Source of the DNA: a virus
Virus record (IMG/VR): IMGVR_UViG_3300032322_001160
Coordinates: 1-57,647 of that record
Strand: one strand, 5' to 3'
DNA: 57,647 nucleotides
Shown: positions 1 to 57,647 of the stretch, one piece after another
Layout: each line of letters opens with the position of its first letter
How positions within the stretch are numbered: the stretch's first letter is position 1
Position numbers and translations under genes: made by a program
Notes under the pieces: generated by a model
Databases searched by the model: none
What the model was told of the DNA's origin: nothing
What the model saw: the letters and a program-made list of their open reading frames with translations, nothing else

Positions 1-95
1 CAGCAGAACGTAACAGCGATAAAGAACTTAATTACTGCATCGTGTTGTTCCTGTGTCAGTGCAAGGAACTGGCTTATTAGTTTTAGCGGGTTCAT
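1..95 (-). CDS. Small membrane protein, N-terminal part (gene spans the circular join)
   Basis: Reading leftward from an ATG at 95-93, the frame is open to position 1 and continues in phase into 57647-57536 if the two ends are joined, giving 68 residues. An AGAGGA ribosome site lies just upstream of the ATG. A hydrophobic stretch around residues 21-36 (VIKFFIAVTFCCLAGV) straddles the join, followed by a glycine-rich tail. It overlaps the 3' end of the lipoprotein gene in another frame. One membrane segment next to an endolysin is compatible with a holin or inner-membrane spanin partner, but no family is recognised. Confidence 0.62.
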   Translation of the reverse strand, partial: MNPLKLISQFLALTQEQHDAVIKFFIAVTFC

Positions 96-279
96 TGGGT
101 TCCTCTTTCATCACTTCCGGTTTTAATAACTGATCCGGGCAGGTTCCTGTTACAGCACATTGTGGACGTTGGCAGCGCGGTTTGTCCCAGTTTTCTGGGC
201 TCTGACAAAAATATCTAACCCGCTCACACCCACTAAGCCAACCTACCACCAGAATCAACCATATTAAGCGCCATCTCAT
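28..279 (-). CDS. Small lipoprotein, possible outer-membrane spanin
   Basis: 83 residues. An N-terminal signal (MRWRLIWLILVVGWLSGC) ends in a lipobox LSGC with the lipidated Cys at residue 18. The mature part is rich in Cys and Pro. Its 5' end overlaps the 3' end of the endolysin gene out of frame. A short proline-rich lipoprotein next to an endolysin is the usual form of an Rz1-like o-spanin, which fuses the outer membrane during lysis. The spanin role is inferred from context. The cysteine count is unusual for Rz1, so a different lipoprotein is possible. Confidence 0.6.
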   Translation of the reverse strand: MRWRLIWLILVVGWLSGCERVRYFCQSPENWDKPRCQRPQCAVTGTCPDQLLKPEVMKEEPNEPAKTNKPVPCTDTGTTRCSN

Positions 280-886
280 AGTGATGCTCCCTGTCTGCTA
301 ATCCGATATACCCGCCGTTAATGGCCTTGGTCAAACCCTTGAAGTCATTCGCGTCCACAAAGCGATTAAGCTTGTTCGTCTCCCAGAACCAACAAGCACT
401 CTGTGCGGCACCTTCAAAAGTCTGCATATATTCCGCTGCCTCTTGCGTCGTAATACTTAACGACGCAGCAAACCAAAAATAGTTGTCCTTGCCGGTCAAC
501 TGCAAAATTCCGCGTCCGCGAAATGCGAAGCCATCATTGCTGGCTTCGTCGCCATTGCCCATGCGGTTGGCGTAAACGCGATTAGCGATCTTTTGCGGAT
601 TGCGCTCATATTGCTTGGCAATTGCCAGATCAGGGAAATACTTGGGGAAAACGCGCATCAGACCCGACGCGTTGTAGTTCAGGTTTTCGCTTAGGAAAAC
701 AAAGCCGCCCGATTCATGCCCACACTGCGCAAGAAAAGCTGCCAATCGCTTAGGGGTGTTGATCTCGTATTCTTGCAGCAAGGATTTGCCACCGAGTTCT
801 GTTTGAGGCCTAAAAAAGGTGTCGTACCACTGCTCCGCGTATCGCGTGTTCGGGGCAAACTTCTTAAACTGTGCCAGCGAAATCAT
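233..886 (-). CDS. Endolysin, glycoside hydrolase family 19 (chitinase/lysozyme type)
   Basis: 217 residues. The motif CGHESGGF (residues 55-62) followed by LSENLNY (65-71) gives the two glutamates (about E58 and E67) expected of GH19 enzymes. FRGRGILQLTGKDNYF further on is the conserved substrate-groove segment. GH19 phage enzymes cut the beta-1,4 glycan strand of peptidoglycan. No signal peptide is seen, so export would depend on a holin. The ATG overlaps the stop codon of the upstream membrane-protein gene (ATGA), so the two are translationally coupled. The lipoprotein gene begins inside its 3' end. Confidence 0.88.
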   Translation of the reverse strand: MISLAQFKKFAPNTRYAEQWYDTFFRPQTELGGKSLLQEYEINTPKRLAAFLAQCGHESGGFVFLSENLNYNASGLMRVFPKYFPDLAIAKQYERNPQKIANRVYANRMGNGDEASNDGFAFRGRGILQLTGKDNYFWFAASLSITTQEAAEYMQTFEGAAQSACWFWETNKLNRFVDANDFKGLTKAINGGYIGLADREHHYEMALNMVDSGGRLA

Positions 887-1188
887 TTCCCGTATAACCT
901 TTCCTCAAGAATCTCGCGCCGCAGTTCTTTCATTTTCTTTACTTCGTGCACTGCCGCCTGCGTGGCAAAGTACATGTCGTAGTACATAAAAGCCAACACA
1001 GGCATCACGATAAAGAAAGTCAGCAACACCGCCATAACTGTAATCAGTAGTGACCAAGGGATGTTTTCATCATCGCGCTTCTCATTGTTAGCCACATTAG
1101 TCCCACCGCCCATATAACTACGAACACCACTGCCGAAACCCACATTGCCTTTGCCCTGATTTCCGCTATTCTTCTTTTGCGTCGCCAT
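883..1188 (-). CDS. Single-pass membrane protein, candidate holin
   Basis: 101 residues. The N-terminus is Gly/Asn-rich and polar, followed by one long hydrophobic segment (about residues 45-70, WSLLITVMAVLLTFFIVMP) and a basic-acidic C-terminal helix. The first 145 bp overlap the upstream gene in another frame. A start at the internal ATG near 1113 would shorten but not remove the overlap. The position directly before the endolysin, with ATGA coupling, suggests a holin or holin-like role. No family was recognised, so the function is inferred from topology and neighbours. Confidence 0.6.
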   Translation of the reverse strand: MATQKKNSGNQGKGNVGFGSGVRSYMGGGTNVANNEKRDDENIPWSLLITVMAVLLTFFIVMPVLAFMYYDMYFATQAAVHEVKKMKELRREILEERLYGK

Positions 1189-1733
1189 GATGCTATCTGA
1201 GCCAGTCTAAGTTCTTCTGCGTGAGCTACCTCTTGCTCGGCGACTATTCGCTGCCGCATTTCATCAAATTTACCCCACAGCGCACCCAATTCTGGCGGGG
1301 CTTTGTACACCATCATTTCTCTGACCTCTGCCCATATTGCATCCAGCCTTGAGTTGATTAATATCCGCCGCAATGCGCGCTTACCTATACTCTCTTCACC
1401 CTTGTAGACCTGCCTTGCTTCGATTTGCTCTTTCAGTAACAGCTTACTAATCTCGTCATGCGTATCCATCAACACACCTAACTGAGTGCCAATGTCGGTG
1501 AACACATCGTTCGGGTCAGCCTTGGCTATCTCCTGCACTCGCTGCACTTCGGCGTTGTACTGCTGCTTCTGTATAGGCGTCGGGTCTACTATCTTGCTGT
1601 ACTGCTCCTTCAAGTCTTTCAATACGTCGCTAACATCCCCCGCTGCGCCCTTGATGTCCTTGTAAAGCTTGCACCCCGCCTTGACCGCAGCAACAGCAGC
1701 ATTAGCCGCAGCGAGAAGGGTTAACGGGTCAAT
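1044..1733 (-). CDS. Tail-anchored virion or lysis-associated protein with apparent ATT start
   Basis: About 229 residues if translation begins at the ATT at 1733-1731, which lies 5 nt after a perfect AGGAGG that itself overlaps the TAG stop of the upstream fibre gene. The added N-terminus (DPLTLLAAANAAVAAVKAG, then CKLYKDIKGAAGDV) reads naturally into the long helical body. The only other in-frame starts I find are far weaker, the next being a TTG at 1622 with no good ribosome site. The middle is charged and coiled-coil-like. A C-terminal hydrophobic segment (AMWVSAVVFVVIWAVGLMWL) predicts a membrane anchor. Its 3' end is overprinted by the candidate holin gene. I recall similar proteins between tail and lysis genes of aquatic phages, but no function is known to me. 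Confidence 0.72.
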   Translation of the reverse strand: MDPLTLLAAANAAVAAVKAGCKLYKDIKGAAGDVSDVLKDLKEQYSKIVDPTPIQKQQYNAEVQRVQEIAKADPNDVFTDIGTQLGVLMDTHDEISKLLLKEQIEARQVYKGEESIGKRALRRILINSRLDAIWAEVREMMVYKAPPELGALWGKFDEMRQRIVAEQEVAHAEELRLAQIASWRRKRRIAEIRAKAMWVSAVVFVVIWAVGLMWLTMRSAMMKTSLGHY

Positions 1734-1742
1734 TTAGTCCTC

Positions 1743-4607
1743 CTACTGTAGCTGCAGCGCCGAGGTCGGCGGGACGAAGTTAGCGGTGTAACGGGCAAAG
1801 CGGGTGATGCGCAGAGCGTTCATATATCCGTTTAATTGCGACGCAATTGAACTAGAAAATATTTCTGCACCTATCAAAAGGCTGCTCGAAAACGATGTGC
1901 TATTGGTCGCTGTACCATCATTGATGCCGTTGACAAACAAACGTAGGGACGTGCCCCTGCGCGACATTGCCAAATGAAACCAACTCCCAGTCGTTACTGT
2001 TTGAGTCGTGCCTGTAGCTAATGATGTGTTATTGCCAAAAATTGCAATTCTGCCCGCCGTAGTTACATAAAACAGCAGCCCGGTTGATGCGCCATCGTCC
2101 CCAAAACAAACTATTGGCGCGTTTGCAGCCAAGGAATTTATGTATACCCAACACTCAACTGTAAAGTCACCTGAGACGAAAGTTAGGCTTGGGTTTGACG
2201 AATAGGGCTGTACTGCCAATCGATCCCCACTGCCATCAAACGCAATACTCGACCCACCGAACCGACTCTGCGCCGTACTAATTGACGCGTTGCCAAAGGT
2301 TTCAAGGACGTTGTCTGATGTAGCGTCAATGATGGCAGCGTTGGTAAAAAGCGTACAAATAGATGAAGTGCTCGCGGTTGTTGGGGTCGTTGGCACTGTA
2401 TAAACCGAAGTGCCATTAGTTGTGCTTGAGGTTTGGTAAGCCGTGGGTATGGAAGTGTTAAATATCCTAAGTTGTGAAATGTAGGCGTTGATGTCGTCTG
2501 TGCTACTAGGCTCAAAACCAATCGTTAAGGCTCCCGGATTTCCGTCAGATGGGTTGTTCTGTGTACTGTTGTTTGACAGAATTCCGTTAATCATTACTCG
2601 GTAATTGTTTACCGACCCACCGCCAACGTATGTCTTTGTGCATACAACATGGCTCCACGCATTAAATTGAATTGTACCGGCGTTGGTTGACAAAGTAGTT
2701 ACCGCACTGCCGGGGCTTCCTGAATTACCAAGAGTAAATGAAATCGAACCATTTGAATTAACTGAAATAGAATAATTTGGATAAGAAGAACCAGAAACTC
2801 CGCTCTTATTAACCACTACTCCGCTTCCGCTTATTGGATAAACCCAAAATTCAATGCTGGCGTCTACGTTCCCAGTAATTGAAAGTGCAGAATTGTGAGC
2901 AACACTTAAGTAATCCCCCGTCCCATCAAAGAACCCACTGCCACCTACTGTAGCCGCGCTATACGCAGCAGTAGGCGCAAACGGACTGAAGGGTTGTATA
3001 GCGGGTGTGCCAGCAGCCACGGCAATTGCGTAATTGTTGGTGCTTTGATCAACAAACCGATTAAGCTGCCCTAACAAGAACAAAGTGTTTGCATCGTTCG
3101 TAAACGCGGTCGTGGGAACCGTATAGTTCGACGTGTAGCGTAAATTATTGCTCCAACGAAGGCCAGTACAATACCCAGCAAAGGATGTTGGCAAAAATTG
3201 CGTGGCACTAAATATCGCGTTCCAACCATAGGTTGACGTTTGAGTGGACAGATCGTTACCGGTAAATGTCTGAACTACACCATTGATTCCCAAATAAACT
3301 GTTGTGTTTGCAGCCGTCGTTGAATCTACGCACACCGTTAGATGCGACCAGCCAAGAGGAATATCTGCCGTGGTTGAAACAGATGTTTGAGTGCCGGTAC
3401 TTGTTGTCCAACCAAAACAAAGTTTATTACTGTTAATTATTATGAACCATCGACCGTTTGCCGCAACCCCCGCATAGGCAGACTGTAGGCTGTAGTCAGC
3501 TGAATCACGCCTAAAAACGAAAGATTCCCAAGAACGGGTTCTGCCGCCCCATCCCGCAAATGCCGTTTGCAGCCCTGCCGGTGTGGTGATGGTAGACGAT
3601 CCATCTAAATACATACTCCACCCAGTCTGACTAAACGGCGAGAACGTACCCTGCGTCGTGTTGCCGTTGCGGGTGATGCTGAAGTTATTCGTGGACGAAT
3701 CCTTGAACACGTTATTGTTCGTGTCCGTCACACCACTTGGCTGGTTACCCGACAGCATCAACGTCGTATAGTTAAAGTACGGGTCGTATATAGGCCACAG
3801 GCGGTTAGCCGTGAAGTACTGCGCTTGATCTAATGTCCACACACCGGGAGCCGCTGCGCCATACGCTGGGTTAAATCCAGCGACGTTCGCTGGCACCATA
3901 TCTCGAGTATTGCCGTTTATCGGGGCGTTGTAGAAGTAATAGCTGGACGGGAAGGGCGAAAAGGTGCTGACCGCTATGTTACCGGTTGGCGTAAGAGTAA
4001 AATTGTTGCTGCTCTGGTCGACGAGTGCTAGAGAGTTGCAGGTCAGTAAGCTGGTGTTAGTTACAGGGAACAACTGCGTTGGTACGTTGATGGTGGAACC
4101 CGAATACAACCCAGAACCAACTACCAGACGCACATTACTGATGTATCCATCCATGTAGTAGTTCGCCGTATCGTAGTAGTACCGGCCTATTGTTAGGCTT
4201 GAATTTGTTGTTGATCCAGTATTTGTAAACTGCCCAACTCGCGTACCATTCAAATAGCAACTTACGTTGTTACTACCGGTGCCGGTTCTACTGATAGCCA
4301 CGTGGTTCCACTGTCTTTGCGGGGCTGACGCCACGGTAACTGACGTGTTATTTAACCAAATAGTCAAAGTTCCATTATCAGTCGTAATTCTTATTCCAGT
4401 CGTGCCACCCGAAGCAGCGGTGCTTACAATGCCTTGAAACCCAGAAGTCTGGTTGTTCTGCCAATACCACGCCTCACAAGTGAAATCACCAGTCGCTACA
4501 AAAGCAGATTGAGTGGCAGTTAAATACGTTCCATTAACAGAAACCGCAACGGAATATCCTGCGGGCGCTGCCGCAGTTACTAGGCCACCGGGATATTTGT
4601 CACTCAT
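1743..4607 (-). CDS. Tail fibre with four LamG/concanavalin-like lectin modules
   Basis: 954 residues. Four modules of the laminin-G-like (concanavalin A fold) type lie at roughly residues 18-170, 329-490, 554-715 and 780-945. Each starts with a strand such as FDGTGDYL or AFDGSGDRL, contains an FTVECWVY-like strand, and ends with a strand such as ISQLRIFN or NALRITRFARYT. Linkers such as NNFSITRNGNTTQGTFSPF recur in the neighbouring fibre. These domains usually bind surface glycans, so a host-recognition role is inferred. The N-terminus (KYPGGLVTA) resembles that of the glycine-rich protein at 7046-7936 and may be a shared attachment tag. Not homologous to classic T7 or T4 fibres as far as can be read. 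Confidence 0.8.
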   Translation of the reverse strand: MSDKYPGGLVTAAAPAGYSVAVSVNGTYLTATQSAFVATGDFTCEAWYWQNNQTSGFQGIVSTAASGGTTGIRITTDNGTLTIWLNNTSVTVASAPQRQWNHVAISRTGTGSNNVSCYLNGTRVGQFTNTGSTTNSSLTIGRYYYDTANYYMDGYISNVRLVVGSGLYSGSTINVPTQLFPVTNTSLLTCNSLALVDQSSNNFTLTPTGNIAVSTFSPFPSSYYFYNAPINGNTRDMVPANVAGFNPAYGAAAPGVWTLDQAQYFTANRLWPIYDPYFNYTTLMLSGNQPSGVTDTNNNVFKDSSTNNFSITRNGNTTQGTFSPFSQTGWSMYLDGSSTITTPAGLQTAFAGWGGRTRSWESFVFRRDSADYSLQSAYAGVAANGRWFIIINSNKLCFGWTTSTGTQTSVSTTADIPLGWSHLTVCVDSTTAANTTVYLGINGVVQTFTGNDLSTQTSTYGWNAIFSATQFLPTSFAGYCTGLRWSNNLRYTSNYTVPTTAFTNDANTLFLLGQLNRFVDQSTNNYAIAVAAGTPAIQPFSPFAPTAAYSAATVGGSGFFDGTGDYLSVAHNSALSITGNVDASIEFWVYPISGSGVVVNKSGVSGSSYPNYSISVNSNGSISFTLGNSGSPGSAVTTLSTNAGTIQFNAWSHVVCTKTYVGGGSVNNYRVMINGILSNNSTQNNPSDGNPGALTIGFEPSSTDDINAYISQLRIFNTSIPTAYQTSSTTNGTSVYTVPTTPTTASTSSICTLFTNAAIIDATSDNVLETFGNASISTAQSRFGGSSIAFDGSGDRLAVQPYSSNPSLTFVSGDFTVECWVYINSLAANAPIVCFGDDGASTGLLFYVTTAGRIAIFGNNTSLATGTTQTVTTGSWFHLAMSRRGTSLRLFVNGINDGTATNSTSFSSSLLIGAEIFSSSIASQLNGYMNALRITRFARYTANFVPPTSALQLQ

Positions 4608-4616
4608 GTCGTTCCC

Positions 4617-6611
4617 TTATTGTCTCGGCAGTGCCACTTGGGGCGGGGTGAAGTTGGAAATGTAGCGGGCTACGCCACGGGTAATACGCAAGTCGTCAAT
4701 GTAGCCGGGAAAGTTAAACGAACCCGGACTATTCCCGCTACCACCGATAATCGGTCGATTTGTTCCTACCGTATATGAACCAGAATCAGTATATGTCAAA
4801 CCCGTTTGCGTCCCATTTAAAAACATTCTAGTAGACGATCCTGATCGACAAATAGCAAGGTGATACCAAGTGTTTGCCAAAATTGAGGACGAACTTATAA
4901 CAATTGAAGACCCCGGCCCCCATCCAATTACTGCACCATTAAGATCAACCAGCCAAGCACCAGAAGTCGCTCCCGATGCGCGGCCATCAAAAATAAATGA
5001 ATAAGATGCGATATTGGTGACATAAACCCACAACTCTATTGTGAAATCCCCGGGAAACGTAAACTGGGATGTGTTAGGACCAATAGGAACAAGGTAATCC
5101 CCCGTCCCATCAAAGAACATCGACCCCGAGCCATACTTCACGACGCTGGTGCTGATCTGTGCGTTACCCACCGTCTCCAGTACGTTGTCCATCGTGCCGT
5201 CGATGATTCCGGCGTTGGTGAAGTTAAGAAGCAGTCGAGTATTTGCATCCGATGTGTACGGCGCAGTTGGGATAGATGAAATTGTTCGAGCTATACCATT
5301 AGACCAACGCAAGTTGCTTATATATGCGTTTGGTGTGGTGCTTCCGTTATACTGACCTACAGCAAAGTTCGAGTCTTGGGTTCGACCAGTTAAGGTAGTT
5401 GTACCCGATTGGCCAGAAGTCGTGGAATTGACAAAGATGGATATGGCATTGCTGTTTACTACAATTGCAAACCAATTCCATTGATTCGCACGCATTACAG
5501 AAGTGCTTGTAGCTGTTTTCCCCGCCCCATCATACCAATACAACTGCACAGCACCGCTAGTCGCTATGTTTACTGCAAGTACATTCGTTGTCCCGGTGGG
5601 GCTCATATCACCAATTAACCATATTACGTCTGCAAGCGTAGTCGGATAAATCCAGCCTTCCACTGTAAACGTACTCATTGACGCTGATGACGAAAGAGTC
5701 GTATTCCCCGTCAAGTAGTCCCCGTTTCCATCAAAGAACCCACTACCCCCGATGCCGCTTTGGGTGTACTGAAACTGCGGGGCGAATGGGGTGAAGGGTT
5801 TGACGGATACGTTTCCATTGACTGTGAGAGCAAAACCAGAACCAGAATTAGCTGTACCGTTGTCAACAAAACGATTACTCTGGCAAGTCAGCAAGCTAGT
5901 GTTGGTGATGTTTGTTAACGGAGCTGTTGGAACGCCTGAGGGAACATTCGCAGAACCTTTTACAAACCTAAAATTAGATATGTAACCGTCTATGTTATTA
6001 CCACCGCTTTGCGACCCAATATACATTGTGGTTCTGCTGTTTACTGTTAACGAGACAGTGGTTCCTGCAATTCCGTTTAGGTATACAGTGAAATTGGTTC
6101 CCGACTTTACACAAGTGATGTAATGCCAAGTATTGAGCGTAAATCCTGATATGGTTGAACCAGTAGAACCACCAACAGTAAATCTAACCTCACCCGTGTT
6201 TAAAATATTGCATTGCATATCATTAACAGTACTTGCTCCAACTTCAAACACAATATTATTTGTGCCTACATACCGTGTCAGATAAACAAAACAATCTACT
6301 GTAATATTTGAGCCACTAGGATCAAAAGCGCTATTTGAAGGGGTAACGATGTTGTCGCCGCTTCCATCAAAATAATTACTCCACCCCTGACTGAACGGTG
6401 TGAACGTGCCTTGTGTGGTATTGCCGGTACGGGTAATCGGAAAACTGTTCGGGCTGGAATCCAAGAAAGTATTATTCTGTGCACTATTCGCCGCGTTATC
6501 TGCTTGAAGCAGCAACGTCGTGTTTCTGAAGTTAGGGTCGGTCACCCACTGCTGCTGGGATTGCAGCCGAGCAGCATCTTGCAAGTTCCATACACCTTGA
6601 TATTGCGGCAT
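4617..6611 (-). CDS. Tail fibre paralogue with three LamG/concanavalin-like modules
   Basis: 664 residues. Three LamG-type modules begin near residues 76, 293 and 497 (YFDGSGDNIV, FFDGNGDYL, MFFDGTGDYL), each with a strand like FTIELWVYV and a closing strand like DDLRITRGVARY. The first 75 residues (QGVWNLQDAA, then LLLQADNAANSAQNN) match an internal segment of the neighbouring 954-residue fibre, so the two genes arose by module duplication or exchange. Both genes look more AT-rich than their surroundings. The gene lies 9 bp upstream of the other fibre. Glycan binding is inferred from fold. Confidence 0.8.
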   Translation of the reverse strand: MPQYQGVWNLQDAARLQSQQQWVTDPNFRNTTLLLQADNAANSAQNNTFLDSSPNSFPITRTGNTTQGTFTPFSQGWSNYFDGSGDNIVTPSNSAFDPSGSNITVDCFVYLTRYVGTNNIVFEVGASTVNDMQCNILNTGEVRFTVGGSTGSTISGFTLNTWHYITCVKSGTNFTVYLNGIAGTTVSLTVNSRTTMYIGSQSGGNNIDGYISNFRFVKGSANVPSGVPTAPLTNITNTSLLTCQSNRFVDNGTANSGSGFALTVNGNVSVKPFTPFAPQFQYTQSGIGGSGFFDGNGDYLTGNTTLSSSASMSTFTVEGWIYPTTLADVIWLIGDMSPTGTTNVLAVNIATSGAVQLYWYDGAGKTATSTSVMRANQWNWFAIVVNSNAISIFVNSTTSGQSGTTTLTGRTQDSNFAVGQYNGSTTPNAYISNLRWSNGIARTISSIPTAPYTSDANTRLLLNFTNAGIIDGTMDNVLETVGNAQISTSVVKYGSGSMFFDGTGDYLVPIGPNTSQFTFPGDFTIELWVYVTNIASYSFIFDGRASGATSGAWLVDLNGAVIGWGPGSSIVISSSSILANTWYHLAICRSGSSTRMFLNGTQTGLTYTDSGSYTVGTNRPIIGGSGNSPGSFNFPGYIDDLRITRGVARYISNFTPPQVALPRQ

Positions 6612-6614
6612 GAC

Positions 6615-7037
6615 TTACCCCAAAGAAGAAATGTCCGACGTGGTCATCACAGAAAGGTCTGACGTAGTAAGCGCAGTGATGTCGGAGGAAGTCAATGTAG
6701 GTGTGGCTTCTGTAGCCAACACTTCTACAGGTGCTTCTACTACCGGGGCTTGCACTACTGGAACCTCTGGTGCAACGAACACGCCGTTCTCGTACGTGTC
6801 GCCAATCCCCGCGTACTTGCCACGGAAGCTGCCGTTGTAGCTAGTCTGCACCCAGTTCGTATCCGCGCCATAAAGCGACTTGCAGAAATCCACGCCCTTC
6901 TCTTCGGACTCAACAGTGGACACGTTAATGAAGCCCTCATCCGTCGTCACGATCTTCTGCGTCAGCAGTTCGGTGTTGTTGATCACGATGACCTGTACTA
7001 CTACGTTGTTCTCATCAAGCTGTGCGAAATGTGCCAT
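6615..7037 (-). CDS. Conserved phage tail-region protein
   Basis: 140 residues. The N-terminus MAHFAQLDENNVVVQVIVIN is typical of a small family widely seen beside fibre genes in aquatic myo- and podoviruses. The centre (WVQTSYNGSFRGKYAGIGDTY) is the other conserved part. The C-terminal 50 residues are low-complexity Thr/Val/Ser. No enzymatic motif is seen. A structural or fibre-associated role is inferred from position only. It ends 3 bp before the LamG fibre start. Confidence 0.65.
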   Translation of the reverse strand: MAHFAQLDENNVVVQVIVINNTELLTQKIVTTDEGFINVSTVESEEKGVDFCKSLYGADTNWVQTSYNGSFRGKYAGIGDTYENGVFVAPEVPVVQAPVVEAPVEVLATEATPTLTSSDITALTTSDLSVMTTSDISSLG

Positions 7038-7045
7038 GACTAACC

Positions 7046-7936
7046 TCAGAATGTAATCGAACCAGAACCGGTAAACCGGTACACCCAGAACCCACCTGCT
7101 TGGTAAATGCTCGGTGATCCAGTAGTCGATGCAGCAGGGCCAAAAATATCGGGGTATCTTAGGATGACAATACCAGAGCCGCCTGCTCCACCATCACCGG
7201 TAGCTGCACCACTCGTTCCACTGCCCCCGCCACCGCCACCAGTATTCGCCGTACCTGCCGTTCCAGATGCCGCACTACCGCCACCAGCACCACCGCCACC
7301 CGTGCCACCACTACCACCCGAAGTAAGCAAACCACCGCCACCACCACCGCCCGCGTAGGTAACAGCCACGCCAGATATAGAAGATTCAGAACCGTTACCG
7401 CCGTTTGCACCGGCGTTCGTGGTTACGGAACTCCCCACTGCACCTGCACCGCCGCCACCAGCGCCACCATAAACCGATCCGCCGGGCTGACTGCCACCAT
7501 TATTACCCTGCGATGGTGTTGTGTTTGGGGTGTTTCCTGCACCACCTGTGCCTGTATAAGCTGCGCCGCCTCCGCTACCGCCCGCAAGTCCATCATAATT
7601 GCCCGCAGCGCCTGTACCGCCCCCACCACCGCCTGCTGAAGTAATAGTTGAAAAGACGGAGCTAGAACCTGAATTGCCTCTTGTTCTATTGGTAGTTTGT
7701 GTTGCGCCGCCCCCACCTACGGTGACTGTAATAGCTGTTCCGCTACTAACCGCCAAAGTTCCCGTCCTAAAACCCCCAGCACCGCCACCACCAGCACCAA
7801 CACCGTTTGCTAGTTCCTTAGCGCCCCCGCCACCACCACCAACGACGAGGTAGTCAACGACGCCCGCTTTAAAGACGTTCGATGCCGCTGCGTTGTAAGA
7901 CGCACTAACAAACCCGCCGGGATAACGAAGTCCCAT
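7046..7936 (-). CDS. Glycine-rich tail protein
   Basis: 296 residues. After a short N-terminus (GLRYPGGFVSASYN) and the strand VVDYLVVGGG, about 200 residues are dominated by GGGG tracts broken by Ser/Thr/Asn. A C-terminal strand (SGIVILRYP) and tail (IYQAGGFWVYRFTGSGSITF) close it. This is the glycine-rich domain found in phage tail spikes and adhesins, where sandwiches of polyglycine-II helices can bind surface structures. Proline-rich frames opposite it are shadows of the glycine codons. The YPGG start is shared with the LamG fibre. Confidence 0.7.
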   Translation of the reverse strand: MGLRYPGGFVSASYNAAASNVFKAGVVDYLVVGGGGGGAKELANGVGAGGGGAGGFRTGTLAVSSGTAITVTVGGGGATQTTNRTRGNSGSSSVFSTITSAGGGGGGTGAAGNYDGLAGGSGGGAAYTGTGGAGNTPNTTPSQGNNGGSQPGGSVYGGAGGGGAGAVGSSVTTNAGANGGNGSESSISGVAVTYAGGGGGGGLLTSGGSGGTGGGGAGGGSAASGTAGTANTGGGGGGSGTSGAATGDGGAGGSGIVILRYPDIFGPAASTTGSPSIYQAGGFWVYRFTGSGSITF

Positions 7937-7946
7937 ACGTCACCTA

Positions 7947-8354
7947 TTAGGTAATGGCTTCGAAAGTCGCCGTAAAGGTCAGCGCACTTGCAGTGCCACT
8001 GTAAGCTGCTACTGACTGGTTCTCGGTGATGTACAAGCTGTTCGTCTTGTCCACAATGATCAACGTCGCATTAGGCGGCACCGAAATCTGATACGCCGGA
8101 TACGTGATCACGGTCGCCGAGCCAAACGTCGCGTTGTTACCAACAGCAATCGTTGCCACCGCAGCGGACGACGTGGTATTCGCCACCGTGATCGACGTGA
8201 CACGGTTTACCGTATTCGTCGCAGGCTTTAGGCCAGTCAGTGCAGTCGTACCATCGTACGTCCACGAGGTCGTGGCAGTCGCGGCTGACGAAGGGATAAC
8301 GTAAGCAGTATTTCCGTAAATACTCGTTACGTTGACAATGTTCGGGTTTGCCAT
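7947..8354 (-). CDS. Small beta-rich virion protein
   Basis: 135 residues, almost entirely Thr/Ala/Val/Ser strands with no charged helices. The segment YQISVPPNATLIIVDKTNSLYI followed by a short C-terminal strand resembles the protein at 57156-57482 (adhesion or decoration type). Lies inside the tail-fibre cluster with 10-bp gaps to its neighbours. A structural role is inferred from context; no family is recognised. Confidence 0.6.
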   Translation of the reverse strand: MANPNIVNVTSIYGNTAYVIPSSAATATTSWTYDGTTALTGLKPATNTVNRVTSITVANTTSSAAVATIAVGNNATFGSATVITYPAYQISVPPNATLIIVDKTNSLYITENQSVAAYSGTASALTFTATFEAIT

Positions 8355-8364
8355 TTGTTACTCC

Positions 8365-9381
8365 TTAGAATCCGAAGATCATCGCCATAGCGATGCTTTT
8401 ACCTGTTGAAATACCACCACTTGCTGCCTGCCATGTAGGAGCACCTGATCCGTTACTGGTGAGTACTTGCCCTGCAGTTCCTGCAGAAGTAAACGCATAA
8501 GCAGAACCAGTTCCGTAAGCAACAGCGCCAGCCGTAGGAGTAGCAGTTGCGTTTGTTCCGCCGTTAGCAACCGGCAAGGTGCCCGTTACACCAGTTGTAA
8601 GAGGCAGTCCAGTAACATTTGTGAGCGTTCCAGACGAGGGAGTACCCAACGCCCCGCCGTTGACGACAAAAGCCCCTGCCGAACCAGTATTAACGCCTAA
8701 AGCGGTAACTACGCCAGAGCCAGTAGTAACGGTTGCCGGTGTAGCCCCAGCGCCACCACCGACTACGATCGCATTTGCAGCCAATGCCGCTGAACTTGCG
8801 AGAGTTCCGGAAGCTGAGTAATAAAGAACCCCACCCGATGTACCAGCTGTTAACCCAGTGCCACCATTTGCTACAGGCAAAGTACCCGTTACGTTCGAAG
8901 CAAGATTTACAAACGTCGTCGAAGTTGTTCCCGTACCACCCGAAGTGATTGGCAACGCAGTGCCCAATGTCAGGGAAGATGCATAAGTCGTCACATCGAC
9001 CACATTGGTTGCATCATTAAACACAACCATTGTCTTGCCCGAAGGTACCGCGATACCCGTACCCGTAGAGTTTTTAACGGTGACAGCGTCTGCCAGACCG
9101 TTATTAACGATGTACTGTTTTGCGATGGCAGGTACGATCAAGTTCCTTGCGCCACCTGATGTACCCGTCAGGTTTAGCCTCAAAGCACGAGCGTTCTGCG
9201 CAGCATTAGTGTCAGTAAGCGTGAGAGTAACGTCACCACTGGCAAACGTAATGTTTGCCGACCCGGTAATCGCCTGCTCTATTGCAGTGCCTAAGTTGGT
9301 GTTGGTCGTAGACCCCCACGTACCTGACTGCTCGCCCGTGGCAATCAATTCAATCTTTAAATTACTAAATGTACTTGCCAT
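8365..9381 (-). CDS. Tail fibre/collar protein with GTLPVANGGTG repeats
   Basis: 338 residues. The N-terminal 100 residues (STFSNLKIELIATGEQSGTW) form a conserved head found on many aquatic phage fibres. From about residue 145 the repeats PITSGGTGTTS, GTLPVANGGTGLT and GTLPVANGGTNAT appear. Such short Gly/Thr repeats are characteristic of trimeric phage tail-fibre shafts. The C-terminal part contains GQVLTSNGSGAPTWQAA, another common fibre element. It is probably a structural fibre and not a receptor-binding tip. Confidence 0.75.
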   Translation of the reverse strand: MASTFSNLKIELIATGEQSGTWGSTTNTNLGTAIEQAITGSANITFASGDVTLTLTDTNAAQNARALRLNLTGTSGGARNLIVPAIAKQYIVNNGLADAVTVKNSTGTGIAVPSGKTMVVFNDATNVVDVTTYASSLTLGTALPITSGGTGTTSTTFVNLASNVTGTLPVANGGTGLTAGTSGGVLYYSASGTLASSAALAANAIVVGGGAGATPATVTTGSGVVTALGVNTGSAGAFVVNGGALGTPSSGTLTNVTGLPLTTGVTGTLPVANGGTNATATPTAGAVAYGTGSAYAFTSAGTAGQVLTSNGSGAPTWQAASGGISTGKSIAMAMIFGF

Positions 9382-9393
9382 TTTCTACCCCTA

Positions 9394-10113
9394 TTAAGCC
9401 GTGTCCACTTCTACCCAATCGACAGCTTGGAAATCATTTACTACCGTCCAACCACGTATTAAAACAGTGCCCACGGCCCCGGTGCCCGATACCCCAGTAA
9501 CTAGTTTACTATCATCAACCTCAATTTCAACAGTTCCAACAGCCCCTGTTCCTTGCGTCCCTGTTGGAATAACTATATCCCCAACAGCAATGCCCACTGT
9601 TCCTACTGCCCCAGCGCCAGCTACGCCGGTTGGGGATACAATCCCACCATATGTCAGAGCTACAGTACCGATTGCTCCTGCACCCTGTACTCCTAAAACA
9701 GTTACATTACTACTGATTTGGAACACCACTGTTCCAATATCACCTACTCCTCCTACACCAGTGGGAACTACCGTCTCGTTTACGGCTGCATTTACTGTCC
9801 CAACATTTCCGGTACCTTGAACGCCTGTAACCGTATATACACGGCCAACCGTAAACGTCACCGTCCCTACAGCACCCGTACCTACAACACTATTAGGGAC
9901 TACAACATCTTCAACCTGCACAAAGAAACCGCCAATAAGCGCGGTTGCATTTACCCCAGTAACTGCAATATTGCTGTTGATTATTACGGCTGGGGTACCT
10001 ACTGCACCACTGCCAGCAACACCATCTACTTCATAGGCAGGAGAAATACCACTCCATGCGTTATACCCCCACGCACTTACCCCCCAGCCCTGATTCCATG
10101 TGGTTGCTGACAC
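9394..10113 (-). CDS. Repeat-containing tail fibre-like protein
   Basis: 239 residues. An aromatic N-terminus (TWNQGWGVSAWGYNAWSG) is followed by about ten imperfect copies of a roughly 18-residue unit with core TGVQGTGAVGTV, interrupted by short Val/Ile strands. The regular Gly-Ala-Gly/Val spacing predicts a stacked beta structure. A final segment (VNDFQAVDWVEVDTA) lacks the repeat. Together with its neighbours this suggests a fibre shaft or virion surface protein. No named family. Confidence 0.6.
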   Translation of the reverse strand: MSATTWNQGWGVSAWGYNAWSGISPAYEVDGVAGSGAVGTPAVIINSNIAVTGVNATALIGGFFVQVEDVVVPNSVVGTGAVGTVTFTVGRVYTVTGVQGTGNVGTVNAAVNETVVPTGVGGVGDIGTVVFQISSNVTVLGVQGAGAIGTVALTYGGIVSPTGVAGAGAVGTVGIAVGDIVIPTGTQGTGAVGTVEIEVDDSKLVTGVSGTGAVGTVLIRGWTVVNDFQAVDWVEVDTA

Positions 10114-10122
10114 ATTTATACC

Positions 10123-10587
10123 TTATGCAATCCTAATAATTGCCGTTGCCGCTGCAGGTGAAGGGAATTGAATCTGGAAATCCCCTGAACTCACCTGCTG
10201 ATCACCACCAAAACTCAATACCGCACAAGCTGGATCACCTGCAGCCGTGTCGTTGTAAATAATCGCGCCACAACTCGTAAATGTTGCAGAAGACCACGTG
10301 GTGTTGTCAAAGTCGCAGACCGCTGTGGTGCCATCCGCCACAGGCGTCACTGAAACCAACGTATTACCACCCGTCGTGTAGCCATTTCCGTTAGGAAGTT
10401 CGTCTGAGTTGCTGGTCAGGTTGGTGTAGCTGGTTGTCGCCGCGCCATACGTTCCCGAACCGGCTGCAGTAGCCTTCATCAAAGCAATCTTGAAGGTATT
10501 GCCAGTAGAAGCGGTAAAGTTATGAACTGCCCGCAAAATCTCTACCTTGAACGAGGTAGGCATGGCAGTAGTTACAGAAATAGGCAT
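10123..10587 (-). CDS. Conserved virion protein
   Basis: 154 residues. Begins with a short helix (SFKVEILRAVHNF), then KIALMKATA and a beta-rich body with several Cys (ACDFDNTTW-like and TFTSCGAIIYND). The family is common between adaptors and fibres of podoviruses and siphoviruses, but its role is not established to me. Spaced 2 bp from the upstream gene. Confidence 0.62.
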   Translation of the reverse strand: MPISVTTAMPTSFKVEILRAVHNFTASTGNTFKIALMKATAAGSGTYGAATTSYTNLTSNSDELPNGNGYTTGGNTLVSVTPVADGTTAVCDFDNTTWSSATFTSCGAIIYNDTAAGDPACAVLSFGGDQQVSSGDFQIQFPSPAAATAIIRIA

Positions 10588-10588
10588 G

Positions 10589-10876
10589 TTAGTCCTCCAA
10601 AAGTTTTATAAGTTCAGGGTGCCCCGCTTCGCGTAAGCGATTTGCAAGGGTCGTATTATGCGAAGCCACTGCTTGACGCATGTATCGTACAAGTACCGCA
10701 CGAATCTGGGTACGAAAAGCCTCCGCCTGATCACGTATGACCGGATGCGAACCCTCTCCGATATAAACAATCTTCTCCAAAGCCATTTCCGCTACTTCCT
10801 CCGGGGTAAACCCCCGTCCGGAAACAGAAACCGCCTTTATCTCGCCGAGTAAAACGCCTCCGCCTGCACTCATCAT
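10589..10876 (-). CDS. Small helical protein of the head-tail region
   Basis: 95 residues. Contains GRGFTPEEVAEMALEKIVYI, then SHPVIRDQAEAFR and a C-terminal helix ending in GHPELIKLLED. The pattern is one I recall from many aquatic phages, where it sits beside adaptor genes. Function unknown. The ATG overlaps the stop of the adaptor gene (ATGA), so the two are coupled. Confidence 0.62.
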   Translation of the reverse strand: MMSAGGGVLLGEIKAVSVSGRGFTPEEVAEMALEKIVYIGEGSHPVIRDQAEAFRTQIRAVLVRYMRQAVASHNTTLANRLREAGHPELIKLLED

Positions 10877-11532
10877 GGTCCCGGTGACTCCGATTTAACT
10901 CTCAAACGTATCATGCCGTCTCTGTACTCATCACGACGACGACGGCCCTGCTGCTCAATGCCCAGACCCTGCAACGCCTGCTTGTAGCTGTTGTCGAAAT
11001 AGGCCAACATGTCAGGAGGCCCCTTCGTGTAGCTGTACGCCTGTATCAAACACGCATACAAAAGCGCTTCGGGTGCGTTAACGCTCACCCACGTTTCCGG
11101 GTTGATCGAGGACAACTGCGCCGGACGGTAGATGTACCCAAGCTCAACCGTAAAACTTGCATTAGGCGTAGGTGCCACATAAAAAGTATTCTGATCCCAC
11201 ACCGAGTAATACTTCGGCGTCCCCGTATCCGCGCCGTCTGCCCAGTATTCCTTCATAAAGGACGTGTCGCGGAAGTCGAGGAAAAGCTGATCATTCGTCG
11301 CGTTCGTTATCATCATGTAACGATGTGTTAGAAGATCGCTTGGCGCGGTCAAGAATTTATTGCCAGACGTCATCGACCCGGTAACCTCTTTCTTAAAAAC
11401 ATCCAAGTCGATGTCCCTAAGAATGCGGTTCTCAGCCATGGTGATAAACGTATTAATCACCGAGTTCGTGAAGACGTTGCTTCCGACCTCCGTGTAATTT
11501 CGTATGTTAGTAACCAGTTCGTCGTAAGTCAT
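10873..11532 (-). CDS. Head-to-tail adaptor (SU10-type adaptor family)
   Basis: 219 residues. The N-terminal helix MTYDELVTNIRNYTE, the segment TMAENRILRDIDLDVF, a beta hairpin region (FLTAPSDLLTHRYM, YSVWDQNTFYVAP) and the C-terminal four-helix part (PEALLYACLIQAYSYTKGP) are the order expected of adaptor proteins that dock under the portal of phiEco32/SU10-like podoviruses. The final 25 residues are basic (GRRRRDEYRD). A second protein of similar architecture is encoded at 11896-12561. Family assignment is from recognition, not a search. Confidence 0.72.
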   Translation of the reverse strand: MTYDELVTNIRNYTEVGSNVFTNSVINTFITMAENRILRDIDLDVFKKEVTGSMTSGNKFLTAPSDLLTHRYMMITNATNDQLFLDFRDTSFMKEYWADGADTGTPKYYSVWDQNTFYVAPTPNASFTVELGYIYRPAQLSSINPETWVSVNAPEALLYACLIQAYSYTKGPPDMLAYFDNSYKQALQGLGIEQQGRRRRDEYRDGMIRLRVKSESPGP

Positions 11533-11534
11533 GG

Positions 11535-11894
11535 CTAAGTAATCACAATCGTTACATTCCCCACCGCTCCATATCCAACAGGAGGGGCCTGCAATGGATA
11601 TGGTCGCATGTCCGTGATGTTCTGCGCCGCATACACACTGCCCCTGCTCTGAAACGCCGAATCCGCAGGCATTCCAACAAACACTGTCGTAGGTTCAATC
11701 CGATCAGGCCTTGGTTCTTGAATCGCAATCGCATCGCCTTTATAACGAAGCGGATCCAACTGCGGTTCCTTCGGCTCGTAATCGTCAGGACAAACCTTAA
11801 ACCCGCGCCAGTTCTTCCTTAATACGTTGTACGGATAGCGCTGACCACAGTAGTCGCACAACCCGAACGAGAATTTGCCTGTAGCAAATGCCAC
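11535..11894 (-). CDS. Small Cys-containing protein between the two adaptors
   Basis: 119 residues. The N-terminus has CDYCGQRYP (Cys 13 and 16), a third Cys in FKVCPDDYEP and an adjacent Asp, compatible with a single zinc knuckle. The rest is proline-rich (IQEPRPDRIEP) and ends in short strands. Lies between the two adaptor genes with 1-2 bp gaps, suggesting a connector role. No family name known. Confidence 0.62.
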   Translation of the reverse strand: MAFATGKFSFGLCDYCGQRYPYNVLRKNWRGFKVCPDDYEPKEPQLDPLRYKGDAIAIQEPRPDRIEPTTVFVGMPADSAFQSRGSVYAAQNITDMRPYPLQAPPVGYGAVGNVTIVIT

Positions 11895-11895
11895 A

Positions 11896-12561
11896 CTACG
11901 CCCCTACCTCAGGGACGAAATACGCACTTGCAATGTCCCTATCCTCTGCAGCCGCACGTGCAAACTCTTCCTCGTACAACTGTTTCATCATGACCGTGCG
12001 CTCAGGCGCGTACTTCAACGACAGGTAATACGCAAGACCCGATGCCAAGCACGGCAAAAATCTAAAATTCACATCCGCTGTATTCGTATAATCGCCCGCA
12101 TCCTGCATACGACGAATACGGTAATACCGCAGTTGATACGCCTGATTCGGCGTGGGATACAGAAATACCTTCGGTACATTTGTACGCTGAACGTAATACT
12201 GCGCAGGTTGCGCCTGCGTAGTCTTGTCTGGCACGTTCAAGTACTCTGCCCGGCTGATGCGCTCAATGATGATGTCCGTTGCAGGCGTCTGCCCAGTCAA
12301 ACGGATTACCGCTGACAACACATTGACCGTATCCGTCGGCAAAGAGATTTCTGTATCGCCCTGCGTTAAATTGTAAGTAGCTAACTCAATCGTCCACAGG
12401 TTCAACCCACGATTCGCCCACTCCAAGAACATCAAGTTCAAGGACCGACGAGCAGTCGAAAGCTGTTTGCCGTTGGTCATTTGCATGCCCAAACGCTCAA
12501 ACGCTTCTTCGACTAAGTCGTCGATCTGCAGGTCAAATACAGTTGTACCGGAAGTAGCCAT
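11896..12561 (-). CDS. Head-to-tail adaptor-like protein, second copy
   Basis: 221 residues. It starts DLQIDDLVEEAFERLG, then SLNLMFLEWANRGLNLW and DTEISLPTDTVNVLSAVI, with YYVQRTNVPKVFLYPTP and a helical C-terminus (LPCLASGLAYYLSLKY). This is the tail-tubular-protein-A/adaptor arrangement. Shared order of elements with the 219-residue protein suggests either paralogues or two successive connector rings. The ATG overlaps the stop of no neighbour; the upstream gene ends at its first base. Confidence 0.7.
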   Translation of the reverse strand: MATSGTTVFDLQIDDLVEEAFERLGMQMTNGKQLSTARRSLNLMFLEWANRGLNLWTIELATYNLTQGDTEISLPTDTVNVLSAVIRLTGQTPATDIIIERISRAEYLNVPDKTTQAQPAQYYVQRTNVPKVFLYPTPNQAYQLRYYRIRRMQDAGDYTNTADVNFRFLPCLASGLAYYLSLKYAPERTVMMKQLYEEEFARAAAEDRDIASAYFVPEVGA

Positions 12562-13229
12562 TACTCTTTGTACAGGTTATCAAACGTCACATCAGGGTCC
12601 ATGTAACTATCGTCCTGCTCGGCACAGTGAATCCACTGGCTCGGTTTGAAATCAGGTGCACCGTTTCCGGTCTCCCAATAAGCAGGACTTGTCACACGGA
12701 CACGGTTATTGGGCAAAGCCACAATGTTCCCTGTCCACTTGCCCGCATCGGTCAGCATCAACACATGACTTTGCTTGTGTTGCGCCGGACAATCGGCAAT
12801 CTCGCTCTCCGCATAATCCACCGTAAACAAGTAGCGCCCCGTGTAAAACTCACCTGCTATCTTGCACAACCACGGACTCGGGCCTGTGCGGGCAAACTTG
12901 ACTACGGTGTGATGATGCGAAGGACAGTCCCATGGCTGGGCAAGATGCGTCGGCATACGTTCAGGCCACTCATCCAACCGAATGTCCCCAACTAACGCCG
13001 TGATCGGCATCCTCGCCCACATGGCACCGCCATGCACGTTTTCTGATCCTTCTGCATCGCTCTCACAACCGGTAAAAACCAGTTGGAAGCTCAAACAGCG
13101 GTCAGGCATGGTGTTTACCGCAATCGCCATCGCATGCAAGTATTCACCATGGTACTTCTGATGCATGTGAGTAAATTCACGTCTCACCCAGCACTTGAAG
13201 TACGGGATATTACTGATTAGGTAAGCCAT
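12561..13229 (-). CDS. Conserved structural-region protein
   Basis: 222 residues with many aromatic residues, His and Cys. Notable segments are MHQKYHGEYLHAMAIAVNTMPDRCLSF shortened here to its core YHGEYLHAMAIAV, a THLAQPWDCPSHHHTV cluster and CKIAGEFYTGRYLFTVDYAE. The family appears in aquatic phage connector regions, as I recall, but I know no function. The Cys/His cluster could bind a metal. Confidence 0.6.
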   Translation of the reverse strand: MAYLISNIPYFKCWVRREFTHMHQKYHGEYLHAMAIAVNTMPDRCLSFQLVFTGCESDAEGSENVHGGAMWARMPITALVGDIRLDEWPERMPTHLAQPWDCPSHHHTVVKFARTGPSPWLCKIAGEFYTGRYLFTVDYAESEIADCPAQHKQSHVLMLTDAGKWTGNIVALPNNRVRVTSPAYWETGNGAPDFKPSQWIHCAEQDDSYMDPDVTFDNLYKE

Positions 13230-13522
13230 TAGCGGCCTTTGCCGCCGCTCGCCATCATCTTTTTCTTCTTAACTGCACCACCTGCGGCATAGCCTTTTTT
13301 GACCATACCACCAGCAGCGTAGCCCTTCTTCATCATGCCGCCACCCATCATCTTGACAGGCGCTTCACCCATTGCCATGCGCTTGTGCTGGTTAACGTCG
13401 CCACCTTTTGCCATCATGATCGGGCCAGATGTCTGGCTCGTCTTCGACAGCATCTTGTTACGAGGACCGCTCTCTACTGCACCGCCGCCTTTGGTAGCGG
13501 CACCCATTCCACGTCCAGCCAT
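13229..13522 (-). CDS. Low-complexity Gly/Met/Lys-rich basic protein
   Basis: 97 residues, starting at the ATG at 13522 (8 nt after AAGGA); a GTG at 13528 overlaps the upstream stop and is an alternative. Very basic, with MMAKGGDV and a tandem repeat KKGYAAGGMV, KKGYAAGGAV near the C-terminus. These repeats carry the A-x-G-G-x-V element also found in the large virion proteins. Charge suggests nucleic-acid or capsid-interior binding; this is inference. Confidence 0.6.
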   Translation of the reverse strand: MAGRGMGAATKGGGAVESGPRNKMLSKTSQTSGPIMMAKGGDVNQHKRMAMGEAPVKMMGGGMMKKGYAAGGMVKKGYAAGGAVKKKKMMASGGKGR

Positions 13523-13524
13523 GA

Positions 13525-13770
13525 TCACTTTCCTTTCTTCATAGCGCGGCCTTTTACGTCCGCAGTTTTACGCTTAACAGCACGACCCATGGTGTCCGAG
13601 GACTTCTTTACCATGCCCCCTTTTTTCATGGTGTTGCCCTTCAGTACTGCTGCCACTTTTTGTGCAGCCAACGCGGGTACTGAACTCCCTTTTGATCCCG
13701 ACTCTTTGGGATTATTAATGCTTTCTCTAAGCATAGAGGCAATACGTTTGATCACTGACTCACTTACCAT
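13525..13770 (-). CDS. Small lysine-rich protein
   Basis: 81 residues. The N-terminal helix is VSESVIKRIASMLRESINN and the C-terminal half is strongly basic (MKKGGMVKKSSDTMGRAVKRK). An AGGAGA ribosome site precedes the ATG. It carries another KKGGMVKK element like its downstream neighbour, so the two may form one functional pair. No family recognised. Confidence 0.58.
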   Translation of the reverse strand: MVSESVIKRIASMLRESINNPKESGSKGSSVPALAAQKVAAVLKGNTMKKGGMVKKSSDTMGRAVKRKTADVKGRAMKKGK

Positions 13771-13779
13771 GATGTTCTC

Positions 13780-14016
13780 CTATCGACGTTCAATTAAACG
13801 ATCAATCTTCTCTTCCAGACGATTGAATCGCTGGTCGATATGCTCTGTAATCTTTTCCAGTTCTGCTTTTGTCACGTTATCCCGTGCAATCTCCTCACGG
13901 GTACGATTAAGCAAAATAGTGATACGTGCAAGCTCACTGAACTTCTCATGCATTACGTATCCCAAGATACCAATGAGAATCGTTAGGCCAGCACTCCATA
14001 GTTCTACTAGCTGCAC
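13780..14016 (-). CDS. Membrane-anchored coiled-coil protein, possible holin or spanin-like
   Basis: 78 residues from the GTG at 14016, 6 nt after AGGAG; a GTG at 14019 is too close to that site. One hydrophobic segment (LWSAGLTILIGILGYVM) is followed by a long charged coiled coil ending IDQRFNRLEEKIDRLIERR. This N-in/C-out topology resembles XhlA-type proteins and inner-membrane spanins. It sits among head genes and not in the lysis cluster, so the role is open. Confidence 0.6.
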   Translation of the reverse strand: MQLVELWSAGLTILIGILGYVMHEKFSELARITILLNRTREEIARDNVTKAELEKITEHIDQRFNRLEEKIDRLIERR

Positions 14017-14026
14017 CACGCACTCC

Positions 14027-14320
14027 TTAACATTTCCACCGACGCCGCGCTTGACGGATGCGGCTGTTCGGGTCCTTTGCTGCCTCTGGATACATCTTCA
14101 TCTGCCCAGCAGAACGCGCACAAAACGACTTACGACGCTTTGCGCGCTCACCTGACGGATTACTTTCAGTCACAGCAGTCTGGAGCTTGCTACCCGGATT
14201 AGCACGACGATAAGCAGAAACCCCCTGCTTCGTCATGCCTGCTCCTGCCTTAGTGGGTCGGAAATTGCCCGACTTCACCGAGGTAGCTATGCCCATTCCT
14301 TTGGACTTTTTCGTTGCCAT
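14027..14320 (-). CDS. Small basic protein, DUF6321-like
   Basis: 97 residues from the ATG at 14320. The C-terminal half (LQTAVTESNPSGERAKRRKS, then SFCARSAGQMKMYPEAAKDP and RIRQARRRWKC) is a highly conserved block that I recall from T4-like cyanophages and other aquatic phages as DUF6321. The family name is from memory. It is strongly basic with two Cys, compatible with DNA contact inside the head. Function unknown. Confidence 0.68.
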   Translation of the reverse strand: MATKKSKGMGIATSVKSGNFRPTKAGAGMTKQGVSAYRRANPGSKLQTAVTESNPSGERAKRRKSFCARSAGQMKMYPEAAKDPNSRIRQARRRWKC

Positions 14321-14322
14321 CG

Positions 14323-14628
14323 TCAAACAGCCGCGCCGCCCACGAACAGCAACGTGACACTCGTTACATTAGCGCTTGCCAAATCAATGTAAACGCCGTC
14401 CGTAAAAAGAATGCCATCGTCAGGGAAGATGAGGTCAACCGCTCCCGCCGCTGCAGGAGTGTTGATCGTAATCAACGCCGTGCCGCCACTGGTGCTTCCA
14501 TTCTTTAAAGAAAACGACGATGCCGTAGCACTACATGTGTAGTACACCCCCTGCACACGAGTCCTACCACCAATGGCGTCGTCCGAAACGGTCTTCGTTA
14601 CTGCTGAAATATCACTTGCGAAACTCAT
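14323..14628 (-). CDS. Small beta-rich virion protein
   Basis: 101 residues. Starts SFASDISAVTKTVSDDAIGG and ends in strands such as SVTLLFVGG. Composition is Ser/Thr/Ala/Val with a single Cys. AAAGGA precedes the ATG. Sits with other small head proteins, so a decoration or minor capsid role is plausible but not shown. Confidence 0.6.
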   Translation of the reverse strand: MSFASDISAVTKTVSDDAIGGRTRVQGVYYTCSATASSFSLKNGSTSGGTALITINTPAAAGAVDLIFPDDGILFTDGVYIDLASANVTSVTLLFVGGAAV

Positions 14629-14834
14629 TGCTGTGTCCTTTCCATTGGCTCTGGATCAGGAAGTCCAAGGTCCGAAAGTTTGATGGCATCGGGTTCTGCC
14701 ATATCGATCCGTGTGACCAACGACTGTAAAACGTCGATTGCCGCCTGAGCCGCGACTGCTACATCATGAGCATGATTGCGCTGCTTCATCATGTTTTCAA
14801 TTTCAACGAGCAAGTATTCTTTTGTAATTTCCAT
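14625..14834 (-). CDS. Small helical protein
   Basis: 69 residues. Helical segment EYLLVEIENMMKQRNHAHDVAVAAQ followed by a proline-rich acidic tail (LGLPDPEPMERTQQ). It resembles chaperone-like or short capsid-assembly helpers in form only. The end overlaps the next ATG by 4 bp. No clear ribosome site precedes it. Function unknown. Confidence 0.55.
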   Translation of the reverse strand: MEITKEYLLVEIENMMKQRNHAHDVAVAAQAAIDVLQSLVTRIDMAEPDAIKLSDLGLPDPEPMERTQQ

Positions 14835-14837
14835 AAA

Positions 14838-15434
14838 TTACGCAGTGGTACTTACCATGATGTAGTAGTTTGTTCCATTTGAACCAACGCACTTAATGGT
14901 GTGCGTTTGAGTTGGAGAACCTACAACAGCAGCCAAGACACCGCCTACTGCCGGTGCAGGCAAATTAAACAGATTTGAGAGCTTTGTTGTATTAGTGTTT
15001 GTCACACGAATAAACGACGCTGAAGCAGGAACAGTTGCAGTAGCATTTAAATCTGAATCAACTTGCAGCGCAGCAACGGTGCCACCAGTTGAAACACCTG
15101 CGGCAGCCCCCAGTGTTACGCGTAGGGCATTACCTGCTCCAGAGATCGTGCCACCAGAATTCACCGATAACGAAATGTGCGCGCCATTAACGGTGCCACC
15201 AGTTGCCGCATCCGCGCCAGTCACACGCGTAAACGCTCGAAGCGTCTCGCCTGAACCGGTCGAAGTGATGTCCAGACGGCTGTAACTTAGGCGGGTGTCA
15301 CCGGTCGTTGCCGAGCTCGTAGCATACGCGCTCGAAATGTTACCGGCGGTGGTGACTGCAATAGGAGAGGTTAAAGTGCCCGAAATAAAGCCGTTGTCAG
15401 AGGCTACCGGGCCGGAAAATCGTGTCTGAGCCAT
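14838..15434 (-). CDS. Beta-rich virion surface protein
   Basis: 198 residues, very Thr/Ser/Ala/Gly-rich, with short strands such as SYSRLDITSTG and ALRVTLGAAAG and a final strand YYIMVSTTA. The start (AQTRFSGPVASDNGF) is found on capsid fibre or decoration-like proteins. The position two genes downstream of the capsid gene supports a head surface role. The first 38 bp overlap the 3' end of the homing endonuclease gene, which suggests that the endonuclease gene landed immediately upstream of it. Confidence 0.6.
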   Translation of the reverse strand: MAQTRFSGPVASDNGFISGTLTSPIAVTTAGNISSAYATSSATTGDTRLSYSRLDITSTGSGETLRAFTRVTGADAATGGTVNGAHISLSVNSGGTISGAGNALRVTLGAAAGVSTGGTVAALQVDSDLNATATVPASASFIRVTNTNTTKLSNLFNLPAPAVGGVLAAVVGSPTQTHTIKCVGSNGTNYYIMVSTTA

Positions 15435-16023
15435 TGTAAAAGTCCTTTAAATGTTGATACTTCAAGGCAAGCTTTCTTACAGAACTAATGTCTGCCTTTA
15501 GGTGTCTTGCACGTTCAGCGTAAGACATGTCTGGATTATTTAGAATAAACGTGAGTTTCGCAACAAACTTTGGGTCTTGCTGAAAACGTGCCATTTGAGC
15601 TCTTGACAATGTAGCACGGTATTCCGGACTTTTGTAATCAAAAGTACTAGCTCTCCGACCCAACCGTATCTTTTCTCGTATCGCTTCTGTATGCGTTTTC
15701 CCCCGCATGGGAGCTTTTGCAAAATCAGCAATGTTATATACTGATTCTTCGTCAAACCATGCGTCTTTTTTTAAAAACGCTTCCTCTAGCTTGTCCAATT
15801 CATCCAAGTTTTTACACTCAATTTCTATAGACCCTACGAAGCATTCCGCCCCATGTTTGTTATACGCCCTTTGGAGGTGTGTGTTTGGGTGCTTATCCCC
15901 TCGTAGCAGTCGAAAATGTTCTTTTATTCTTTTTTTAACACGCTGGGACTGCCCAACATAACACTGACCTGTCGCGGTGTTAACTATTTTGTAGATACCG
16001 CATACATCTTGTTTATATGGCAT
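15397..16023 (-). CDS. GIY-YIG homing endonuclease
   Basis: 208 residues from the ATG at 16023, preceded by AAAAGGGG. GIYKIVN (residues 9-15) and CYVGQS (21-26) are the paired GIY and YIG strands, followed by the conserved Arg (QRVKKRIKEH) and a Glu in the SIEIE region. The segment MRGKTHTEAIREKI at about 135 is a NUMOD3-like DNA-binding motif, and SYAERARHLKADISSVRKLA is a helix-turn-helix-like end. Such free-standing enzymes cut an intronless allele and spread by repair. It sits between the capsid terminator and the next head gene. Whether it has inserted into an older gene cannot be seen. No intron is seen in flanking genes. Confidence 0.88.
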   Translation of the reverse strand: MPYKQDVCGIYKIVNTATGQCYVGQSQRVKKRIKEHFRLLRGDKHPNTHLQRAYNKHGAECFVGSIEIECKNLDELDKLEEAFLKKDAWFDEESVYNIADFAKAPMRGKTHTEAIREKIRLGRRASTFDYKSPEYRATLSRAQMARFQQDPKFVAKLTFILNNPDMSYAERARHLKADISSVRKLALKYQHLKDFYNGSDTIFRPGSL

Positions 16024-16063
16024 AAACAACCCCTTTTTACGTAGTTTTTGCCATTTTAAGGCT

Positions 16064-16092
16064 AAAAAAGGGGAGCCGAAGCTCCCCTTTTT
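16064..16092 (-). terminator. Intrinsic terminator after the capsid gene
   Basis: On the minus strand: GGGGAGC, loop TTCG, GCTCCCC, then a run of T. The 7-bp perfect stem is closed by C-G around a UUCG tetraloop. It lies 3 bp after the capsid stop codon and before the endonuclease gene. It probably cuts or reduces read-through from the highly expressed capsid gene. Confidence 0.85.
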
Positions 16093-16095
16093 CTC

Positions 16096-17004
16096 TTAGG
16101 CCGCGCCGGGCGAGCCGAAGATACCGCGCCAGTCAGAGAAGCCGAAGCTGTAACGCTCACGCGCCTTGTAGCGCATGTTGCCAGTCTCGAAATCACCTTC
16201 AAAGGCGGTCTTCATGCTTACACGCTCAAACATCTTCATGCCGTTCGGAGCATCGGTCTTAACAAACCATGCATCCGGATCGGTCAGGTAGTGGTTGACA
16301 GTGTAGCCCTGCGGAATCATGCCCATGTTCTTCAGGGCGTTGATGTCGTTGTCAGCAGTGCCAACACGCAGGGTGGACTTCATGATGCGATCCGCAGTGA
16401 ACTGAAGCTCTTTCGGGATGATCAGCTTCAGGCCTTGGATTGCGATCTTCAGGTTACGCTCGTCAACCAACGACTGGATGTCGATGATGGCCTGTTCCAG
16501 AGAAGTCTCGGAAAGGTCAGCAGCAGTTGCCAGTTCGTTTTTCTGGTTAGGGCCACCAATGATCGGGTGGTCAGTCGAGCACAGAGCAACACCGTCACCA
16601 CCGATCGAGGTAGTGAAAGCGCCGTTCAGCACCGAAGCTGCCTTGATCTGCTTAGTGGTTGCCATCGAGCGGGCCAGAGCGAGGGTATAACGACGAGCCA
16701 AACGGTCGTACAGGTTATCTTCCACCGCTTCTTCCGTCAGAGAGAATGCCAGAGCAATCGTCTCGTGGGTGTAGCGAGCGGTAAAGACTTCCTGAGCGGT
16801 GTCGTAAGCCAAGCCAGCACCTTCGGTTTTGACCGGAGCCTCACCGAAGCCTGACAGCATGACTTCCTCTTCAAACGCACGATCTGACGACTCGATGTCG
16901 TAGATTTGCGTGTGCTCTTGCTCATAGTTTTTGTATTCCAGACCGAACAGGGCGTTCAGGCCGGGCTCCAACTCTTTAACTAGTTGTGCGCGTGAAATAG
17001 CCAT
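16096..17004 (-). CDS. Major capsid protein (HK97 fold, gpT-like)
   Basis: 302 residues. Features are the N-terminal helical arm (AQLVKELEPGLNALFG), GFGEAPVKTEGAGLAYDTA, the E-loop/A-domain region and the C-terminal RYSFGFSDWRGIFGSPGAA. The DWRGIFGS ending and overall order match Mu gpT-like and related HK97-fold subunits. An AGGAG site sits upstream. The gene is immediately downstream of a decoration-type protein and scaffold and has its own strong terminator, as expected for the most abundant virion protein. Confidence 0.85.
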   Translation of the reverse strand: MAISRAQLVKELEPGLNALFGLEYKNYEQEHTQIYDIESSDRAFEEEVMLSGFGEAPVKTEGAGLAYDTAQEVFTARYTHETIALAFSLTEEAVEDNLYDRLARRYTLALARSMATTKQIKAASVLNGAFTTSIGGDGVALCSTDHPIIGGPNQKNELATAADLSETSLEQAIIDIQSLVDERNLKIAIQGLKLIIPKELQFTADRIMKSTLRVGTADNDINALKNMGMIPQGYTVNHYLTDPDAWFVKTDAPNGMKMFERVSMKTAFEGDFETGNMRYKARERYSFGFSDWRGIFGSPGAA

Positions 17005-17017
17005 GATTTAGCTCCTA

Positions 17018-17599
17018 TTAGGTCAGGCCAGCAACACCAATGCTGCCGTATTGATGCGCATTGATCTTTACGACGACTTGGGCGAAGTTTTCACCTATCG
17101 TATTGTTGGGTGCGTTATACAGACCAACAATCTTTAGGACCAGTGTGTTAGTAGTCAGGATGGTGGACGAGTCCAACTCCATTGCAGAGATACCAGTAAT
17201 GTTGCTGCCTGCGGTAGAAGTAACCGCAGCGTTCTGACCGATATCCGCTTGGACGATGTCTTCATCAGCCTGAACGAGGAAAAGCTGATTAGGATCATCA
17301 ATCACGTCAGCCAGAATCTGACCAGAAGTGATGTTCACCGAACCGGGATAGTAGTTCTTCCAAGTTGGCTTGCCAGTGGTTGGATCAATGTAGCTGCAAC
17401 CGTTAAATACGCCAACAGCAGTGGCGTGAGTGCCACTAACGTACTTAACAAGGTAGCCAGCGACGAGAGTGACTAGGTCACCCTGATAAATAGCGCCTGA
17501 TTGGTTGTCCGCAATGACATAGCCATACTGCTTCTGTGCACCAGTAGCAGAGAGGTTGCCAAGAGGACGCAGACCAAAGGCTTTATCGACGTTTGCCAT
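17018..17599 (-). CDS. Capsid decoration or stabilising protein
   Basis: 193 residues. It begins ANVDKAFGLRPLGNLSATGA and shows strands like YGYVIADNQSGAIYQGDLVTLV shortened to GDLVTLVAGYLVKYV. The form resembles the DUF2190-like small structural proteins that precede capsid genes. Lies 13 bp upstream of the capsid gene with AAGGA before its ATG. It is likely co-translated at high level. The exact role is inferred. Confidence 0.68.
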   Translation of the reverse strand: MANVDKAFGLRPLGNLSATGAQKQYGYVIADNQSGAIYQGDLVTLVAGYLVKYVSGTHATAVGVFNGCSYIDPTTGKPTWKNYYPGSVNITSGQILADVIDDPNQLFLVQADEDIVQADIGQNAAVTSTAGSNITGISAMELDSSTILTTNTLVLKIVGLYNAPNNTIGENFAQVVVKINAHQYGSIGVAGLT

Positions 17600-17620
17600 T
17601 TGTCTATTCCTTAAAAAAGT

Positions 17621-18103
17621 TTACTCATCAGACTTCGGACTTCCGAAGACTGTTCGTGACTGACGAGACGGCTTGGTGATGCGCATGCTGTCATGCGCGT
17701 TTGATTTCATCAAGTCGTTGTCTACAGCTTGCATCTGGTCTCGGGACCGGGAACTGTAATACGCATTGCGCTCTGCTACTGTCTCCTCAGGAATTCGTGC
17801 TAAGAGCAAACTTCCCACACCGAGAACCCCAGCGTGTCGGTTGCTATCCATCGGAGTGCCAAGAAAATCAGGGTATTCGTCGGCGCGTACCAACTCATAT
17901 CCCTCACGCAGGCGTGAAGCTACATTGATACGGTCATCGTATCCATTCGCTTCCGCTCTGATCCAACGATGCTTATAGCCCGGAGGAGCAGGAGGCGCAT
18001 CCAGTTTTGAAGGAGGAGCCCAAGGCTTACGGCGCGCAGTTGCGGTACGGCTTTCGGCTTCCCGCGACTTGCGATTTAAAGAAGGCACGTCAATCTTGTC
18101 CAT
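17621..18103 (-). CDS. Conserved head-region protein
   Basis: 160 residues. Notable segments are an N-terminal basic helix (VPSLNRKSREAESR), PAPPGYKHRWIRAEANGYDD, VASRLREGYELVRADEYPDF and LLLARIPEETVAERNAYY. The family is one I recall between scaffold and capsid genes of aquatic phages. No enzymatic motif. A role in head assembly is inferred from place only. Confidence 0.65.
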   Translation of the reverse strand: MDKIDVPSLNRKSREAESRTATARRKPWAPPSKLDAPPAPPGYKHRWIRAEANGYDDRINVASRLREGYELVRADEYPDFLGTPMDSNRHAGVLGVGSLLLARIPEETVAERNAYYSSRSRDQMQAVDNDLMKSNAHDSMRITKPSRQSRTVFGSPKSDE

Positions 18104-18107
18104 GGTC

Positions 18108-19064
18108 TTACTCCTTAACGTATTTAGCGTATTCCTCTAACGGAACGCCGAGTTTTTTGGCAATCGCTACCTGACTTGGGGTCAGTTTCACGCTGCGGCG
18201 CGCACTATTAACTCCCGACGAACGGGTTGCAGGAGCGACGGAATGCGCGGATCGTGCTCGCTGTTGTTTCTGGGGCGCTTGACCAGCGTTTCCACTTTGG
18301 AACTTGTGAGGAAACGCTTCGCGGATACGCCTGTCCAACTCATCATAATACTCCTCGCTTTGAGGGTCAAATCTTTCCTGATTGATGAGTTGGGCATGAA
18401 TACCAAACACAGCATGCGTCATCGCCGTGTCCTTTCCAAACCAAGCATTCTGTTCGGCCCACTCCTCCGCCCGAGGATCAGGCTCTGACGGCTGAGGTTG
18501 CTGCACCGGCTGCTGCTGTTGCAAAGCTTGGCGCTGCTGAGCTTGATACGCCGCCATCTGATCCTGCTGTTGGCGCTGCGCTGCGGCCTGTTGCACCTGA
18601 CGCTGGTCCATCAAAATGGCCGTCAAACGCTCTTGTGCCTCGGTCTCCGTGTCCAGATCGCCCTCTTCGCGCGCCTGCCGGACCACCTGTTTTAAGGCCG
18701 CAATTTGAGTATCTATGCGGGTTTTAGCCTCGTACAACCGCTCCGTATCGGTCTGCCGGAACTGCTGCTCTAGCTGTGTTGCCCGCTGTTGGACGTTTTT
18801 AGCGTATTCAATCGCCGCCTGCTCACGACGCTCCGTCTCACGTAGTCGTGCAGTCAGCTTTTCAATGCGCTTGCGCACATTGTTGCTGTAATCGTCCAAA
18901 TCCTTAGAATGCTGCTTCTGTTCTTGCTGCGGCTCATCCGGCATCTGAACTTCAGGAGCTTCCTCAAGGCCGGTTAACACCGCCTCAGAGCCGTCCTGAT
19001 TCATTTCCACCGTGGCAGACTCTTCGTCCTCGCCAATGTTGAACTCTAGTTGTTCATTTGACAT
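18108..19064 (-). CDS. Scaffolding protein
   Basis: 318 residues. The acidic, disordered N-terminus (FNIGEDEESATVEMN), a long coiled coil (about residues 60-170, LTARLRETERREQAAIEYA), a Gln-rich stretch (AAQRQQQDQMAAYQAQQRQA) and a basic C-terminal end (RRSVKLTPSQVAIAKKLGV) are the layout of internal scaffolds, whose C-terminus contacts the capsid. It lies between the chaperonin-like gene and the capsid genes. Preceded by AAAGGAG. Confidence 0.75.
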   Translation of the reverse strand: MSNEQLEFNIGEDEESATVEMNQDGSEAVLTGLEEAPEVQMPDEPQQEQKQHSKDLDDYSNNVRKRIEKLTARLRETERREQAAIEYAKNVQQRATQLEQQFRQTDTERLYEAKTRIDTQIAALKQVVRQAREEGDLDTETEAQERLTAILMDQRQVQQAAAQRQQQDQMAAYQAQQRQALQQQQPVQQPQPSEPDPRAEEWAEQNAWFGKDTAMTHAVFGIHAQLINQERFDPQSEEYYDELDRRIREAFPHKFQSGNAGQAPQKQQRARSAHSVAPATRSSGVNSARRSVKLTPSQVAIAKKLGVPLEEYAKYVKE

Positions 19065-19075
19065 TCATTTCTCCT

Positions 19076-19546
19076 TTAAAGCATGTGGACAATGTCTTCG
19101 GGATTGGCAATCGTCGCCAAAACCTCGTCATCGTTGATCAAACGTATCTCGCCACCCTCAATTGGGATGCGCGAACCCGCATAGCGACCGAAAACAATCC
19201 AATCCCCCGGCTTGCACCACGGGCCGTCTGGAAATTTGCTCTCGTCGCAGTACGCCAAAGGACCTACCTCAAGCACATAGGCACAGGTAGTCGCCAATTG
19301 CGTCTTTTTCTGCGTCTCCTCCGCAATCGCAATGCCGCCCTTGGTCACTCGGGCCCCGCGATACGGCAAAAGAGAAATACGCCAGCCTGTCGGGCGAGGG
19401 AGATGGTCCCGAACACTCTCGTTCAGCTTCACCTCATCCAACTGACCTTCATCATTGAAGACATCGTCAATAGTTGGAACCTTGTTCTTCTGCTGGTCCA
19501 ACCATTTACGCTCTAAAGCAGTCAAATTCTCTTCTACAGCTTCCAT
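19076..19546 (-). CDS. GroES-like co-chaperonin
   Basis: 156 residues. After a 50-residue N-terminal extension, the GroES fold appears: PTGWRISLLP, the putative mobile loop region (VTKGGIAIAEETQKK), CAYVLEVGPLAY, KPGDWIVFGRYAG and the last strand EIRLINDDEVLATI. Like T4 gp31, a phage Cpn10 could replace host GroES on GroEL so that the phage capsid subunit folds. The location between portal and scaffold supports that. No GroEL gene is in the window, so it must use the host ring. Confidence 0.85.
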   Translation of the reverse strand: MEAVEENLTALERKWLDQQKNKVPTIDDVFNDEGQLDEVKLNESVRDHLPRPTGWRISLLPYRGARVTKGGIAIAEETQKKTQLATTCAYVLEVGPLAYCDESKFPDGPWCKPGDWIVFGRYAGSRIPIEGGEIRLINDDEVLATIANPEDIVHML

Positions 19547-19563
19547 GCAGTTCTCCTTCGGGG

Positions 19564-19752
19564 TTAACCATCGTCACTAAACGACTTGAGGCGTTCCCGT
19601 AATGCATCCTCAAGCATGTTCAACCCTTCCAGACGGCCCATCAGGAAACGATACCGCTCCATGGTGGTCACCGAGCCGTTTAAGATCAACGCCTCAGTGT
19701 CAGACCTCAATGACTTAAGGTCCTTTAGAACTGCTTCCGCAAATTCCAGCAT
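19564..19752 (-). CDS. Small helical protein
   Basis: 62 residues, entirely helical by composition (LEFAEAVLKDLKSLRSDTEA, RFLMGRLEGLNMLEDALRER). GGAG precedes the ATG, and an 8-bp hairpin lies about 20 nt upstream. No recognised family; position suggests head assembly. Confidence 0.55.
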   Translation of the reverse strand: MLEFAEAVLKDLKSLRSDTEALILNGSVTTMERYRFLMGRLEGLNMLEDALRERLKSFSDDG

Positions 19753-19770
19753 GGTAAATCTCCATGAGAG

Positions 19771-19793
19771 CAGACGGTTCTAGCTACCGTCTG
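19771..19793. other. 8-bp hairpin upstream of a small head gene
   Basis: CAGACGGT and ACCGTCTG flank a 7-nt loop (TCTAGCT). There is no T tract on either side, so it is not a classic terminator. It lies between the DUF6496-like gene and the ribosome site of the 62-residue gene and may tune translation or mark an RNA-processing site. Confidence 0.5.
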
Positions 19794-19806
19794 GAAAGCT
19801 TGAAAA

Positions 19807-20067
19807 TCAATAAATCTTAACCGGGTTGTTCCCGTCTTTTTTCTTCACAACCATCGCAGGACCCTGCACACCCTTCATCGCACCGCCCTTAGCCATCTTT
19901 TTCGACTTGCCCGCAGTAGATAGCGCAATCGCCACCGCCTGCTTGACCGCCGCCTTCTTGCCCTTAGGCTTACTTGTACCTATCGAGCCGGTTTTCTTGA
20001 ACTTGCCGACCATCTCACTAATGTTCCCCGAGATTGTCTTCTGACTAGAACCTTTTTTAAGAGGCAT
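19807..20067 (-). CDS. Small basic protein, DUF6496-like
   Basis: 86 residues from the ATG at 20067, which follows AAGGAGCGAGAA. Begins [19 protein letters not shown] and has [20 protein letters not shown], which I recall as the DUF6496 block of aquatic phages; the name is from memory. MAKGGAMKG near the C-terminus resembles the A-x-G-G-x-V element of the virion proteins. The 5' end overlaps the portal stop by 11 bp. Confidence 0.68.
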
Positions 20068-22423
20068 TTCTCGCTCCTTGCTGTTGGTTAACCTGATTGA
20101 GACGCTCTCGCGCCACGTCCGCTCGCAACATCGCAATGTTTTCTTGCGACTGTACCCGCGCCATGTTAGCGCGCTGTACTTCCGCTGCCTTTTGCTGCTC
20201 TACCTGCAACTTCGCTGATTCAATCTGAATACGCTGGTTGTCCGCCTGCGCACGTTGCTGAATCTCGGCCTCTTTCAACTGCACCACAGGGTCCGGACCC
20301 TCACCTGCCAACTGCGACTGAATGCCACGCAACTCCATCATGCCCTTCGCCACTTCCAACGCAATCATGCCCTCCTTCTGGATCGGGGACACCATCTTGT
20401 CAGGGTCCGCACCATACTCCGAGAACAACTGCGCCTCGACAATTTCCTCCGCCTTCTTGCGAACGTGGTCAAGAATGTGCTTTTGCAAGGTCATCGCCGC
20501 CTGCGGGTTCGCCTGCAACATCGGCGACATGCCCATAATCAAATGCGACAAGATGTGCGCGTCATGTTGCTGTCCAGAGAAGGCCTTCAACTCCATCTGG
20601 TCCAGCACATCCGCATTTTCTTGCGCTGGGTCCTTCGGCATCTGCGTATTCTGCGGTCTCAAGATGCCATCAATGTCTCGGACGTTCATCGCCGCATACA
20701 CACGGTAGTACGCCTCGTACATGTTGTGCATCATCGGCGCTGTCTGTGCCAACTGCAACTGCGTTTGCGCCAAAGTGATCCTCTGGGCAACGGAGAAGAT
20801 GTTAGGATCAGCAACAGGAAGCACTGCCACCAGTTGATTAAAGTCCTGCTTCTTGATTTTTCTCGACGCACCCGGCACCTCGTACGGATATTCGTCCGGC
20901 AGATACTTTCCAAAGCCCTTCGCCAACAATTGGAACTCGATCTTCTGCGCATAATGCAGGCGCTTGTGGATCGCCGACATTACCATCGAGCCTTTTTCCA
21001 ACAACGCGATGGTCGTGCCCACCGCCGCCATCTGATTGCCCTCACCAACCTGCATATCGGCAATCGATGCCAAGCGTTTGCCCGCATCCACCACAAAACC
21101 AAGCAACGAGAACAGCGTCTGGCTCGGCTCTTTGTACGGCAACGGCAATAATGACGACGTTAGCTCCGCACCACCCGCGTCAATGTCTCGCCACTCGCCC
21201 GGTTGGATCGGATTATCGCTATCTGCGATACGCGCACCCTTCGCTTTGAAGCCCGCAGGCAGATTCGAGAGCGTTCCAGCGTCCAAAAGCTGACGCAACG
21301 CCATCGTTGCCGTCTTCGACAAGCCACCAATCAGGTGCACAAAGCCCAAACCGTACGCGCCCAAGCCCTCCACCAGCACATAATGCACAAAAGCAGGAAT
21401 TCGGAGCTTTAATTCGTCCTTTTCTTCCCAGTTTCGACGCACACCGACCACGCGACCGCTCACTTCCTCAATCGTAATCAAGAAAGGCAGCTTAATTCCC
21501 GTCGGTTCCCCGTCTTCACCCACATCTTCAAAGCCCGGCACGTCATAATCGACGTGCATCTCAAGCAAAAACATCTCCTCCGCGTCGTCAGACGGCGTTA
21601 AACCCGTCTGTTTGTTGACTGCCTCGGAAATATCGCTCGCCGTTGGGTCATACGCCTCCGGCTGCAAGTCCAAATCAAGGTACTCACCCGCCAAAACACG
21701 CTTTTTGAACTCGTTTGCGGACATCGCCACACGATGCGTGATCCGTGAGCATTGGGCCATGACGCTTGAACCGTAGTACGGGATGTACAAATCGTCCGCC
21801 AAGACCAATTTGGACACCATCCGACCCAAGTAACGGTCAAAATAAACCTTCTTGAACACCGATCCACCATAACCAAGGTAGAACAGCGCCTGATCAAACT
21901 CCGGTGTGTACTCCTCCATCACCGTTGTGATCTGATAATTCATAAAATCTTGAACGCGAGCCGCTTGTTGGGCCTTGTCCAACGTCTCTTTGCCCACGAT
22001 CTGCGTTCTAACCGGGCCACTCGACGGCATCAACTCCTTCATCGCCTGTGCTTGGAACTGCACAATGGCTTCCGTCAACATCGGATGCACTGCCCCAGCC
22101 GCACCACGGAAAGGCTTGGTCCGCTCTTCAAGCTTCAAGCCCAACAGATCAAGGCCCTTGGAGTACATCGTCTCCCAATCCGACCGCGATGACTTGTCCG
22201 CCTCGTAAAAAGCCAACAACGTCTGCGACATCTCGGACAAATCGTCGGCGCTAATTACCTCTGCAAGGTTGTCGTAGAAGTCAACTTCCGCTGCTTCCTC
22301 CTCACCCATTTCAATCGTCGCCCCACCGTCCTCTTCCAAGACGATTTCAATCTCAGGCATGCCCGCCGCTTCAATCTCCACGGACAAGGGCTTTTCGTTT
22401 TCCCCGAGCTTATCTATTGGCAT
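20057..22423 (-). CDS. Portal protein
   Basis: 788 residues. An acidic N-terminus is followed by [60 protein letters not shown] and the central [20 protein letters not shown] block, then [20 protein letters not shown] and a long helical Gln/Ala-rich C-terminus ([20 protein letters not shown]), the likely barrel. Size and order suit the portals of short-tailed phages. The portal is the 12-mer DNA gate that binds terminase. It lies between the giant protein and the chaperonin-like gene. The ATG is preceded by AAGGA. Confidence 0.85.
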
Positions 22424-22432
22424 GACTCTTCC

Positions 22433-25400
22433 TTAAATGTATTTACGCTTACCGGGGAGCTTTTTACCGACTCTACCGCCCTTGGCAAACTCGTCTACCG
22501 AACCTTTGATCGCGGACTCTGGCAGAACATACTCCGCCCAGTCATCCGGTCCGTTTTCTTCACGAATTAAATAGCCCGGCTCATACGGCGTTCTTTTGGC
22601 TTTACCTGTTTCTGGATCACGAACAGCCTTCAAGGTCTTAGGGTCACGCACAACCATATCACCATATAGACGCTTGGACTTGATTGTATATGGCGCTTTA
22701 TTCTTCTTTGCAGAATCTTCAGTAAAGACCCGCTGCCCCGGTTTGTACTTGAACTCCATCTCGTCCATCTGCTGCCGCATCTTTGCAGCACGATCGCGGA
22801 CGCTGTCGCCTAACGAAGTATGCACGTCCTGTAGCGTGGTCAACTCTTTACCAGCAACCTGCGACTCTTTCGCGCCCATCTTCGTCAAGGCCTTTGCCGC
22901 CTTTCGAACGATGCCACCGCCTGCAAAGCCCTGAGTGCCTTCTTTGTAGTTCTTGTACTGGCTATACAAATCACCCCAGTTGACTGTTGGACGATCTGCT
23001 TCGTCCAAGTTGGTCCCAGCACGATCATACCGATACGTTTCTGACGTGATCTTTCTAGGGCCTAGTGTGTCAAACAACTCAAACACTGCGCGTTGTTCTT
23101 CCGCACTCGGCGCACTGTTAAACTTTGACTTGACCTGAGTGACGTCCAAACCGTCTTCGGTAAATTCGGTCTGCACAGTTACCTGAGGAACACCCTTCTC
23201 ATTGCGCAGCGAGAAAATGCGCGCGCGTCCAGAAATAAAGCCCTCTTTACCGCCATGACCATAAGAGTCCTTGTACTTATAATCCCCGACAGAGTGTCTC
23301 ATCGCAGCACCCTCTAGCTCCACCGCATCAGGTGTCATGATCCGCACCCACTGCCTATTTTTGTCTATCTCGTAAACAGGCGTGGTGCCTTTAAAGTAAA
23401 TTTCTTTTGGAATCTTTTTGCCTTCCTTCGCCGTTTCTATCACCGTCTGCCAGTCACGCTTTAAACGCATGTTCTGCGCACCACGGATCACAGCATCAGA
23501 GAAGGTCATGCGCTCCAAATCCTTGAGTGATCCTGCTGCAACAATTGAAGCTATATCCTCTGCAACATTAGTCGGTTTTAAAAAGTCCATTGCAGGGGTT
23601 TGGGACAGATCGTAGATCGGCTGCTCCTTCGTCGCCGCATACAATACTGACTGCGCTCCGGGGTCTGTTTTACCCACACCACGAATAAAGTCTGTTTGCA
23701 ACTCGGGGGGAACCTCTTCCATTGCCTTTAGCAACTCCCCCAACCTCTTTCTTGCAGGATTAAAAGACGACTCCGCCAGTTCTTTCGAAGAATACGGATA
23801 AAGACTGCCTATATTGATATGCTCTGGCAGCACCCCCGCGTTCTCTAATGCTTGACGCTGTTCCGCCTCTACACGATTCGATGTTGTAAACCCGCCCTGC
23901 CGCCCCTCTGGCTTGTTATACACAATGCCTTTTAGCTTCGTTGCCTCATCGTAGACTCGTTCAAGGTCTTCTATCGCGGTAGGCCGTCCCGCACGTACGG
24001 CGTCTAAAACATAATCCCTGAAGAGATTTTTATCCTTGCCGTATACCCCTAAACGACCTTCAGTCAACGCTTCTCGAAAGGGATCGTTTGGCGTTCCAAA
24101 GTCTGTCGTAAAATATTTGCGACCCTTGGTTCGGATGAAGTCTGCGACAGTCTTGGCGTCCTTACCCGCTAGCCCTTCCGCCTTAGACAAACCCTGAACT
24201 ACCTCCTCTAGGTATTGATCTAGTTTAGAATCAAACCCCGCAGGCATAAAGTTCCCACCAGTTGGTTTGACCACGTACATCGGGCCTACACCTAGTTTGG
24301 CATCTAGTCGCTCTAATTTTTGCGCGGCTACCGGGCCGAGCTCTTCCAAGGCTTTCTTCGCGCCCGTCTTCACGCCCTTAGCCGTCTTACTGACCGTACC
24401 CGCTGGAATAGGCAACGGCAAGTACGAGCCCACCTCTTCAAAGCCCGCACCTTCTTTCGTTGCCTTCGTCATGCGCTTAGGCATGTAGTCGCGCAAGACC
24501 TCTTCCGTCGTGGCAAACTTCCTCGTCTTATCACTCTCACGGAAGATCGATTCGATGTCCCCCACTGATCCGGGGATCGCGGCCACTGAGCCGCGTACTG
24601 CCGACTCCAGATTTGACACACCTTCACCCATCACGTTACGCAACAGTCGCGCTGAATCAGACAAGACCGAACCCGTTCCCTTCTTGGACCTTAAGCCCGC
24701 CAAGGTATCCTTCGTAATCCCGCCTTCGCCAATCGCGATCTCGCCGTAAACAGGAGAACCCTCTGCGCGACGAACTAATCCACCTTTGCCATACTGCTGT
24801 ACGGGGACAGTGGCGGCGTCACTATCCCCCGATAACTTTTTTAGTAAAGCCCTCGATCGACTGTCCGCCACCTCACCCTCCGGCGGTGAACCCTCCGCTC
24901 GCGGTATCGCACCAATATACGCCTCACGGTCCGCATTGGCCTGATCAATCTTGGCGTACTCATTACCGATCAACTGATCAAAATATTCAGAGTACTGATC
25001 TAGCCCCGCCTGCTGTGCCCTCGACTTCGCCAAGTCCAACGTCGTAATGTTCTTGTTGTACGCTGCAACCAACGGATCAAACGTCTTGTTAATCGCCGCA
25101 TCCGTCGTCGTCTTGTTCACCGTAATCGCAGGACGCGTGTACTTCGGATACGCACGACCGGCGTTAAACGAACCAATCGCCGCTGCCGCCGCTGTCTTCA
25201 AAGCAGTCGCCTGCGTAACCTCCGCCTTCTGCGGATTCAATACGTCGTTCAAGAAGTTCATCGCAACATCACTCTTGGCACCATACAACGTACTCAACTG
25301 GTTGTACGTGTTCTGTGCCGCCGTCATGTCCTTCGTCTGACGCGCAATCTCCGGATCAAACAACGCCGCATTCATCTTCGAGAAGTCAACCGTGCTTATG

Positions 25401-27139
25401 TCCACCGGTGCAAACGCATCAATCTTCTGAGCCACTAACTGCTTACCCAAAATGTAGTCACGCATCGGATCAGGCTGCGCCGCGTCAATCGCCGACTGCC
25501 GCTGACCCAGCGCTTGCGTATACTTGTCCGTCTCAGTCTGCAACAACTGATCCAACTGCGACGCGTATTCAGTGAAGCCCGTGTTGGACGCCGCATCACG
25601 AGCCTTGGTCAACGCGCCGATGTTCGTCTCAAACGCCTTGATCGACGGTGCATACGCCGCAATCGTCTGCTGCTCATTGCGGAAGTCCGCTACCACCGCA
25701 GGCGCTACCTTGTACGCACGACCCGCGTTAATCGCATTGAACGCCGCCGTTGCCGCAGCCCTGTTGGCTGTTGCCTGAGTGCCCACGGTCAACGCATCGA
25801 CATCCGCCTTCTGCGGCACGACTATCGTATTGAAATAGTCTTTGACAAAATCCACGTCCTTGCCATACGCCGCCGCCAACTGGTTGTACGTGTTCAACGC
25901 AGCGTTGTACTCGTTCGTCTGCCGCGTTACCGACGCGGTGTATGGGTCAACCGGTGGTCCCACTGGCACACCCAATGTTGCAATGTCCGTTGCACCCGTA
26001 AATTCCGGCAACTTCAACGCCGTAAACTGCGCCTGTTGCAAACGCTGACGATACTGCTCAGGCGTCTCAAACGCCGCCGCCGCGCCCGTGAAGTACTTAT
26101 TCACGTACGCCTGATCCGCCTTGGACCTCGCTAACTCGGACTCCTGCTGAGCCAAGATCGGCTTTAGCTGCTCGACCAACGGCATATTGCCCTCGGCCAA
26201 GGCCTTGTTGTATTCGTTACGTACCGCCGTTGCATCCGCCTGCTGACGCGTGACAATGCCCTTATACGCCTCACCTACCTGCGCCTTGTCACCCACGCCA
26301 GATAACTGTTCCGGGGTCAGTGTCACGTAGTCCGCGTACGTGTAACCACCCGGCGTTACATTGGGCAAAGGCTCCGGTGCTGTCGGCGTAATCGTGCCAC
26401 CGCCCGTCGTTGGTGTACCCGTGTCCGCATACGGACTCGTTTGCAACGGACCCTGATACGTTTCTAACCCGCCATAGGTGATGCTCGGCTCATACCGCAC
26501 TAACGTCGGCTGTGCCTTCTGTAACTGTTCCTTCGTCAACAGTGTCGGTCTTTGGAACGTCTGGGCAGTCGGTGTGTACGCAGACGAACCCGTGGTGTAG
26601 TCCGGCATCGCTGCCATCGTCGAAGGATTGATCTGCTCAAACAACGACCGCGCTGTCGTCGTCGGTGCCGACACAGGCTGAGACAAAGTAGGCTGCGCGC
26701 CAATGCCCGCAATCGCCGGAGTCGGCGTGATGATGTTCGGGCCCGTGGGCGGTGTATACGTAGGCTGGAATGTCGGGATGTTGATCTGGCTCGGCGTACT
26801 TGCCGCCGTTGTCGGCTGCGACAAATTCGCACCGAACAAATTCTCCACCGGCGCACCCGCATTGATCTGCTTGTTGATGTCCAACAATTCCGGGAACGGC
26901 GTCTTCTGTACCTCACCACCGTCGGCAAAGGTCTGCAACATCTGTGCTGCCGTGCGACGCGGCGCAGGCGGTGTCATTGGTGTTGGCATAGGGCGCTGTG
27001 GGATGCGACTTAAAATCGCGGCAGAATCCTCTACCTCCCCGCCCTCTGCAAAATACGACACAGTAGGCTCCACTTCATTTTCCATACTGTCGTCATATGC
27101 TGACGACAAGTCGTCAATGGTCAGTTCACGCTCATCCAT
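22433..27139 (-). CDS. Giant virion-associated protein with PcfJ-like domain
   Basis: 1568 residues, between terminase and portal. The first 340 residues are Pro/Thr-rich and disordered. Two tandem helical repeats of about 195 residues follow (starting near 395 and 590), sharing NTYNQL, QKA(D/E)V and FNAGRAY-like cores. Around residues 1200-1360 lies a PcfJ-like signature: a His-x-Val-Gly-x-Tyr box with H1282 (RHSVGDY), then ARIFSLRN, PQVTVQTEF and TQVKSKFN. Five copies of an aromatic-A/G-x-GG-x-V motif occur at 30-36, 71-77, 783-789, 1405-1411 and 1551-1557. No enzyme motif is certain. A packaged internal protein is the best guess. Confidence 0.62.
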   Translation of the reverse strand: MDERELTIDDLSSAYDDSMENEVEPTVSYFAEGGEVEDSAAILSRIPQRPMPTPMTPPAPRRTAAQMLQTFADGGEVQKTPFPELLDINKQINAGAPVENLFGANLSQPTTAASTPSQINIPTFQPTYTPPTGPNIITPTPAIAGIGAQPTLSQPVSAPTTTARSLFEQINPSTMAAMPDYTTGSSAYTPTAQTFQRPTLLTKEQLQKAQPTLVRYEPSITYGGLETYQGPLQTSPYADTGTPTTGGGTITPTAPEPLPNVTPGGYTYADYVTLTPEQLSGVGDKAQVGEAYKGIVTRQQADATAVRNEYNKALAEGNMPLVEQLKPILAQQESELARSKADQAYVNKYFTGAAAAFETPEQYRQRLQQAQFTALKLPEFTGATDIATLGVPVGPPVDPYTASVTRQTNEYNAALNTYNQLAAAYGKDVDFVKDYFNTIVVPQKADVDALTVGTQATANRAAATAAFNAINAGRAYKVAPAVVADFRNEQQTIAAYAPSIKAFETNIGALTKARDAASNTGFTEYASQLDQLLQTETDKYTQALGQRQSAIDAAQPDPMRDYILGKQLVAQKIDAFAPVDISTVDFSKMNAALFDPEIARQTKDMTAAQNTYNQLSTLYGAKSDVAMNFLNDVLNPQKAEVTQATALKTAAAAAIGSFNAGRAYPKYTRPAITVNKTTTDAAINKTFDPLVAAYNKNITTLDLAKSRAQQAGLDQYSEYFDQLIGNEYAKIDQANADREAYIGAIPRAEGSPPEGEVADSRSRALLKKLSGDSDAATVPVQQYGKGGLVRRAEGSPVYGEIAIGEGGITKDTLAGLRSKKGTGSVLSDSARLLRNVMGEGVSNLESAVRGSVAAIPGSVGDIESIFRESDKTRKFATTEEVLRDYMPKRMTKATKEGAGFEEVGSYLPLPIPAGTVSKTAKGVKTGAKKALEELGPVAAQKLERLDAKLGVGPMYVVKPTGGNFMPAGFDSKLDQYLEEVVQGLSKAEGLAGKDAKTVADFIRTKGRKYFTTDFGTPNDPFREALTEGRLGVYGKDKNLFRDYVLDAVRAGRPTAIEDLERVYDEATKLKGIVYNKPEGRQGGFTTSNRVEAEQRQALENAGVLPEHINIGSLYPYSSKELAESSFNPARKRLGELLKAMEEVPPELQTDFIRGVGKTDPGAQSVLYAATKEQPIYDLSQTPAMDFLKPTNVAEDIASIVAAGSLKDLERMTFSDAVIRGAQNMRLKRDWQTVIETAKEGKKIPKEIYFKGTTPVYEIDKNRQWVRIMTPDAVELEGAAMRHSVGDYKYKDSYGHGGKEGFISGRARIFSLRNEKGVPQVTVQTEFTEDGLDVTQVKSKFNSAPSAEEQRAVFELFDTLGPRKITSETYRYDRAGTNLDEADRPTVNWGDLYSQYKNYKEGTQGFAGGGIVRKAAKALTKMGAKESQVAGKELTTLQDVHTSLGDSVRDRAAKMRQQMDEMEFKYKPGQRVFTEDSAKKNKAPYTIKSKRLYGDMVVRDPKTLKAVRDPETGKAKRTPYEPGYLIREENGPDDWAEYVLPESAIKGSVDEFAKGGRVGKKLPGKRKYI

Positions 27140-27179
27140 GGCGTACCCTTAACAAGGTTAAACTGCACAGATTCTAGGG

Positions 27180-28646
27180 CTAATAATACTCATACACAAG
27201 CGAATCACTCGACTCTTCCTCGACATCGTCCGTCTGCAAGGTCACAAAGTTCCCCTGACGGAACCGCATCATCGCCTGTGTTGTCGAATCGACCATGTCG
27301 TCGTTGTCGCCATTGGGGAACGCCGCACACTCCTCGATCAACTCCTCCGCCCACTCCGTCTCCGGTGCCCAGACCATCCGGCTCTCAAACAAAGGGGCCA
27401 CCGCATGCGCCCGGCTGATCTTGTCCTGCCCGGCTCGCCTGCCACCGGGGTTGTACATCGTCACAGGAATCCCCACTCGACGCAACTCCTGCTGCAAAGT
27501 AACGCCCGTGGCCTTGGCCTCGATCAAGACATTGTCCGGATTCCAATAGGTGTACTGCTCCTTGGCAATCCGCTTTAACTCCGGAAAATCCCACCGACCC
27601 TTAACGACATCCAACAAAATAATGTTTGGACCCGAGTCCGCGTCCGGGACAAAAACACCCCACGTCGTGATCACCGAGAAGTCAGCCGTCTCTTTCTTCG
27701 AGTACGCCGTATCGTAACTCTGGATCAAATACTCACACTTGGGCGGGGAGTTGTGCGTCCATCGCTGCCACCACTCCCTTTTCAAAATGGCACCCTCTTC
27801 CGCCGTGGGCTGCTGCTGCCACTGCGCTTGCCACTTCCGAAGGCCAATCGACATCTTGACCTTCTCTAACTCCTCTAGCTTCCAGTACTCCGGCCACAAA
27901 GGCGTGTTGCTCGGCAAAATAGCCGGGAACTCCAATACCTCCCACTGGTCCGATTTCAACTGGCCTTGCTGCTTTAATAAGCGGCCCGACAGATCATCCG
28001 TCCGCCATCTTGTGTTAATGATAATGATCGAGCCGTCCGGCTGCAAACGCTGACGAGGGCCAGACGTGTACCACTCCCACGTGCCCTCCATCGCGGTGTC
28101 CGACAAAGCATCCTGTTCGTCCAAGATGTCGTCCAGAATCACCACGTTACCGCCACGGCCCGTCATCGCACCGCCCTTACCGATGAAGAACGCTTCACCG
28201 CCAGCATTCGTGTCCCACCGGCCCGCTGCCTTGGAATCCGCCGATAACGAGAAATCCGGAAACAACTCCCGATAACGCTCCTCCGCCACAAGATTTCGAA
28301 TCATCCGGCCAAAACGCTGCGCTAACTCCGCCGTGTGCGAACCGACAATGAGTTTCGAATCAGGCTTCTTACCCATCAGGTACGCGGGGAACAGATAACT
28401 GCCCATCTGGCTTTTGCCATGGCGGGGAGGCATAGCGATCATTAACCGCTTACAACGGCCCGCTACCACGTCGTCCAACTTCTTCGCGATCCGACGGTGA
28501 TGCTCGCCGACGATCATCTCAGGCCACACGTAGCGGCAGAAGTCCAGAAAGCTTGAAGTGGCGCGTTCTTGGGTTTCAAGCTGCAAGAGTCGGAGTTCGA
28601 GCTTTACGCGTTCGGCTTCAACGTCTTGTTGATTTGATAAGGTCAT
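27180..28646 (-). CDS. terL: Terminase large subunit (TerL)
   Basis: 488 residues from the ATG at 28646; a TTG at 28664 is an alternative, and neither has a clear ribosome site. MPPRHGKS (about 72-79) is the Walker A, VVILDD (about 168-173) the Walker B, and IIINTRWRTDD the coupling motif. The C-terminal nuclease has IQSYDTAYSKKETADFS (first metal Asp) and VLIEAKATG (second acidic residue), ending with MVDSTTQAMMRFRQG. It drives DNA into the prohead and cuts it. The gene is separated from TerS by a roughly 3.7-kb island, which is unusual because the two are normally adjacent. Confidence 0.93.
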   Translation of the reverse strand: MTLSNQQDVEAERVKLELRLLQLETQERATSSFLDFCRYVWPEMIVGEHHRRIAKKLDDVVAGRCKRLMIAMPPRHGKSQMGSYLFPAYLMGKKPDSKLIVGSHTAELAQRFGRMIRNLVAEERYRELFPDFSLSADSKAAGRWDTNAGGEAFFIGKGGAMTGRGGNVVILDDILDEQDALSDTAMEGTWEWYTSGPRQRLQPDGSIIIINTRWRTDDLSGRLLKQQGQLKSDQWEVLEFPAILPSNTPLWPEYWKLEELEKVKMSIGLRKWQAQWQQQPTAEEGAILKREWWQRWTHNSPPKCEYLIQSYDTAYSKKETADFSVITTWGVFVPDADSGPNIILLDVVKGRWDFPELKRIAKEQYTYWNPDNVLIEAKATGVTLQQELRRVGIPVTMYNPGGRRAGQDKISRAHAVAPLFESRMVWAPETEWAEELIEECAAFPNGDNDDMVDSTTQAMMRFRQGNFVTLQTDDVEEESSDSLVYEYY

Positions 28647-28702
28647 AGGTTTTGAATTTTGCAAAAATTTTTCTAGGCAATTGATTTTGCAGGGAAAGGG
28701 GG

Positions 28703-28718
28703 TGTTTCACGTGGAACC
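28703..28718. promoter_or_regulatory. parS-like ParB binding site
   Basis: TGTTTCACGTGGAACC differs from the bacterial consensus TGTTTCACGTGAAACA at two positions; its right half (GTGGAACC) is a known natural variant. It is the only such match I see in the window and lies in non-coding DNA 57 bp upstream of the TerL ATG. No ParA or ParB gene is recognised here, so host ParB would be the binder. See findings. Confidence 0.6.
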
Positions 28719-28859
28719 ATAACTCAAAACTTTTGAATTGGTAACTATTTGTGTGAAATCGGGCCAAGGCGTTCGCCAGCCAGACCGGGGGGCCATTTTT
28801 GGTTAGTGGGTACTCACTTCGCCGAGATGCTAGATAAATGGTCGCCGGGACTCTGCCCC

Positions 28860-29120
28860 CGGTCCACGGCCAGCGGCCCACGGGACGCGGCCAGCGGCCA
28901 GCTGGGAGCGGTCCACGGCCAGCTGATAGCGCGACGGCCCCGGCCAGCTGGGCCAGCTGGTAGCGGTCCACGGCCCCCGGCTAACGGCCAGCTGGGAGCG
29001 ATCAACGGCCAGCTGGGCATGTACTTAAGTACACGGCCCCGGGTCACGTACACGGCCCGCTGGGAGCGGCCAGCGGCCCCGGCCAGCTGGGCACGGACCA
29101 CGGCCCCCGGCCAGCTGGGC
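28860..29120. repeat. GGCC-rich degenerate tandem repeat with CCAGCTGG octamers
   Basis: A degenerate unit of about 21 bp (core GGCCAGCTGGGAGCGGTCCAC) recurs. The palindromic octamer CCAGCTGG occurs at 28898, 28944, 28953, 28988, 29009, 29083 and 29111, with near copies such as CCAGCTGA at 28919. A 12-bp palindrome GTACTTAAGTAC interrupts it at 29021-29032. Both strands are open for over 370 bp, but only as repetitive Gly/Pro/Arg frames with no ribosome sites, so I call it non-coding. Confidence 0.8.
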
Positions 29121-29250
29121 ACGGCCAGCGCGATACGTTTCAGGGATAACGGACCAAGGCCCACGGGGCCCGGTTCAAATTGCATAGGCGAAACGGGTTT
29201 TTGTGCTGGCCCCGGTTGCCAGTAACAGCGCCCAGCTAATGTACAGGCGA

Positions 29251-29274
29251 AAAAAAGGCCCGCCGAAGCGGGCC
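29251..29274 (-). terminator. UUCG-loop terminator after the W-repeat gene
   Basis: Minus strand GGCCCGC, TTCG, GCGGGCC, then at least six T. The 18-nt core is identical to that at 29928-29945. It lies 35 bp after the stop codon of the 178-residue gene. Confidence 0.85.
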
Positions 29275-29283
29275 AGAGGGTGA

Positions 29284-29301
29284 CGGGCCCAGCTGGGCCC
29301 G
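29284..29301. repeat. 18-bp perfect palindrome containing CCAGCTGG
   Basis: CGGGCCCAGCTGGGCCCG is a perfect inverted repeat sitting between the stop codon of the 178-residue gene and its terminator. It contains an outlying copy of the octamer of the repeat array. Confidence 0.75.
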
Positions 29302-29309
29302 CGAAGCGG

Positions 29310-29846
29310 TTACTTAACTTTCACGGTAATTTCGACGTCCGATAGCGCGTCGCGAATTTTGTCGGACCCGTTGTCGTCAAACCAATTATTAACGTGCTCA
29401 CCCACGTCCAGATTATCGTCAACCCACGATTCGATTTTATCGCTCAGGTTGTCGCCAATCCACTGCTCGATATACCCGTCCAGATTATCGTCGGCCCAGC
29501 GGTTTATTTTTTCGTCCATCAAGAAAACGTCGATTCGGGTATCGATTCGCTGATCGAGCTGGGCCGCGTCCGCCAACGCGGCGGCGATACGTGCGTCGAT
29601 TCGCTGATCGAGCTGGGCCGCGTCCGCAATGCGAATCCCGTCCGCTTGCGGGGCCGAGATATCAAGCTTTTCAATTTCGGCCGCGACAGTATTTAAAACG
29701 ACGTGCAAAAGGGTACGGGCCGCGATCGCGTCCGCTGAACTCATCGCATTAAGCATCTGCTCAGAGTAAGCGAAAGCTTGCTCTATTGTGTCGCGCTCGC
29801 CAAACATGCCCACGCGTATAGCGGCCGCTAAAGTGTATTTATCCAT
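29310..29846 (-). CDS. Island protein with internal repeats, function unknown
   Basis: 178 residues from the ATG at 29846, preceded by ATACAGGGATA. Two repeat systems are visible. A 32-bp direct repeat with 54-bp period encodes DAAQLDQRID(A/T)RI twice. Four tandem units of about 12 residues then follow the form W-x-(D/G)-DN (WADDNLDGYIEQ, WIGDNLSDKIES, WVDDNLDVGEHV, WFDDNGSDKIRD). Acidic and probably helical. Flanked by its own promoter-leader and terminator and much richer in GCG/GGCC words than the late genes. No family recognised. Confidence 0.62.
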   Translation of the reverse strand: MDKYTLAAAIRVGMFGERDTIEQAFAYSEQMLNAMSSADAIAARTLLHVVLNTVAAEIEKLDISAPQADGIRIADAAQLDQRIDARIAAALADAAQLDQRIDTRIDVFLMDEKINRWADDNLDGYIEQWIGDNLSDKIESWVDDNLDVGEHVNNWFDDNGSDKIRDALSDVEITVKVK

Positions 29847-29877
29847 GGTTTGTATCCCTGTATGAAAGTTGATCAAC

Positions 29878-29927
29878 GCGGGCATATGCCCGCCCGGAAA
29901 GTATAGCGCAAATCAGAAAAAAGAAAA
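29878..29927 (-). promoter_or_regulatory. Island promoter and leader hairpin, unit A
   Basis: A -10 TATACT at 29905-29900 lies 16 bp downstream of a T-rich TTTTCT at the -35 place. Downstream comes TTTCCGGGCGGGCA and a perfect 16-bp palindrome GCGGGCATATGCCCGC (29878-29893), then ATACAGGGATA before the ATG at 29846. The same order occurs at three other island genes. Confidence 0.55.
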
Positions 29928-29945
29928 GGCCCGCCGAAGCGGGCC
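29924..29945 (-). terminator. UUCG-loop terminator after the DUF932-like gene
   Basis: Minus strand GGCCCGC, TTCG, GCGGGCC and then TTTTCTTTTTT. Perfect 7-bp stem with the same core as the terminator at 29257-29274. The T tract overlaps the -35 place of the next promoter, so terminator and promoter form one compact joint. Confidence 0.85.
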
Positions 29946-29979
29946 CGCGCGGCCCTTTCGGGCCGAGCTCAGGGAAAAA

Positions 29980-31068
29980 TTAAGCGGCCACTAGGTCCAG
30001 TAAATCGCCCGCTTGCGTTTCGAATTCGACGCGGTCCGCCGTCCAAGGGATTGAGCGCGCATACGCCGTCGCGCCCGTTACAGCGTCCCAGATGGTTTCA
30101 ATGGGACGGCCCTCGTCCATCACGTGGGCGTGTTCGATTCGTTGCGCGACGCGCGGCCCGAAACGATTCGCCAAGAATTTACCCACGTCCGGGATTCGCT
30201 CGCGCTGGGCCGCTTGCAATACGCCCAGCGTGTTCGACTCGCTCGCTTGCGAATAAGCGAGCAACGCGGGCGCAACTTCTTCAATGAAGCGGTCCGGAGC
30301 GCTGGCCGTATGACGCAAGCTTATCTCTTCGAGCTCATGAGCGCCCCAAACGATTCGATTCGCGCAAACATAATCGAACAAAAATGTTTTCACCCGTAGC
30401 GCGCCGCCGCCCACTTCGGAGTTAGTGACAAAAAACCCGCGAGCGAGCGCGCCCGTTTTCCCGTCGCGACGGCCCGGGAGCTCGATTCGGTTTATCTCAT
30501 CCGCGAGAAAAACGAACATATCACGATCGCCCGCGTACAGCGTGGTATTTTGGCGATCCACCTGTACCGCTAGGCCGAACACGCCCGGGACGCGAAAATC
30601 GCCCGTCACGCCATCGCCGAATCTATCCATCAGCGCCGCGATCACGTCGTCGTTCCACACGCGCCCGTAACGCGGGCCCGTCATAGCGCGAATTGTCGAT
30701 TCGCCGTTTTTCGTCAATAAAACGCCCACGTCCTGCGCGTCGCGCTCGTGTTGCATGCCCCAGTTGATACAGTCCGCCGCGACGGGCGCCGGGAGCGAGC
30801 GGAGATAACCGGCGGGCGCGCCGATCAATCCCGCCGCTTGACCGAATGCCCAGTGCGACGGGGCGAATCCGTGCCCGCTCGGGCCCTCAATCAAAATCCC
30901 GGAGTTGTCATCCGTCGGGACGGCCCGCAACGCGCGCGAGCTCACCACGGCGGCCCGGCTAATAGCGCGTTGGGCCGCTTGCGCGGCGTGCATTTCCGTG
31001 AGCGAGATAAACCGCTCTTCAGCGGGACGGGTAGACCATTGTTTCGAAGCTTGCATCAATGTACTCAT
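29980..31068 (-). CDS. DUF932-like protein
   Basis: 362 residues. The motifs GPRYGRVWNDDVIAALMDRF, LADEINRIELPGRRDG, GFFVTNSEVGGGALRVKTFL and FDYVCANRIVWG are in the order and spacing of DUF932 proteins, found on plasmids and phages and of unknown biochemical role (some are near recombination genes). ATACAGGGAGA precedes the ATG. It has its own promoter (embedded in the upstream gene's stop) and terminator, and the GC-rich island composition. Confidence 0.75.
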   Translation of the reverse strand: MSTLMQASKQWSTRPAEERFISLTEMHAAQAAQRAISRAAVVSSRALRAVPTDDNSGILIEGPSGHGFAPSHWAFGQAAGLIGAPAGYLRSLPAPVAADCINWGMQHERDAQDVGVLLTKNGESTIRAMTGPRYGRVWNDDVIAALMDRFGDGVTGDFRVPGVFGLAVQVDRQNTTLYAGDRDMFVFLADEINRIELPGRRDGKTGALARGFFVTNSEVGGGALRVKTFLFDYVCANRIVWGAHELEEISLRHTASAPDRFIEEVAPALLAYSQASESNTLGVLQAAQRERIPDVGKFLANRFGPRVAQRIEHAHVMDEGRPIETIWDAVTGATAYARSIPWTADRVEFETQAGDLLDLVAA

Positions 31069-31101
31069 TTGATTCTCCCTGTATTGAATCGGTTGAAATG
31101 A

Positions 31102-31151
31102 GCGGGACTTTGCCCGCCCGGAAATTATAAGGCCGTTTTCTGGAAATTCAA
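31102..31151 (-). promoter_or_regulatory. Island promoter and leader hairpin, unit B
   Basis: -35 TTGAAT (31151-31146), 16-bp spacer, -10 TATAAT (31129-31124). The TAA stop codon of the upstream gene lies inside the -10. It is followed by TTTCCGGGCGGGCA, a GCGGG/CCCGC hairpin and ATACAGGGAGA ahead of the ATG at 31068. Confidence 0.65.
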
Positions 31152-31814
31152 AGTAATTTTTTCGGCCCGCTTCGCGCCGCTACCATGGGCCAAAAAACCG
31201 ACAATTGTCGGACGGTCCGCCCGCGCGCACAATTGACAATCCGCGCACGAAACATCGTCGCGGGTTTGCGCTGGGCACGTGATAACTAAGCGGCCCGCCG
31301 GGGTGAGATTTTTAGCGCCCGCATTGGCCGGGAGTATTGTCACCACGGGCCCCGCGTCCGCGTCCGCGAGCGCGTCCGCATGCGCGAGCGAATTCGCCGA
31401 TAGGTTGACAGTAAATCCGGCTTTGTTCGCTTCGCGAATTAGCGCCGCGTTTTCACGGGTTAGCGGTTTATGCGTATAAGTGAATCCGCGTTTTCCCGCA
31501 TTGGCCCGGGTTAGCATGCGAAGCGCGTCCGGGTTGATCGTTTCATTCAGTCCCGGTAAATCGCCCGCCTGATTATGTCGCCACAATTGGCCCACCGGGA
31601 GCGCGTCGATAGCGTCGCAAAATTCGGCCCATTGCATGCCCCGCTCGCCCTCAGTAACAGCGCGCCAATGCAACGCAAGCGGCCCGCCGTCCGCATAGCA
31701 TCCGTTTTTCTTAAGCGGGCACGAATCGGGGCACGATAGCGCGCTAGTAGTAGATACCGGTATCGGGCCGGTTTTCTTATTCGAACTCTTGATTGTCAAA
31801 TGTACTGTTCGCAT
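31125..31814 (-). CDS. Gp88/DUF7227-like Cys-rich protein
   Basis: 229 residues from the ATG at 31814, after ATACAGGGAGA. The N-terminal Cys cluster (SCPDSCPLKKNGCYADGG), LWRHNQAGDLPG, FTYTHKPLT, NLSANSLAHAD, VVTILPANAG and the second cluster (CPAQTRDDVSCADCQLCARA) are a pattern I recall from phage gp88/DUF7227 proteins. Those are thought to have a radical-SAM-like barrel, though no SAM CxxxCxxC loop is clear here. Biochemical role unknown. A typical moron-like accessory gene with its own promoter. Confidence 0.68.
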   Translation of the reverse strand: MRTVHLTIKSSNKKTGPIPVSTTSALSCPDSCPLKKNGCYADGGPLALHWRAVTEGERGMQWAEFCDAIDALPVGQLWRHNQAGDLPGLNETINPDALRMLTRANAGKRGFTYTHKPLTRENAALIREANKAGFTVNLSANSLAHADALADADAGPVVTILPANAGAKNLTPAGRLVITCPAQTRDDVSCADCQLCARADRPTIVGFLAHGSGAKRAEKITLNFQKTAL

Positions 31815-31832
31815 TGTTTTCTCCCTGTATAT

Positions 31833-31883
31833 GCGCACCACGTGCGCGAAACGCTATGTTAGTCGATACATTCTAAAAAGCAA
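31833..31883 (-). promoter_or_regulatory. Island promoter and leader hairpin, unit D
   Basis: -35 TTGCTT (31883-31878), 16-bp spacer, -10 TAACAT (31861-31856). The leader holds the inverted repeat GCGCAC-GTG-GTGCGC (31833-31847), then ATATACAGGGAGA before the ATG at 31814. The -10 is weaker than in units A-C, but the spacing is the same. Confidence 0.5.
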
Positions 31884-31895
31884 GTAAAAATTCAA

Positions 31896-32066
31896 TTATT
31901 TTTTACGGCCAAAAATCGACTCAATCAAATTGTGCAGGAAAAGCATACGCGCGACGCGAAACATGGACCCACGCAGGTTTCGTTCCGCTTCGCGTTGCTG
32001 CATTTCCTGAAGCTTTTTTAATCGCTCGCTTTTGGCCCGCTCCCGTAGGATTAGCCGCTCGCGCAT
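31896..32066 (-). CDS. Short basic coiled-coil protein
   Basis: 56 residues, ATG at 32066, six bases after the stop of the gene above. Charged helix (RERLILRERAKSERLKKLQE) and a C-terminal amphipathic end (ARMLFLHNLIESIFGRKK). No good ribosome site; translation would depend on coupling. A longer frame with different phase (31921-32160) covers the same DNA but has no start signal. Function unknown. Confidence 0.5.
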   Translation of the reverse strand: MRERLILRERAKSERLKKLQEMQQREAERNLRGSMFRVARMLFLHNLIESIFGRKK

Positions 32067-32072
32067 GATGCA

Positions 32073-32273
32073 TCACGTCTCGCGCATCACGTCCGCCGTG
32101 GCAAACACCAAGCGAATAATCGACAAAATATTTTCTGCCTTTCCACCGGCCAGAAAACAAGCGGCCAAGGTGAGCGCCGCCGCCGCTTCTTGATCAGTCA
32201 AATCCATTTTTTCATCCGCAAAAGCGATTAGCTGTATCGCCGCGTCGCTACGGGTTAATTTTGCTCGTTCCAT
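32073..32273 (-). CDS. Small helical island protein
   Basis: 66 residues from the ATG at 32273, after ATACAGGGAGAAC. Helical (DAAIQLIAFADEKMDLTDQE, AAAALTLAACFLAGG) with no known family. First gene of the island after the TerS/nuclease pair, with promoter unit C lying across the upstream gene's 3' end. Confidence 0.6.
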   Translation of the reverse strand: MERAKLTRSDAAIQLIAFADEKMDLTDQEAAAALTLAACFLAGGKAENILSIIRLVFATADVMRET

Positions 32274-32293
32274 TTTGTTCTCCCTGTATAGTC

Positions 32294-32342
32294 CGGGCAC
32301 ATGCCCGTCCGGAAACTATAGCACCGCTTCCGGGGTTTGCAA
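32294..32342 (-). promoter_or_regulatory. Island promoter and leader hairpin, unit C
   Basis: -35 TTGCAA (32342-32337), 16-bp spacer, -10 TATAGT (32320-32315). The TAG stop codon of the nuclease gene lies inside this -10. Then TTTCCGGACGGGCA and the hairpin CGGGCA/TGCCCG (32294-32307), followed by ATACAGGGAGA. Confidence 0.65.
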
Positions 32343-32738
32343 AACCTTTTTGTGAAACTCTTCCCAATCAATTTTTGACAAGGGCCAGCGCGCGACACAA
32401 TCGGCCAGAATCCCACGCTTGGCAATATCTAGCACCTGCCCGCCCGTAAACAGCAACAACTCAGGCGCGCGAACTTTGGTGTTCACTTCCACGACAACAA
32501 AGGTCGGACACCCGAGCGCCGCATGCTTCATATGAAACGCATACTGATGCGGACTCAGGTTAATTTTCAGGCCCGCACTAACTACCTTCAACTCGATTAG
32601 AACGAAATGCGAATTCGGGAGCGCCACCAGTAGGTCCGGAATCCCCAAGTTCACCCGCGTTTCCAACCTCGTCAGATGAACCGTCGTCCAGTTCCGCTTC
32701 AATCTGTCGAAAAGCCGCTGCTCGTTTTTTCGTGACAA
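32316..32738 (-). CDS. PD-(D/E)XK nuclease (VRR-NUC-like)
   Basis: 140 residues. GIPDLLV (32-38, D35) and LIELKVV (47-53, E49 and K51) are the catalytic core, with E6 near the start and LSPHQYAFHMK as the later helix, as in VRR-NUC/Holliday-resolvase-like enzymes. It starts with TTG at 32738, 7 nt after AGGAG inside the TerS gene; the first ATG lies after the catalytic core. Its first 161 bp overlap TerS out of frame. Coupling with TerS suggests a role in packaging, for example resolving branched concatemers. Confidence 0.8.
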   Translation of the reverse strand: MSRKNEQRLFDRLKRNWTTVHLTRLETRVNLGIPDLLVALPNSHFVLIELKVVSAGLKINLSPHQYAFHMKHAALGCPTFVVVEVNTKVRAPELLLFTGGQVLDIAKRGILADCVARWPLSKIDWEEFHKKVLQTPEAVL

Positions 32739-33402
32739 GTGCCCGCTCCTCGCCCAATCCGCTCAAGTCCAAAAGCTCACCCGGATCAAATTCTACTTGG
32801 GGTTCGACGGGAATAGCTTCTTCTTCGACAACACGGGATTCCATTTCCAAAATCGCAGTAGGCGGCGGTCCGCCATAGATTTTCTTAATCTCTTCTAGCT
32901 TTTTCATTACCTCTTCTTTGCTCATGGAATCGATCGTGCCAATCCGCACTTCCTTGCGATCGACGTAGATGGTCCCTAGAGCCTGTCCACGGCGATATTC
33001 AGCCTGTACAGCCGCAGACCATGCCCCGGCCTCGATCGCCTTGTCACGGATCGTCTGAAGGTCCCGCATGTGCCGCTCGAAGTTCGTCCCATACTTCTCC
33101 GCCAATTCAGCCCTGAGCTCGTTAATGGCCGCTACAACGTGCGGACTACGGGCAGGGTCCATGAGCCGCGTAATCGCCTCACGAGCCGCGTTAGGCGTGT
33201 ACCCTGCTCGAATCGCCGCCTCTGTCCGCGTCATGGTCCCGTCGCGTGTTACGTACTCCTGAACAAAGGCCCATTCCTTCGGCGTGAGCAAAACTTCCTT
33301 CTTCCCTTTAACCCTTGGCGTTTTGGCAACCCTTTCCAGCACGTCCTCGGGCAGGCTGGGCATCGGGACCATCTTCCGGGTCTCCACTTTCCTTCGTGTC
33401 AT
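32578..33402 (-). CDS. terS: Terminase small subunit (TerS)
   Basis: 274 residues from the ATG at 33402 (after AGGGAGAG; a TTG at 33405 is an alternative). LTPKEWAFVQEYVTRDGTMT, RTEAAIRAGYTPNAAREAIT and SPHVVAAINELRAELAEKYG make the winged-helix DNA-binding domain of terminase small subunits. A central helical oligomerisation region (EVMKKLEEIKKIYGG) follows. The last 53 residues (acidic, Gly-rich) are encoded by DNA also used by the nuclease gene, so they look overprinted. It lies first in the late block. Confidence 0.78.
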   Translation of the reverse strand: MTRRKVETRKMVPMPSLPEDVLERVAKTPRVKGKKEVLLTPKEWAFVQEYVTRDGTMTRTEAAIRAGYTPNAAREAITRLMDPARSPHVVAAINELRAELAEKYGTNFERHMRDLQTIRDKAIEAGAWSAAVQAEYRRGQALGTIYVDRKEVRIGTIDSMSKEEVMKKLEEIKKIYGGPPPTAILEMESRVVEEEAIPVEPQVEFDPGELLDLSGLGEERALVTKKRAAAFRQIEAELDDGSSDEVGNAGELGDSGPTGGAPEFAFRSNRVEGS

Positions 33403-33786
33403 CAAGCTCTCCCTTTATATATTTCTTACCCTAAAAAAAAAAAAAAAAACTAAAAAAAGTTCCCGCGCGCGCACCCCGTAAATTTCCTATATACGCTTAC
33501 ACCCATACAGTTACCCATATAACAACAGTGATGTCACACCCGCATAAACACTACGTTCTTACGGTATTACGTCAATTACGTCAATTTTGGTGAAAAAAAA
33601 AGTAAAAAATTTTTGAGGGTAGAAAATATCTATAGAGTTCCACCGAAAGCCCCATTCCTTCCCTTTTTGTCAACTTTGACCCGTGATCCGTGGTCCGTGA
33701 CCCCTCATCCCTTACCATTCCAACAACATCCATTACCAATGCAGCAATATCTCTTCCCTTTTCAACAACATTCCCCCTACACTTAC
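33403..33786. other. A-tract-rich non-coding region ahead of the late genes
   Basis: 384 bp with no supported gene. On the plus strand it holds A17 (33433-33449), A7 (33452-33458) and A9 (33593-33601), a GCGCGCGC patch, a perfect tandem 9-mer (ATTACGTCA at 33566 and 33575) and one copy of a dispersed repeat (33674-33691). On the minus strand a TTGACA (33673-33668) has no good -10 at the usual distance. It sits between the early and late blocks, so it is a candidate origin or late-promoter region. Confidence 0.45.
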
Positions 33787-34038
33787 CTAATGCGCAACAA
33801 TTTGCCCACCGAGCACTGCCGCCATTGCCGAAAACACAACAGGATCGATGGTTTCACCCAACATAAAGTCCACGATTTGGTCGTAATCTTCTTCGTTGAG
33901 CGGTGAGCCGAGGAAGATGAGTTGTCGTCCGTCTTTCAAGGTCACGTACATCACCTGAACCTTGGACCCTGATCCACGGAACAGAAGCTGCTGTAGCGCC
34001 TCAGAAAGCGCTGTATCGATTTCTTTGTCCTCATCCAT
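33787..34038 (-). CDS. Small early protein
   Basis: 83 residues from the ATG at 34038, 8 nt after GGGAGG, which overlaps the stop of the gene above. Acidic N-terminus (DEDKEIDTALSEALQQLLF), then VQVMYVTLKDGRQLIFLGSP. Unknown function; last gene before the late region. Confidence 0.6.
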   Translation of the reverse strand: MDEDKEIDTALSEALQQLLFRGSGSKVQVMYVTLKDGRQLIFLGSPLNEEDYDQIVDFMLGETIDPVVFSAMAAVLGGQIVAH

Positions 34039-34043
34039 GCCAA

Positions 34044-34283
34044 CTACCTCCCACGGCAAAATAAGCGCTTAGCGGCCCGCATATCGTCCGCTGAGGTCCC
34101 TGTCCACCATTTAATGCAAGCCCCGTTCCTTTGTGCCTCGGCGTAGCCGGTTTGTCTGCCGATGGCGTAGGCCTCGGTAACGGTTTGGCTGTCGGCGGGA
34201 AGCTTGTCAATGAGATAACCCGTCGTGAAACAACATAGGGCAACAAACGTATAGGCGAAGAGGTGGATGGTTTTACTGGTCAT
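34044..34283 (-). CDS. Small membrane protein
   Basis: 79 residues. An N-terminal hydrophobic segment (LFAYTFVALCCFTTGYLI) then a soluble part with EAYAIGRQTGYAEAQRNG and a Cys/Trp-rich end. Could be a secreted or membrane-anchored early protein. Overlaps the HTH gene by 11 bp. Confidence 0.6.
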   Translation of the reverse strand: MTSKTIHLFAYTFVALCCFTTGYLIDKLPADSQTVTEAYAIGRQTGYAEAQRNGACIKWWTGTSADDMRAAKRLFCRGR

Positions 34284-34527
34284 GATCGTTTGCTCGGCGG
34301 GTACGTCGTTCGTTGTCTTCTTTAATTAAATCTTTGATATTGTCAATTGACAGGCCGGATCGCTCGTAGATGGCGAGGATTAGGGCGGCGGAGATGTTTT
34401 GTGTGCCTTTTCTGATCCGTGAGACGCTACCCGTGGATATTGCCAGCTTATCGGCGAGCGAGTTATCCGTTTGGATGCCGTAGATCAGCATGAGGGTATC
34501 CAACAGGGCGTGGGGGTGTCGTTGCAT
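34273..34527 (-). CDS. XRE-type helix-turn-helix protein
   Basis: 84 residues from the ATG at 34527 (AAAAGGGG upstream). DNSLADKLAISTGSVSRIRKG is a helix-turn-helix, with NISAALILAIYERSGLSI after it. A second protein of the same plan is at 37299-37541. They probably regulate early promoters or host genes. No lysogeny gene accompanies it. Confidence 0.75.
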   Translation of the reverse strand: MQRHPHALLDTLMLIYGIQTDNSLADKLAISTGSVSRIRKGTQNISAALILAIYERSGLSIDNIKDLIKEDNERRTRRANDHDQ

Positions 34528-34540
34528 GGTCTGTCCCCTT

Positions 34541-34672
34541 TTACTTTTCGTCAATCGTCTCATCACGGCCGAATCCTGCCCAGAAGAGAAAGACGAGGGT
34601 AAAGAGGGCGATCATGCTGCCCGCACCGATCAGGATGCCGGAGATGACGAGGAGGAGGGCGTAGTTGTCCAT
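34541..34672 (-). CDS. Tiny membrane protein (43 residues)
   Basis: ATG at 34672, just after the stop of the gene above. Mostly hydrophobic (YALLLVISGILIGAGSMIAL, FTLVFLFWAGF), one or two membrane segments, then DETIDEK. No strong ribosome site, so coupled translation is likely. Function unknown. Confidence 0.5.
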   Translation of the reverse strand: MDNYALLLVISGILIGAGSMIALFTLVFLFWAGFGRDETIDEK

Positions 34673-34674
34673 GA

Positions 34675-34818
34675 TCAGGTCAGAAGGACGGCGATTAGGA
34701 TGCCTGCGACGGCGGCGGCGAAGATAACGGTCATGGTGTCCTCCAGAAAGAGGTCGTGTTTATCGGATTCCGTCCAAAGGTCGGACGATTTTTTTGGGTC
34801 CTCGGGCTCGTGGTTCAT
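34675..34818 (-). CDS. Tiny membrane protein with nested start
   Basis: 47 residues from the ATG at 34818, after AAGGAGACGCA, overlapping the stop of the gene above (ATGA). The C-terminus is a membrane segment (VIFAAAVAGILIAVLLT). A second ATG at 34734 sits 6 nt after a perfect GGAGG and would give a 19-residue membrane peptide from the same frame. Confidence 0.55.
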   Translation of the reverse strand: MNHEPEDPKKSSDLWTESDKHDLFLEDTMTVIFAAAVAGILIAVLLT

Positions 34819-35138
34819 TGCGTCTCCTTGGTGAGGTATCTCAACTCCACGATTTGTGCGGCTTCCCGTAGCTTTGAGACGTTGGTTCGTTTCATGACTT
34901 CGATGGCAATCGCGATGAAGGTCTCTAACTCGGCGCGTTCATCATCGCCCCAGCCGATCAATCCGGCAATTGCCGCCTGAAGGCGCTCGTCCTTGAGCTT
35001 TGTAGCGCGCTCAGCCAAGTACTCCAGTTCTTCTCTTGGAATGGCAGAGCGTTGCTGGAGCAGTTCAGTCATGCGGGCGGCTTGTTCAGCGACAAAGTGA
35101 GCGTCAGGTTTAATCCGGCGCACCGTCTTCCTCATCAT
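34815..35138 (-). CDS. Helical early protein
   Basis: 107 residues. Helices such as FVAEQAARMTELLQQRSAIP, LEYLAERATKLKDERLQAAI and ETFIAIAIEVMKRTN. Starts ATGATG with a weak ribosome site inside the previous gene (29-bp overlap). No family recognised. Confidence 0.6.
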   Translation of the reverse strand: MMRKTVRRIKPDAHFVAEQAARMTELLQQRSAIPREELEYLAERATKLKDERLQAAIAGLIGWGDDERAELETFIAIAIEVMKRTNVSKLREAAQIVELRYLTKETQ

Positions 35139-35334
35139 CAGGAATCTTGCCAGTGCGTCTCAAAGCCGCCACCGCAAAGGTCTTCGCGGAATTGAGGTTG
35201 ATGAATTCCTTGTCCTCCACGCGATACGTGCGGGAGGGCCCGTCATAGTTGACGTGGATTAGGATTTCACCAGAAGGCGCGACGTAGCTATGCCGCTCGT
35301 AGGTCAGTTCGGTCCAGAAGTATTCACCGTACAT
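35110..35334 (-). CDS. Small early protein
   Basis: 74 residues. Beta-rich start (YFWTELTYERHSYVAPSGEI, LIHVNYDGPSRTYRV) then a helix and an acidic end (DDEEDGAPD). Overlaps neighbours at both ends. Unknown function. Confidence 0.58.
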   Translation of the reverse strand: MYGEYFWTELTYERHSYVAPSGEILIHVNYDGPSRTYRVEDKEFINLNSAKTFAVAALRRTGKIPDDEEDGAPD

Positions 35335-36100
35335 CGTTCATCTCCTGTGGAGGGACCACCGGACCTTGAGCCGTGATCCGGTAATCTTTAAAAATAACAC
35401 CACGACTGGCATCCCCGCGCTTATGCGGTTTGCGCCAGAAGCGTTTGTTACCGCGCATGACCCAATGCCCACGGACATCATGCAAGCGGGGGGTGGCGTG
35501 GGTGCCGCCTAAAGAAGCAGATTTTGTACGCTGAGGCTCCAACACGACAGTGGTCCACTCAAAAAGCGGCTTCTTACCCTGTCGCAGACGCTTTGCGTGA
35601 TTCGACTTGACCGTTGCCCGATATGTCGGCACGGTCTCTTTGTTCAAATGCTTTAGCCAAAAGCTAATCGCCACCAAACTAGCCTTGGCCGACTGTATCA
35701 CCCGCTCATCGTCGTAGTGTTTCTTGTCTTCAAATAAAATGCTAATGCCCGATTCGATGTCTTGTTCCTTTGGATCGCAAAAGAACCGGGGGTAATTATC
35801 TACGGTGCCTTTGCCCTTGGCCAAGGCCTGTATCACCCAGCCCTTATGCTCGAGCGTCGTGCCATCGGCCCGTGGCGGTTGATCGACTTCTTGTACGCCA
35901 ATTGCCACCCGGTTATCAAATTCATCGAACATCACGATCCCACAAAAAGGAAACGGCAGGGGATTTTGAAAGCCCTCAATCGTTAACGTGTGATCGTAAT
36001 CTTCACGGATCGAATTCCACTTCTCATGCATATCGAACCACACCATGTCAGCGGCAATATCCGGAATTAATGCGGCCATCTCAGCGACTAAGGGCGTCAT
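35324..36100 (-). CDS. Conserved early protein with HDVRGHW end
   Basis: 258 residues from the ATG at 36100, after AAAGGAGAGA. The N-terminal part is helical (LVAEMAALIPDIAADMVWFD). The C-terminal block LHDVRGHWVMRGNKRFWRKP, then HKRGDASRGVIFKDYRI, is a pattern I recall at the end of many phage proteins of unknown role; its His/Arg content suggests metal or nucleic-acid binding. A copy of a dispersed repeat is inside its 3' end. Confidence 0.65.
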   Translation of the reverse strand: MTPLVAEMAALIPDIAADMVWFDMHEKWNSIREDYDHTLTIEGFQNPLPFPFCGIVMFDEFDNRVAIGVQEVDQPPRADGTTLEHKGWVIQALAKGKGTVDNYPRFFCDPKEQDIESGISILFEDKKHYDDERVIQSAKASLVAISFWLKHLNKETVPTYRATVKSNHAKRLRQGKKPLFEWTTVVLEPQRTKSASLGGTHATPRLHDVRGHWVMRGNKRFWRKPHKRGDASRGVIFKDYRITAQGPVVPPQEMNDVR

Positions 36101-36312
36101 GCGGTCTCTCCTTTGCATTCGGCACAACGCCAGCCTTTCATGGCCGGGGTCTTATCGCGGGGTTTGAAGGTCTTGCATGAGGCGCAGAAGCGCTTTCCGT
36201 AGTTAATCTTTACACCGGGTTGTGCGCGCGTACTACTTTGCTGCTCCATCCAGTTGCCGGAGAACTGATCAAAGCGCACGTCACTACCTCGGACGCGGTT
36301 TTTAACCGTCAT
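36097..36312 (-). CDS. Small zinc-ribbon protein
   Basis: 71 residues from the ATG at 36312, after GAAGGAGAAG. FCASCKTFKPRDK and GWRCAECKGETA give two CxxC pairs, a zinc ribbon. A longer open frame to 36462 lacks a start signal. Probably nucleic-acid binding. Confidence 0.7.
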   Translation of the reverse strand: MTVKNRVRGSDVRFDQFSGNWMEQQSSTRAQPGVKINYGKRFCASCKTFKPRDKTPAMKGWRCAECKGETA

Positions 36313-36503
36313 GTGTTCTTCTCCTTCAACTGTCGGCGGAGTTTCCTGATCTCGGCGATCAGTCCTTTGTGATAGACGTGCATACGGTGGAGGTGTTTTG
36401 CATAGAGCGGCAGGCCCAGTTCCTTTAGCTCGTCCACGACTTCTGGGGTATCCGAAAACCAATCGGCTTTCTTTAGGATGTCGATGTCTTTAGGTGTTTT
36501 CAT
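36309..36503 (-). CDS. Small early protein
   Basis: 64 residues. ATG after AGAGGAGCACC. Contains DTPEVVDELKELGLPLYAKH and a basic helix (IAEIRKLRRQLKEKNT). Overlaps both neighbours by 4 bp. Function unknown. Confidence 0.6.
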   Translation of the reverse strand: MKTPKDIDILKKADWFSDTPEVVDELKELGLPLYAKHLHRMHVYHKGLIAEIRKLRRQLKEKNT

Positions 36504-36709
36504 GGTGCTCCTCTTTCCCTTACTAACAATGCCGCTGCGATAGTCCCATACCCGTCAATGCCTGCTTGCTCGACAACCTTGGCACACGCCTCGCGCTCCG
36601 CTGCTGCGACTAACTTGGCGAAGCGTTCGAGAGCAGGTGCGTGAAGATCAGCTAGTGCGTCACCGTATCCCGCCTCCCGCGCTAAACGAATAATGTCACC
36701 ACTGTTCAC
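36500..36709 (-). CDS. Small helical early protein
   Basis: 69 residues. Starts with GTG at 36709, 8 nt after AAGGAG. The segment LERFAKLVAAAEREACAKVV is a form common in short phage proteins of unknown function. The GTG overlaps the stop of the 56-residue zinc-ribbon gene (GTGA). Confidence 0.6.
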   Translation of the reverse strand: MNSGDIIRLAREAGYGDALADLHAPALERFAKLVAAAEREACAKVVEQAGIDGYGTIAAALLVRERGAP

Positions 36710-36876
36710 TGTCTCTTCTCCTTATCAAGGTTCCGATAGATGCTCTCGGCTTTACGCTCTAGGCACACGCGACACACCCAGCGTCGTGTTCTGGGTTTGA
36801 CGCGCATCTCTCCTGTCGCTGCTTCGCGAGGCGCTTGGCAGCTTGTGCAAAACCGCAACTTAGGCCCTTGATCCAT
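36706..36876 (-). CDS. Short zinc-ribbon protein (56 residues)
   Basis: ATG at 36876, inside the 3' end of the gene above (17-bp overlap). Sequence FCTSCQAPREAATGEMRVK, then RRWVCRVCLERKAESIYR: two CxxC pairs 21 residues apart, typical of a zinc ribbon. No strong ribosome site; coupled translation is likely. A dispersed repeat copy (36865-36884) covers its start codon. Confidence 0.68.
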   Translation of the reverse strand: MDQGPKLRFCTSCQAPREAATGEMRVKPRTRRWVCRVCLERKAESIYRNLDKEKRQ

Positions 36877-37105
36877 GATCCGTGCTCGGTTTCTCTCGCC
36901 ACACCATCTTTAGTACGACAACCGCGTGGTGGTAGTAGTTATGCCGTTCTTTGTCACGTTCGTGCATCTCTATGAGCACCTCGCAACAACGTGCGAAGGT
37001 GTGGCCGGAGACGCGGTCTGCGAAGTCAGCGAGGGCCTCTGGCGTAACGGGTTCATTAGCCGTGATCCCTGAGGCTTTAGCCATGTCGAGGATGTTGGGT
37101 TTCAT
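36860..37105 (-). CDS. Small early protein
   Basis: 81 residues. ATG after GAGGAGACAC. Contains ITANEPVTPEALADFADRVS, HTFARCCEVLIEMHERDKER and HHAVVVLKMVWRE. Probably helical. Unknown function. Overlaps genes at both ends. Confidence 0.6.
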   Translation of the reverse strand: MKPNILDMAKASGITANEPVTPEALADFADRVSGHTFARCCEVLIEMHERDKERHNYYHHAVVVLKMVWREKPSTDHGSRA

Positions 37106-37275
37106 ACGTGTCTCCTCAGTTCGTCAAGTGTGCCGCGCAGTTGATCGATTTCGATTTGCAGGGCCTTCATGCGGCGCTCCCGTTCTGCGAGGGCCTGCAG
37201 GTAGTTATTGAGTATTTCGATCTGCTGCTCCATAAGCATCAAATCGGCGACGAATTGTCCTATTTTGTTTTCCAT
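37102..37275 (-). CDS. Short coiled-coil protein (57 residues)
   Basis: ATG at 37275, after GAAAGGAGAAAGCC. Continuous coiled coil (LMLMEQQIEILNNYLQALAE, RMKALQIEIDQLRGTLDELR). The stop overlaps the next ATG (ATGA). Such proteins can oligomerise or regulate. No family. Confidence 0.65.
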   Translation of the reverse strand: MENKIGQFVADLMLMEQQIEILNNYLQALAERERRMKALQIEIDQLRGTLDELRRHV

Positions 37276-37298
37276 GGCTTTCTCCTTTCTAGGGTGGG

Positions 37299-37541
37299 TC
37301 AGACTTTGAAGTCGATTTCATCTTTCTTGCAGTATTGGATCAACTCTCGCACTGGGACATCGGTCACGAGGTGGATGCGCAGGATGACGTGAGCGCTAAT
37401 TTTGTTAGTGCCGCGTCGTATTTTGCTAATGCAAGAGGGTTGTACGCCGAGGACGTCAGCGAGGTCTAGGTCTCTGTCGAGTTCGAGGTAGTCTTTGACG
37501 GCGTCGATGAGTTTATGGTTACCAATGTGTGGGCGTGGCAT
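37299..37541 (-). CDS. XRE-type helix-turn-helix protein, paralogue
   Basis: 80 residues from the ATG at 37541, after AAAGGAAAA. LDLADVLGVQPSCISKIRRG is the helix-turn-helix; TNKISAHVILRIHLVTDVPV follows, matching the plan of the 84-residue protein at 34273-34527. The pair likely came from a duplication; both could bind DNA of early promoters. Confidence 0.75.
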   Translation of the reverse strand: MPRPHIGNHKLIDAVKDYLELDRDLDLADVLGVQPSCISKIRRGTNKISAHVILRIHLVTDVPVRELIQYCKKDEIDFKV

Positions 37542-37747
37542 TAGATTTTCCTTTGGCAGGAGAAGGCTTGGTGATCGACGCGGAAGGTCATGGCGTATTT
37601 GCAATCACTCATGATCCGTGATTCGCTATTACCTGCGCCGATGTAAAGGCCGATTAAAAAAGTAAACAGCGGCCAGAAGGCTAATGACCAGATGCGTTTG
37701 GCCCATGGCGCGACTTGCTTGGTGTCGAAAAAGTTTTCAAAGTTCAT
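37541..37747 (-). CDS. Small membrane protein
   Basis: 68 residues from the ATG at 37747 (AAGGACAC upstream). One membrane segment (SLAFWPLFTFLIGLYIGAG) between polar ends, with Cys in SDCKYAMTF and FSCQRKI. Overlaps the neighbour by 11 bp. Function unknown. Confidence 0.6.
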   Translation of the reverse strand: MNFENFFDTKQVAPWAKRIWSLAFWPLFTFLIGLYIGAGNSESRIMSDCKYAMTFRVDHQAFSCQRKI

Positions 37748-37967
37748 CTTTAGTGTCCTTGAGGGTTTTGAGTTCAGCCAGTAAGGTTTCATTTTCCTTC
37801 TCCAGTTGTGCGTATTTCTCTCCGAGTTCGGCCCATTTTATTTTGTAAATATTGTTGTTATCGATGGTATCGGCAGCGGTATACAGTAAGCTGGAGACGG
37901 TGTCGTTATTGTGATCTTCAAGGGTTTGTCCCACGTCGCGAAGTAGTTCAGTAAACCGCTTGTTCAT
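37737..37967 (-). CDS. Small coiled-coil protein
   Basis: 76 residues. FTELLRDVGQTLEDHNNDTV, AADTIDNNNIYKIKW and the coiled coil GEKYAQLEKENETLLAELKT. No family recognised. ATG overlaps the stop of the gene above by 4 bp. Confidence 0.6.
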   Translation of the reverse strand: MNKRFTELLRDVGQTLEDHNNDTVSSLLYTAADTIDNNNIYKIKWAELGEKYAQLEKENETLLAELKTLKDTKDEL

Positions 37968-38188
37968 GCTATTGCTCCGAGGAGGTTCTTGATGCGTTGT
38001 TTTAAGTTAGGACTGGTCCGTGTTGCGCGAATCTGGCGCAGGTAATCGTTACCGTCTTGTGCGCAGCCGGTGGCGATGTAGAGTTGTTTTTGAAGCGATT
38101 GGATTTCTCGTACGGCCATGTCCCGTTGGCGGCGATAGCGCTCGGAAAGACGTTGCCAGTATTCGACGGTGTGCACTGAATTATTCAT
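37964..38188 (-). CDS. Small helical early protein
   Basis: 74 residues from the ATG at 38188, after GGAGGAGTTCAC. VEYWQRLSERYRRQRDMAVR, EIQSLQKQLYIATG and a basic end (RTSPNLKQRIKNLLG). A longer upstream frame to 38338 has no ribosome site. Function unknown. Confidence 0.62.
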   Translation of the reverse strand: MNNSVHTVEYWQRLSERYRRQRDMAVREIQSLQKQLYIATGCAQDGNDYLRQIRATRTSPNLKQRIKNLLGAIA

Positions 38189-38444
38189 GTGAACTCCTCC
38201 ATGCCTTGACGCGAAAGTAGTTGTCGATGAACTCCGGGGTGAGGATATCATCCTCGACGGCAAGTACCTCTGGTTCAGAAAGTGCCGACAGGATATTAAC
38301 GCGGCGAGCTTTGTTTTGTGAAGAGGGGACTTTGACAAACACGCCAGTGATGTCCACTTGCAGTGGGATGTCGGGGCCGTCGAGGGGATCGAGTATGTCG
38401 AACTCGACGTCTACCTCAAGGTTGATGTTGGTTTTTAAGTGCAT
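38181..38444 (-). CDS. Small acidic early protein
   Basis: 87 residues. Beta-rich acidic start (LKTNINLEVDVEFDILDPLD), then KARRVNILSALSEPEVLAVE, ending FRVKAWRSSHE. AAAGGAGAAAGCAG precedes the ATG. Function unknown. Confidence 0.6.
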   Translation of the reverse strand: MHLKTNINLEVDVEFDILDPLDGPDIPLQVDITGVFVKVPSSQNKARRVNILSALSEPEVLAVEDDILTPEFIDNYFRVKAWRSSHE

Positions 38445-38772
38445 CTGCTTTCTCCTTTATGCGTCTTCTGACTTCTTCTTGATACCGTGCGTAGGCTTCG
38501 GTTTCTTCCTTGTCTTTTTGTTCAACTTCAACCAACGTCTTCTTGAATGCCGCTTCGATGATCTTTTGTGTAAAGCTCATCATGGATATTTTGTAGTACA
38601 TAGACAATTCCTTGAGCATCTGGTGCGTCAAGAGATTGATGTTTAAGACCTTGTACTGCGTCTTACGTAGCGCTGAGCCGGGGCCGGGATACTTGTACTT
38701 TCGGGGCCTGCCCTGCCGTCGCTTCTTCTTGCTGCCCTTAGGACGCCCTACCGGCTTAGGCTTGTAATCCAC
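38416..38772 (-). CDS. AT-hook-like DNA-binding protein
   Basis: 118 residues, GTG start at 38772, 5 nt after AGGAG. VGRPKGSKKK and QGRPRKYKY are two AT-hook-like GRP elements; the later part (VLNINLLTHQMLKELSMYYK, then a charged helix) resembles ribbon-helix-helix or coiled-coil dimers. First gene of the small-gene block, just after a promoter, so it may regulate that block. Confidence 0.65.
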   Translation of the reverse strand: MDYKPKPVGRPKGSKKKRRQGRPRKYKYPGPGSALRKTQYKVLNINLLTHQMLKELSMYYKISMMSFTQKIIEAAFKKTLVEVEQKDKEETEAYARYQEEVRRRIKEKADALKNQHQP

Positions 38773-38795
38773 ACTTTCTCCTTTCTTACGTGCAT

Positions 38796-38822
38796 AGTAT
38801 ACGACATCGGTGAAACATGCAA
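38796..38822 (-). promoter_or_regulatory. Candidate promoter of the small early block
   Basis: -10 TATACT (38801-38796) with TTGCAT (38822-38817) upstream, 15-bp spacing; TACTAT at a 17-bp spacing is an alternative -10. It lies between the terminator after the polymerase gene and the AT-hook gene, so it would restart transcription. Confidence 0.42.
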
Positions 38823-38837
38823 GGCGGAATTTATCCT

Positions 38838-38864
38838 AAAAAAAGGGCCTGCGTGAACAGGCCC
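38838..38864 (-). terminator. Intrinsic terminator after the DNA polymerase
   Basis: Minus strand GGGCCTG, 6-nt loop, CAGGCCC, then seven T. Perfect 7-bp stem, 48 bp after the polymerase stop codon. Confidence 0.82.
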
Positions 38865-38912
38865 CAAGCCAACGTAGGAGAAAGGAGGCTTCTCTCGAAG
38901 ACCCCGAATCGA

Positions 38913-40769
38913 TCATACTGCTTCTCCCCACGAACGTCCAATCTCCACGTCCACACGGCTGGGGACCTCGATGGACACGGCCTTTTCCATGATGGCAGCG
39001 GCCTCGCGCGCTTCTTCTGCCGACTTCACCGACATTGCCACCTCATCGTGGACCTGTAGTAACAACGTAAAGCCCGCTTTGTGTAGCGCGATCATTGCCG
39101 CCTTGGTCTGATCTGCTGCCGAGCCCTGAATCAAACGGTTCAATCCCTTGTAAGTGAACGCTCGCTTCACCTGCCGCCCATATTCCACCACGGCCTGCTC
39201 ATACGGCAACGCCTTGTTCACGCCCCATTGTTTCGGCTCCCACAACGGAAAGCGGCACTTCCTGCCCAAGAGCGTTCGGATCGCGCCACCTGAGGCGGGA
39301 TGGTCAATCCGCTGCATCACCGCGTTTACCGTCCCTTTCAGGTACGGCACCTTCTTGTGGAAGACCTCCAGCAGGTCAGTGGCCTCCTCCATGCCCATGT
39401 CCAAGGATGCCGCAAGCTTGCCCTTACCCATGCCGTACATCAGGCCTAAACCGATCGTCTTGGCCTGCTTACGCTTAATCCCTGCCATGTCCGCGACCAT
39501 CTGGTGGAAGTCGGTATCGGGGTCTTGATGGTAGGCCTCGACCATCTTCTCCGCCCCCGGCAGACTCAAGAGACTGGCGTAGTGGACCAAGAGCCGTGGT
39601 TCTTGAGAACTGAAGTCACAAGAAGCCCACATGTCGCCTTCTTCGGGCAGAAAGAGCGAGCGCACCAACGGTCCGATCACCTCATGCCGGGCCGGGACCT
39701 GCTGCAAGTTAGGGTTTGCCATGGACAGTCGTCCTGTAACCGTGCCGCCCTCATCACTGCGTAGCTGGTTTACGTGCGGATGGATACGACCATCACCCTT
39801 GGAGAACTCAAGATACGGTTGTAAGAATGTCCCGTGGGTCTTGTTTAGTTCTCGGGCCTCCACGATCATCTTGGCAACGGGATGTTCGCAACTGTCGAGG
39901 AAGCTTTTTGTAAAGGACGGCAGGCCGTTAGTGGTTTTGGGATAGGCCACGCCAAGGTGGTCAAAGCCTTTGGCAATCGACGCAGCGGCCCAGATGTCCA
40001 CGGGGCTATCACAGGTCTTGCGGATGTCCTTGATCAGTTTGGCTTCGCGGTCTCGATACTCTGAGATCACCTGCTCTGCTTTGTTCCTGTCAAAGCGAAT
40101 GCCGCGCAGTGTCAGGTTGATCAGGATTGGCAGGAGCTCTGTTTCGATCTCAAAGATGTGTTGGACTTCGTCGCGCAGCAGCAGTGGCTTGAAGGTTTGC
40201 CAGAGCTTTAAAGTAAGCGCAGCGTCTTGCTCTGCATACTCTCCGACGTACATAGCAGGGAGCTTCCAGAGTTCTTTCTTAGCATGTACGCCGAAGTCCC
40301 CAGCCGCGTCTTTAAGACCCTGTTCCGATTTGACCTCTTTAAGGTAGTCGAAGCCAAGCGCATTGAGGCTGTAGGAGAAACGATTTTCGTCGAGAAGCGG
40401 CGCGGCGAGCATCGTATCGATGAGTCGGCCATTGACAGTGAATCCACTTGCAGCCAGCCACCCGGCATCATAGGCGGCGTTGTGCATGATTTTGTCTGCT
40501 GGGGTGGCGAGGACTTTTCTGATCCACCGCTCGACAATATTCTTATCAAGATTCCCGCCCCCACCAAGAGCAACAGGAAAGTAACCGCTCCATCCTTCGA
40601 CAGCAACAGCGTACCCAACAATGTACCCGTCCCGACGAGGCCAGCCGGGACCCATACCTTCCATGTGCGGATCACAGGTTTCCAAATCAATTGCAATCTC
40701 CTTTGCATCAGACAGATCAGGGAAGTGAGCCGGGGGCACCCATTCGGTCTTCACCGGAAACAGTGGCAT
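38913..40769 (-). CDS. DNA polymerase family A with 3'-5' exonuclease
   Basis: 618 residues from the ATG at 40769 (a TTG at 40781 would overlap the helicase stop). Exonuclease motifs are IDLETCDP (D28, E30), HNAAYD (D101) and YAEQD (Y178, D182). Polymerase motif A is CDFSSQEPRLL (D385), motif B RKQAKTIGLGLMYGMG, and motif C LLLQVHDEV (574-576). No 5'-nuclease domain. Leu441 occupies the place of E. coli Pol I Phe762. It replicates the phage genome with the primase and helicase upstream. Confidence 0.94.
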   Translation of the reverse strand: MPLFPVKTEWVPPAHFPDLSDAKEIAIDLETCDPHMEGMGPGWPRRDGYIVGYAVAVEGWSGYFPVALGGGGNLDKNIVERWIRKVLATPADKIMHNAAYDAGWLAASGFTVNGRLIDTMLAAPLLDENRFSYSLNALGFDYLKEVKSEQGLKDAAGDFGVHAKKELWKLPAMYVGEYAEQDAALTLKLWQTFKPLLLRDEVQHIFEIETELLPILINLTLRGIRFDRNKAEQVISEYRDREAKLIKDIRKTCDSPVDIWAAASIAKGFDHLGVAYPKTTNGLPSFTKSFLDSCEHPVAKMIVEARELNKTHGTFLQPYLEFSKGDGRIHPHVNQLRSDEGGTVTGRLSMANPNLQQVPARHEVIGPLVRSLFLPEEGDMWASCDFSSQEPRLLVHYASLLSLPGAEKMVEAYHQDPDTDFHQMVADMAGIKRKQAKTIGLGLMYGMGKGKLAASLDMGMEEATDLLEVFHKKVPYLKGTVNAVMQRIDHPASGGAIRTLLGRKCRFPLWEPKQWGVNKALPYEQAVVEYGRQVKRAFTYKGLNRLIQGSAADQTKAAMIALHKAGFTLLLQVHDEVAMSVKSAEEAREAAAIMEKAVSIEVPSRVDVEIGRSWGEAV

Positions 40770-40773
40770 GGTC

Positions 40774-42276
40774 CTATTCAATTCGAAATCCCCTCTCTAG
40801 GCTTTTTGGTTTGATGATGTGCAGTGTCTCTTTGGCGCGAGTAAGGCCTACGTACAGCAGTCGATTCACGTCGTCCGCGTTGTACGCATACTCCTTGGCA
40901 AACTTCGGCGAGAGGTCCGTGAGCAGTAAGACGTGATCCGCCTCCCCGCCTTTTGCGCCGTGGATCGTGGACAGTTTGATCGGCGCTTTGTCGTTCAACC
41001 TTGCCCCGCGTCGCAGGATCGAGATGATGTATTGGCGCTGGGCATCGGATATTTTGGTCAGCACCTTGTGCCAGATGTCGTCAGCCAGAAGGCCGAACGA
41101 CTCCTGCAGTTGCGTCATTGTGTACTCACCATTCGGATCGATGTCGCGCAGTGTCTTGAATCCGCGTTTGACGAACTCAGCACCTAAGAAGCGGTAGATC
41201 GTTTTGACCACGGGCATGGGCATGGCTTTGCCCTTGCGCAGCGCCTCCCAGCCAAGCACGGCGGTCAGAATATTCTCGGAGATGCTCCGTTGTCCGTGAC
41301 GCTCGAACATTAATCCTTGCGACTTTAACCACTCATGCAAGTCGTTTAGCATGTAGTTGGTGGACGCGAGCAATAGCCATTCACCCTGCGTGACGTTAAC
41401 TTGTTCAAAGCCTTCGTAGTAGAAGATGCTCCCCTCTTCTGTGCGAGGATGCCACTTCTTCTCTTGCCGCGAGCGGATGCGACTGACTACTTTGTTTGCC
41501 AGCGCGTGAATCTTTGCAGGCACACGGTACGACTGTTGCAGCACCTTGACCTCGCCGTCTAACGAGAGGAAGGTTTTGACATCTGCGCCTGCCCAGTTGT
41601 AAACCGCTTGATCATCATCACCCGCGATAAAGGTACGGTTTGCGCGTTCAGCGAGTTGGATGACCATCTCCCACTGTAGGCGCGATAGGTCTTGTGCTTC
41701 ATCGACGATCAGCACGTCCAGCTTTGGCAGGTAGTCTGGCTCTTGCACGATCTGCTCTAGTAGATCGGTGAAGTCCATCAGATTGTTTGAATACTTGTAG
41801 TGACGATACGCGCGCTCGACGAATTCGAAGTGAAACCATTCGATGCTAAGACCCGAGCGGTTGTAGTGTGTGCGTAGGTCCACGCCACGGATGCGGGCGA
41901 GGTTGATTTCATTAAGGATGGGGTTATCCGTCTGAACGACAAACTCTTCGTCTCCGCTGCTAACGCTCATGTCAAGCCCTGCTTGCCGTGCAAACTCACG
42001 GTAATTCTCTGGCTTCATGATTTCGTTGTTCGACACACGCAAGCAGCGATAGGCGAGGCTATGCAGTGTGCGAAAGTACGGGAAGTCCGTCTCGGCATTG
42101 AGCTCGTTGAATTTGGCGATCGCACGGTCCCGTGCTTCGTTCGCGGCCTTACGCGTAAACGCGAAGTAACCAATGGAACGCGCAGGCACTCCCGACTCTA
42201 GTTCTTGCTCGACCAAGTTCAGAAGGTACGTGGTCTTACCAGAACCGGGAGGCCCGAAGATTTTATGAATCTTCAT
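40774..42276 (-). CDS. Superfamily 1 DNA helicase (UvrD/Rep-like)
   Basis: 500 residues from the ATG at 42276. Walker A GPPGSGKTT (8-16), VLIVDEAQDLSRLQ (motif II), GDDDQAVYNWAGAD (III), VLQQSYRVPAKI (IV), STIHGAKGGEADHVLLLTD (V) and NRLLYVGLTRAKETLHII (VI). A 3'-5' helicase for replication or recombination. The accessory subdomains are short. It lies between a small gene and the polymerase, forming a replication operon. Confidence 0.9.
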   Translation of the reverse strand: MKIHKIFGPPGSGKTTYLLNLVEQELESGVPARSIGYFAFTRKAANEARDRAIAKFNELNAETDFPYFRTLHSLAYRCLRVSNNEIMKPENYREFARQAGLDMSVSSGDEEFVVQTDNPILNEINLARIRGVDLRTHYNRSGLSIEWFHFEFVERAYRHYKYSNNLMDFTDLLEQIVQEPDYLPKLDVLIVDEAQDLSRLQWEMVIQLAERANRTFIAGDDDQAVYNWAGADVKTFLSLDGEVKVLQQSYRVPAKIHALANKVVSRIRSRQEKKWHPRTEEGSIFYYEGFEQVNVTQGEWLLLASTNYMLNDLHEWLKSQGLMFERHGQRSISENILTAVLGWEALRKGKAMPMPVVKTIYRFLGAEFVKRGFKTLRDIDPNGEYTMTQLQESFGLLADDIWHKVLTKISDAQRQYIISILRRGARLNDKAPIKLSTIHGAKGGEADHVLLLTDLSPKFAKEYAYNADDVNRLLYVGLTRAKETLHIIKPKSLERGFRIE

Positions 42277-42511
42277 TGTCGTCGAAGTTTTTCCACAAGA
42301 CGATGGGCTGCGTGTCGCCTGCATACTTGAACACAAACTCGCGTTCAATGTATTCGGCGGCTTCTTGTTCGCCCATACTGTCCTCATCGACCAAGATGCG
42401 GATCATCCCAATCGCGTCGTAGACGAGGCGCTCGACTAATTGCTCGCCATGCCACGTTGTGCAGCTACCTAACTCAGCCGCTTTGAATTTTTGTAGTTCG
42501 AGAATTTCCAT
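42263..42511 (-). CDS. Small acidic protein
   Basis: 82 residues. Helical (LQKFKAAELGSCTTWHGEQL, VERLVYDAIGMIRILVDEDS, EAAEYIEREFVFKYAG) with an acidic tail. Overlaps the helicase start by 14 bp. Function unknown; probably made with the replication proteins. Confidence 0.6.
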   Translation of the reverse strand: MEILELQKFKAAELGSCTTWHGEQLVERLVYDAIGMIRILVDEDSMGEQEAAEYIEREFVFKYAGDTQPIVLWKNFDDNEDS

Positions 42512-44040
42512 TAGAACGGCGCTCCTTTCTGTTGTGGTGTTTCAAACGGTGTTTCTTGACGCGTGAACCGTGGTACGCGCCACGCTCTTACTGCTCTGCC
42601 CTTCAAGAACAAACTAATTGGCTCGCCCCCAAGATCACGAATCTTCTGTGCCATACGGGGTGCGGTCATGCCGCTAAACGCACTGCGCTTTAAATGTGCT
42701 TCGAGGTCCTTCATGCGAAAGTAAACACGAGACTCTTCTTCGTCCGTCCAAGGACGGCCCATGAGAATTTCCTCGCGGTCCATCGCTTGTTGCAAGTGCG
42801 TGGTGAACTCCTCTAGCAAATCTTGGAAGCGACCTGATTGACTGGTATCTTCAGGTGCGTCTTGGATTTGTTCGAGTTCAACCATCTCGCGTAGGAGGCC
42901 GTTTAAGAAGCCCTCCCAATCCTGACGGCGTAGTGTTGGTGGCAAGACGTTCAAGCGTTCGACGCAGGCCTTCTGGAATGCAGGTTGGTTGAAGAGTTGA
43001 TCCGTGTCTAATTCAATGCGCCTGCCGTTGACATCCAAGAACCACAGTGGTGGCTCAGAGTTGTACTTAGTCAAGCTTGATACCTTCGGTGAATCTGGGC
43101 CGTCAGCACCGATGCCGTGTCGGCGGGTGCGGCATAGACCGGAATTGCAGAAGGAGTTCAAGGGTGCGTCTTTGCACTTGTACTTGTAGTCCTTCTTTTG
43201 TATCTGCTTCGTGATCACCAACAGTTCATTTAAGGGCAGTGGTGGGCCCATGAACTTTTGGTTGTACTCCATGAGTTTGTCTTCCCAGTTGTTCGGGATG
43301 GACTTTTTGAGGTAGACCGCGATGTTAAATAGGCCGTTGTTGCGAGTGCCTTCCGGAAATCCCTGATTACATAACGCCTGCAGACAGGGCGGACCATCTT
43401 TGATGGGCGCGTCCGCATTTTTCTTTTCCGCTTCCGGATGAACGAGCGGCACTGGTTGTACATATTGTTCGTAAAGCCCAAAGAATTCGCTAAGGCTGGA
43501 AGCCTCGCCAGCATCATTGATCGCGTAACGCAGGGTTTCATCGCCCCCGAAATACGGAAGGTTAAGGAAGTTACCCGTGTCACCGCGCTCAACAAGGACT
43601 TCAGTTTGTTTCGGAAAAATTTCACGACCACTTTCTCCCAGTATGCTTGCACACGTGTTTAAGTAGCGCTGCATCTCTGCAGCGAATATCGGTTCTTTTG
43701 TAAACAGGAATACATGCGCGCCGCCTGACTTACTACGGCAGACAACAAGCGGTAGGTTTAACCGACGAATCTTTTCCACCAGACCTTTATGGTCCAGAGG
43801 GTACTGATCAATGTCAATGCAACCCCATATGCAAGTATTGTCAGGACGAATAGGAATGATGCCAAGAGAAGGCTCAGCACCCTGTAGGTGACGTTCCCAA
43901 AGGTCATCGGTTGGCGGGTTCCGTACAACAACTGCCTTGCCTGCTTGTTTGCCATTCCCCGTCTCTCGCTCTATTTTGTAGGTTCCATAGGCGATATTCG
44001 ACCCTTCGAATATCGACTTGAATTTGGCGATATCAGTCAT
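42511..44040 (-). CDS. Archaeo-eukaryotic-type primase (TOTE-like)
   Basis: 509 residues. IWGCIDIDQYP (D76 and D78) and CRSKSGGAHVFLF (H109) are the catalytic DxD and sxH motifs of the AEP primase fold; the surroundings resemble the TOTE primase domain. After about residue 210 comes a helical PriCT-like part (GTRNNGLFNIAVYLKKS) and a zinc-binding cluster (YKCKDAPLNSFCNSGLCRTR). A C-terminal domain could interact with helicase. It probably makes primers for the family A polymerase. No DnaB-type helicase domain is present. Confidence 0.82.
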   Translation of the reverse strand: MTDIAKFKSIFEGSNIAYGTYKIERETGNGKQAGKAVVVRNPPTDDLWERHLQGAEPSLGIIPIRPDNTCIWGCIDIDQYPLDHKGLVEKIRRLNLPLVVCRSKSGGAHVFLFTKEPIFAAEMQRYLNTCASILGESGREIFPKQTEVLVERGDTGNFLNLPYFGGDETLRYAINDAGEASSLSEFFGLYEQYVQPVPLVHPEAEKKNADAPIKDGPPCLQALCNQGFPEGTRNNGLFNIAVYLKKSIPNNWEDKLMEYNQKFMGPPLPLNELLVITKQIQKKDYKYKCKDAPLNSFCNSGLCRTRRHGIGADGPDSPKVSSLTKYNSEPPLWFLDVNGRRIELDTDQLFNQPAFQKACVERLNVLPPTLRRQDWEGFLNGLLREMVELEQIQDAPEDTSQSGRFQDLLEEFTTHLQQAMDREEILMGRPWTDEEESRVYFRMKDLEAHLKRSAFSGMTAPRMAQKIRDLGGEPISLFLKGRAVRAWRVPRFTRQETPFETPQQKGAPF

Positions 44041-44059
44041 TTCTGCTTTCTGTAAAGGG

Positions 44060-44093
44060 AAAAAGGGCCCTACTCCCTCGCGGTTTCGGGCCC
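44060..44093 (-). terminator. Probable intrinsic terminator between early genes
   Basis: Minus strand GGGCCC, 17-nt spacer, GGGCCC, then five T. The 6-bp stem is GC-only but the loop is long. It would reduce read-through from 44099-44869 into the primase. Confidence 0.55.
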
Positions 44094-44098
44094 GTCAA

Positions 44099-44869
44099 TC
44101 AGAAAGGTTGCGCGCCTGCTGGTGCAGCCTGTTCGTCGCTATGAGTGACTTTCACATCACCTGCGTTGATTGAATCTGCAAAGCTCTTCGCAGTCAGATA
44201 CATACCCTCGTCTTCGACGCTGCTGTTGTGCTCAACTTCCCAACCAAACCACTGGCCCTTGTCATTGCTTTCCTTGACAGTGGTCAGGCGATAGGTTTGG
44301 GAATACATCGGAGGCGTGTAAAGACCATTCTTGCCCATCAGCTTCACGCTTTGCATCATGGTATTCCACTTGCGCGACTTCTTAAGCTGCGTGGACTTCA
44401 TGACGATGAGCGCTGGATGTGGGATGCCTGCTGCGTCGATTACCATGACGTAGTGGTTGGCGGTGTTCTCGATGTAGTTGCCGTTATCGAGATAGTCTTT
44501 GTTCTCGCCGGGTACGCGATGCGTTTTGGAGAGGATGTCGCTAGTGCTGGGGTAATACGCTATAGGTGCGCCAGAGCCGCTGCCACGCGGTGCCCATTCA
44601 ATGTACTGACGTACGTAGGCACAAGGGATAACCAGAATACCCTTCTTGCCGTCGAAGAGTTCCCCTGTAACGCTGTTATAGATCATACCCGGCATTGCGC
44701 CGTCTAATGAACCAACCTCTGGCGAAGTGTTAGTCAGTAGGCGGAGAAACGGAAGCGCAAAGTCATCCTGATTCATGCCAGCGAAACCGGACTGCGCATC
44801 CTCTTCAAAACGGTTCGTTAAGACTGCGACTGCATTAGTCTTGACTTCTGCTATTTCTGCTTTACCCAT
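44099..44869 (-). CDS. Conserved early protein, possibly single-strand DNA binding
   Basis: 256 residues. Segments FALPFLRLLTNTSPEV, GILVIPCAYVRQYIEWAPRG, TANHYVMVIDAAGIPHPALI and KSRKWNTMMQSVKL with an acidic C-terminal tail (VTHSDEQAAPAGAQPF). An aromatic beta core and acidic tail in a replication operon suggest a gp2.5-like ssDNA-binding protein; this is inference. AAGGAG upstream. Confidence 0.6.
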   Translation of the reverse strand: MGKAEIAEVKTNAVAVLTNRFEEDAQSGFAGMNQDDFALPFLRLLTNTSPEVGSLDGAMPGMIYNSVTGELFDGKKGILVIPCAYVRQYIEWAPRGSGSGAPIAYYPSTSDILSKTHRVPGENKDYLDNGNYIENTANHYVMVIDAAGIPHPALIVMKSTQLKKSRKWNTMMQSVKLMGKNGLYTPPMYSQTYRLTTVKESNDKGQWFGWEVEHNSSVEDEGMYLTAKSFADSINAGDVKVTHSDEQAAPAGAQPF

Positions 44870-44889
44870 GATTCTTGCTCCTTGTATCG

Positions 44890-45444
44890 TTAAACGGATT
44901 TGATTGTCGCTTTTTGGCCGATGTAAGCGCCGAACAACTCAGATGGAAACTCGCGACCTTTCTCCACCTGTTCCTTGACCCATGCTTTGAGTGTCATGGG
45001 CTCAACCTTTTCTGCTTGCTCAACGGGATAACCTGCATCCCGCAGTGTTGCAACGGCTTTAGCACAGAGTGCTTCTTCACCACGACCAAAGCGAACAGAG
45101 ACTGTGTTCTTGATGATGTCGTCAAAGCCATGGTCCCGTAGCCACTGGAAGGCTTCAGAACGCTTTGCTTCAGTGATCGACGCGCTATAAAACGCTTTGA
45201 TCTCGATGGATGAGCCGTCTTCCATCTTGAAGCTCTTCATGCCTAGACTGGTCAATGCCTCGGGGATGACTTCCTCAGTTAGCTTGCGGTACTGCTCTTT
45301 ACGCTGCTTGAGTTCAGTCTCGTAGTCCTCGATCTCTTTCTCAAGAGACTTGGCACGACGCGCCATTTTTGCAATGCCTTGCAGATCGTTATCTGCGATC
45401 TGCAACGCTGCTGCATCTTGCTCAAATATATTCGTCAAACTCAT
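44890..45444 (-). CDS. Conserved early coiled-coil protein
   Basis: 184 residues from the ATG at 45444, after GAAAGGAGAAATG. KMARRAKSLEKEIEDYETEL begins a coiled coil; MKSFKMEDGSSIEIKAFYSA and SEAFQWLRDHGFDDIIKNTV follow, ending with EKGREFPSELFGAYIGQKAT. I recall similar proteins beside ssDNA-binding or recombination genes of phages, without a proven role. Confidence 0.6.
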   Translation of the reverse strand: MSLTNIFEQDAAALQIADNDLQGIAKMARRAKSLEKEIEDYETELKQRKEQYRKLTEEVIPEALTSLGMKSFKMEDGSSIEIKAFYSASITEAKRSEAFQWLRDHGFDDIIKNTVSVRFGRGEEALCAKAVATLRDAGYPVEQAEKVEPMTLKAWVKEQVEKGREFPSELFGAYIGQKATIKSV

Positions 45445-45778
45445 TTTGCATTTCTCCTTTCTTGAACGCGCTATTAAAGTCAATCTGTATTGGGATGTAT
45501 CGTCGTTCTCGCTTATCCCATTTCAAACACTTGAAGCGTCCGTTGTTGCGTTGTGCTGCAACGACTGCGACGATCGACATGGCCGTCGGGTCACCGATGA
45601 ACAGAAGATAATCTTCGTCAGAAAAGTTTTCAAGTACTCGATGTGCCCGACGCACTGTGGGTGCTACAGAAAATGCCACCTGTGCATTAGGGGGCAAGAT
45701 CGTAACGATATCTCCGAAGTCCAAAGCAGACGATATATTGTGTTGCCCCGTTTCGGAAACGGCAAAGACTGTAGGCAC
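45422..45778 (-). CDS. Early protein, first gene of the leftward transcript
   Basis: 118 residues, starting at GTG 45778, 7 nt after AGGAG (the longer frame to 45838 lies over the promoter). Begins PTVFAVSETGQHNISSALDF, has RRAHRVLENFSDEDYLLFIG and CLKWDKRERRYIPIQIDF. Beta-rich; function unknown. Overlaps the next gene by 23 bp. Confidence 0.62.
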   Translation of the reverse strand: MPTVFAVSETGQHNISSALDFGDIVTILPPNAQVAFSVAPTVRRAHRVLENFSDEDYLLFIGDPTAMSIVAVVAAQRNNGRFKCLKWDKRERRYIPIQIDFNSAFKKGEMQNEFDEYI

Positions 45779-45808
45779 TTCATTTCTCCTTTCTGTGTTC
45801 GAGTTTTG

Positions 45809-45838
45809 AGTATATACTTGACTCCGGGGATTTTGCAA
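45809..45838 (-). promoter_or_regulatory. Leftward early promoter in the divergent gap
   Basis: -35 TTGCAA (45838-45833), 18-bp spacer, -10 TATACT (45814-45809), followed by the GAAAGGAG ribosome site of the GTG-start gene. The whole divergent gap is 83 bp. On the plus strand TTGACT at 45818-45823 has no good -10. Confidence 0.6.
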
Positions 45839-45861
45839 CCCCCACAGAAAGGAGAATCGCT

Positions 45862-47313
45862 ATGGATGAATTTTTACAACGATACCCCTACAAGAACAAG
45901 CCCTTCCTGCATCAGGAGGCCTATCTGACTAGGTTTTGGAATAAGCAAGTGGCCGCTCTCTTTTCAGAGATGGGCACAGGCAAGAGCTTTATGTTGATCA
46001 ATAACTTGGCAATGTTGTATGACCAAGGACAGGTTAATGCGGCGTTGGTGATTGCGCCGAAGGGTGTGTACCGTAACTGGATGGACACAGAGATACCCAA
46101 GCATATGCCAGAACACATCGTGTATCGAATGGCGCTGTGGACCCCGTCTCCAAAGAAAGCAGAAAGAGAAGCGTTAGACAGAATGTTCGAGATCAGTGAG
46201 GACTTAAAAATCCTCATCATGAACGTGGAAGCTTTATCCACGGAAAAAGGCGTGAAATTCGCGAGTAGGTACTTACTTGCACATGACGCTTTTATGGCGA
46301 TCGATGAATCGACCACGATCAAAACGCATACGGCGGCACGGGCAAAGAACGCGACGAAGATTGGCAAGCAGGCCAAGTACAAGCGCATCATGACCGGCTC
46401 GCCAGTGACGAAGAACCCGTTGGACTTGTTCCAGCAGTGTGTGTTCCTTGATCCGCGATGCTTGGGGCATGACAGCTTTTACACGTTTCAAGCGCGCTAT
46501 GCGGTGATGCAGGAGCGGCAGTTAGCGACGCATACGTTTAAGCAGATTCTGGGCTTTCGGCATTTAGAGGAATTAAGGGAGAAACTGGATCGCTTTAGCT
46601 TTCGGGTGACGAAGGACGAGTGTCTGGACTTGCCTGATAAGTTGTACGTGAAGCGGGAGGTAGACTTAACGGAAGAGCAGGCCAAGGCGTACAAGGAGAT
46701 GCGGCTGATGGCGTTGGCATTGTTTCGGGAGGGCGAGGTATCCACGGTGAACGCGCTGACCCAGATCATGCGTCTGCATCAGATCGTCTGCGGGCATGTG
46801 AAGCTGGATAACGGGACGGTGCTGGACTTGCCGAACAACCGGATCAAGGAGTTGATGAGCATTGTCGAGGAGTCGGATGGCAAGATGATCATCTGGGCCA
46901 ATTACCGACATGACATCGAGGCGATCAAGCTGGCTTTATCCTCTGTCTACGGGATGAACTCGGCGGCGGCGTACTACGGTGAGACGGAAACGGACAAACG
47001 GCAGGAGATCGTCAACGACTTCCAAGACCCGAACAACCCCCTACGGTTCTTCATTGGCAACCCGACCACGGGTGGGTACGGCCTGACGCTGACGGCGGCA
47101 AATCTAGTGGTGTACTACAGCAATTCATTCGATCTGGAGAAGCGCCTTCAATCGGAAGACCGGGCGCACCGGATCGGCCAGACCAAGAACGTGACCTACA
47201 TCGACCTGATCTGCCCCGGTACGGTGGACGAGAAGATCGTTAAATCCTTGCGCGACAAAATTAACATCGCCACTCAGGTGATGGGAGAGGAACTAAAATC
47301 ATGGCTAATTTGA
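45862..47313 (+). CDS. SNF2-type DEAD-like helicase/translocase
   Basis: 483 residues. FSEMGTGKSFML (Walker A), FMAIDESTTIKT (motif II, DEST), KRIMTGSPVTKNPLDLF (III), MIIWANYRHDIEAI (IV), STGG-type PTTGGYGLTLTAANLVVYYS (V) and RLQSEDRAHRIGQTKNVTYI (VI). This is the order of superfamily 2 SNF2-like ATPases. It is one of only two rightward genes; a GAAAGGAGAATCGCT precedes the ATG. Its partner is a nuclease, so a role in DNA processing or recombination is likely. Confidence 0.9.
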   Translation: MDEFLQRYPYKNKPFLHQEAYLTRFWNKQVAALFSEMGTGKSFMLINNLAMLYDQGQVNAALVIAPKGVYRNWMDTEIPKHMPEHIVYRMALWTPSPKKAEREALDRMFEISEDLKILIMNVEALSTEKGVKFASRYLLAHDAFMAIDESTTIKTHTAARAKNATKIGKQAKYKRIMTGSPVTKNPLDLFQQCVFLDPRCLGHDSFYTFQARYAVMQERQLATHTFKQILGFRHLEELREKLDRFSFRVTKDECLDLPDKLYVKREVDLTEEQAKAYKEMRLMALALFREGEVSTVNALTQIMRLHQIVCGHVKLDNGTVLDLPNNRIKELMSIVEESDGKMIIWANYRHDIEAIKLALSSVYGMNSAAAYYGETETDKRQEIVNDFQDPNNPLRFFIGNPTTGGYGLTLTAANLVVYYSNSFDLEKRLQSEDRAHRIGQTKNVTYIDLICPGTVDEKIVKSLRDKINIATQVMGEELKSWLI

Positions 47314-47993
47314 TCCCCGTCAAGAACCTGTACACCTACGAGCGCCTAGAGCGTATCGAGACGCCCAAAGGACGCACGTATCGTCGGGGAGAGGAGACGC
47401 CGGTCTACAGCGTCACCAACATTCTTGACAAAACGAAAGATAAGACCACGCTGGACGCTTGGGTGGCGCGAGTAGGGGCCGAGGAAGCGGAAAGAATCAA
47501 GAATAACGCCGCTCACGTGGGAACTGCCATGCATTTCGTCATTGAAAGATTCCTAGAGGGAACGGCATTACCTCCTGCGGAGGATTGGCTGCAACTACGG
47601 GGCTATGAAATGGGCCACCGGTTGATCAATCAGCACTTCGATTCGTTGGAGGAGGTGTGGGGGTCAGAGGTGCCTTTGTACTATCCCGGCAAGTATGCGG
47701 GGACGACTGACTTGGTGGGCGTGTTCCGTGGGAAACCGGCCATTGTGGACTTCAAACAAAGCCTGAAACCCAAGCGCTATGAATGGATCACGGACTACTT
47801 CCACCAGCTTGCCGCGTATGCCATGGCACACGACATCCTGCACGGCACAGACATCAACTTCGGGGTGGTGCTGATCGCGGTACAGGATGGCTCGACGCAG
47901 GAATTTACGACTACAGGCCGTGATTTCGAGCGTCAAAAGAAGGAGTGGATGGACCGGGTGGAGAAGTTTCTGACTAAACTTTCCGAAACCTAG
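47301..47993 (+). CDS. PD-(D/E)XK exonuclease (RecB/Cas4-like)
   Basis: 230 residues. GTAMHFVIERFL (His), YAGTTDLVGVF (Asp), IVDFKQS (D-x-K) and YFHQLAAYAMA (Gln-x3-Tyr) are the motifs of the RecB/Cas4-type nuclease fold, with the remaining Glu in SEVPLYYPG. No Cys for an iron-sulphur cluster is evident. Overlaps the helicase by 13 bp and so is coupled to it. Its 3' end overlaps a leftward gene by 20 bp. Confidence 0.85.
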   Translation: MANLIPVKNLYTYERLERIETPKGRTYRRGEETPVYSVTNILDKTKDKTTLDAWVARVGAEEAERIKNNAAHVGTAMHFVIERFLEGTALPPAEDWLQLRGYEMGHRLINQHFDSLEEVWGSEVPLYYPGKYAGTTDLVGVFRGKPAIVDFKQSLKPKRYEWITDYFHQLAAYAMAHDILHGTDINFGVVLIAVQDGSTQEFTTTGRDFERQKKEWMDRVEKFLTKLSET

Positions 47994-48213
47994 CGGTCTT
48001 CTTGGCAATGCGTTTTGGCTGCGCGACGAACTGCTTGCCAGCCTTCTTGCCTGCCCGTTTTGCCCGTGTCGTAGCAAGATAATCTTCTGGACTCAGGGCC
48101 TTGATGGCCTTCTCTGGCAGGTAACGCTCGCCGGTTACAGAAGAAGGCTTGCCACTTTTTGTGGTCCATTTCTGCTTGCCCCATGCTTTCAGGCTTAACT
48201 GAGGCTTCTTCAT
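47974..48213 (-). CDS. DUF5872-like small basic protein
   Basis: 79 residues. KAWGKQKWTTKSGKPSSVTG, then ERYLPEKAIKALSPEDYLAT, then GKKAGKQFVAQPKRIAKKTA is the pattern I recall as DUF5872, a block of virion-linked and other phage proteins. Very basic. Last gene of the late block; converges with the nuclease gene over 20 bp. Confidence 0.72.
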   Translation of the reverse strand: MKKPQLSLKAWGKQKWTTKSGKPSSVTGERYLPEKAIKALSPEDYLATTRAKRAGKKAGKQFVAQPKRIAKKTARFRKV

Positions 48214-48398
48214 TTATAGCCCCCACCCGCTTCCTTGTACTTCTTTGCCAGAAGCTGAGCTTTACGGGCGGACCAAGTCCCTGCTGCAGTGCCCTGCACG
48301 GCGGAGGCCTTGATCTGCTCAAACAGACGCTTGCGCATCGTCGGCTTAGTGTAGTTGCCTGCCTGATTGACCTTCGACTTCGTGGGCTTGGTTGCCAT
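48210..48398 (-). CDS. Small basic protein of the late block
   Basis: 62 residues. KSKVNQAGNYTKPTMRKRLF, then AAGTWSARKAQLLAKKYKEA and GGGYK. A pattern I recall from aquatic phages next to DUF5872-like genes. Possibly DNA-associated inside the head. ATGA overlap with the next gene. Confidence 0.65.
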   Translation of the reverse strand: MATKPTKSKVNQAGNYTKPTMRKRLFEQIKASAVQGTAAGTWSARKAQLLAKKYKEAGGGYK

Positions 48399-48406
48399 GC
48401 CGCCTC

Positions 48407-51400
48407 CTACTGGATAGTGGTGTCAAACGGGAACAAGCGCTTCAACGCCTCACGACTGCTACTACCTCCCGCTCCACCAGCAGCGGGCCGTGGGCCGAGA
48501 GGCGCGGGACCTCCTCCGCCAATATTCAACCCCGGCACCCCACGTGTGGGTGCTGTGGCAGGTTGGCGACGTGGCGCAAAAGTACGCACGGGCTCTGGCG
48601 CTTGGACCATGGGCTCTGGTGCGGGCTCCTGAAAGCGCTCGTAGTTCAGCCCTGCTGCCGTCAAGTAGGCATGCATCTGACGGGATAGTTGAAGCTGTTC
48701 ACCCTCTGTACGACCTTTGCGCAACAGCAGCGCCATCATCTGTGGGTCCTTCGTCGCCTCTTCGATGATCCCACGCACCATCAGCATGGGCGACTTATCG
48801 AAGATTTGACGCATGTATTTCGAACCGGCGGAGGCAGCAATCAGAGACCCCGGACCGCCACCGGATACACCAGTACCAATCCGTGAACCGACTACACGCA
48901 GTGCCAGTTCGGTTGCGGCATCTGCGCCTTGGAGGACGCCTTCCATCAACTGACGATCGCCGAGCGACTGCTCAACCTTTAACATCGGATCGATGATTCG
49001 CTTGAGGTTTTTACCCTCCGTCAAAGTCATCAGGCCTTGCGAGCGCATGATGTTGTAGATCGAAGGCTCACCTCTGGCAATCGGATCAAAGAAGGCCTTC
49101 TCAAACGCCTGTGGGCTAAAGCCTTTGTCACCCCCGGCTTTAGTAAATGCGTAGTCATACAGACTGGACTTTAAGCCGTTGACCGCGTCAGGACCCCCAG
49201 CCTTTGCCAGTTGCGTTATCCGCGAAAAGCTTCTAACCGGAAACTTACTGTTCAAGGCATCTGCAATTGCCATCGTCGGCGATTCAAACTTAACCACCTG
49301 TGCAAAGGCAGTCTGATCGCGCAGCGACTTTTGCATGAAACTATTGCCGTTCAACGTGGCCTTCAACGCATTTTCGGCTTTGACTACGTCTGTCAGATCG
49401 CTCGTGATCTGCAGCTTGTCCAAAAGCGGTCTACGCTTCTCGACAAAACGACTCAAGCGCGTCACGCTCACACGACCTGTGTTTGGGTCAATCGTTTCTG
49501 CCGCAGCAAGACGGAGAATCCGCTCCTGCGCATCACGAATCGACACTACACGCTCTGCGGACAAGTCAGCCAAGGGCTTTAACGAAAGGGCTTGTTGACT
49601 GCGTTTGCCAAACTTATTGACGGCGTCTGTGTACTCTCTGCCCAACATGCCCACAGCATCTTCAATGTCCGCCATGCGCATTGCGGCCAGATCATTGTTG
49701 GCACCGAACGCGCGCTGTACCAGAACTTCTGGCGGATAAGCCAACGCGCCGCTACTCTTCTTGCCAAGCATCTCACCGGCAAAGCTACGGGTGTAGTAGT
49801 CGTTCAGTACGCGGGAGAAGTCACGCGCCTCATCCAACTTTGTAGACTTGATCTTGGACAGGTCTTGCAACATGCCGTCTGCAAGAGACCCGTAGAAGCG
49901 CGCTTCAGCGTTCTCGCCTTTGATAGAGGCTTGGCGAGACAGGTCAAGTAAGTTAGAGCGCAAGTTAACTAAGTTGGGTACTTCCATCTCAGTTAACTTA
50001 GGCATATTGCGGTCTGGGATTTTCCCGGTTTCCGCATAGTCTGGGTGATAACGACCACGACGATAGGTGAAGATCGCCGCGTCATCTACCCCCATCTGTT
50101 TCATTACATCCTTAACCAACTTAGGCACCGTGTTTTTATACACGGCAGGGTCTAGTTTGATGACCTCATCCAAGAAGTTTCGAACCGTATTCTCTGGTTC
50201 AATGGTTTTATAGACCAGTGGACGAACGCCTCGTACAGCACCGCCTTTTCCTACAGGTTTTTCAAATTCCTTTGATACGCGATCCCACAGGAATCGCTCA
50301 TGCTTACGGGCGTCTGACAGCGACTCGTAAGTCGCATCACGAACAATCGCACCGATCTGTTGACGTGCTTCTGGCGTGTCTTTGGTGATGCCACGAATCT
50401 TCTGCGCAGCATTCGCAAGAGCGATGCCCTGACGATTTTCCAGCATGGCCTCAAAGGCCTCGTTACGCAGTTGGGCAGCAGCACGTAGCGCCTGTGGCGT
50501 TCCAACATTGTCCAAGTTCTGGGCAAGTAGCTGGTACGCCAAGAGCGTCTTTCTGCCCTGTTCAGCCAGTTCACCACCGTACTTCGCATTCTCTCGGGCA
50601 AGCGTGTTCTCTAGGATACTGAGAGAACGAATGCCAGTTTTCTGCCCCGCACTAGGCTGTGCACCCCGTGGGACGTTGGCTTCCAGCGAACGAATGACTT
50701 TGTCGATGTCTTCGCCAGAGTCTTGCAAAATGGAATACAGCTTGTTCGCGGCACGAGCCTCACGCGCATCTCTTGAGAAGGATGCCCCGATATTGCCCAT
50801 CAAGTCCTTGGCAGAACCTATGTGGATGAACAGCCGAGAAGGAGCGAGTACGCCACCGGCGATCTCCGAAGCAAGACGAACACCGGGTCTACCGGGGGCT
50901 TCTGATTCGGCAATGCCACCACCTAATCCAGCACCTGCGCCAGAAATCGTTTCTGCAGCAAGGAAGGACTTCGGATAGTTCTGGGCCGTTCTGCCCATGC
51001 CTGCGAGCACGTCAGTGAAAAAGCGCGAAGTACGGGCTGCGCCTTCCATGCCAAACTTAGCCGCAGTAGGCTCAACCAGACGGATTGCGTTGGACAAGCG
51101 CTCTGCTTGTGTATACGGAATGTTGAAAGCAATCGGCGCAAGGGCAATGGTGTCACCGAAGGTCTTGCCACCTTCACGGTAAGGCACGAGGTCTTGACGC
51201 GCTACGCCGGGGAACTTGATGTCTAGTTCGTTACTTAAAAAGTCACCTACGATAGCCCCGGTGATAGTCCCGGTCACTGCGCCCAAAGGAGGTATAAGAG
51301 GGGCATACGGGCCCGCCGCAGGGGCAGCAAATAATCCCGCACGGAAGCCAGCAATCCCGCCTGTCACGGCAGGCGAAGTACGCGAAACGCCTTCTAAAAG

Positions 51401-51634
51401 ACCATAACCCACTTCGGTGGCTTTTTCGCCAACCGTAGGCTCTCCTGCACCAGAAAGTGATTCGACCGCCTCGGGCATCCCCGTAATAGGATTAAGCGCG
51501 CCTTCCGCAGCACCTGTACGAGGAGCGACAACCCCCGGAGGAGGTCTGCCTGACAGGATTTCAGAAGCACGACTGCCCCCGCCGGGAGCAGACAAAGCAT
51601 TTAATTGCTTCTGAACTTCATCTTCTGCTGCCAT
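48407..51634 (-). CDS. Internal virion (ejection) protein, large
   Basis: 1075 residues. The N-terminal 300 residues carry Gly/Ala/Pro-rich hydrophobic segments (GIAGFRAGLFAAPAAGPYAP, GAVTGTITGAIVGDFLS). A long helical part follows, with a Pro-rich C-terminus (PAPEPMVQAPEPVRTFAPRR). Size, hydrophobic-then-helical layout and the next genes of the same kind suggest an ejected protein that helps build the DNA-transfer channel. No lytic-transglycosylase motif is evident. Confidence 0.62.
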   Translation of the reverse strand: MAAEDEVQKQLNALSAPGGGSRASEILSGRPPPGVVAPRTGAAEGALNPITGMPEAVESLSGAGEPTVGEKATEVGYGLLEGVSRTSPAVTGGIAGFRAGLFAAPAAGPYAPLIPPLGAVTGTITGAIVGDFLSNELDIKFPGVARQDLVPYREGGKTFGDTIALAPIAFNIPYTQAERLSNAIRLVEPTAAKFGMEGAARTSRFFTDVLAGMGRTAQNYPKSFLAAETISGAGAGLGGGIAESEAPGRPGVRLASEIAGGVLAPSRLFIHIGSAKDLMGNIGASFSRDAREARAANKLYSILQDSGEDIDKVIRSLEANVPRGAQPSAGQKTGIRSLSILENTLARENAKYGGELAEQGRKTLLAYQLLAQNLDNVGTPQALRAAAQLRNEAFEAMLENRQGIALANAAQKIRGITKDTPEARQQIGAIVRDATYESLSDARKHERFLWDRVSKEFEKPVGKGGAVRGVRPLVYKTIEPENTVRNFLDEVIKLDPAVYKNTVPKLVKDVMKQMGVDDAAIFTYRRGRYHPDYAETGKIPDRNMPKLTEMEVPNLVNLRSNLLDLSRQASIKGENAEARFYGSLADGMLQDLSKIKSTKLDEARDFSRVLNDYYTRSFAGEMLGKKSSGALAYPPEVLVQRAFGANNDLAAMRMADIEDAVGMLGREYTDAVNKFGKRSQQALSLKPLADLSAERVVSIRDAQERILRLAAAETIDPNTGRVSVTRLSRFVEKRRPLLDKLQITSDLTDVVKAENALKATLNGNSFMQKSLRDQTAFAQVVKFESPTMAIADALNSKFPVRSFSRITQLAKAGGPDAVNGLKSSLYDYAFTKAGGDKGFSPQAFEKAFFDPIARGEPSIYNIMRSQGLMTLTEGKNLKRIIDPMLKVEQSLGDRQLMEGVLQGADAATELALRVVGSRIGTGVSGGGPGSLIAASAGSKYMRQIFDKSPMLMVRGIIEEATKDPQMMALLLRKGRTEGEQLQLSRQMHAYLTAAGLNYERFQEPAPEPMVQAPEPVRTFAPRRQPATAPTRGVPGLNIGGGGPAPLGPRPAAGGAGGSSSREALKRLFPFDTTIQ

Positions 51635-53634
51635 TACTCTGCCCCTTTAGTTACTCGCAGATCAGAACCATTCCACAGGAAAGGTGTTCCCGGAGGGCTC
51701 TTCTTCGTAAAGTCTTGGAGTGCTTTAATCGTATAAAGTTTAGGTGGAACACCCAGCTTCGGCAAGAAGTTCTGGATTGTTGTAACGATCTTAGTATGTT
51801 CTTTGCGCTGATCCACAGGCAGGTTGGCATTTGAGGCATTTGCCTGTGCATCCGTTAAGCGCTTAGTTAGATAAGCATCAATACCGATCAGCTTATTACG
51901 AAGCTTCGCCGGATCGTCAAAGAAACGAGGGTCAAGATCGAGTTCTTTTTCAATCGCCGAACGCTCTCCTTGTGCGTACACAGGGCTGTTCTGCAAGGTC
52001 TTAACCAATTCACGGTAGTCACCAAGATAACGTGCGCGCGCCTGAGTCACATCGGCACCCACATTACCAAAGCCCGGCACACTAGAGATCACGTCCTTTG
52101 CTGCAGGAATGGGACCCGTCAATACGGGCGTCAACTCCCATATGGTACGCTCTCTGGCAGGCTGCTTTGTCGGAGCCGTGGTCACCGGTGCGGCTTCACG
52201 GGCAGGCGCTGCTGCTCCGGGAGCCGTGGTCACTGGAGCTTCACTCACCGGTGCGGCTTCACTCACAGGCGCTGCTTCACCCTTTTTGCCCTTACCCTTA
52301 CCCGGTGTTGCAGGCAATGGGATGTTCTCGCGCAGCTTTATCGCATTGCTGACGAAGTCTGGGATTGGCGGACGACGTGTTTCAAGGTTCCCTGTGAAGG
52401 GGTTAGTAATGTAAGTAGGCTCAGAGATGATGGCGTACGAGCTTTTGAATCGACGATCATTCTCTGGCGTCAATTTACCCGCAGCATAATCAGGTGCAAA
52501 GCGCGTAATAAAGTTCCACGCCGCACCCTTTACGCCAGAGCCAAAGCCCTGTCCCCTTGCTGCCGCTTTGACGATGTCGCCCGACAGCTTGCGCTGCTCT
52601 GAGATCAACTTGAAGTTGTAGTCGCGGACCAGTGCGATATCTTTCTCGCCTGCCTGCAACGCCAGCAGTTTTGCCTCGCGCTGTCCTTTTGCCAGTTCGC
52701 CCGCACGTGCGCCAATCAATGCCGGTACGTTACGTATACCGGCTGCAATACGTGCAATCGGCGAGACGTTGCCACGGATGCGATTGCCCTCGGCGTCCAC
52801 GCCTGCTGCAACATTCAACGCGCCCTGCGCAATGTCAAACAACATCTGCGCTTGTATGGCTTCTTTGTCCGCGCCCAGTAAACGCTGATACGTTGGAAGA
52901 CGTGCCGCCATGGCGCTTTCAAGTGACGGCAGTCGTTGCTGCTGTGTCGCCAGCAGGTCCACCACGTCTTGTTGGGCTTTAGCAACCAACTCAGGAGGGT
53001 AGAAGGCTTGTTGCCCACTTAAATCGACAGGGGTCACGCCCTCCTCACCGGACCCTTCTTGAAAATGCTGAACAATTCCTCCGTCCTTCATGGCAATCGG
53101 AGCTTGTTGTTCAGCGGCTGCAGGCAACGATCCAATACCGCCCGGAGGGGGTGCCTCAGGCATTGGCATTGGAGGCGCGGTCTGTGGCCCTTGAGCCATG
53201 GCCGCTAAGTCGGCAACCCCGCCTGCTGGTGCTGCCATCGGATTCGCTTGTGCAGGCATTGCCATCTGCGGTGGCGGCTGCACCATCGCGCCTTGTTGCG
53301 CCAATACGGGCTGCAACAGCGCCAAGACCTCTGTCGGTGTTTCCGACGCAGCGCGATAGCCGACGAGGTCTGCGAGTTCTTCAACACGCGCGTCTACTGA
53401 ACGCATGTCGCCGCGAAGATTGTTCATGAGGATTTCAGGCGAATCAGGACGACGGTCCATCATCTTGCCCATCTCCATTTCATCCTCGTCGTCATCCTCT
53501 TCTTCCATGTCATCCATCATGGATACCTGATCCATGAAGCCCTGCATGATGCCGACGTTATTCACGTCCTCAGGGGGAACGGGAGGCCCTTTCTTCTTGA
53601 ACATAGGCCTGTCAATTACTTTCGATTTCATCAT
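51634..53634 (-). CDS. Internal virion protein with acidic N-terminus
   Basis: 666 residues. Acidic tract (DDMEEEDDDEDEMEMGKMMD), Pro/Ala/Met-rich part (MQ/PP repeats), the element MKDGGIV (182-188), then the helical body (QDVVDLLATQQQRLPSLESA) and repeats APVSEAAPVSEAPVTTAPGA. Starts one base before the large internal protein ends. Function as a virion protein is inferred from its block. Confidence 0.6.
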   Translation of the reverse strand: MMKSKVIDRPMFKKKGPPVPPEDVNNVGIMQGFMDQVSMMDDMEEEDDDEDEMEMGKMMDRRPDSPEILMNNLRGDMRSVDARVEELADLVGYRAASETPTEVLALLQPVLAQQGAMVQPPPQMAMPAQANPMAAPAGGVADLAAMAQGPQTAPPMPMPEAPPPGGIGSLPAAAEQQAPIAMKDGGIVQHFQEGSGEEGVTPVDLSGQQAFYPPELVAKAQQDVVDLLATQQQRLPSLESAMAARLPTYQRLLGADKEAIQAQMLFDIAQGALNVAAGVDAEGNRIRGNVSPIARIAAGIRNVPALIGARAGELAKGQREAKLLALQAGEKDIALVRDYNFKLISEQRKLSGDIVKAAARGQGFGSGVKGAAWNFITRFAPDYAAGKLTPENDRRFKSSYAIISEPTYITNPFTGNLETRRPPIPDFVSNAIKLRENIPLPATPGKGKGKKGEAAPVSEAAPVSEAPVTTAPGAAAPAREAAPVTTAPTKQPARERTIWELTPVLTGPIPAAKDVISSVPGFGNVGADVTQARARYLGDYRELVKTLQNSPVYAQGERSAIEKELDLDPRFFDDPAKLRNKLIGIDAYLTKRLTDAQANASNANLPVDQRKEHTKIVTTIQNFLPKLGVPPKLYTIKALQDFTKKSPPGTPFLWNGSDLRVTKGAE

Positions 53635-53639
53635 TCCTC

Positions 53640-54872
53640 CTAGAACAAGCCTGCCCTTTTAGCCCCTGCAGCCGCACTGACGCCTGCAATACCCGTAGAT
53701 ACTGCCGACATCAACGGACTAGGCGACGGCGATGTAGTAGACGTGAGTGCCGTCTGACTACCCGGCGTCTTCGACAAAATATCCGACTGGAAGGAGAGCA
53801 ACTGGAACGGCAAGAAGGCTTCCTGTGTCTTTGTTGCCCGCAGCGCATCCAAACGTGCTTGCTGCAACGCCTGCTCCTGTGCGCCAATCTGTCCCATGAG
53901 TGCAATATCGCCCTGACTGAGTTGCTGCTGCAACGCTGCCAGATTGCCGCGCTGACCGGCCTGTTGCGCAAGCTGGGAACCCATTCCGCCCAAGGCAGAA
54001 CCTTGTTGCAGACCAAACTGACCCTGCTGCAATCCGAGACTGCCAATGCCCTGACCAAGCTGGCCGTAGATATTGGCTTGGTTACCCAAGATGTTTGCCT
54101 GCTGCCCTGCGATCTGCGAAGGCAACAAGCTCATCTGACCCAAGGCTTGCGCGGCAGCAAGTTGACGCTGCTGCTGCGACTCAAAGCCTTGTTGCGCGGC
54201 CTGTTGTGCTTGAAGATAGTTCTGTGAGTAGTCCTGCAGAATGCGCTGGCCCATGACATCCATCAAGCCCCGCTCCATCTCTGCGCGCTGCACCCCTTCA
54301 CGTGTACCACCAAAGGCACCTGTACGAACAGCTTGTGCCGCTTGCCCTTGAGCCGCGATGTCTGATTGCCGCTGCATTTCACGCAGGGCATTGGCCGTTA
54401 CCTGCTGCTGGTACGGGTTCATGAAGGCCGCAGCTTGCGAAGGATCGTAGCCAGTTGCTGCACCGGGCAACATTGCAGCCGCAGCGCCCGCCGCAGGCAA
54501 GCCCTGTCCTGCTGTGTTTGCCAACGCGCCTAAGTTACCTGCTGCACCCGCACCTGCCTGATACGCACCATAAGCGGCGCTCAGAGGCTGAGAGATGTTC
54601 AGTCCAGCAATGCCTTGTGCAGCCTGTTGGGTTAGGCCCTGCCCCGCAACCATTCCTTTTTCTGCTTCTGTCAGAAGCGGCTGGTAAGCACCGATGCCTT
54701 GTTCGGCTAGGGCCTTGGCCTGAAGCTGTCCTTCACCCAGACCGGCAACCTCGTATCCCGGTATCGAGATCGGTTTGGATACCTGTCTTTCTGCCGTTTT
54801 AAGAAGGGCAAGTCGCGCCTTTTCTATCTCAGGCGCTTCCTGAATTGTTTGTACCTGATATTCAGTTGCCAT
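53640..54872 (-). CDS. Gln/Ala/Gly-rich internal virion protein
   Basis: 410 residues. An amphipathic start (EKARLALLKTAERQV), then Gly/Ala-rich helices (TGYDPSQAAAFMNPYQQQVT, GQAAQAVRTGAFGGTREGVQ) and a Gln-rich repeat region (QQGFESQQQRQLAAAQALGQ). PYQQQV and RTGAFGG are elements I recall from ejection proteins of aquatic podoviruses. Probably ejected with DNA. Confidence 0.65.
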   Translation of the reverse strand: MATEYQVQTIQEAPEIEKARLALLKTAERQVSKPISIPGYEVAGLGEGQLQAKALAEQGIGAYQPLLTEAEKGMVAGQGLTQQAAQGIAGLNISQPLSAAYGAYQAGAGAAGNLGALANTAGQGLPAAGAAAAMLPGAATGYDPSQAAAFMNPYQQQVTANALREMQRQSDIAAQGQAAQAVRTGAFGGTREGVQRAEMERGLMDVMGQRILQDYSQNYLQAQQAAQQGFESQQQRQLAAAQALGQMSLLPSQIAGQQANILGNQANIYGQLGQGIGSLGLQQGQFGLQQGSALGGMGSQLAQQAGQRGNLAALQQQLSQGDIALMGQIGAQEQALQQARLDALRATKTQEAFLPFQLLSFQSDILSKTPGSQTALTSTTSPSPSPLMSAVSTGIAGVSAAAGAKRAGLF

Positions 54873-54875
54873 GAC

Positions 54876-57065
54876 TTACGTCCTCTTTTCCAAGGCCTTC
54901 ATTAGCGCGTACATACGCTTTGCACCCTTGCGCCGTGAGCCGTTGCCCATGGCACGTACTGCTTTTGCGGTGAACACAAATTCGCCGTCCGAGAGCATGG
55001 CTGGAATCGAATCCGACGTACCCGTGCCGGGGCCGTTGATAGGGCCAGTCTTTCGAGGGAAGCTCGAAGTACCGCGTTTCAAACTGGCGATACCGCCTGT
55101 GGCATAACGATACGCTTGTCCGGTGGATGCGGAAACGGTTCTCACATCGGGCGTCAAATAGTACGGATTTTGTCTGTACAGTTCTGCGCCTGAGGTTGGC
55201 ATATCTGGCTTTGGCGGCGGTTCTGGTGTGTCAAACGCCCCACCTAAATAAGCCGCACCCAGAGCCGCACCGGCGAGAGGGCCGTAGGTTGCGACCATAC
55301 CGGGCATGCTGGCTTCATACGCCTTCAAGGCAAGGTCTTTACTACCTGTCCTAGCCAAAGTGTCGGCATAAGCCTTTTCTGCGTTCTTAGCTCCAGCGGA
55401 CTGTATGCCACTCGGAGACAGGTATTCGTCGTAGAGATCGCCAACCTTCGATGCAGCGGTCTTGCCTGCCTCGACAAACTTACCCTGACTAACCAAGTCC
55501 ATCACGCCTTGCGATGGAGCCGCTGCGGGGGACATGGCGTCAAGTTTCAGAGGACCCGCGTCACCCGGCATCTTTATGCCAAGCATAGTGCCGGTATCCG
55601 TTAGGGCCGGGGGGGCGGGTGGGACATTAGTACCCGACAGGCTTGGCTGTACGCGAGCACCTGTCCCCGTATAACTGGAGAGGTTAGGAACGTCAGGGGA
55701 AATCCGCTCTAATCCCGTTTGCGTGGGAACGGCAGCGGTTCTGCCACTAATCACATCCAGTTTTAGGTCATCCAAATTCTGTACTGCGGACTCCACCGGA
55801 GCGCCAGTGGTTGTCTTACTCACTGTTCTGCCCAAAGCGTCTGTTTGATAAGTGGTGATCGTGCCGTCAGGATTAGGAACGCTCTGTGCGCTCTTAGCCG
55901 CAGCAGGGGACATCCGACCTGCTGCTGCCGTCTCATCTATAGCGCCTGCTCCGGCGGGAGATACAGGGGCCGCTGCTGCTGCTTCATCTACAGCGCCTGC
56001 GGCCTTCGTTGCTGCTGCCGCTTCATCCGCTGCGCCTGCGGCCTTTGTTACGTCTACCGCAGGCTTGCCAGCAACCGTGTCAGTAAAGCTCTTCCACGAC
56101 TCAGAAACACTCGTAGGACCTGTGTAAGAACCCGACTTAAACGCTGAAGCACCGCCCATTACACCCGAGAAGGCACCTGCGGTCAAACCACCCATGGCAC
56201 CCGATTTCAAGGCCTCGCTAATGCTGCCCCCGGCCATCAAAGTCGAACCAGCAGAACCCACAAAGCCGCTAATCGCGGCTACACCCACACTCGAAGTAAC
56301 ACCCAGCATACTCGCCGCTGCTGGGCCTAAGAAGAAGCCCAACGCCACCGAAGTAACAATTCGTCCCACGGTGCTGCTTGCAAACTTTTTGACGGCTTTG
56401 CCGATGCCCCGGACAGCGCCTTTGATGGCTTTACCTACGCGTGTGAACGCTCCACCGATGGCTTTTCCCAGTTTTTTCAAAAAGAATTCAGGCAGTCCTG
56501 TGACGGGGTTGATCGTTCCTGATCCGCCTGCGCGCATCAGCATACGCGCCTCGCGTGGCGTGATGTGCGCCAGCATCTTATCGCCACCTCGGCCCAAGCT
56601 TGCAATTCCGGCAGAGATGGGGTTTTTGACCATTCCACCGCGAGCAAAACCCTGAATAACCGGCTGAGAAATCTGATCCAACGCCATGTCCAACGCCATC
56701 AAATACATGGGGTCAAACTCAGCGGGCAAGAGGTCTTCTGGAACACCCTCTTTAATCAGTTCCTGCCGGTTTTCTGTGTACTTATTTGGCTCTTGAAGAA
56801 GGACATCCACCATCTCCTTCATTAAGTCAATCAGTTCCTGAGGCAATTGCATGCCACGCAACATCATGCGTAGCTCTGCCACCGCCTGCGGATCAGCTTG
56901 CTCCGCCGCGTTGAACATCTCAGTGTTGAACTGTTGAGGAGAGATAGAGTTGCGAAGCTCGTTGAGCGTCGCATCGTCTTCAGGGGTGAGATAACTCTTA
57001 GCGGCATTGCCTTGACCCGACATTTCGGGAACTAAGGACATGACGCCCTGCATCGCTTCAGCCAT
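54876..57065 (-). CDS. Internal virion protein with membrane-like core
   Basis: 729 residues from the ATG at 57065, after AAGGATTATC. N-terminal helical part, then FARGGMV (140-146), amphipathic basic helices (KKLGKAIGGAFTRVGKAIKG), hydrophobic segments (TSVALGFFLGPAAASMLG), low-complexity Ala/Pro/Thr, YATGGIA (654-660) and the C-terminal DGEFVFTAKAVRAMGNGSRR, then GAKRMYALMKALEKR. A membrane-active core among virion proteins supports a role in ejection. The 54-kb longer frame starts without a ribosome site. Confidence 0.65.
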   Translation of the reverse strand: MAEAMQGVMSLVPEMSGQGNAAKSYLTPEDDATLNELRNSISPQQFNTEMFNAAEQADPQAVAELRMMLRGMQLPQELIDLMKEMVDVLLQEPNKYTENRQELIKEGVPEDLLPAEFDPMYLMALDMALDQISQPVIQGFARGGMVKNPISAGIASLGRGGDKMLAHITPREARMLMRAGGSGTINPVTGLPEFFLKKLGKAIGGAFTRVGKAIKGAVRGIGKAVKKFASSTVGRIVTSVALGFFLGPAAASMLGVTSSVGVAAISGFVGSAGSTLMAGGSISEALKSGAMGGLTAGAFSGVMGGASAFKSGSYTGPTSVSESWKSFTDTVAGKPAVDVTKAAGAADEAAAATKAAGAVDEAAAAAPVSPAGAGAIDETAAAGRMSPAAAKSAQSVPNPDGTITTYQTDALGRTVSKTTTGAPVESAVQNLDDLKLDVISGRTAAVPTQTGLERISPDVPNLSSYTGTGARVQPSLSGTNVPPAPPALTDTGTMLGIKMPGDAGPLKLDAMSPAAAPSQGVMDLVSQGKFVEAGKTAASKVGDLYDEYLSPSGIQSAGAKNAEKAYADTLARTGSKDLALKAYEASMPGMVATYGPLAGAALGAAYLGGAFDTPEPPPKPDMPTSGAELYRQNPYYLTPDVRTVSASTGQAYRYATGGIASLKRGTSSFPRKTGPINGPGTGTSDSIPAMLSDGEFVFTAKAVRAMGNGSRRKGAKRMYALMKALEKRT

Positions 57066-57155
57066 GATAATCCTTTCCAAAGTGGCAATAGACCCTCGTG
57101 CAGGGTCGCGCGCCGGGAAAGGACGCGGAATTGTCAGCAATTATGTGGTAATTCA

Positions 57156-57482
57156 TTAGTTTCTGTCCACTTCAAGATAGCTTAGATAGAAATGTACGGT
57201 AGCAACCGACGATGTCACTTTGAGAATATCCCCGGCTTCTACAATGCAAGGAATCCCGTTGAAAACGTCAAAAGTCTCGTTGACGGGCAGCGCCCTTACC
57301 TTTTGCAAAAAATGTGGAGTGCCCGAGACAACCTGTGTCACCGTGATCAGCGCACTAGATGTACCTGCATTGGTCACCCGCAGTGAGCGTATGATGCCCG
57401 TATTCGCCGCAGGCACGGTATAGATCGTCGTCTCCGTGGCAGCAGAGGGAATCAGGTACTTGCGTAGGTATTTATTTGCCAT
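57156..57482 (-). CDS. Small beta-rich virion protein
   Basis: 108 residues. AATETTIYTVPAANTGIIRS, LRVTNAGTSSALITVTQV, FDVFNGIPCIVEAGDILKVT and a final strand AT(V)HFYLSYLEV. It resembles the 135-residue protein at 7947-8354 in plan. A head or tail surface role is inferred. Confidence 0.6.
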   Translation of the reverse strand: MANKYLRKYLIPSAATETTIYTVPAANTGIIRSLRVTNAGTSSALITVTQVVSGTPHFLQKVRALPVNETFDVFNGIPCIVEAGDILKVTSSVATVHFYLSYLEVDRN

Positions 57483-57535
57483 TGCCGCTCACTTATAAAA
57501 CGCTCATCGACTGACTTCTTCCCAGTCTTAGCACT

Positions 57536-57646
57536 TCACTGCGTCAAATCATAGAAAGACAGGGAACCTACCCCCCCGCCAGACCCAGCGCCACCAGTCG
57601 TGACAACTCTGGCGGCTAATGTGTAGATGTCACTTACCCCAGCCAA
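57536..57646 (-). CDS. C-terminal part of the small membrane protein crossing the join
   Basis: 36 residues plus stop (LAGVSDIYTLAARVVTTGGA, then GSGGGVGSLSFYDLTQ), open at the window edge. In phase with the frame that begins at the ATG at 95 on the other end. See the entry for 1-95. Confidence 0.62.
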   Translation of the reverse strand: MAGVSDIYTLAARVVTTGGAGSGGGVGSLSFYDLTQ

Positions 57647-57647
57647 A

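Follow-up and report, generated by a model that had tools for sequence, protein, structure and literature searches.

A short F/Y/M-A-x-G-G-x-V motif recurs in otherwise dissimilar viral proteins and may mark proteins stored in the phage particle and shot into the host

The window and its motif-bearing proteins

The window, by which we mean the whole stretch of DNA analysed (57,647 bases), is a complete IMG/VR virus record. Its virion half encodes a terminase large subunit, a portal, a major head protein and a GroES homologue. The gene order of this half resembles that of Phage DSL-LC04 from lake water, and the portals of the two phages are 73.5% identical. A seven-letter motif (an aromatic residue or Met, A, any residue, G, G, any residue, V) or a close variant of it occurs in six proteins of the window, which are given here with the landmark genes.

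27180..28664, minus strand: terminase large subunit, a landmark
20057..22423, minus strand: portal protein (phrog_1216), landmark of the slot upstream of it
22433..27139, minus strand: polyvalent-type giant of 1568 aa, between the terminase large subunit and the portal; five motif copies
27032..27052, minus strand: FAEGGEV, residues 30-36 of the 1568-aa protein
26909..26929, minus strand: FADGGEV, residues 71-77 of the 1568-aa protein
24773..24793, minus strand: YGKGGLV, residues 783-789 of the 1568-aa protein, in a stretch of pLDDT<50
22907..22927, minus strand: FAGGGIV, residues 1405-1411 of the 1568-aa protein, at the edge of a folded domain, pLDDT<50
22469..22489, minus strand: FAKGGRV, residues 1551-1557 of the 1568-aa protein, 11 residues from the C-terminus, pLDDT<50
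54876..57140, minus strand: 754-aa protein with PHROG tape-measure matches and a tape-measure-type C-terminal element at residues 677-734
56628..56648, minus strand: FARGGMV, residues 165-171 of the 754-aa protein, pLDDT<50
55086..55106, minus strand: YATGGIA, residues 679-685 of the 754-aa protein, pLDDT<50
51634..53634, minus strand: 666-aa protein; motif in 34 of 46 homologues
53071..53091, minus strand: MKDGGIV, residues 182-188 of the 666-aa protein
13229..13528, minus strand: small basic protein of 99 aa, rich in Met, Gly and Lys; three motif copies
13394..13414, minus strand: MAKGGDV, residue 39 of the 99-aa protein
13301..13321, minus strand: YAAGGMV, residue 70 of the 99-aa protein
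13271..13291, minus strand: YAAGGAV, residue 80 of the 99-aa protein
13609..13629, minus strand: MKKGGMV, residue 48 of the 81-aa protein at 13525-13770
19876..19896, minus strand: degenerate MAKGGAM, residue 81 of the 109-aa protein at 19807-20136 (phrog_2423)

The original prediction had pointed to this motif in several proteins of the window and described their bodies as otherwise unrelated. All the motifs that it named are present in our translations, with MKKGGMV in the 81-aa protein as an extra copy; its coordinates, 22433-27139, span one carrier only. The carriers are indeed dissimilar, as BLASTP between the six gave best cross matches of 18-105 aa with E values of 0.09-0.9, the best of which (18 aa) is the motif itself. 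A carrier previously given as 729 residues is 754 aa long from a TTG start at 54876-57140, the shorter length presumably reflecting a later start.

Using a curated list of 72 genes and shuffling within each protein, we found the pattern [FYM][AGK].GG.[VI] 11 times in the window, against a mean of 0.43 and a maximum of 3 in 500 shuffles, and the reversed motif 0 times in the same list. The frequency is far above that expected from composition, and the motif did not occur in the non-structural genes either, so that the prediction held on both of the points proposed for its refutation. All 11 motifs lie in the virion half and none in non-structural genes, which account for 6125 of 18613 residues (p = 0.012 for their absence there by length alone). 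A looser pattern, [FYMW]..GG.[VIAMLG], gave a weaker signal (20 vs 7.3) and included non-virion and Gly-rich proteins. The [AGK] form was used for the window, 157-sequence and coordinate counts and [AGKS] in later counts; a wider form was used for the locus-level count of the window, which gives 8 and not 11 because the longest-ORF greedy gene caller loses real genes such as 13229-13528.

The 1568-aa giant has some traits of a polyvalent-type protein: it is large, lies in a virion module and has a variable architecture. Its homologue in Phage DSL-LC04 is annotated as PcfJ-like, and its own PcfJ-like region (residues 1241-1350) falls below the Pfam cut-off (19.9 vs 25 bits). The model of this region (residues 1228-1407, window 22919-23458) has good confidence, and its fold is similar to that of GNAT acetyltransferases, with a best Z of 8.7 to HAT1 over ~140 residues, a borderline value for the method; Foldseek returned no match at E<0.001 for the C-terminal part of the protein. 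In related phages, the slot upstream of the portal holds proteins of up to 2076 aa with mosaic local homology.

The 754-aa protein matches seven PHROG families, six of them tape measure (best E 8e-9), and its C-terminus matches the tape-measure chains 8rk3 and 8zdo of the PDB. This similarity is confined to the C-terminal ~60 residues. The C-terminal 83 aa match 692 INPHARED records, and the best 60 of these 692 are mostly annotated as tape measure. Judged by these matches, the C-terminal element qualifies as a tape-measure C-terminal element. The annotated relative DSL-LC04 has Pam1-type adaptors.

Other parts of the window also drew our attention. A 222-aa protein (12561-13229) has at least 600 homologues in IMG/VR, which adjoin motif-bearing small basic proteins, and the loci of these homologues yielded 53 motifs in 34 of 79 new loci. 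We considered this protein as a partner of the motif and dropped it: its relatives in cyanophages and pelagiphages (24-29% identity) are annotated as PurM. Immediately upstream of the terminase gene, two overlapping ORFs with repeated W-P-L / G-R-G-P units (28618-29185) look like a repeat array rather than protein genes. Among the capsid genes, the ORF at 15397-16029 is, as we read its start (CGIYKIVN...GQCYVGQ), presumably a GIY-YIG-type endonuclease.

Distribution of the motif in viruses and bacteria

A homology search with the portal and the 754-aa protein led us to 150 viral loci which, together with six annotated phage stretches and the window, make up 157 sequences and 1968 distinct called proteins. 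Here the motif was counted 206 times vs 8-16 times in five shuffles; in reversed order it stays at or below expectation (27 vs 33-52 shuffled). For a scan not tied to one lineage, IMG/VR was searched with a degenerate DNA pattern for FA[DE]GG[DE]V and with the same codons reversed as a control, yielding at least 120 loci of each kind, which do not form a formal random sample. Among the matches listed, the pattern lay in frame in a called gene in 108 of 120 loci vs 46 of 120 for the control. Taking the control as a measure of the chance in-frame rate, which is an assumption, we estimate that ~7 of the 108 in-frame matches are due to chance (12 off-frame x 46/74).

The motif is clustered within viral genomes. 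Once the seed was masked, 61 of the motif loci still contained strict motifs (117 in all), as against 5 control loci with 7, and proteins other than the seed carrier still contained 38 motifs in 26 loci vs 4 in 4 (both among the matches listed). Part of this clustering follows the window's own lineage, since 20 of the 120 motif loci vs 0 of the 120 control loci listed encode a homologue of the window portal. Applied to genomes of bacteria and archaea, the same pattern was in frame in 26 of 119 loci, with 9 further motifs, or 32 per million residues vs 25 for the reversed control; bacterial genomes are thus at background. The enrichment in viral loci together with this background level makes the motif a property of viral proteins, widespread and virus-specific well beyond the window. 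A signal at the DNA level was ruled out, as the third bases of the GG codons match ordinary usage; third codon positions at both glycines being free, selection acts on the protein.

We then considered unselected carriers passing a length filter of 150-1000 aa (66 of 91). Their commonest PHROGs are tape measure (six of the top seven, 5-10 members each), followed by a DNA ejection protein PHROG (4) and endolysin (3), with terminase-family matches in 4 at most and a head protease in 1. A re-check confirmed one terminase and the head protease. We put all these terminase and protease cases down to chance matches, as the ~7 in-frame matches expected by chance would account for them. The 66 carriers match 8 Pfam families only, including ART-PolyVal (2) and PcfJ (2), vs 46 Pfam families and 208 PHROGs of all functions in 66 length-matched controls.

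Among the immediate neighbours of carriers (79 of 94 taken), we found portal (12), DNA ejection (6) and head-tail adaptor (4) genes; terminase and tail-lysozyme genes also adjoin carriers. In the slot upstream of window-type portals, 55 of 74 proteins bear the motif, with 101 copies vs 1.44 after shuffling. These giants are mosaic and have local segments in common, with 63 of them in one cluster, and are therefore not all independent. Up to eight downstream genes per locus gave 19 copies in 19 of 310 proteins vs 1.26 expected from shuffling. Families and gene positions together suggest that the carriers are mostly internal, tail-lumen or injected-type proteins, accompanied by small basic proteins which we regard as putative virion proteins.

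A short conserved motif in predicted disorder

Residue preferences are tight on both sides of the glycines. F (7.5x), M (4.5x) and Y (3.8x) are enriched at position 0, where W, L, I, R and H are depleted; position 1 is mostly A, with K next; E is the commonest residue at position 5; and V is enriched 8.7x at position 6 where I stays at 1.0x. Within the family of the 754-aa protein (32 members), the first copy (position 165) has F in 23, M in 7 and Y in 2 members, A in 31 of 32 and GG in all 32, amid variable flanks, and the second copy (YATGGIA) retains A in 29 and GG in all 32. At the matched sites of the 666-aa family, M is constant and V is kept while positions 1 and 5 vary. A scan of residue pairs around GG ranked M at -3 with V at +3 sixth, but it was dominated by contexts resembling conserved protein families and was not used as evidence.

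The surrounding sequences have little in common. With a link set at 7 of 20 flanking identities, the 427 distinct contexts form 227 clusters; a shuffled control of this simple identity rule gave 41 chance links. Copies sit at N-terminal, internal and C-terminal positions. AlphaFold2 models cover five copies, two of them in the 754-aa protein and three in residues 760-1568 of the giant; every one lies in a stretch of pLDDT<50, for which a simple count assuming independent positions gives a chance of ~0.008.

Variants and companions of the motif were also noticed. In the giants of loci L111, L134 and L138, a variant starting with K (KAKGGSV, KQEGGPV, KADGGSI) stands behind a normal copy, spaced from it by 9 residues. 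In the small proteins of L521, L560, L567, L568 and others, the motif is followed by a C-terminal cassette, R-x-D-G-x-A-x-R-G-x-T-x-G; 6 of 7 such cassettes have a motif-like site at most 45 residues upstream.

A short linear motif is a conserved 7-mer amid disordered, otherwise variable sequence. The motif described here answers to this definition as far as structure prediction can tell, and it recurs in proteins that appear dissimilar by sequence comparison. We regard it as a well-supported short linear motif of viral proteins of the internal type. The original prediction had spoken of a short linear signal for virion incorporation, proteolytic processing or binding to a common partner: the signal itself stands, with a conserved 7-mer in predicted disorder, 227 clusters of contexts, virus specificity and location in virion modules, and the three functions are candidates.

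Possible functions and comparison with known systems

We tentatively favour the view, to which we give a probability of about 0.45, that the motif is a short linear docking tag of internal or ejected virion proteins, recognized by a putative partner. In such a scheme, [F/Y/M]-[A, less often K]-x-G-G-x-V would be placed in unstructured N-terminal, C-terminal or inter-domain stretches of tape-measure C-termini, DNA-ejection proteins, polyvalent cargo and small basic proteins. The aromatic or Met residue and the Val would each enter a small pocket of the common partner, A and GG would give the backbone its geometry, and unrelated proteins could in this way be taken up, kept or passed on as a group while the virion is assembled or ejects its contents. 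The tight preferences on either side of AxGG, the predicted disorder, the repetition and the unrelated cargo suggest a common partner, and among the three functions binding to such a partner seems to suit the residue preferences best. The examples of P1 DarB and the T4 internal proteins make virion incorporation a plausible candidate too.

As to the partner that we infer, docking to an SU10-type portal machine alone was ruled out, since SU10 and phiEco32 contain 0 strict motifs. Tape measures belong to tails and polyvalent cargo to heads, so that no single virion protein is the obvious candidate. Mimicry of the mobile loop of GroES (GGIVL), a homologue of which is encoded by the window phage, was not retained, E being the commonest residue at position 5. 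A broader version, in our opinion unlikely, would make the motif a cross-family address tag, one seven-residue code read by one conserved partner of phage or host origin and common to the ejected proteins of unrelated phages; new cargo could then be recruited by gaining seven residues. In its boldest form, a maturation protease would act at the same site, as a phage counterpart of the GG-X processing of large eukaryotic DNA viruses. The proteases of adenovirus and African swine fever virus have GG-X maturation sites, a short GG motif repeated in internal virion proteins, although the adenovirus consensus places the hydrophobic residue one position nearer to GG than the phage motif does.

Processing is the alternative that fares best, although we consider it doubtful. 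A cut at or next to AxGG in internal and tape-measure proteins would trim tags or separate the domains of large multidomain proteins, either while the particle is built or once the proteins have been ejected. In T5 and lambda, the tape-measure protein is cleaved in the course of assembly, that of T5 (pb2) after R1127, according to the portion of the T5 study consulted (Linares 2023, PMC10038345). This is the sole sequence-mapped tape-measure cut that we found. The cut region (residues 1119-1145) reads SFVPR|AEGGMMYPGVSYQMGEHGTEVV / SFVPR|AEGGMMYPGVSY, which places the bond directly before an AxGG core (R1127|AEGG) in a tape-measure C-terminal context; the same portion of the article does not mention the AEGG core. 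The match is partial, R and M standing in for F/Y/M and V, and R is among the residues depleted at position 0. In lambda gpH, likewise processed, FATGGFT at 733 would yield a fragment of ~80 kDa out of 92.3, and the 20 N-terminal residues of P22 gp7 are removed by the host protease OpdA just before KGGKGG according to the record note. The motif copies in 16 scanned carriers (7 without any family) all lie outside the Pfam envelopes reported, as would befit cleavage between domains. Yet the cut of JBD30 at 1066, as given in the accessible part of its description (PMC11445458), falls between motif-like sites at 1019 and 1081. Some copies are spaced by 10 residues, and some lie no more than 10-20 residues from the C-terminus, and such copies would make poor processing sites; no protease was recognized among the window proteins searched; and a requirement for Val that far from the bond would be unusual for a protease.

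A purely structural role in long internal proteins, as a linker or hinge made of a small turn with hydrophobic flanks and no partner, seems to us a good deal harder to defend. It would agree with flanks in which M, P, K, G and E abound and C, W and H are scarce, with copies between domains and at termini and with the predicted disorder. A hinge, however, would not require F/Y/M over L/W or V over I, nor a 7-mer that stays constant while its flanks vary, and comparable long proteins of SU10, T7 and N4 do without it. More improbable is that the motif is a copied piece of an ancestral tape-measure C-terminal element, spread by mosaic recombination and functionless outside tape measures. The second copy of the 754-aa protein does belong to a genuine element of this kind, and the same arrangement occurs in lambda and JBD30. 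Tape-measure-type sequence follows the motif in just 31 of 398 contexts, though, the flanks are spread over many clusters, and F, M and Y interchange at homologous sites, which argues that the motif is maintained. Both of these readings explain less than docking does. Chance arising from Gly-rich composition, although loose forms of the motif do occur in Gly-rich tail proteins, has virtually no probability left after the shuffles, the reversed and codon-reversed controls and the bacterial genomes.

If the motif is indeed a tag of internal or ejected proteins, cargo could be predicted from sequence among the large unannotated proteins of aquatic phages. It would become testable how phages select the proteins that they pack and inject, and where and by what tape measures such as lambda gpH are processed.

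Searches of open-licence papers, judged by title and abstract, turned up no account of the motif. Among laboratory phages, lambda gpH has YATGGYV at 778 besides the copy at 733, and JBD30 gp46 has FASGGHI at 1019 and HATGGQI at 1081. The gpH tail weakly matched designed proteins, which we take to be kelch designs, but a kelch-like repeat was rejected as the motif has neither the kelch repeat nor its spacing. No strict motif was present in the stretches of T7, N4 and HK97 examined, and none in P1, including DarB and DdrB, or in the P22 ejection proteins gp7, gp16 and gp20; the single strict match in P22 is YKPGGSI in the small orf69. In pelagiphages and Roseobacter CRP-901, the motif is rare or absent. 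Its absence from SU10, phiEco32, T7, N4, P1 and the P22 ejection proteins indicates that the motif is not universal and that ejection machines can work without it.

A short signal on proteins packed into the head and injected has precedents in P1 DarB and in the capsid-targeting sequence of T4 IPIII. DarB, an injected protein, is packaged via its first 30 residues, according to the part of the work consulted (PMC9024508). Short packaging signals thus exist, but those of the T4 / P1 type are N-terminal and differ in sequence, whereas the motif described here lies at any position.

Polyvalent proteins offer a second parallel. Found in phages and conjugative elements, these large and variable proteins are believed to be packaged and then injected (Iyer et al. 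2017, PMC5512222, in the sections available), and the ART-PolyVal and PcfJ domains found among the unselected carriers recall them. The same sections mention no common motif and use the words 'glycine' and 'linker' 0 times. Conjugative elements also sit in bacterial genomes, yet these genomes are at background for the motif.

A third likeness is to tape-measure C-termini. In lambda gpH, JBD30 gp46 and the PHROG families, the same 7-mer often precedes a GPGTGTSDSIPAMLSDGEFV-type stretch, and this combination was found in the 754-aa protein. Unlike in these C-termini, most copies of the motif stand without a GPGTGTSDSIPAMLSDGEFV-type stretch, in proteins that match no tape-measure family, and they occur several per protein and several per genome.

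Follow-up and report, generated by a model that had tools for sequence, protein, structure and literature searches.

A strand-oriented 7-bp repeat array beside the terminase genes of freshwater and marine phages is a candidate packaging site

Why should a tailed phage keep every copy of one palindromic octamer, CCAGCTGG, at a single non-coding locus? The virus record analysed here is 57,647 bases long (we call the whole of it the window), and exact matches to CCAGCTGG start at positions 28898, 28944, 28953, 28988, 29009, 29083, 29111 and 29289 (28898-29296 overall, unstranded), with no further copies in the remainder. Chance would supply 0.97 copies in the window, and the highest number seen in 100 shuffles was 4. 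A first-pass annotation of this DNA had drawn attention to the cluster, to its rarity and to its non-coding setting, and all three observations stand: seven copies occupy 221 bp and an eighth lies in an 18-bp palindrome at 29284-29301, about one copy is expected per whole window against the eight counted, and the region falls between the terminase large subunit gene and an open reading frame (ORF) at 29310-29885, both on the minus strand. Our analysis thus confirms the octamer observation; it also reinterprets the repeating unit as a heptad, and the finding is broader than first reported.

The gap itself spans some 660 bp of non-coding DNA, from the terminator-bearing end of the upstream gene (29310-29885) to terL, with all features on the minus strand. 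For terL (27180..28646; PHROG 38, E=9e-113) the ORF caller placed the start at a TTG at 28664, although the ATG at 28644-28646 is likelier. The intrinsic terminator of the upstream gene occupies 29257..29274 (minus strand), and between it and the stop codon of that gene is the 18-bp palindrome CGGGCCCAGCTGGGCCCG (29284..29301, unstranded) that holds the eighth octamer, which therefore adjoins the terminator and stands outside the repeat array described below. A similar palindrome, GGCCCAGCTGGGCC, is found just before the terminator preceding the array in two relatives (L007 and L012), making three phages with the window. Elsewhere in the window, 22433-27139 encodes a 1568-aa protein between terL and the portal gene with a weak match to PcfJ (E=7e-4), and 42511-44040 encodes a primase of the AEP-TOTE type (Pfam E=3e-13).

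Comparison with close relatives indicates that CCAGCTGG is one lineage's spelling of a fast-changing array with a 7-bp pitch, and not a conserved signal. Upstream of terL the octamer is absent from L005 and L006, whose TerL proteins are each 99% identical to that of the window, and from L011 (95%), while L007-L010, L012 and L013 carry 5-7 copies each; with or without the octamer, the relatives L005-L013 keep a period of 7 in the same gap. The octamer was accordingly rejected as a functional unit. It arises wherever a unit ending in CCCAG abuts CTGGCCG, and exact matching combined with a circular HMM places all seven clustered copies (28898..29118, unstranded) at such heptad junctions, xxCCCAG followed by CTGGCCG. 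Absence from close relatives, which the first-pass annotation had named as the outcome that would tell against its array, is thus real for the octamer and does not extend to the heptads. The same comparison bears on the proposal that the cluster is a sink for a host regulator or a restriction enzyme reading CCAGCTGG. An eightfold excess over expectation confined to this locus would suit a sink, as would the depletion of six-base palindromes in the rest of the phage, but the loss of the octamer from L005, L006 and L011 with the heptads kept counts against it, and six-base palindromes summed over 22 arrays are only mildly in excess of shuffles (235 vs 172), leaving this proposal with hardly any probability. 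Genome-wide, the window is depleted in six-base (644 vs 935) and eight-base (164 vs 242) palindromes, which suggests restriction pressure. Palindrome enrichment was likewise tried and rejected as a signal in its own right, being mostly a by-product of the consensus (four-base palindromes over the 22 arrays, 806 vs 586 expected) and weak for six and eight bases.

What persists is an array of approximately 45 degenerate 7-bp units read in the direction of terL, located by autocorrelation, a circular HMM and a family model scan at 28846..29172 on the minus strand (edges approximate). Its units include CTGGCCG, TGGGCCG, TGGACCG, CTCCCAG and GGGGCCG, the family consensus is CGYGGNC, and an excerpt in terL orientation reads TGGTCCG TGCCCAG CTGGCCG GGGCCG CTGGCCG CTCCCAG CGGGCCG. 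Autocorrelation peaks at 7, 14, 21, 28, 35 and 49, and the gain of a circular model is 151 bits with 7 states and 52-61 bits for periods of 6 and 8-11; 100 dinucleotide shuffles scored under the 7-state model gave 15.6 +/- 4.9 bits with a maximum of 29.9. The repeat of roughly 21 bp that had been proposed gives way to a true period of 7 bp, 21 bp being three units. A coding repeat appears unlikely, as a 7-bp step together with 7-bp indels would break all reading frames and the relatives cannot be aligned there. RNA structure in the array did not rise above shuffles (z=-0.45), an Rfam search of the region returned no match, and neither did megablast against phage records.

A family heptad model, trained on 14 relatives with the nearest kin of the window left out and the phage DSL-LC04 included, singled out the same place: the best scan interval in the window scored 36 bits where the genome averaged -47 (sd 16), and scores above 10 bits occurred only at ~28.85-29.25 kb, on the minus strand. 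In the circular genome of DSL-LC04, itself part of the training set, the signal was confined to ~14.6-14.9 kb on the terL strand. IMG/VR holds many relatives of the window phage, and among loci found only through TerL the best of 13 tested periods was 7 in 54 of 68, a set that includes near duplicates and so does not count independent events. Scored by strand with the heptad model, which replaced a regular-expression count that was too weak, 56 of 69 loci carried the signal on the terL strand (13 of these 56 having belonged to the training set) and 0 on the opposite strand; the other 13 (L028-L032, L040-L043 and others) had no heptads by the model, and the array is hence not universal. Four CGTGGNC units in tandem turned up at 27 loci in a scan of IMG/VR. 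At 22 of these, one or both of the terminase genes (terL, terS) of this phage group are present; in L110 and L112 the units run counter to terL. Where gene order is altered to array-terS-terL (L103), the array stays with the terminase genes. Two relatives (L008/L009) have a small HNH-like gene inserted between array and terL, with the parS-like site discussed below changed, and L010 has a small ORF inside the array stretch.

Among named records, the TerL of the window is nearest to that of the metagenome-assembled DSL-LC04 (proposed Dishuiviridae, OR003939; 67%), followed by the pelagiphages of the HTVC023P type at ~54% identity. Both resemble the window in having TerS homologs and an array in the terS-terL interval. 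The DSL-LC04 record leaves the array gap without annotation (its gene at the position of the 1568-aa protein is annotated PcfJ-like), the papers on DSL-LC04 and the HTVC023P-type pelagiphages that we examined make no mention of repeat arrays, and a literature search of partial coverage found no description of such arrays in these phages. In the HTVC023P-type pelagiphages the word differs from that of the window: their arrays are built of GCTTGNN, as are the heptads of the isolate HTVC027P. A scan for four GCTTGMR units returned 88 stretches, and 74 of the 80 analysed carry HTVC023P-type genes, those nearby being mostly terS and a GP88-like gene. GCTTGNN arrays were present in approximately 21 of 22 TerL-found pelagiphage loci with at least 3.2 kb of upstream sequence, all of them on the strand that carries terL, and none was located downstream of where terL begins. 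In L086, L119-L198 and L326-L404 they often flank the GP88-like gene on both sides. Examining the middle unit given only its neighbours, we found GCTTG to be 95-99% fixed and the last two positions to be free (1.97 and 1.92 bits); in the TerL-found set, which was not picked by word, the contrast was weaker with the same pattern (0.2-1.1 vs 1.8-1.9 bits).

This division into five fixed and two free positions bears on a possible functionless origin, in which heptanucleotide repeats simply grew by slippage in a permissive non-coding gap. In many bacteria no long simple repeats are commoner than heptanucleotides, which are frequent in intergenic DNA and for which polymerase slippage has been proposed as the origin (reviewed in PMC4679880). 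Tandem CGTGGNC runs occur in genomes of many bacterial phyla (L207-L286) and are numerous in two acidobacterial bins; as the pattern was the criterion by which these bacterial arrays were selected, no weight attaches to their free position. Indels within the phage arrays are enriched in multiples of 7 (36/105 vs 23/153 in the flanks, from locus pairs that are not independent), with lengths of 7 and 14 over-represented. Neutral copies should vary evenly over all seven positions, however, and GCTTGNN does not; moreover, the same place and strand are kept in two lineages whose TerL is ~54% identical, and the consensus CGYGGNC is retained in most relatives despite strongly differing arrays and abundant indels. 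We therefore regard slippage without function as improbable, at about one chance in five, and slippage as the mode of growth, filtered by a putative reader, as likely. Many indels in the arrays have lengths that 7 does not divide, so such a reader would not require long-range register.

Two further elements lie between the array and terL. The first is a core box, approximately CCAAAAA-N-GG(C)C ... (G)GGC-N4-GCC(C) followed by GATTTCACACA (28742..28803, minus strand, from 30 aligned loci), which is common to most relatives with a constant internal spacing of ~43-44 bp and a variable distance to terL, and which, travelling with the array, may itself serve as the processing site or the promoter. 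Its presence, and the position of the array between the upstream terminator and terL, would be expected if the heptads formed an operator or upstream activating array for a late (terL) promoter. We consider this rather unlikely, as no sigma-70-type promoter was found, the distance from array to terL varies from ~0.2 to 2.4 kb across loci, and in pelagiphages the arrays are 1.5-5 kb upstream of terL, flanking a gene that runs the opposite way. The second element is a parS-like 16-mer, GGTTCCACGTGAAACA (28703..28718, minus strand), with 2 mismatches to TGTTTCACGTGAAACA. Such 16-mers occur near terL in 18 of 71 loci (the window, L005-L014, L019, L046, L048, L068, L076, L079 and L084), with four or five of them near the heptads in L019, L046 and L048; in these three loci a 15-bp tandem repeat, TAAACGAGCATAGGG, lies beside the heptads and the parS-like sites. 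A centromere-like site for ParB or an omega-type ribbon-helix-helix (RHH) protein would account for their proximity and for a pitch that matches the contiguous 7-bp WATCACW units of pSM19035 parS (PMC9499535), yet the parS-like site is absent from most relatives, and no match to ParB_N (E<=0.1) or RHH_1 (E<=1) was obtained in the window, where the controls matched; the window may be incomplete, and a host ParB is possible. Segregation, one of the roles suggested in the first-pass annotation, is weakened to a very small probability. The wider class to which it belonged, a cluster of protein-binding sites serving as an origin, a segregation site or a packaging site, is still the leading one and compatible with all findings, even though the octamer is not the conserved signal within it.

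In both lineages the array accompanies the terminase genes and has the orientation of terL; packaging is thus the purpose that needs the fewest assumptions, and TerS the protein to consider first as reader of the array. By position, by orientation and by analogy with T7 and P1, we infer that the array is an oriented recognition element in double-stranded DNA, most likely a packaging-initiation (pac-like) or concatemer-processing site, a reading to which we assign a probability of roughly 0.4. In this model the word is weak but present in many copies, each of which would engage a single DNA-binding head of an oligomer. TerS, with a helix-turn-helix (HTH) that differs between lineages, is the most plausible such oligomer, and once bound it would load the terminase onto phage DNA in terL orientation. 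The position of the array (the terS-terL interval in both phage groups), its strand and its many copies are in keeping with a site that loads an oligomeric DNA-binding protein. In the window terS (32578..33405, minus strand; Pfam Terminase_2, E=7e-9; phrog_51) encodes a protein with an N-terminal HTH, and set against the word, the HTH and its recognition helix are variable between lineages, which is compatible with TerS as a candidate reader but does not decide the matter. Contig ends are enriched 0-900 bp upstream of terL, in the array stretch (16 of 36, vs 4 of 37 downstream), an excess that could stem from genome ends or equally from assemblies broken by repeats and strain variation. Several points weigh against the packaging reading, among them the loci without heptads, the opposite runs in L110 and L112 and the array indels out of step with 7. 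The domains of SF6 TerS bound pac repeats without sequence preference, a warning that binding to such repeats may be unspecific (PMC4737164). The distance to terS counts as well.

In the window terS lies ~4 kb from the array, whereas classical pac sites are in or beside terS. The competing possibility that the heptads are iterons for an initiator, at a replication origin unwound or primed there, would be served by the close packing of direct repeats at a single non-coding locus in each genome, and by a phage that encodes its own polymerase, helicases and primase-like protein. Cumulative GC skew, which had been proposed as a check for an origin, shows no turn at 29 kb; it is negative across the array and flattens only near 34-38 kb, a weak test where most genes run one way. 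An initiator gene was not recognised, and a constant terL-wise orientation, even with terS on the other strand, is unexpected of an origin, which we hold to be improbable and on a level with functionless slippage. Returning to packaging, a more ambitious proposal is that two highly abundant groups of aquatic phages share a class of DNA-recognition array not described before in viruses. Its words, at a pitch of 7 bp, would each combine several fixed bases with one or two free ones; the word would be exchanged from lineage to lineage, with pitch, place and strand retained, and the reader would be a terminase oligomer whose own step is likewise 7 bp. This is somewhat doubtful, and we put it forward tentatively.

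To our knowledge, the way in which phages mark their DNA for packaging has been worked out in just a handful of models, and the sequence specificity of TerS is still disputed. A conserved array of strict pitch with lineage-specific words, shared by freshwater and marine (SAR11) phages and carried by an isolate (HTVC027P) and a circular genome (DSL-LC04), is a testable packaging candidate. If the array is a pac site, its word would predict TerS specificity, and the direction in which metagenomic phages are packaged could be read from it. A neutral array would represent an unusual 7-bp repeat bias that keeps its place and strand across diverged phages.

Several known systems share features with the array. 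T7 resembles the window in repeating a short conserved word at fixed pitch in non-coding DNA: on NC_001604, CCTAAAG recurs at 175-332 with a pitch of 13 (z=9.1), beside the left genome end and terminal repeat. The word is unrelated, however, the genome end is mapped there, and the array of the window, with its pitch of 7, does not match a T7-type heptamer at ~13 bp. P1 pac, with seven TGATCA/G repeats inside the small-terminase gene pacA (PMC10028697), and SPP1 pac, with three sets of direct repeats (PMC4737164), are likewise repeat-bearing recognition sites tied to terminase genes, and the portions of these sources available to us describe no long array of 7-bp pitch for either. Closest in pitch is pSM19035 parS, in which 7-10 contiguous, unspaced WATCACW units of fixed word and mixed orientation are bound by an RHH ParB (PMC9499535); the window shares the contiguous 7-bp units, several per site, but has ~45 of them, degenerate and all oriented alike, and no RHH protein was found in it. 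Finally, the TAACTGA repeats of Beggiatoaceae (PMC4679880) are also tandem heptanucleotides in intergenic DNA, but they are dispersed over many loci, whereas each phage has one oriented locus with both free and fixed positions.
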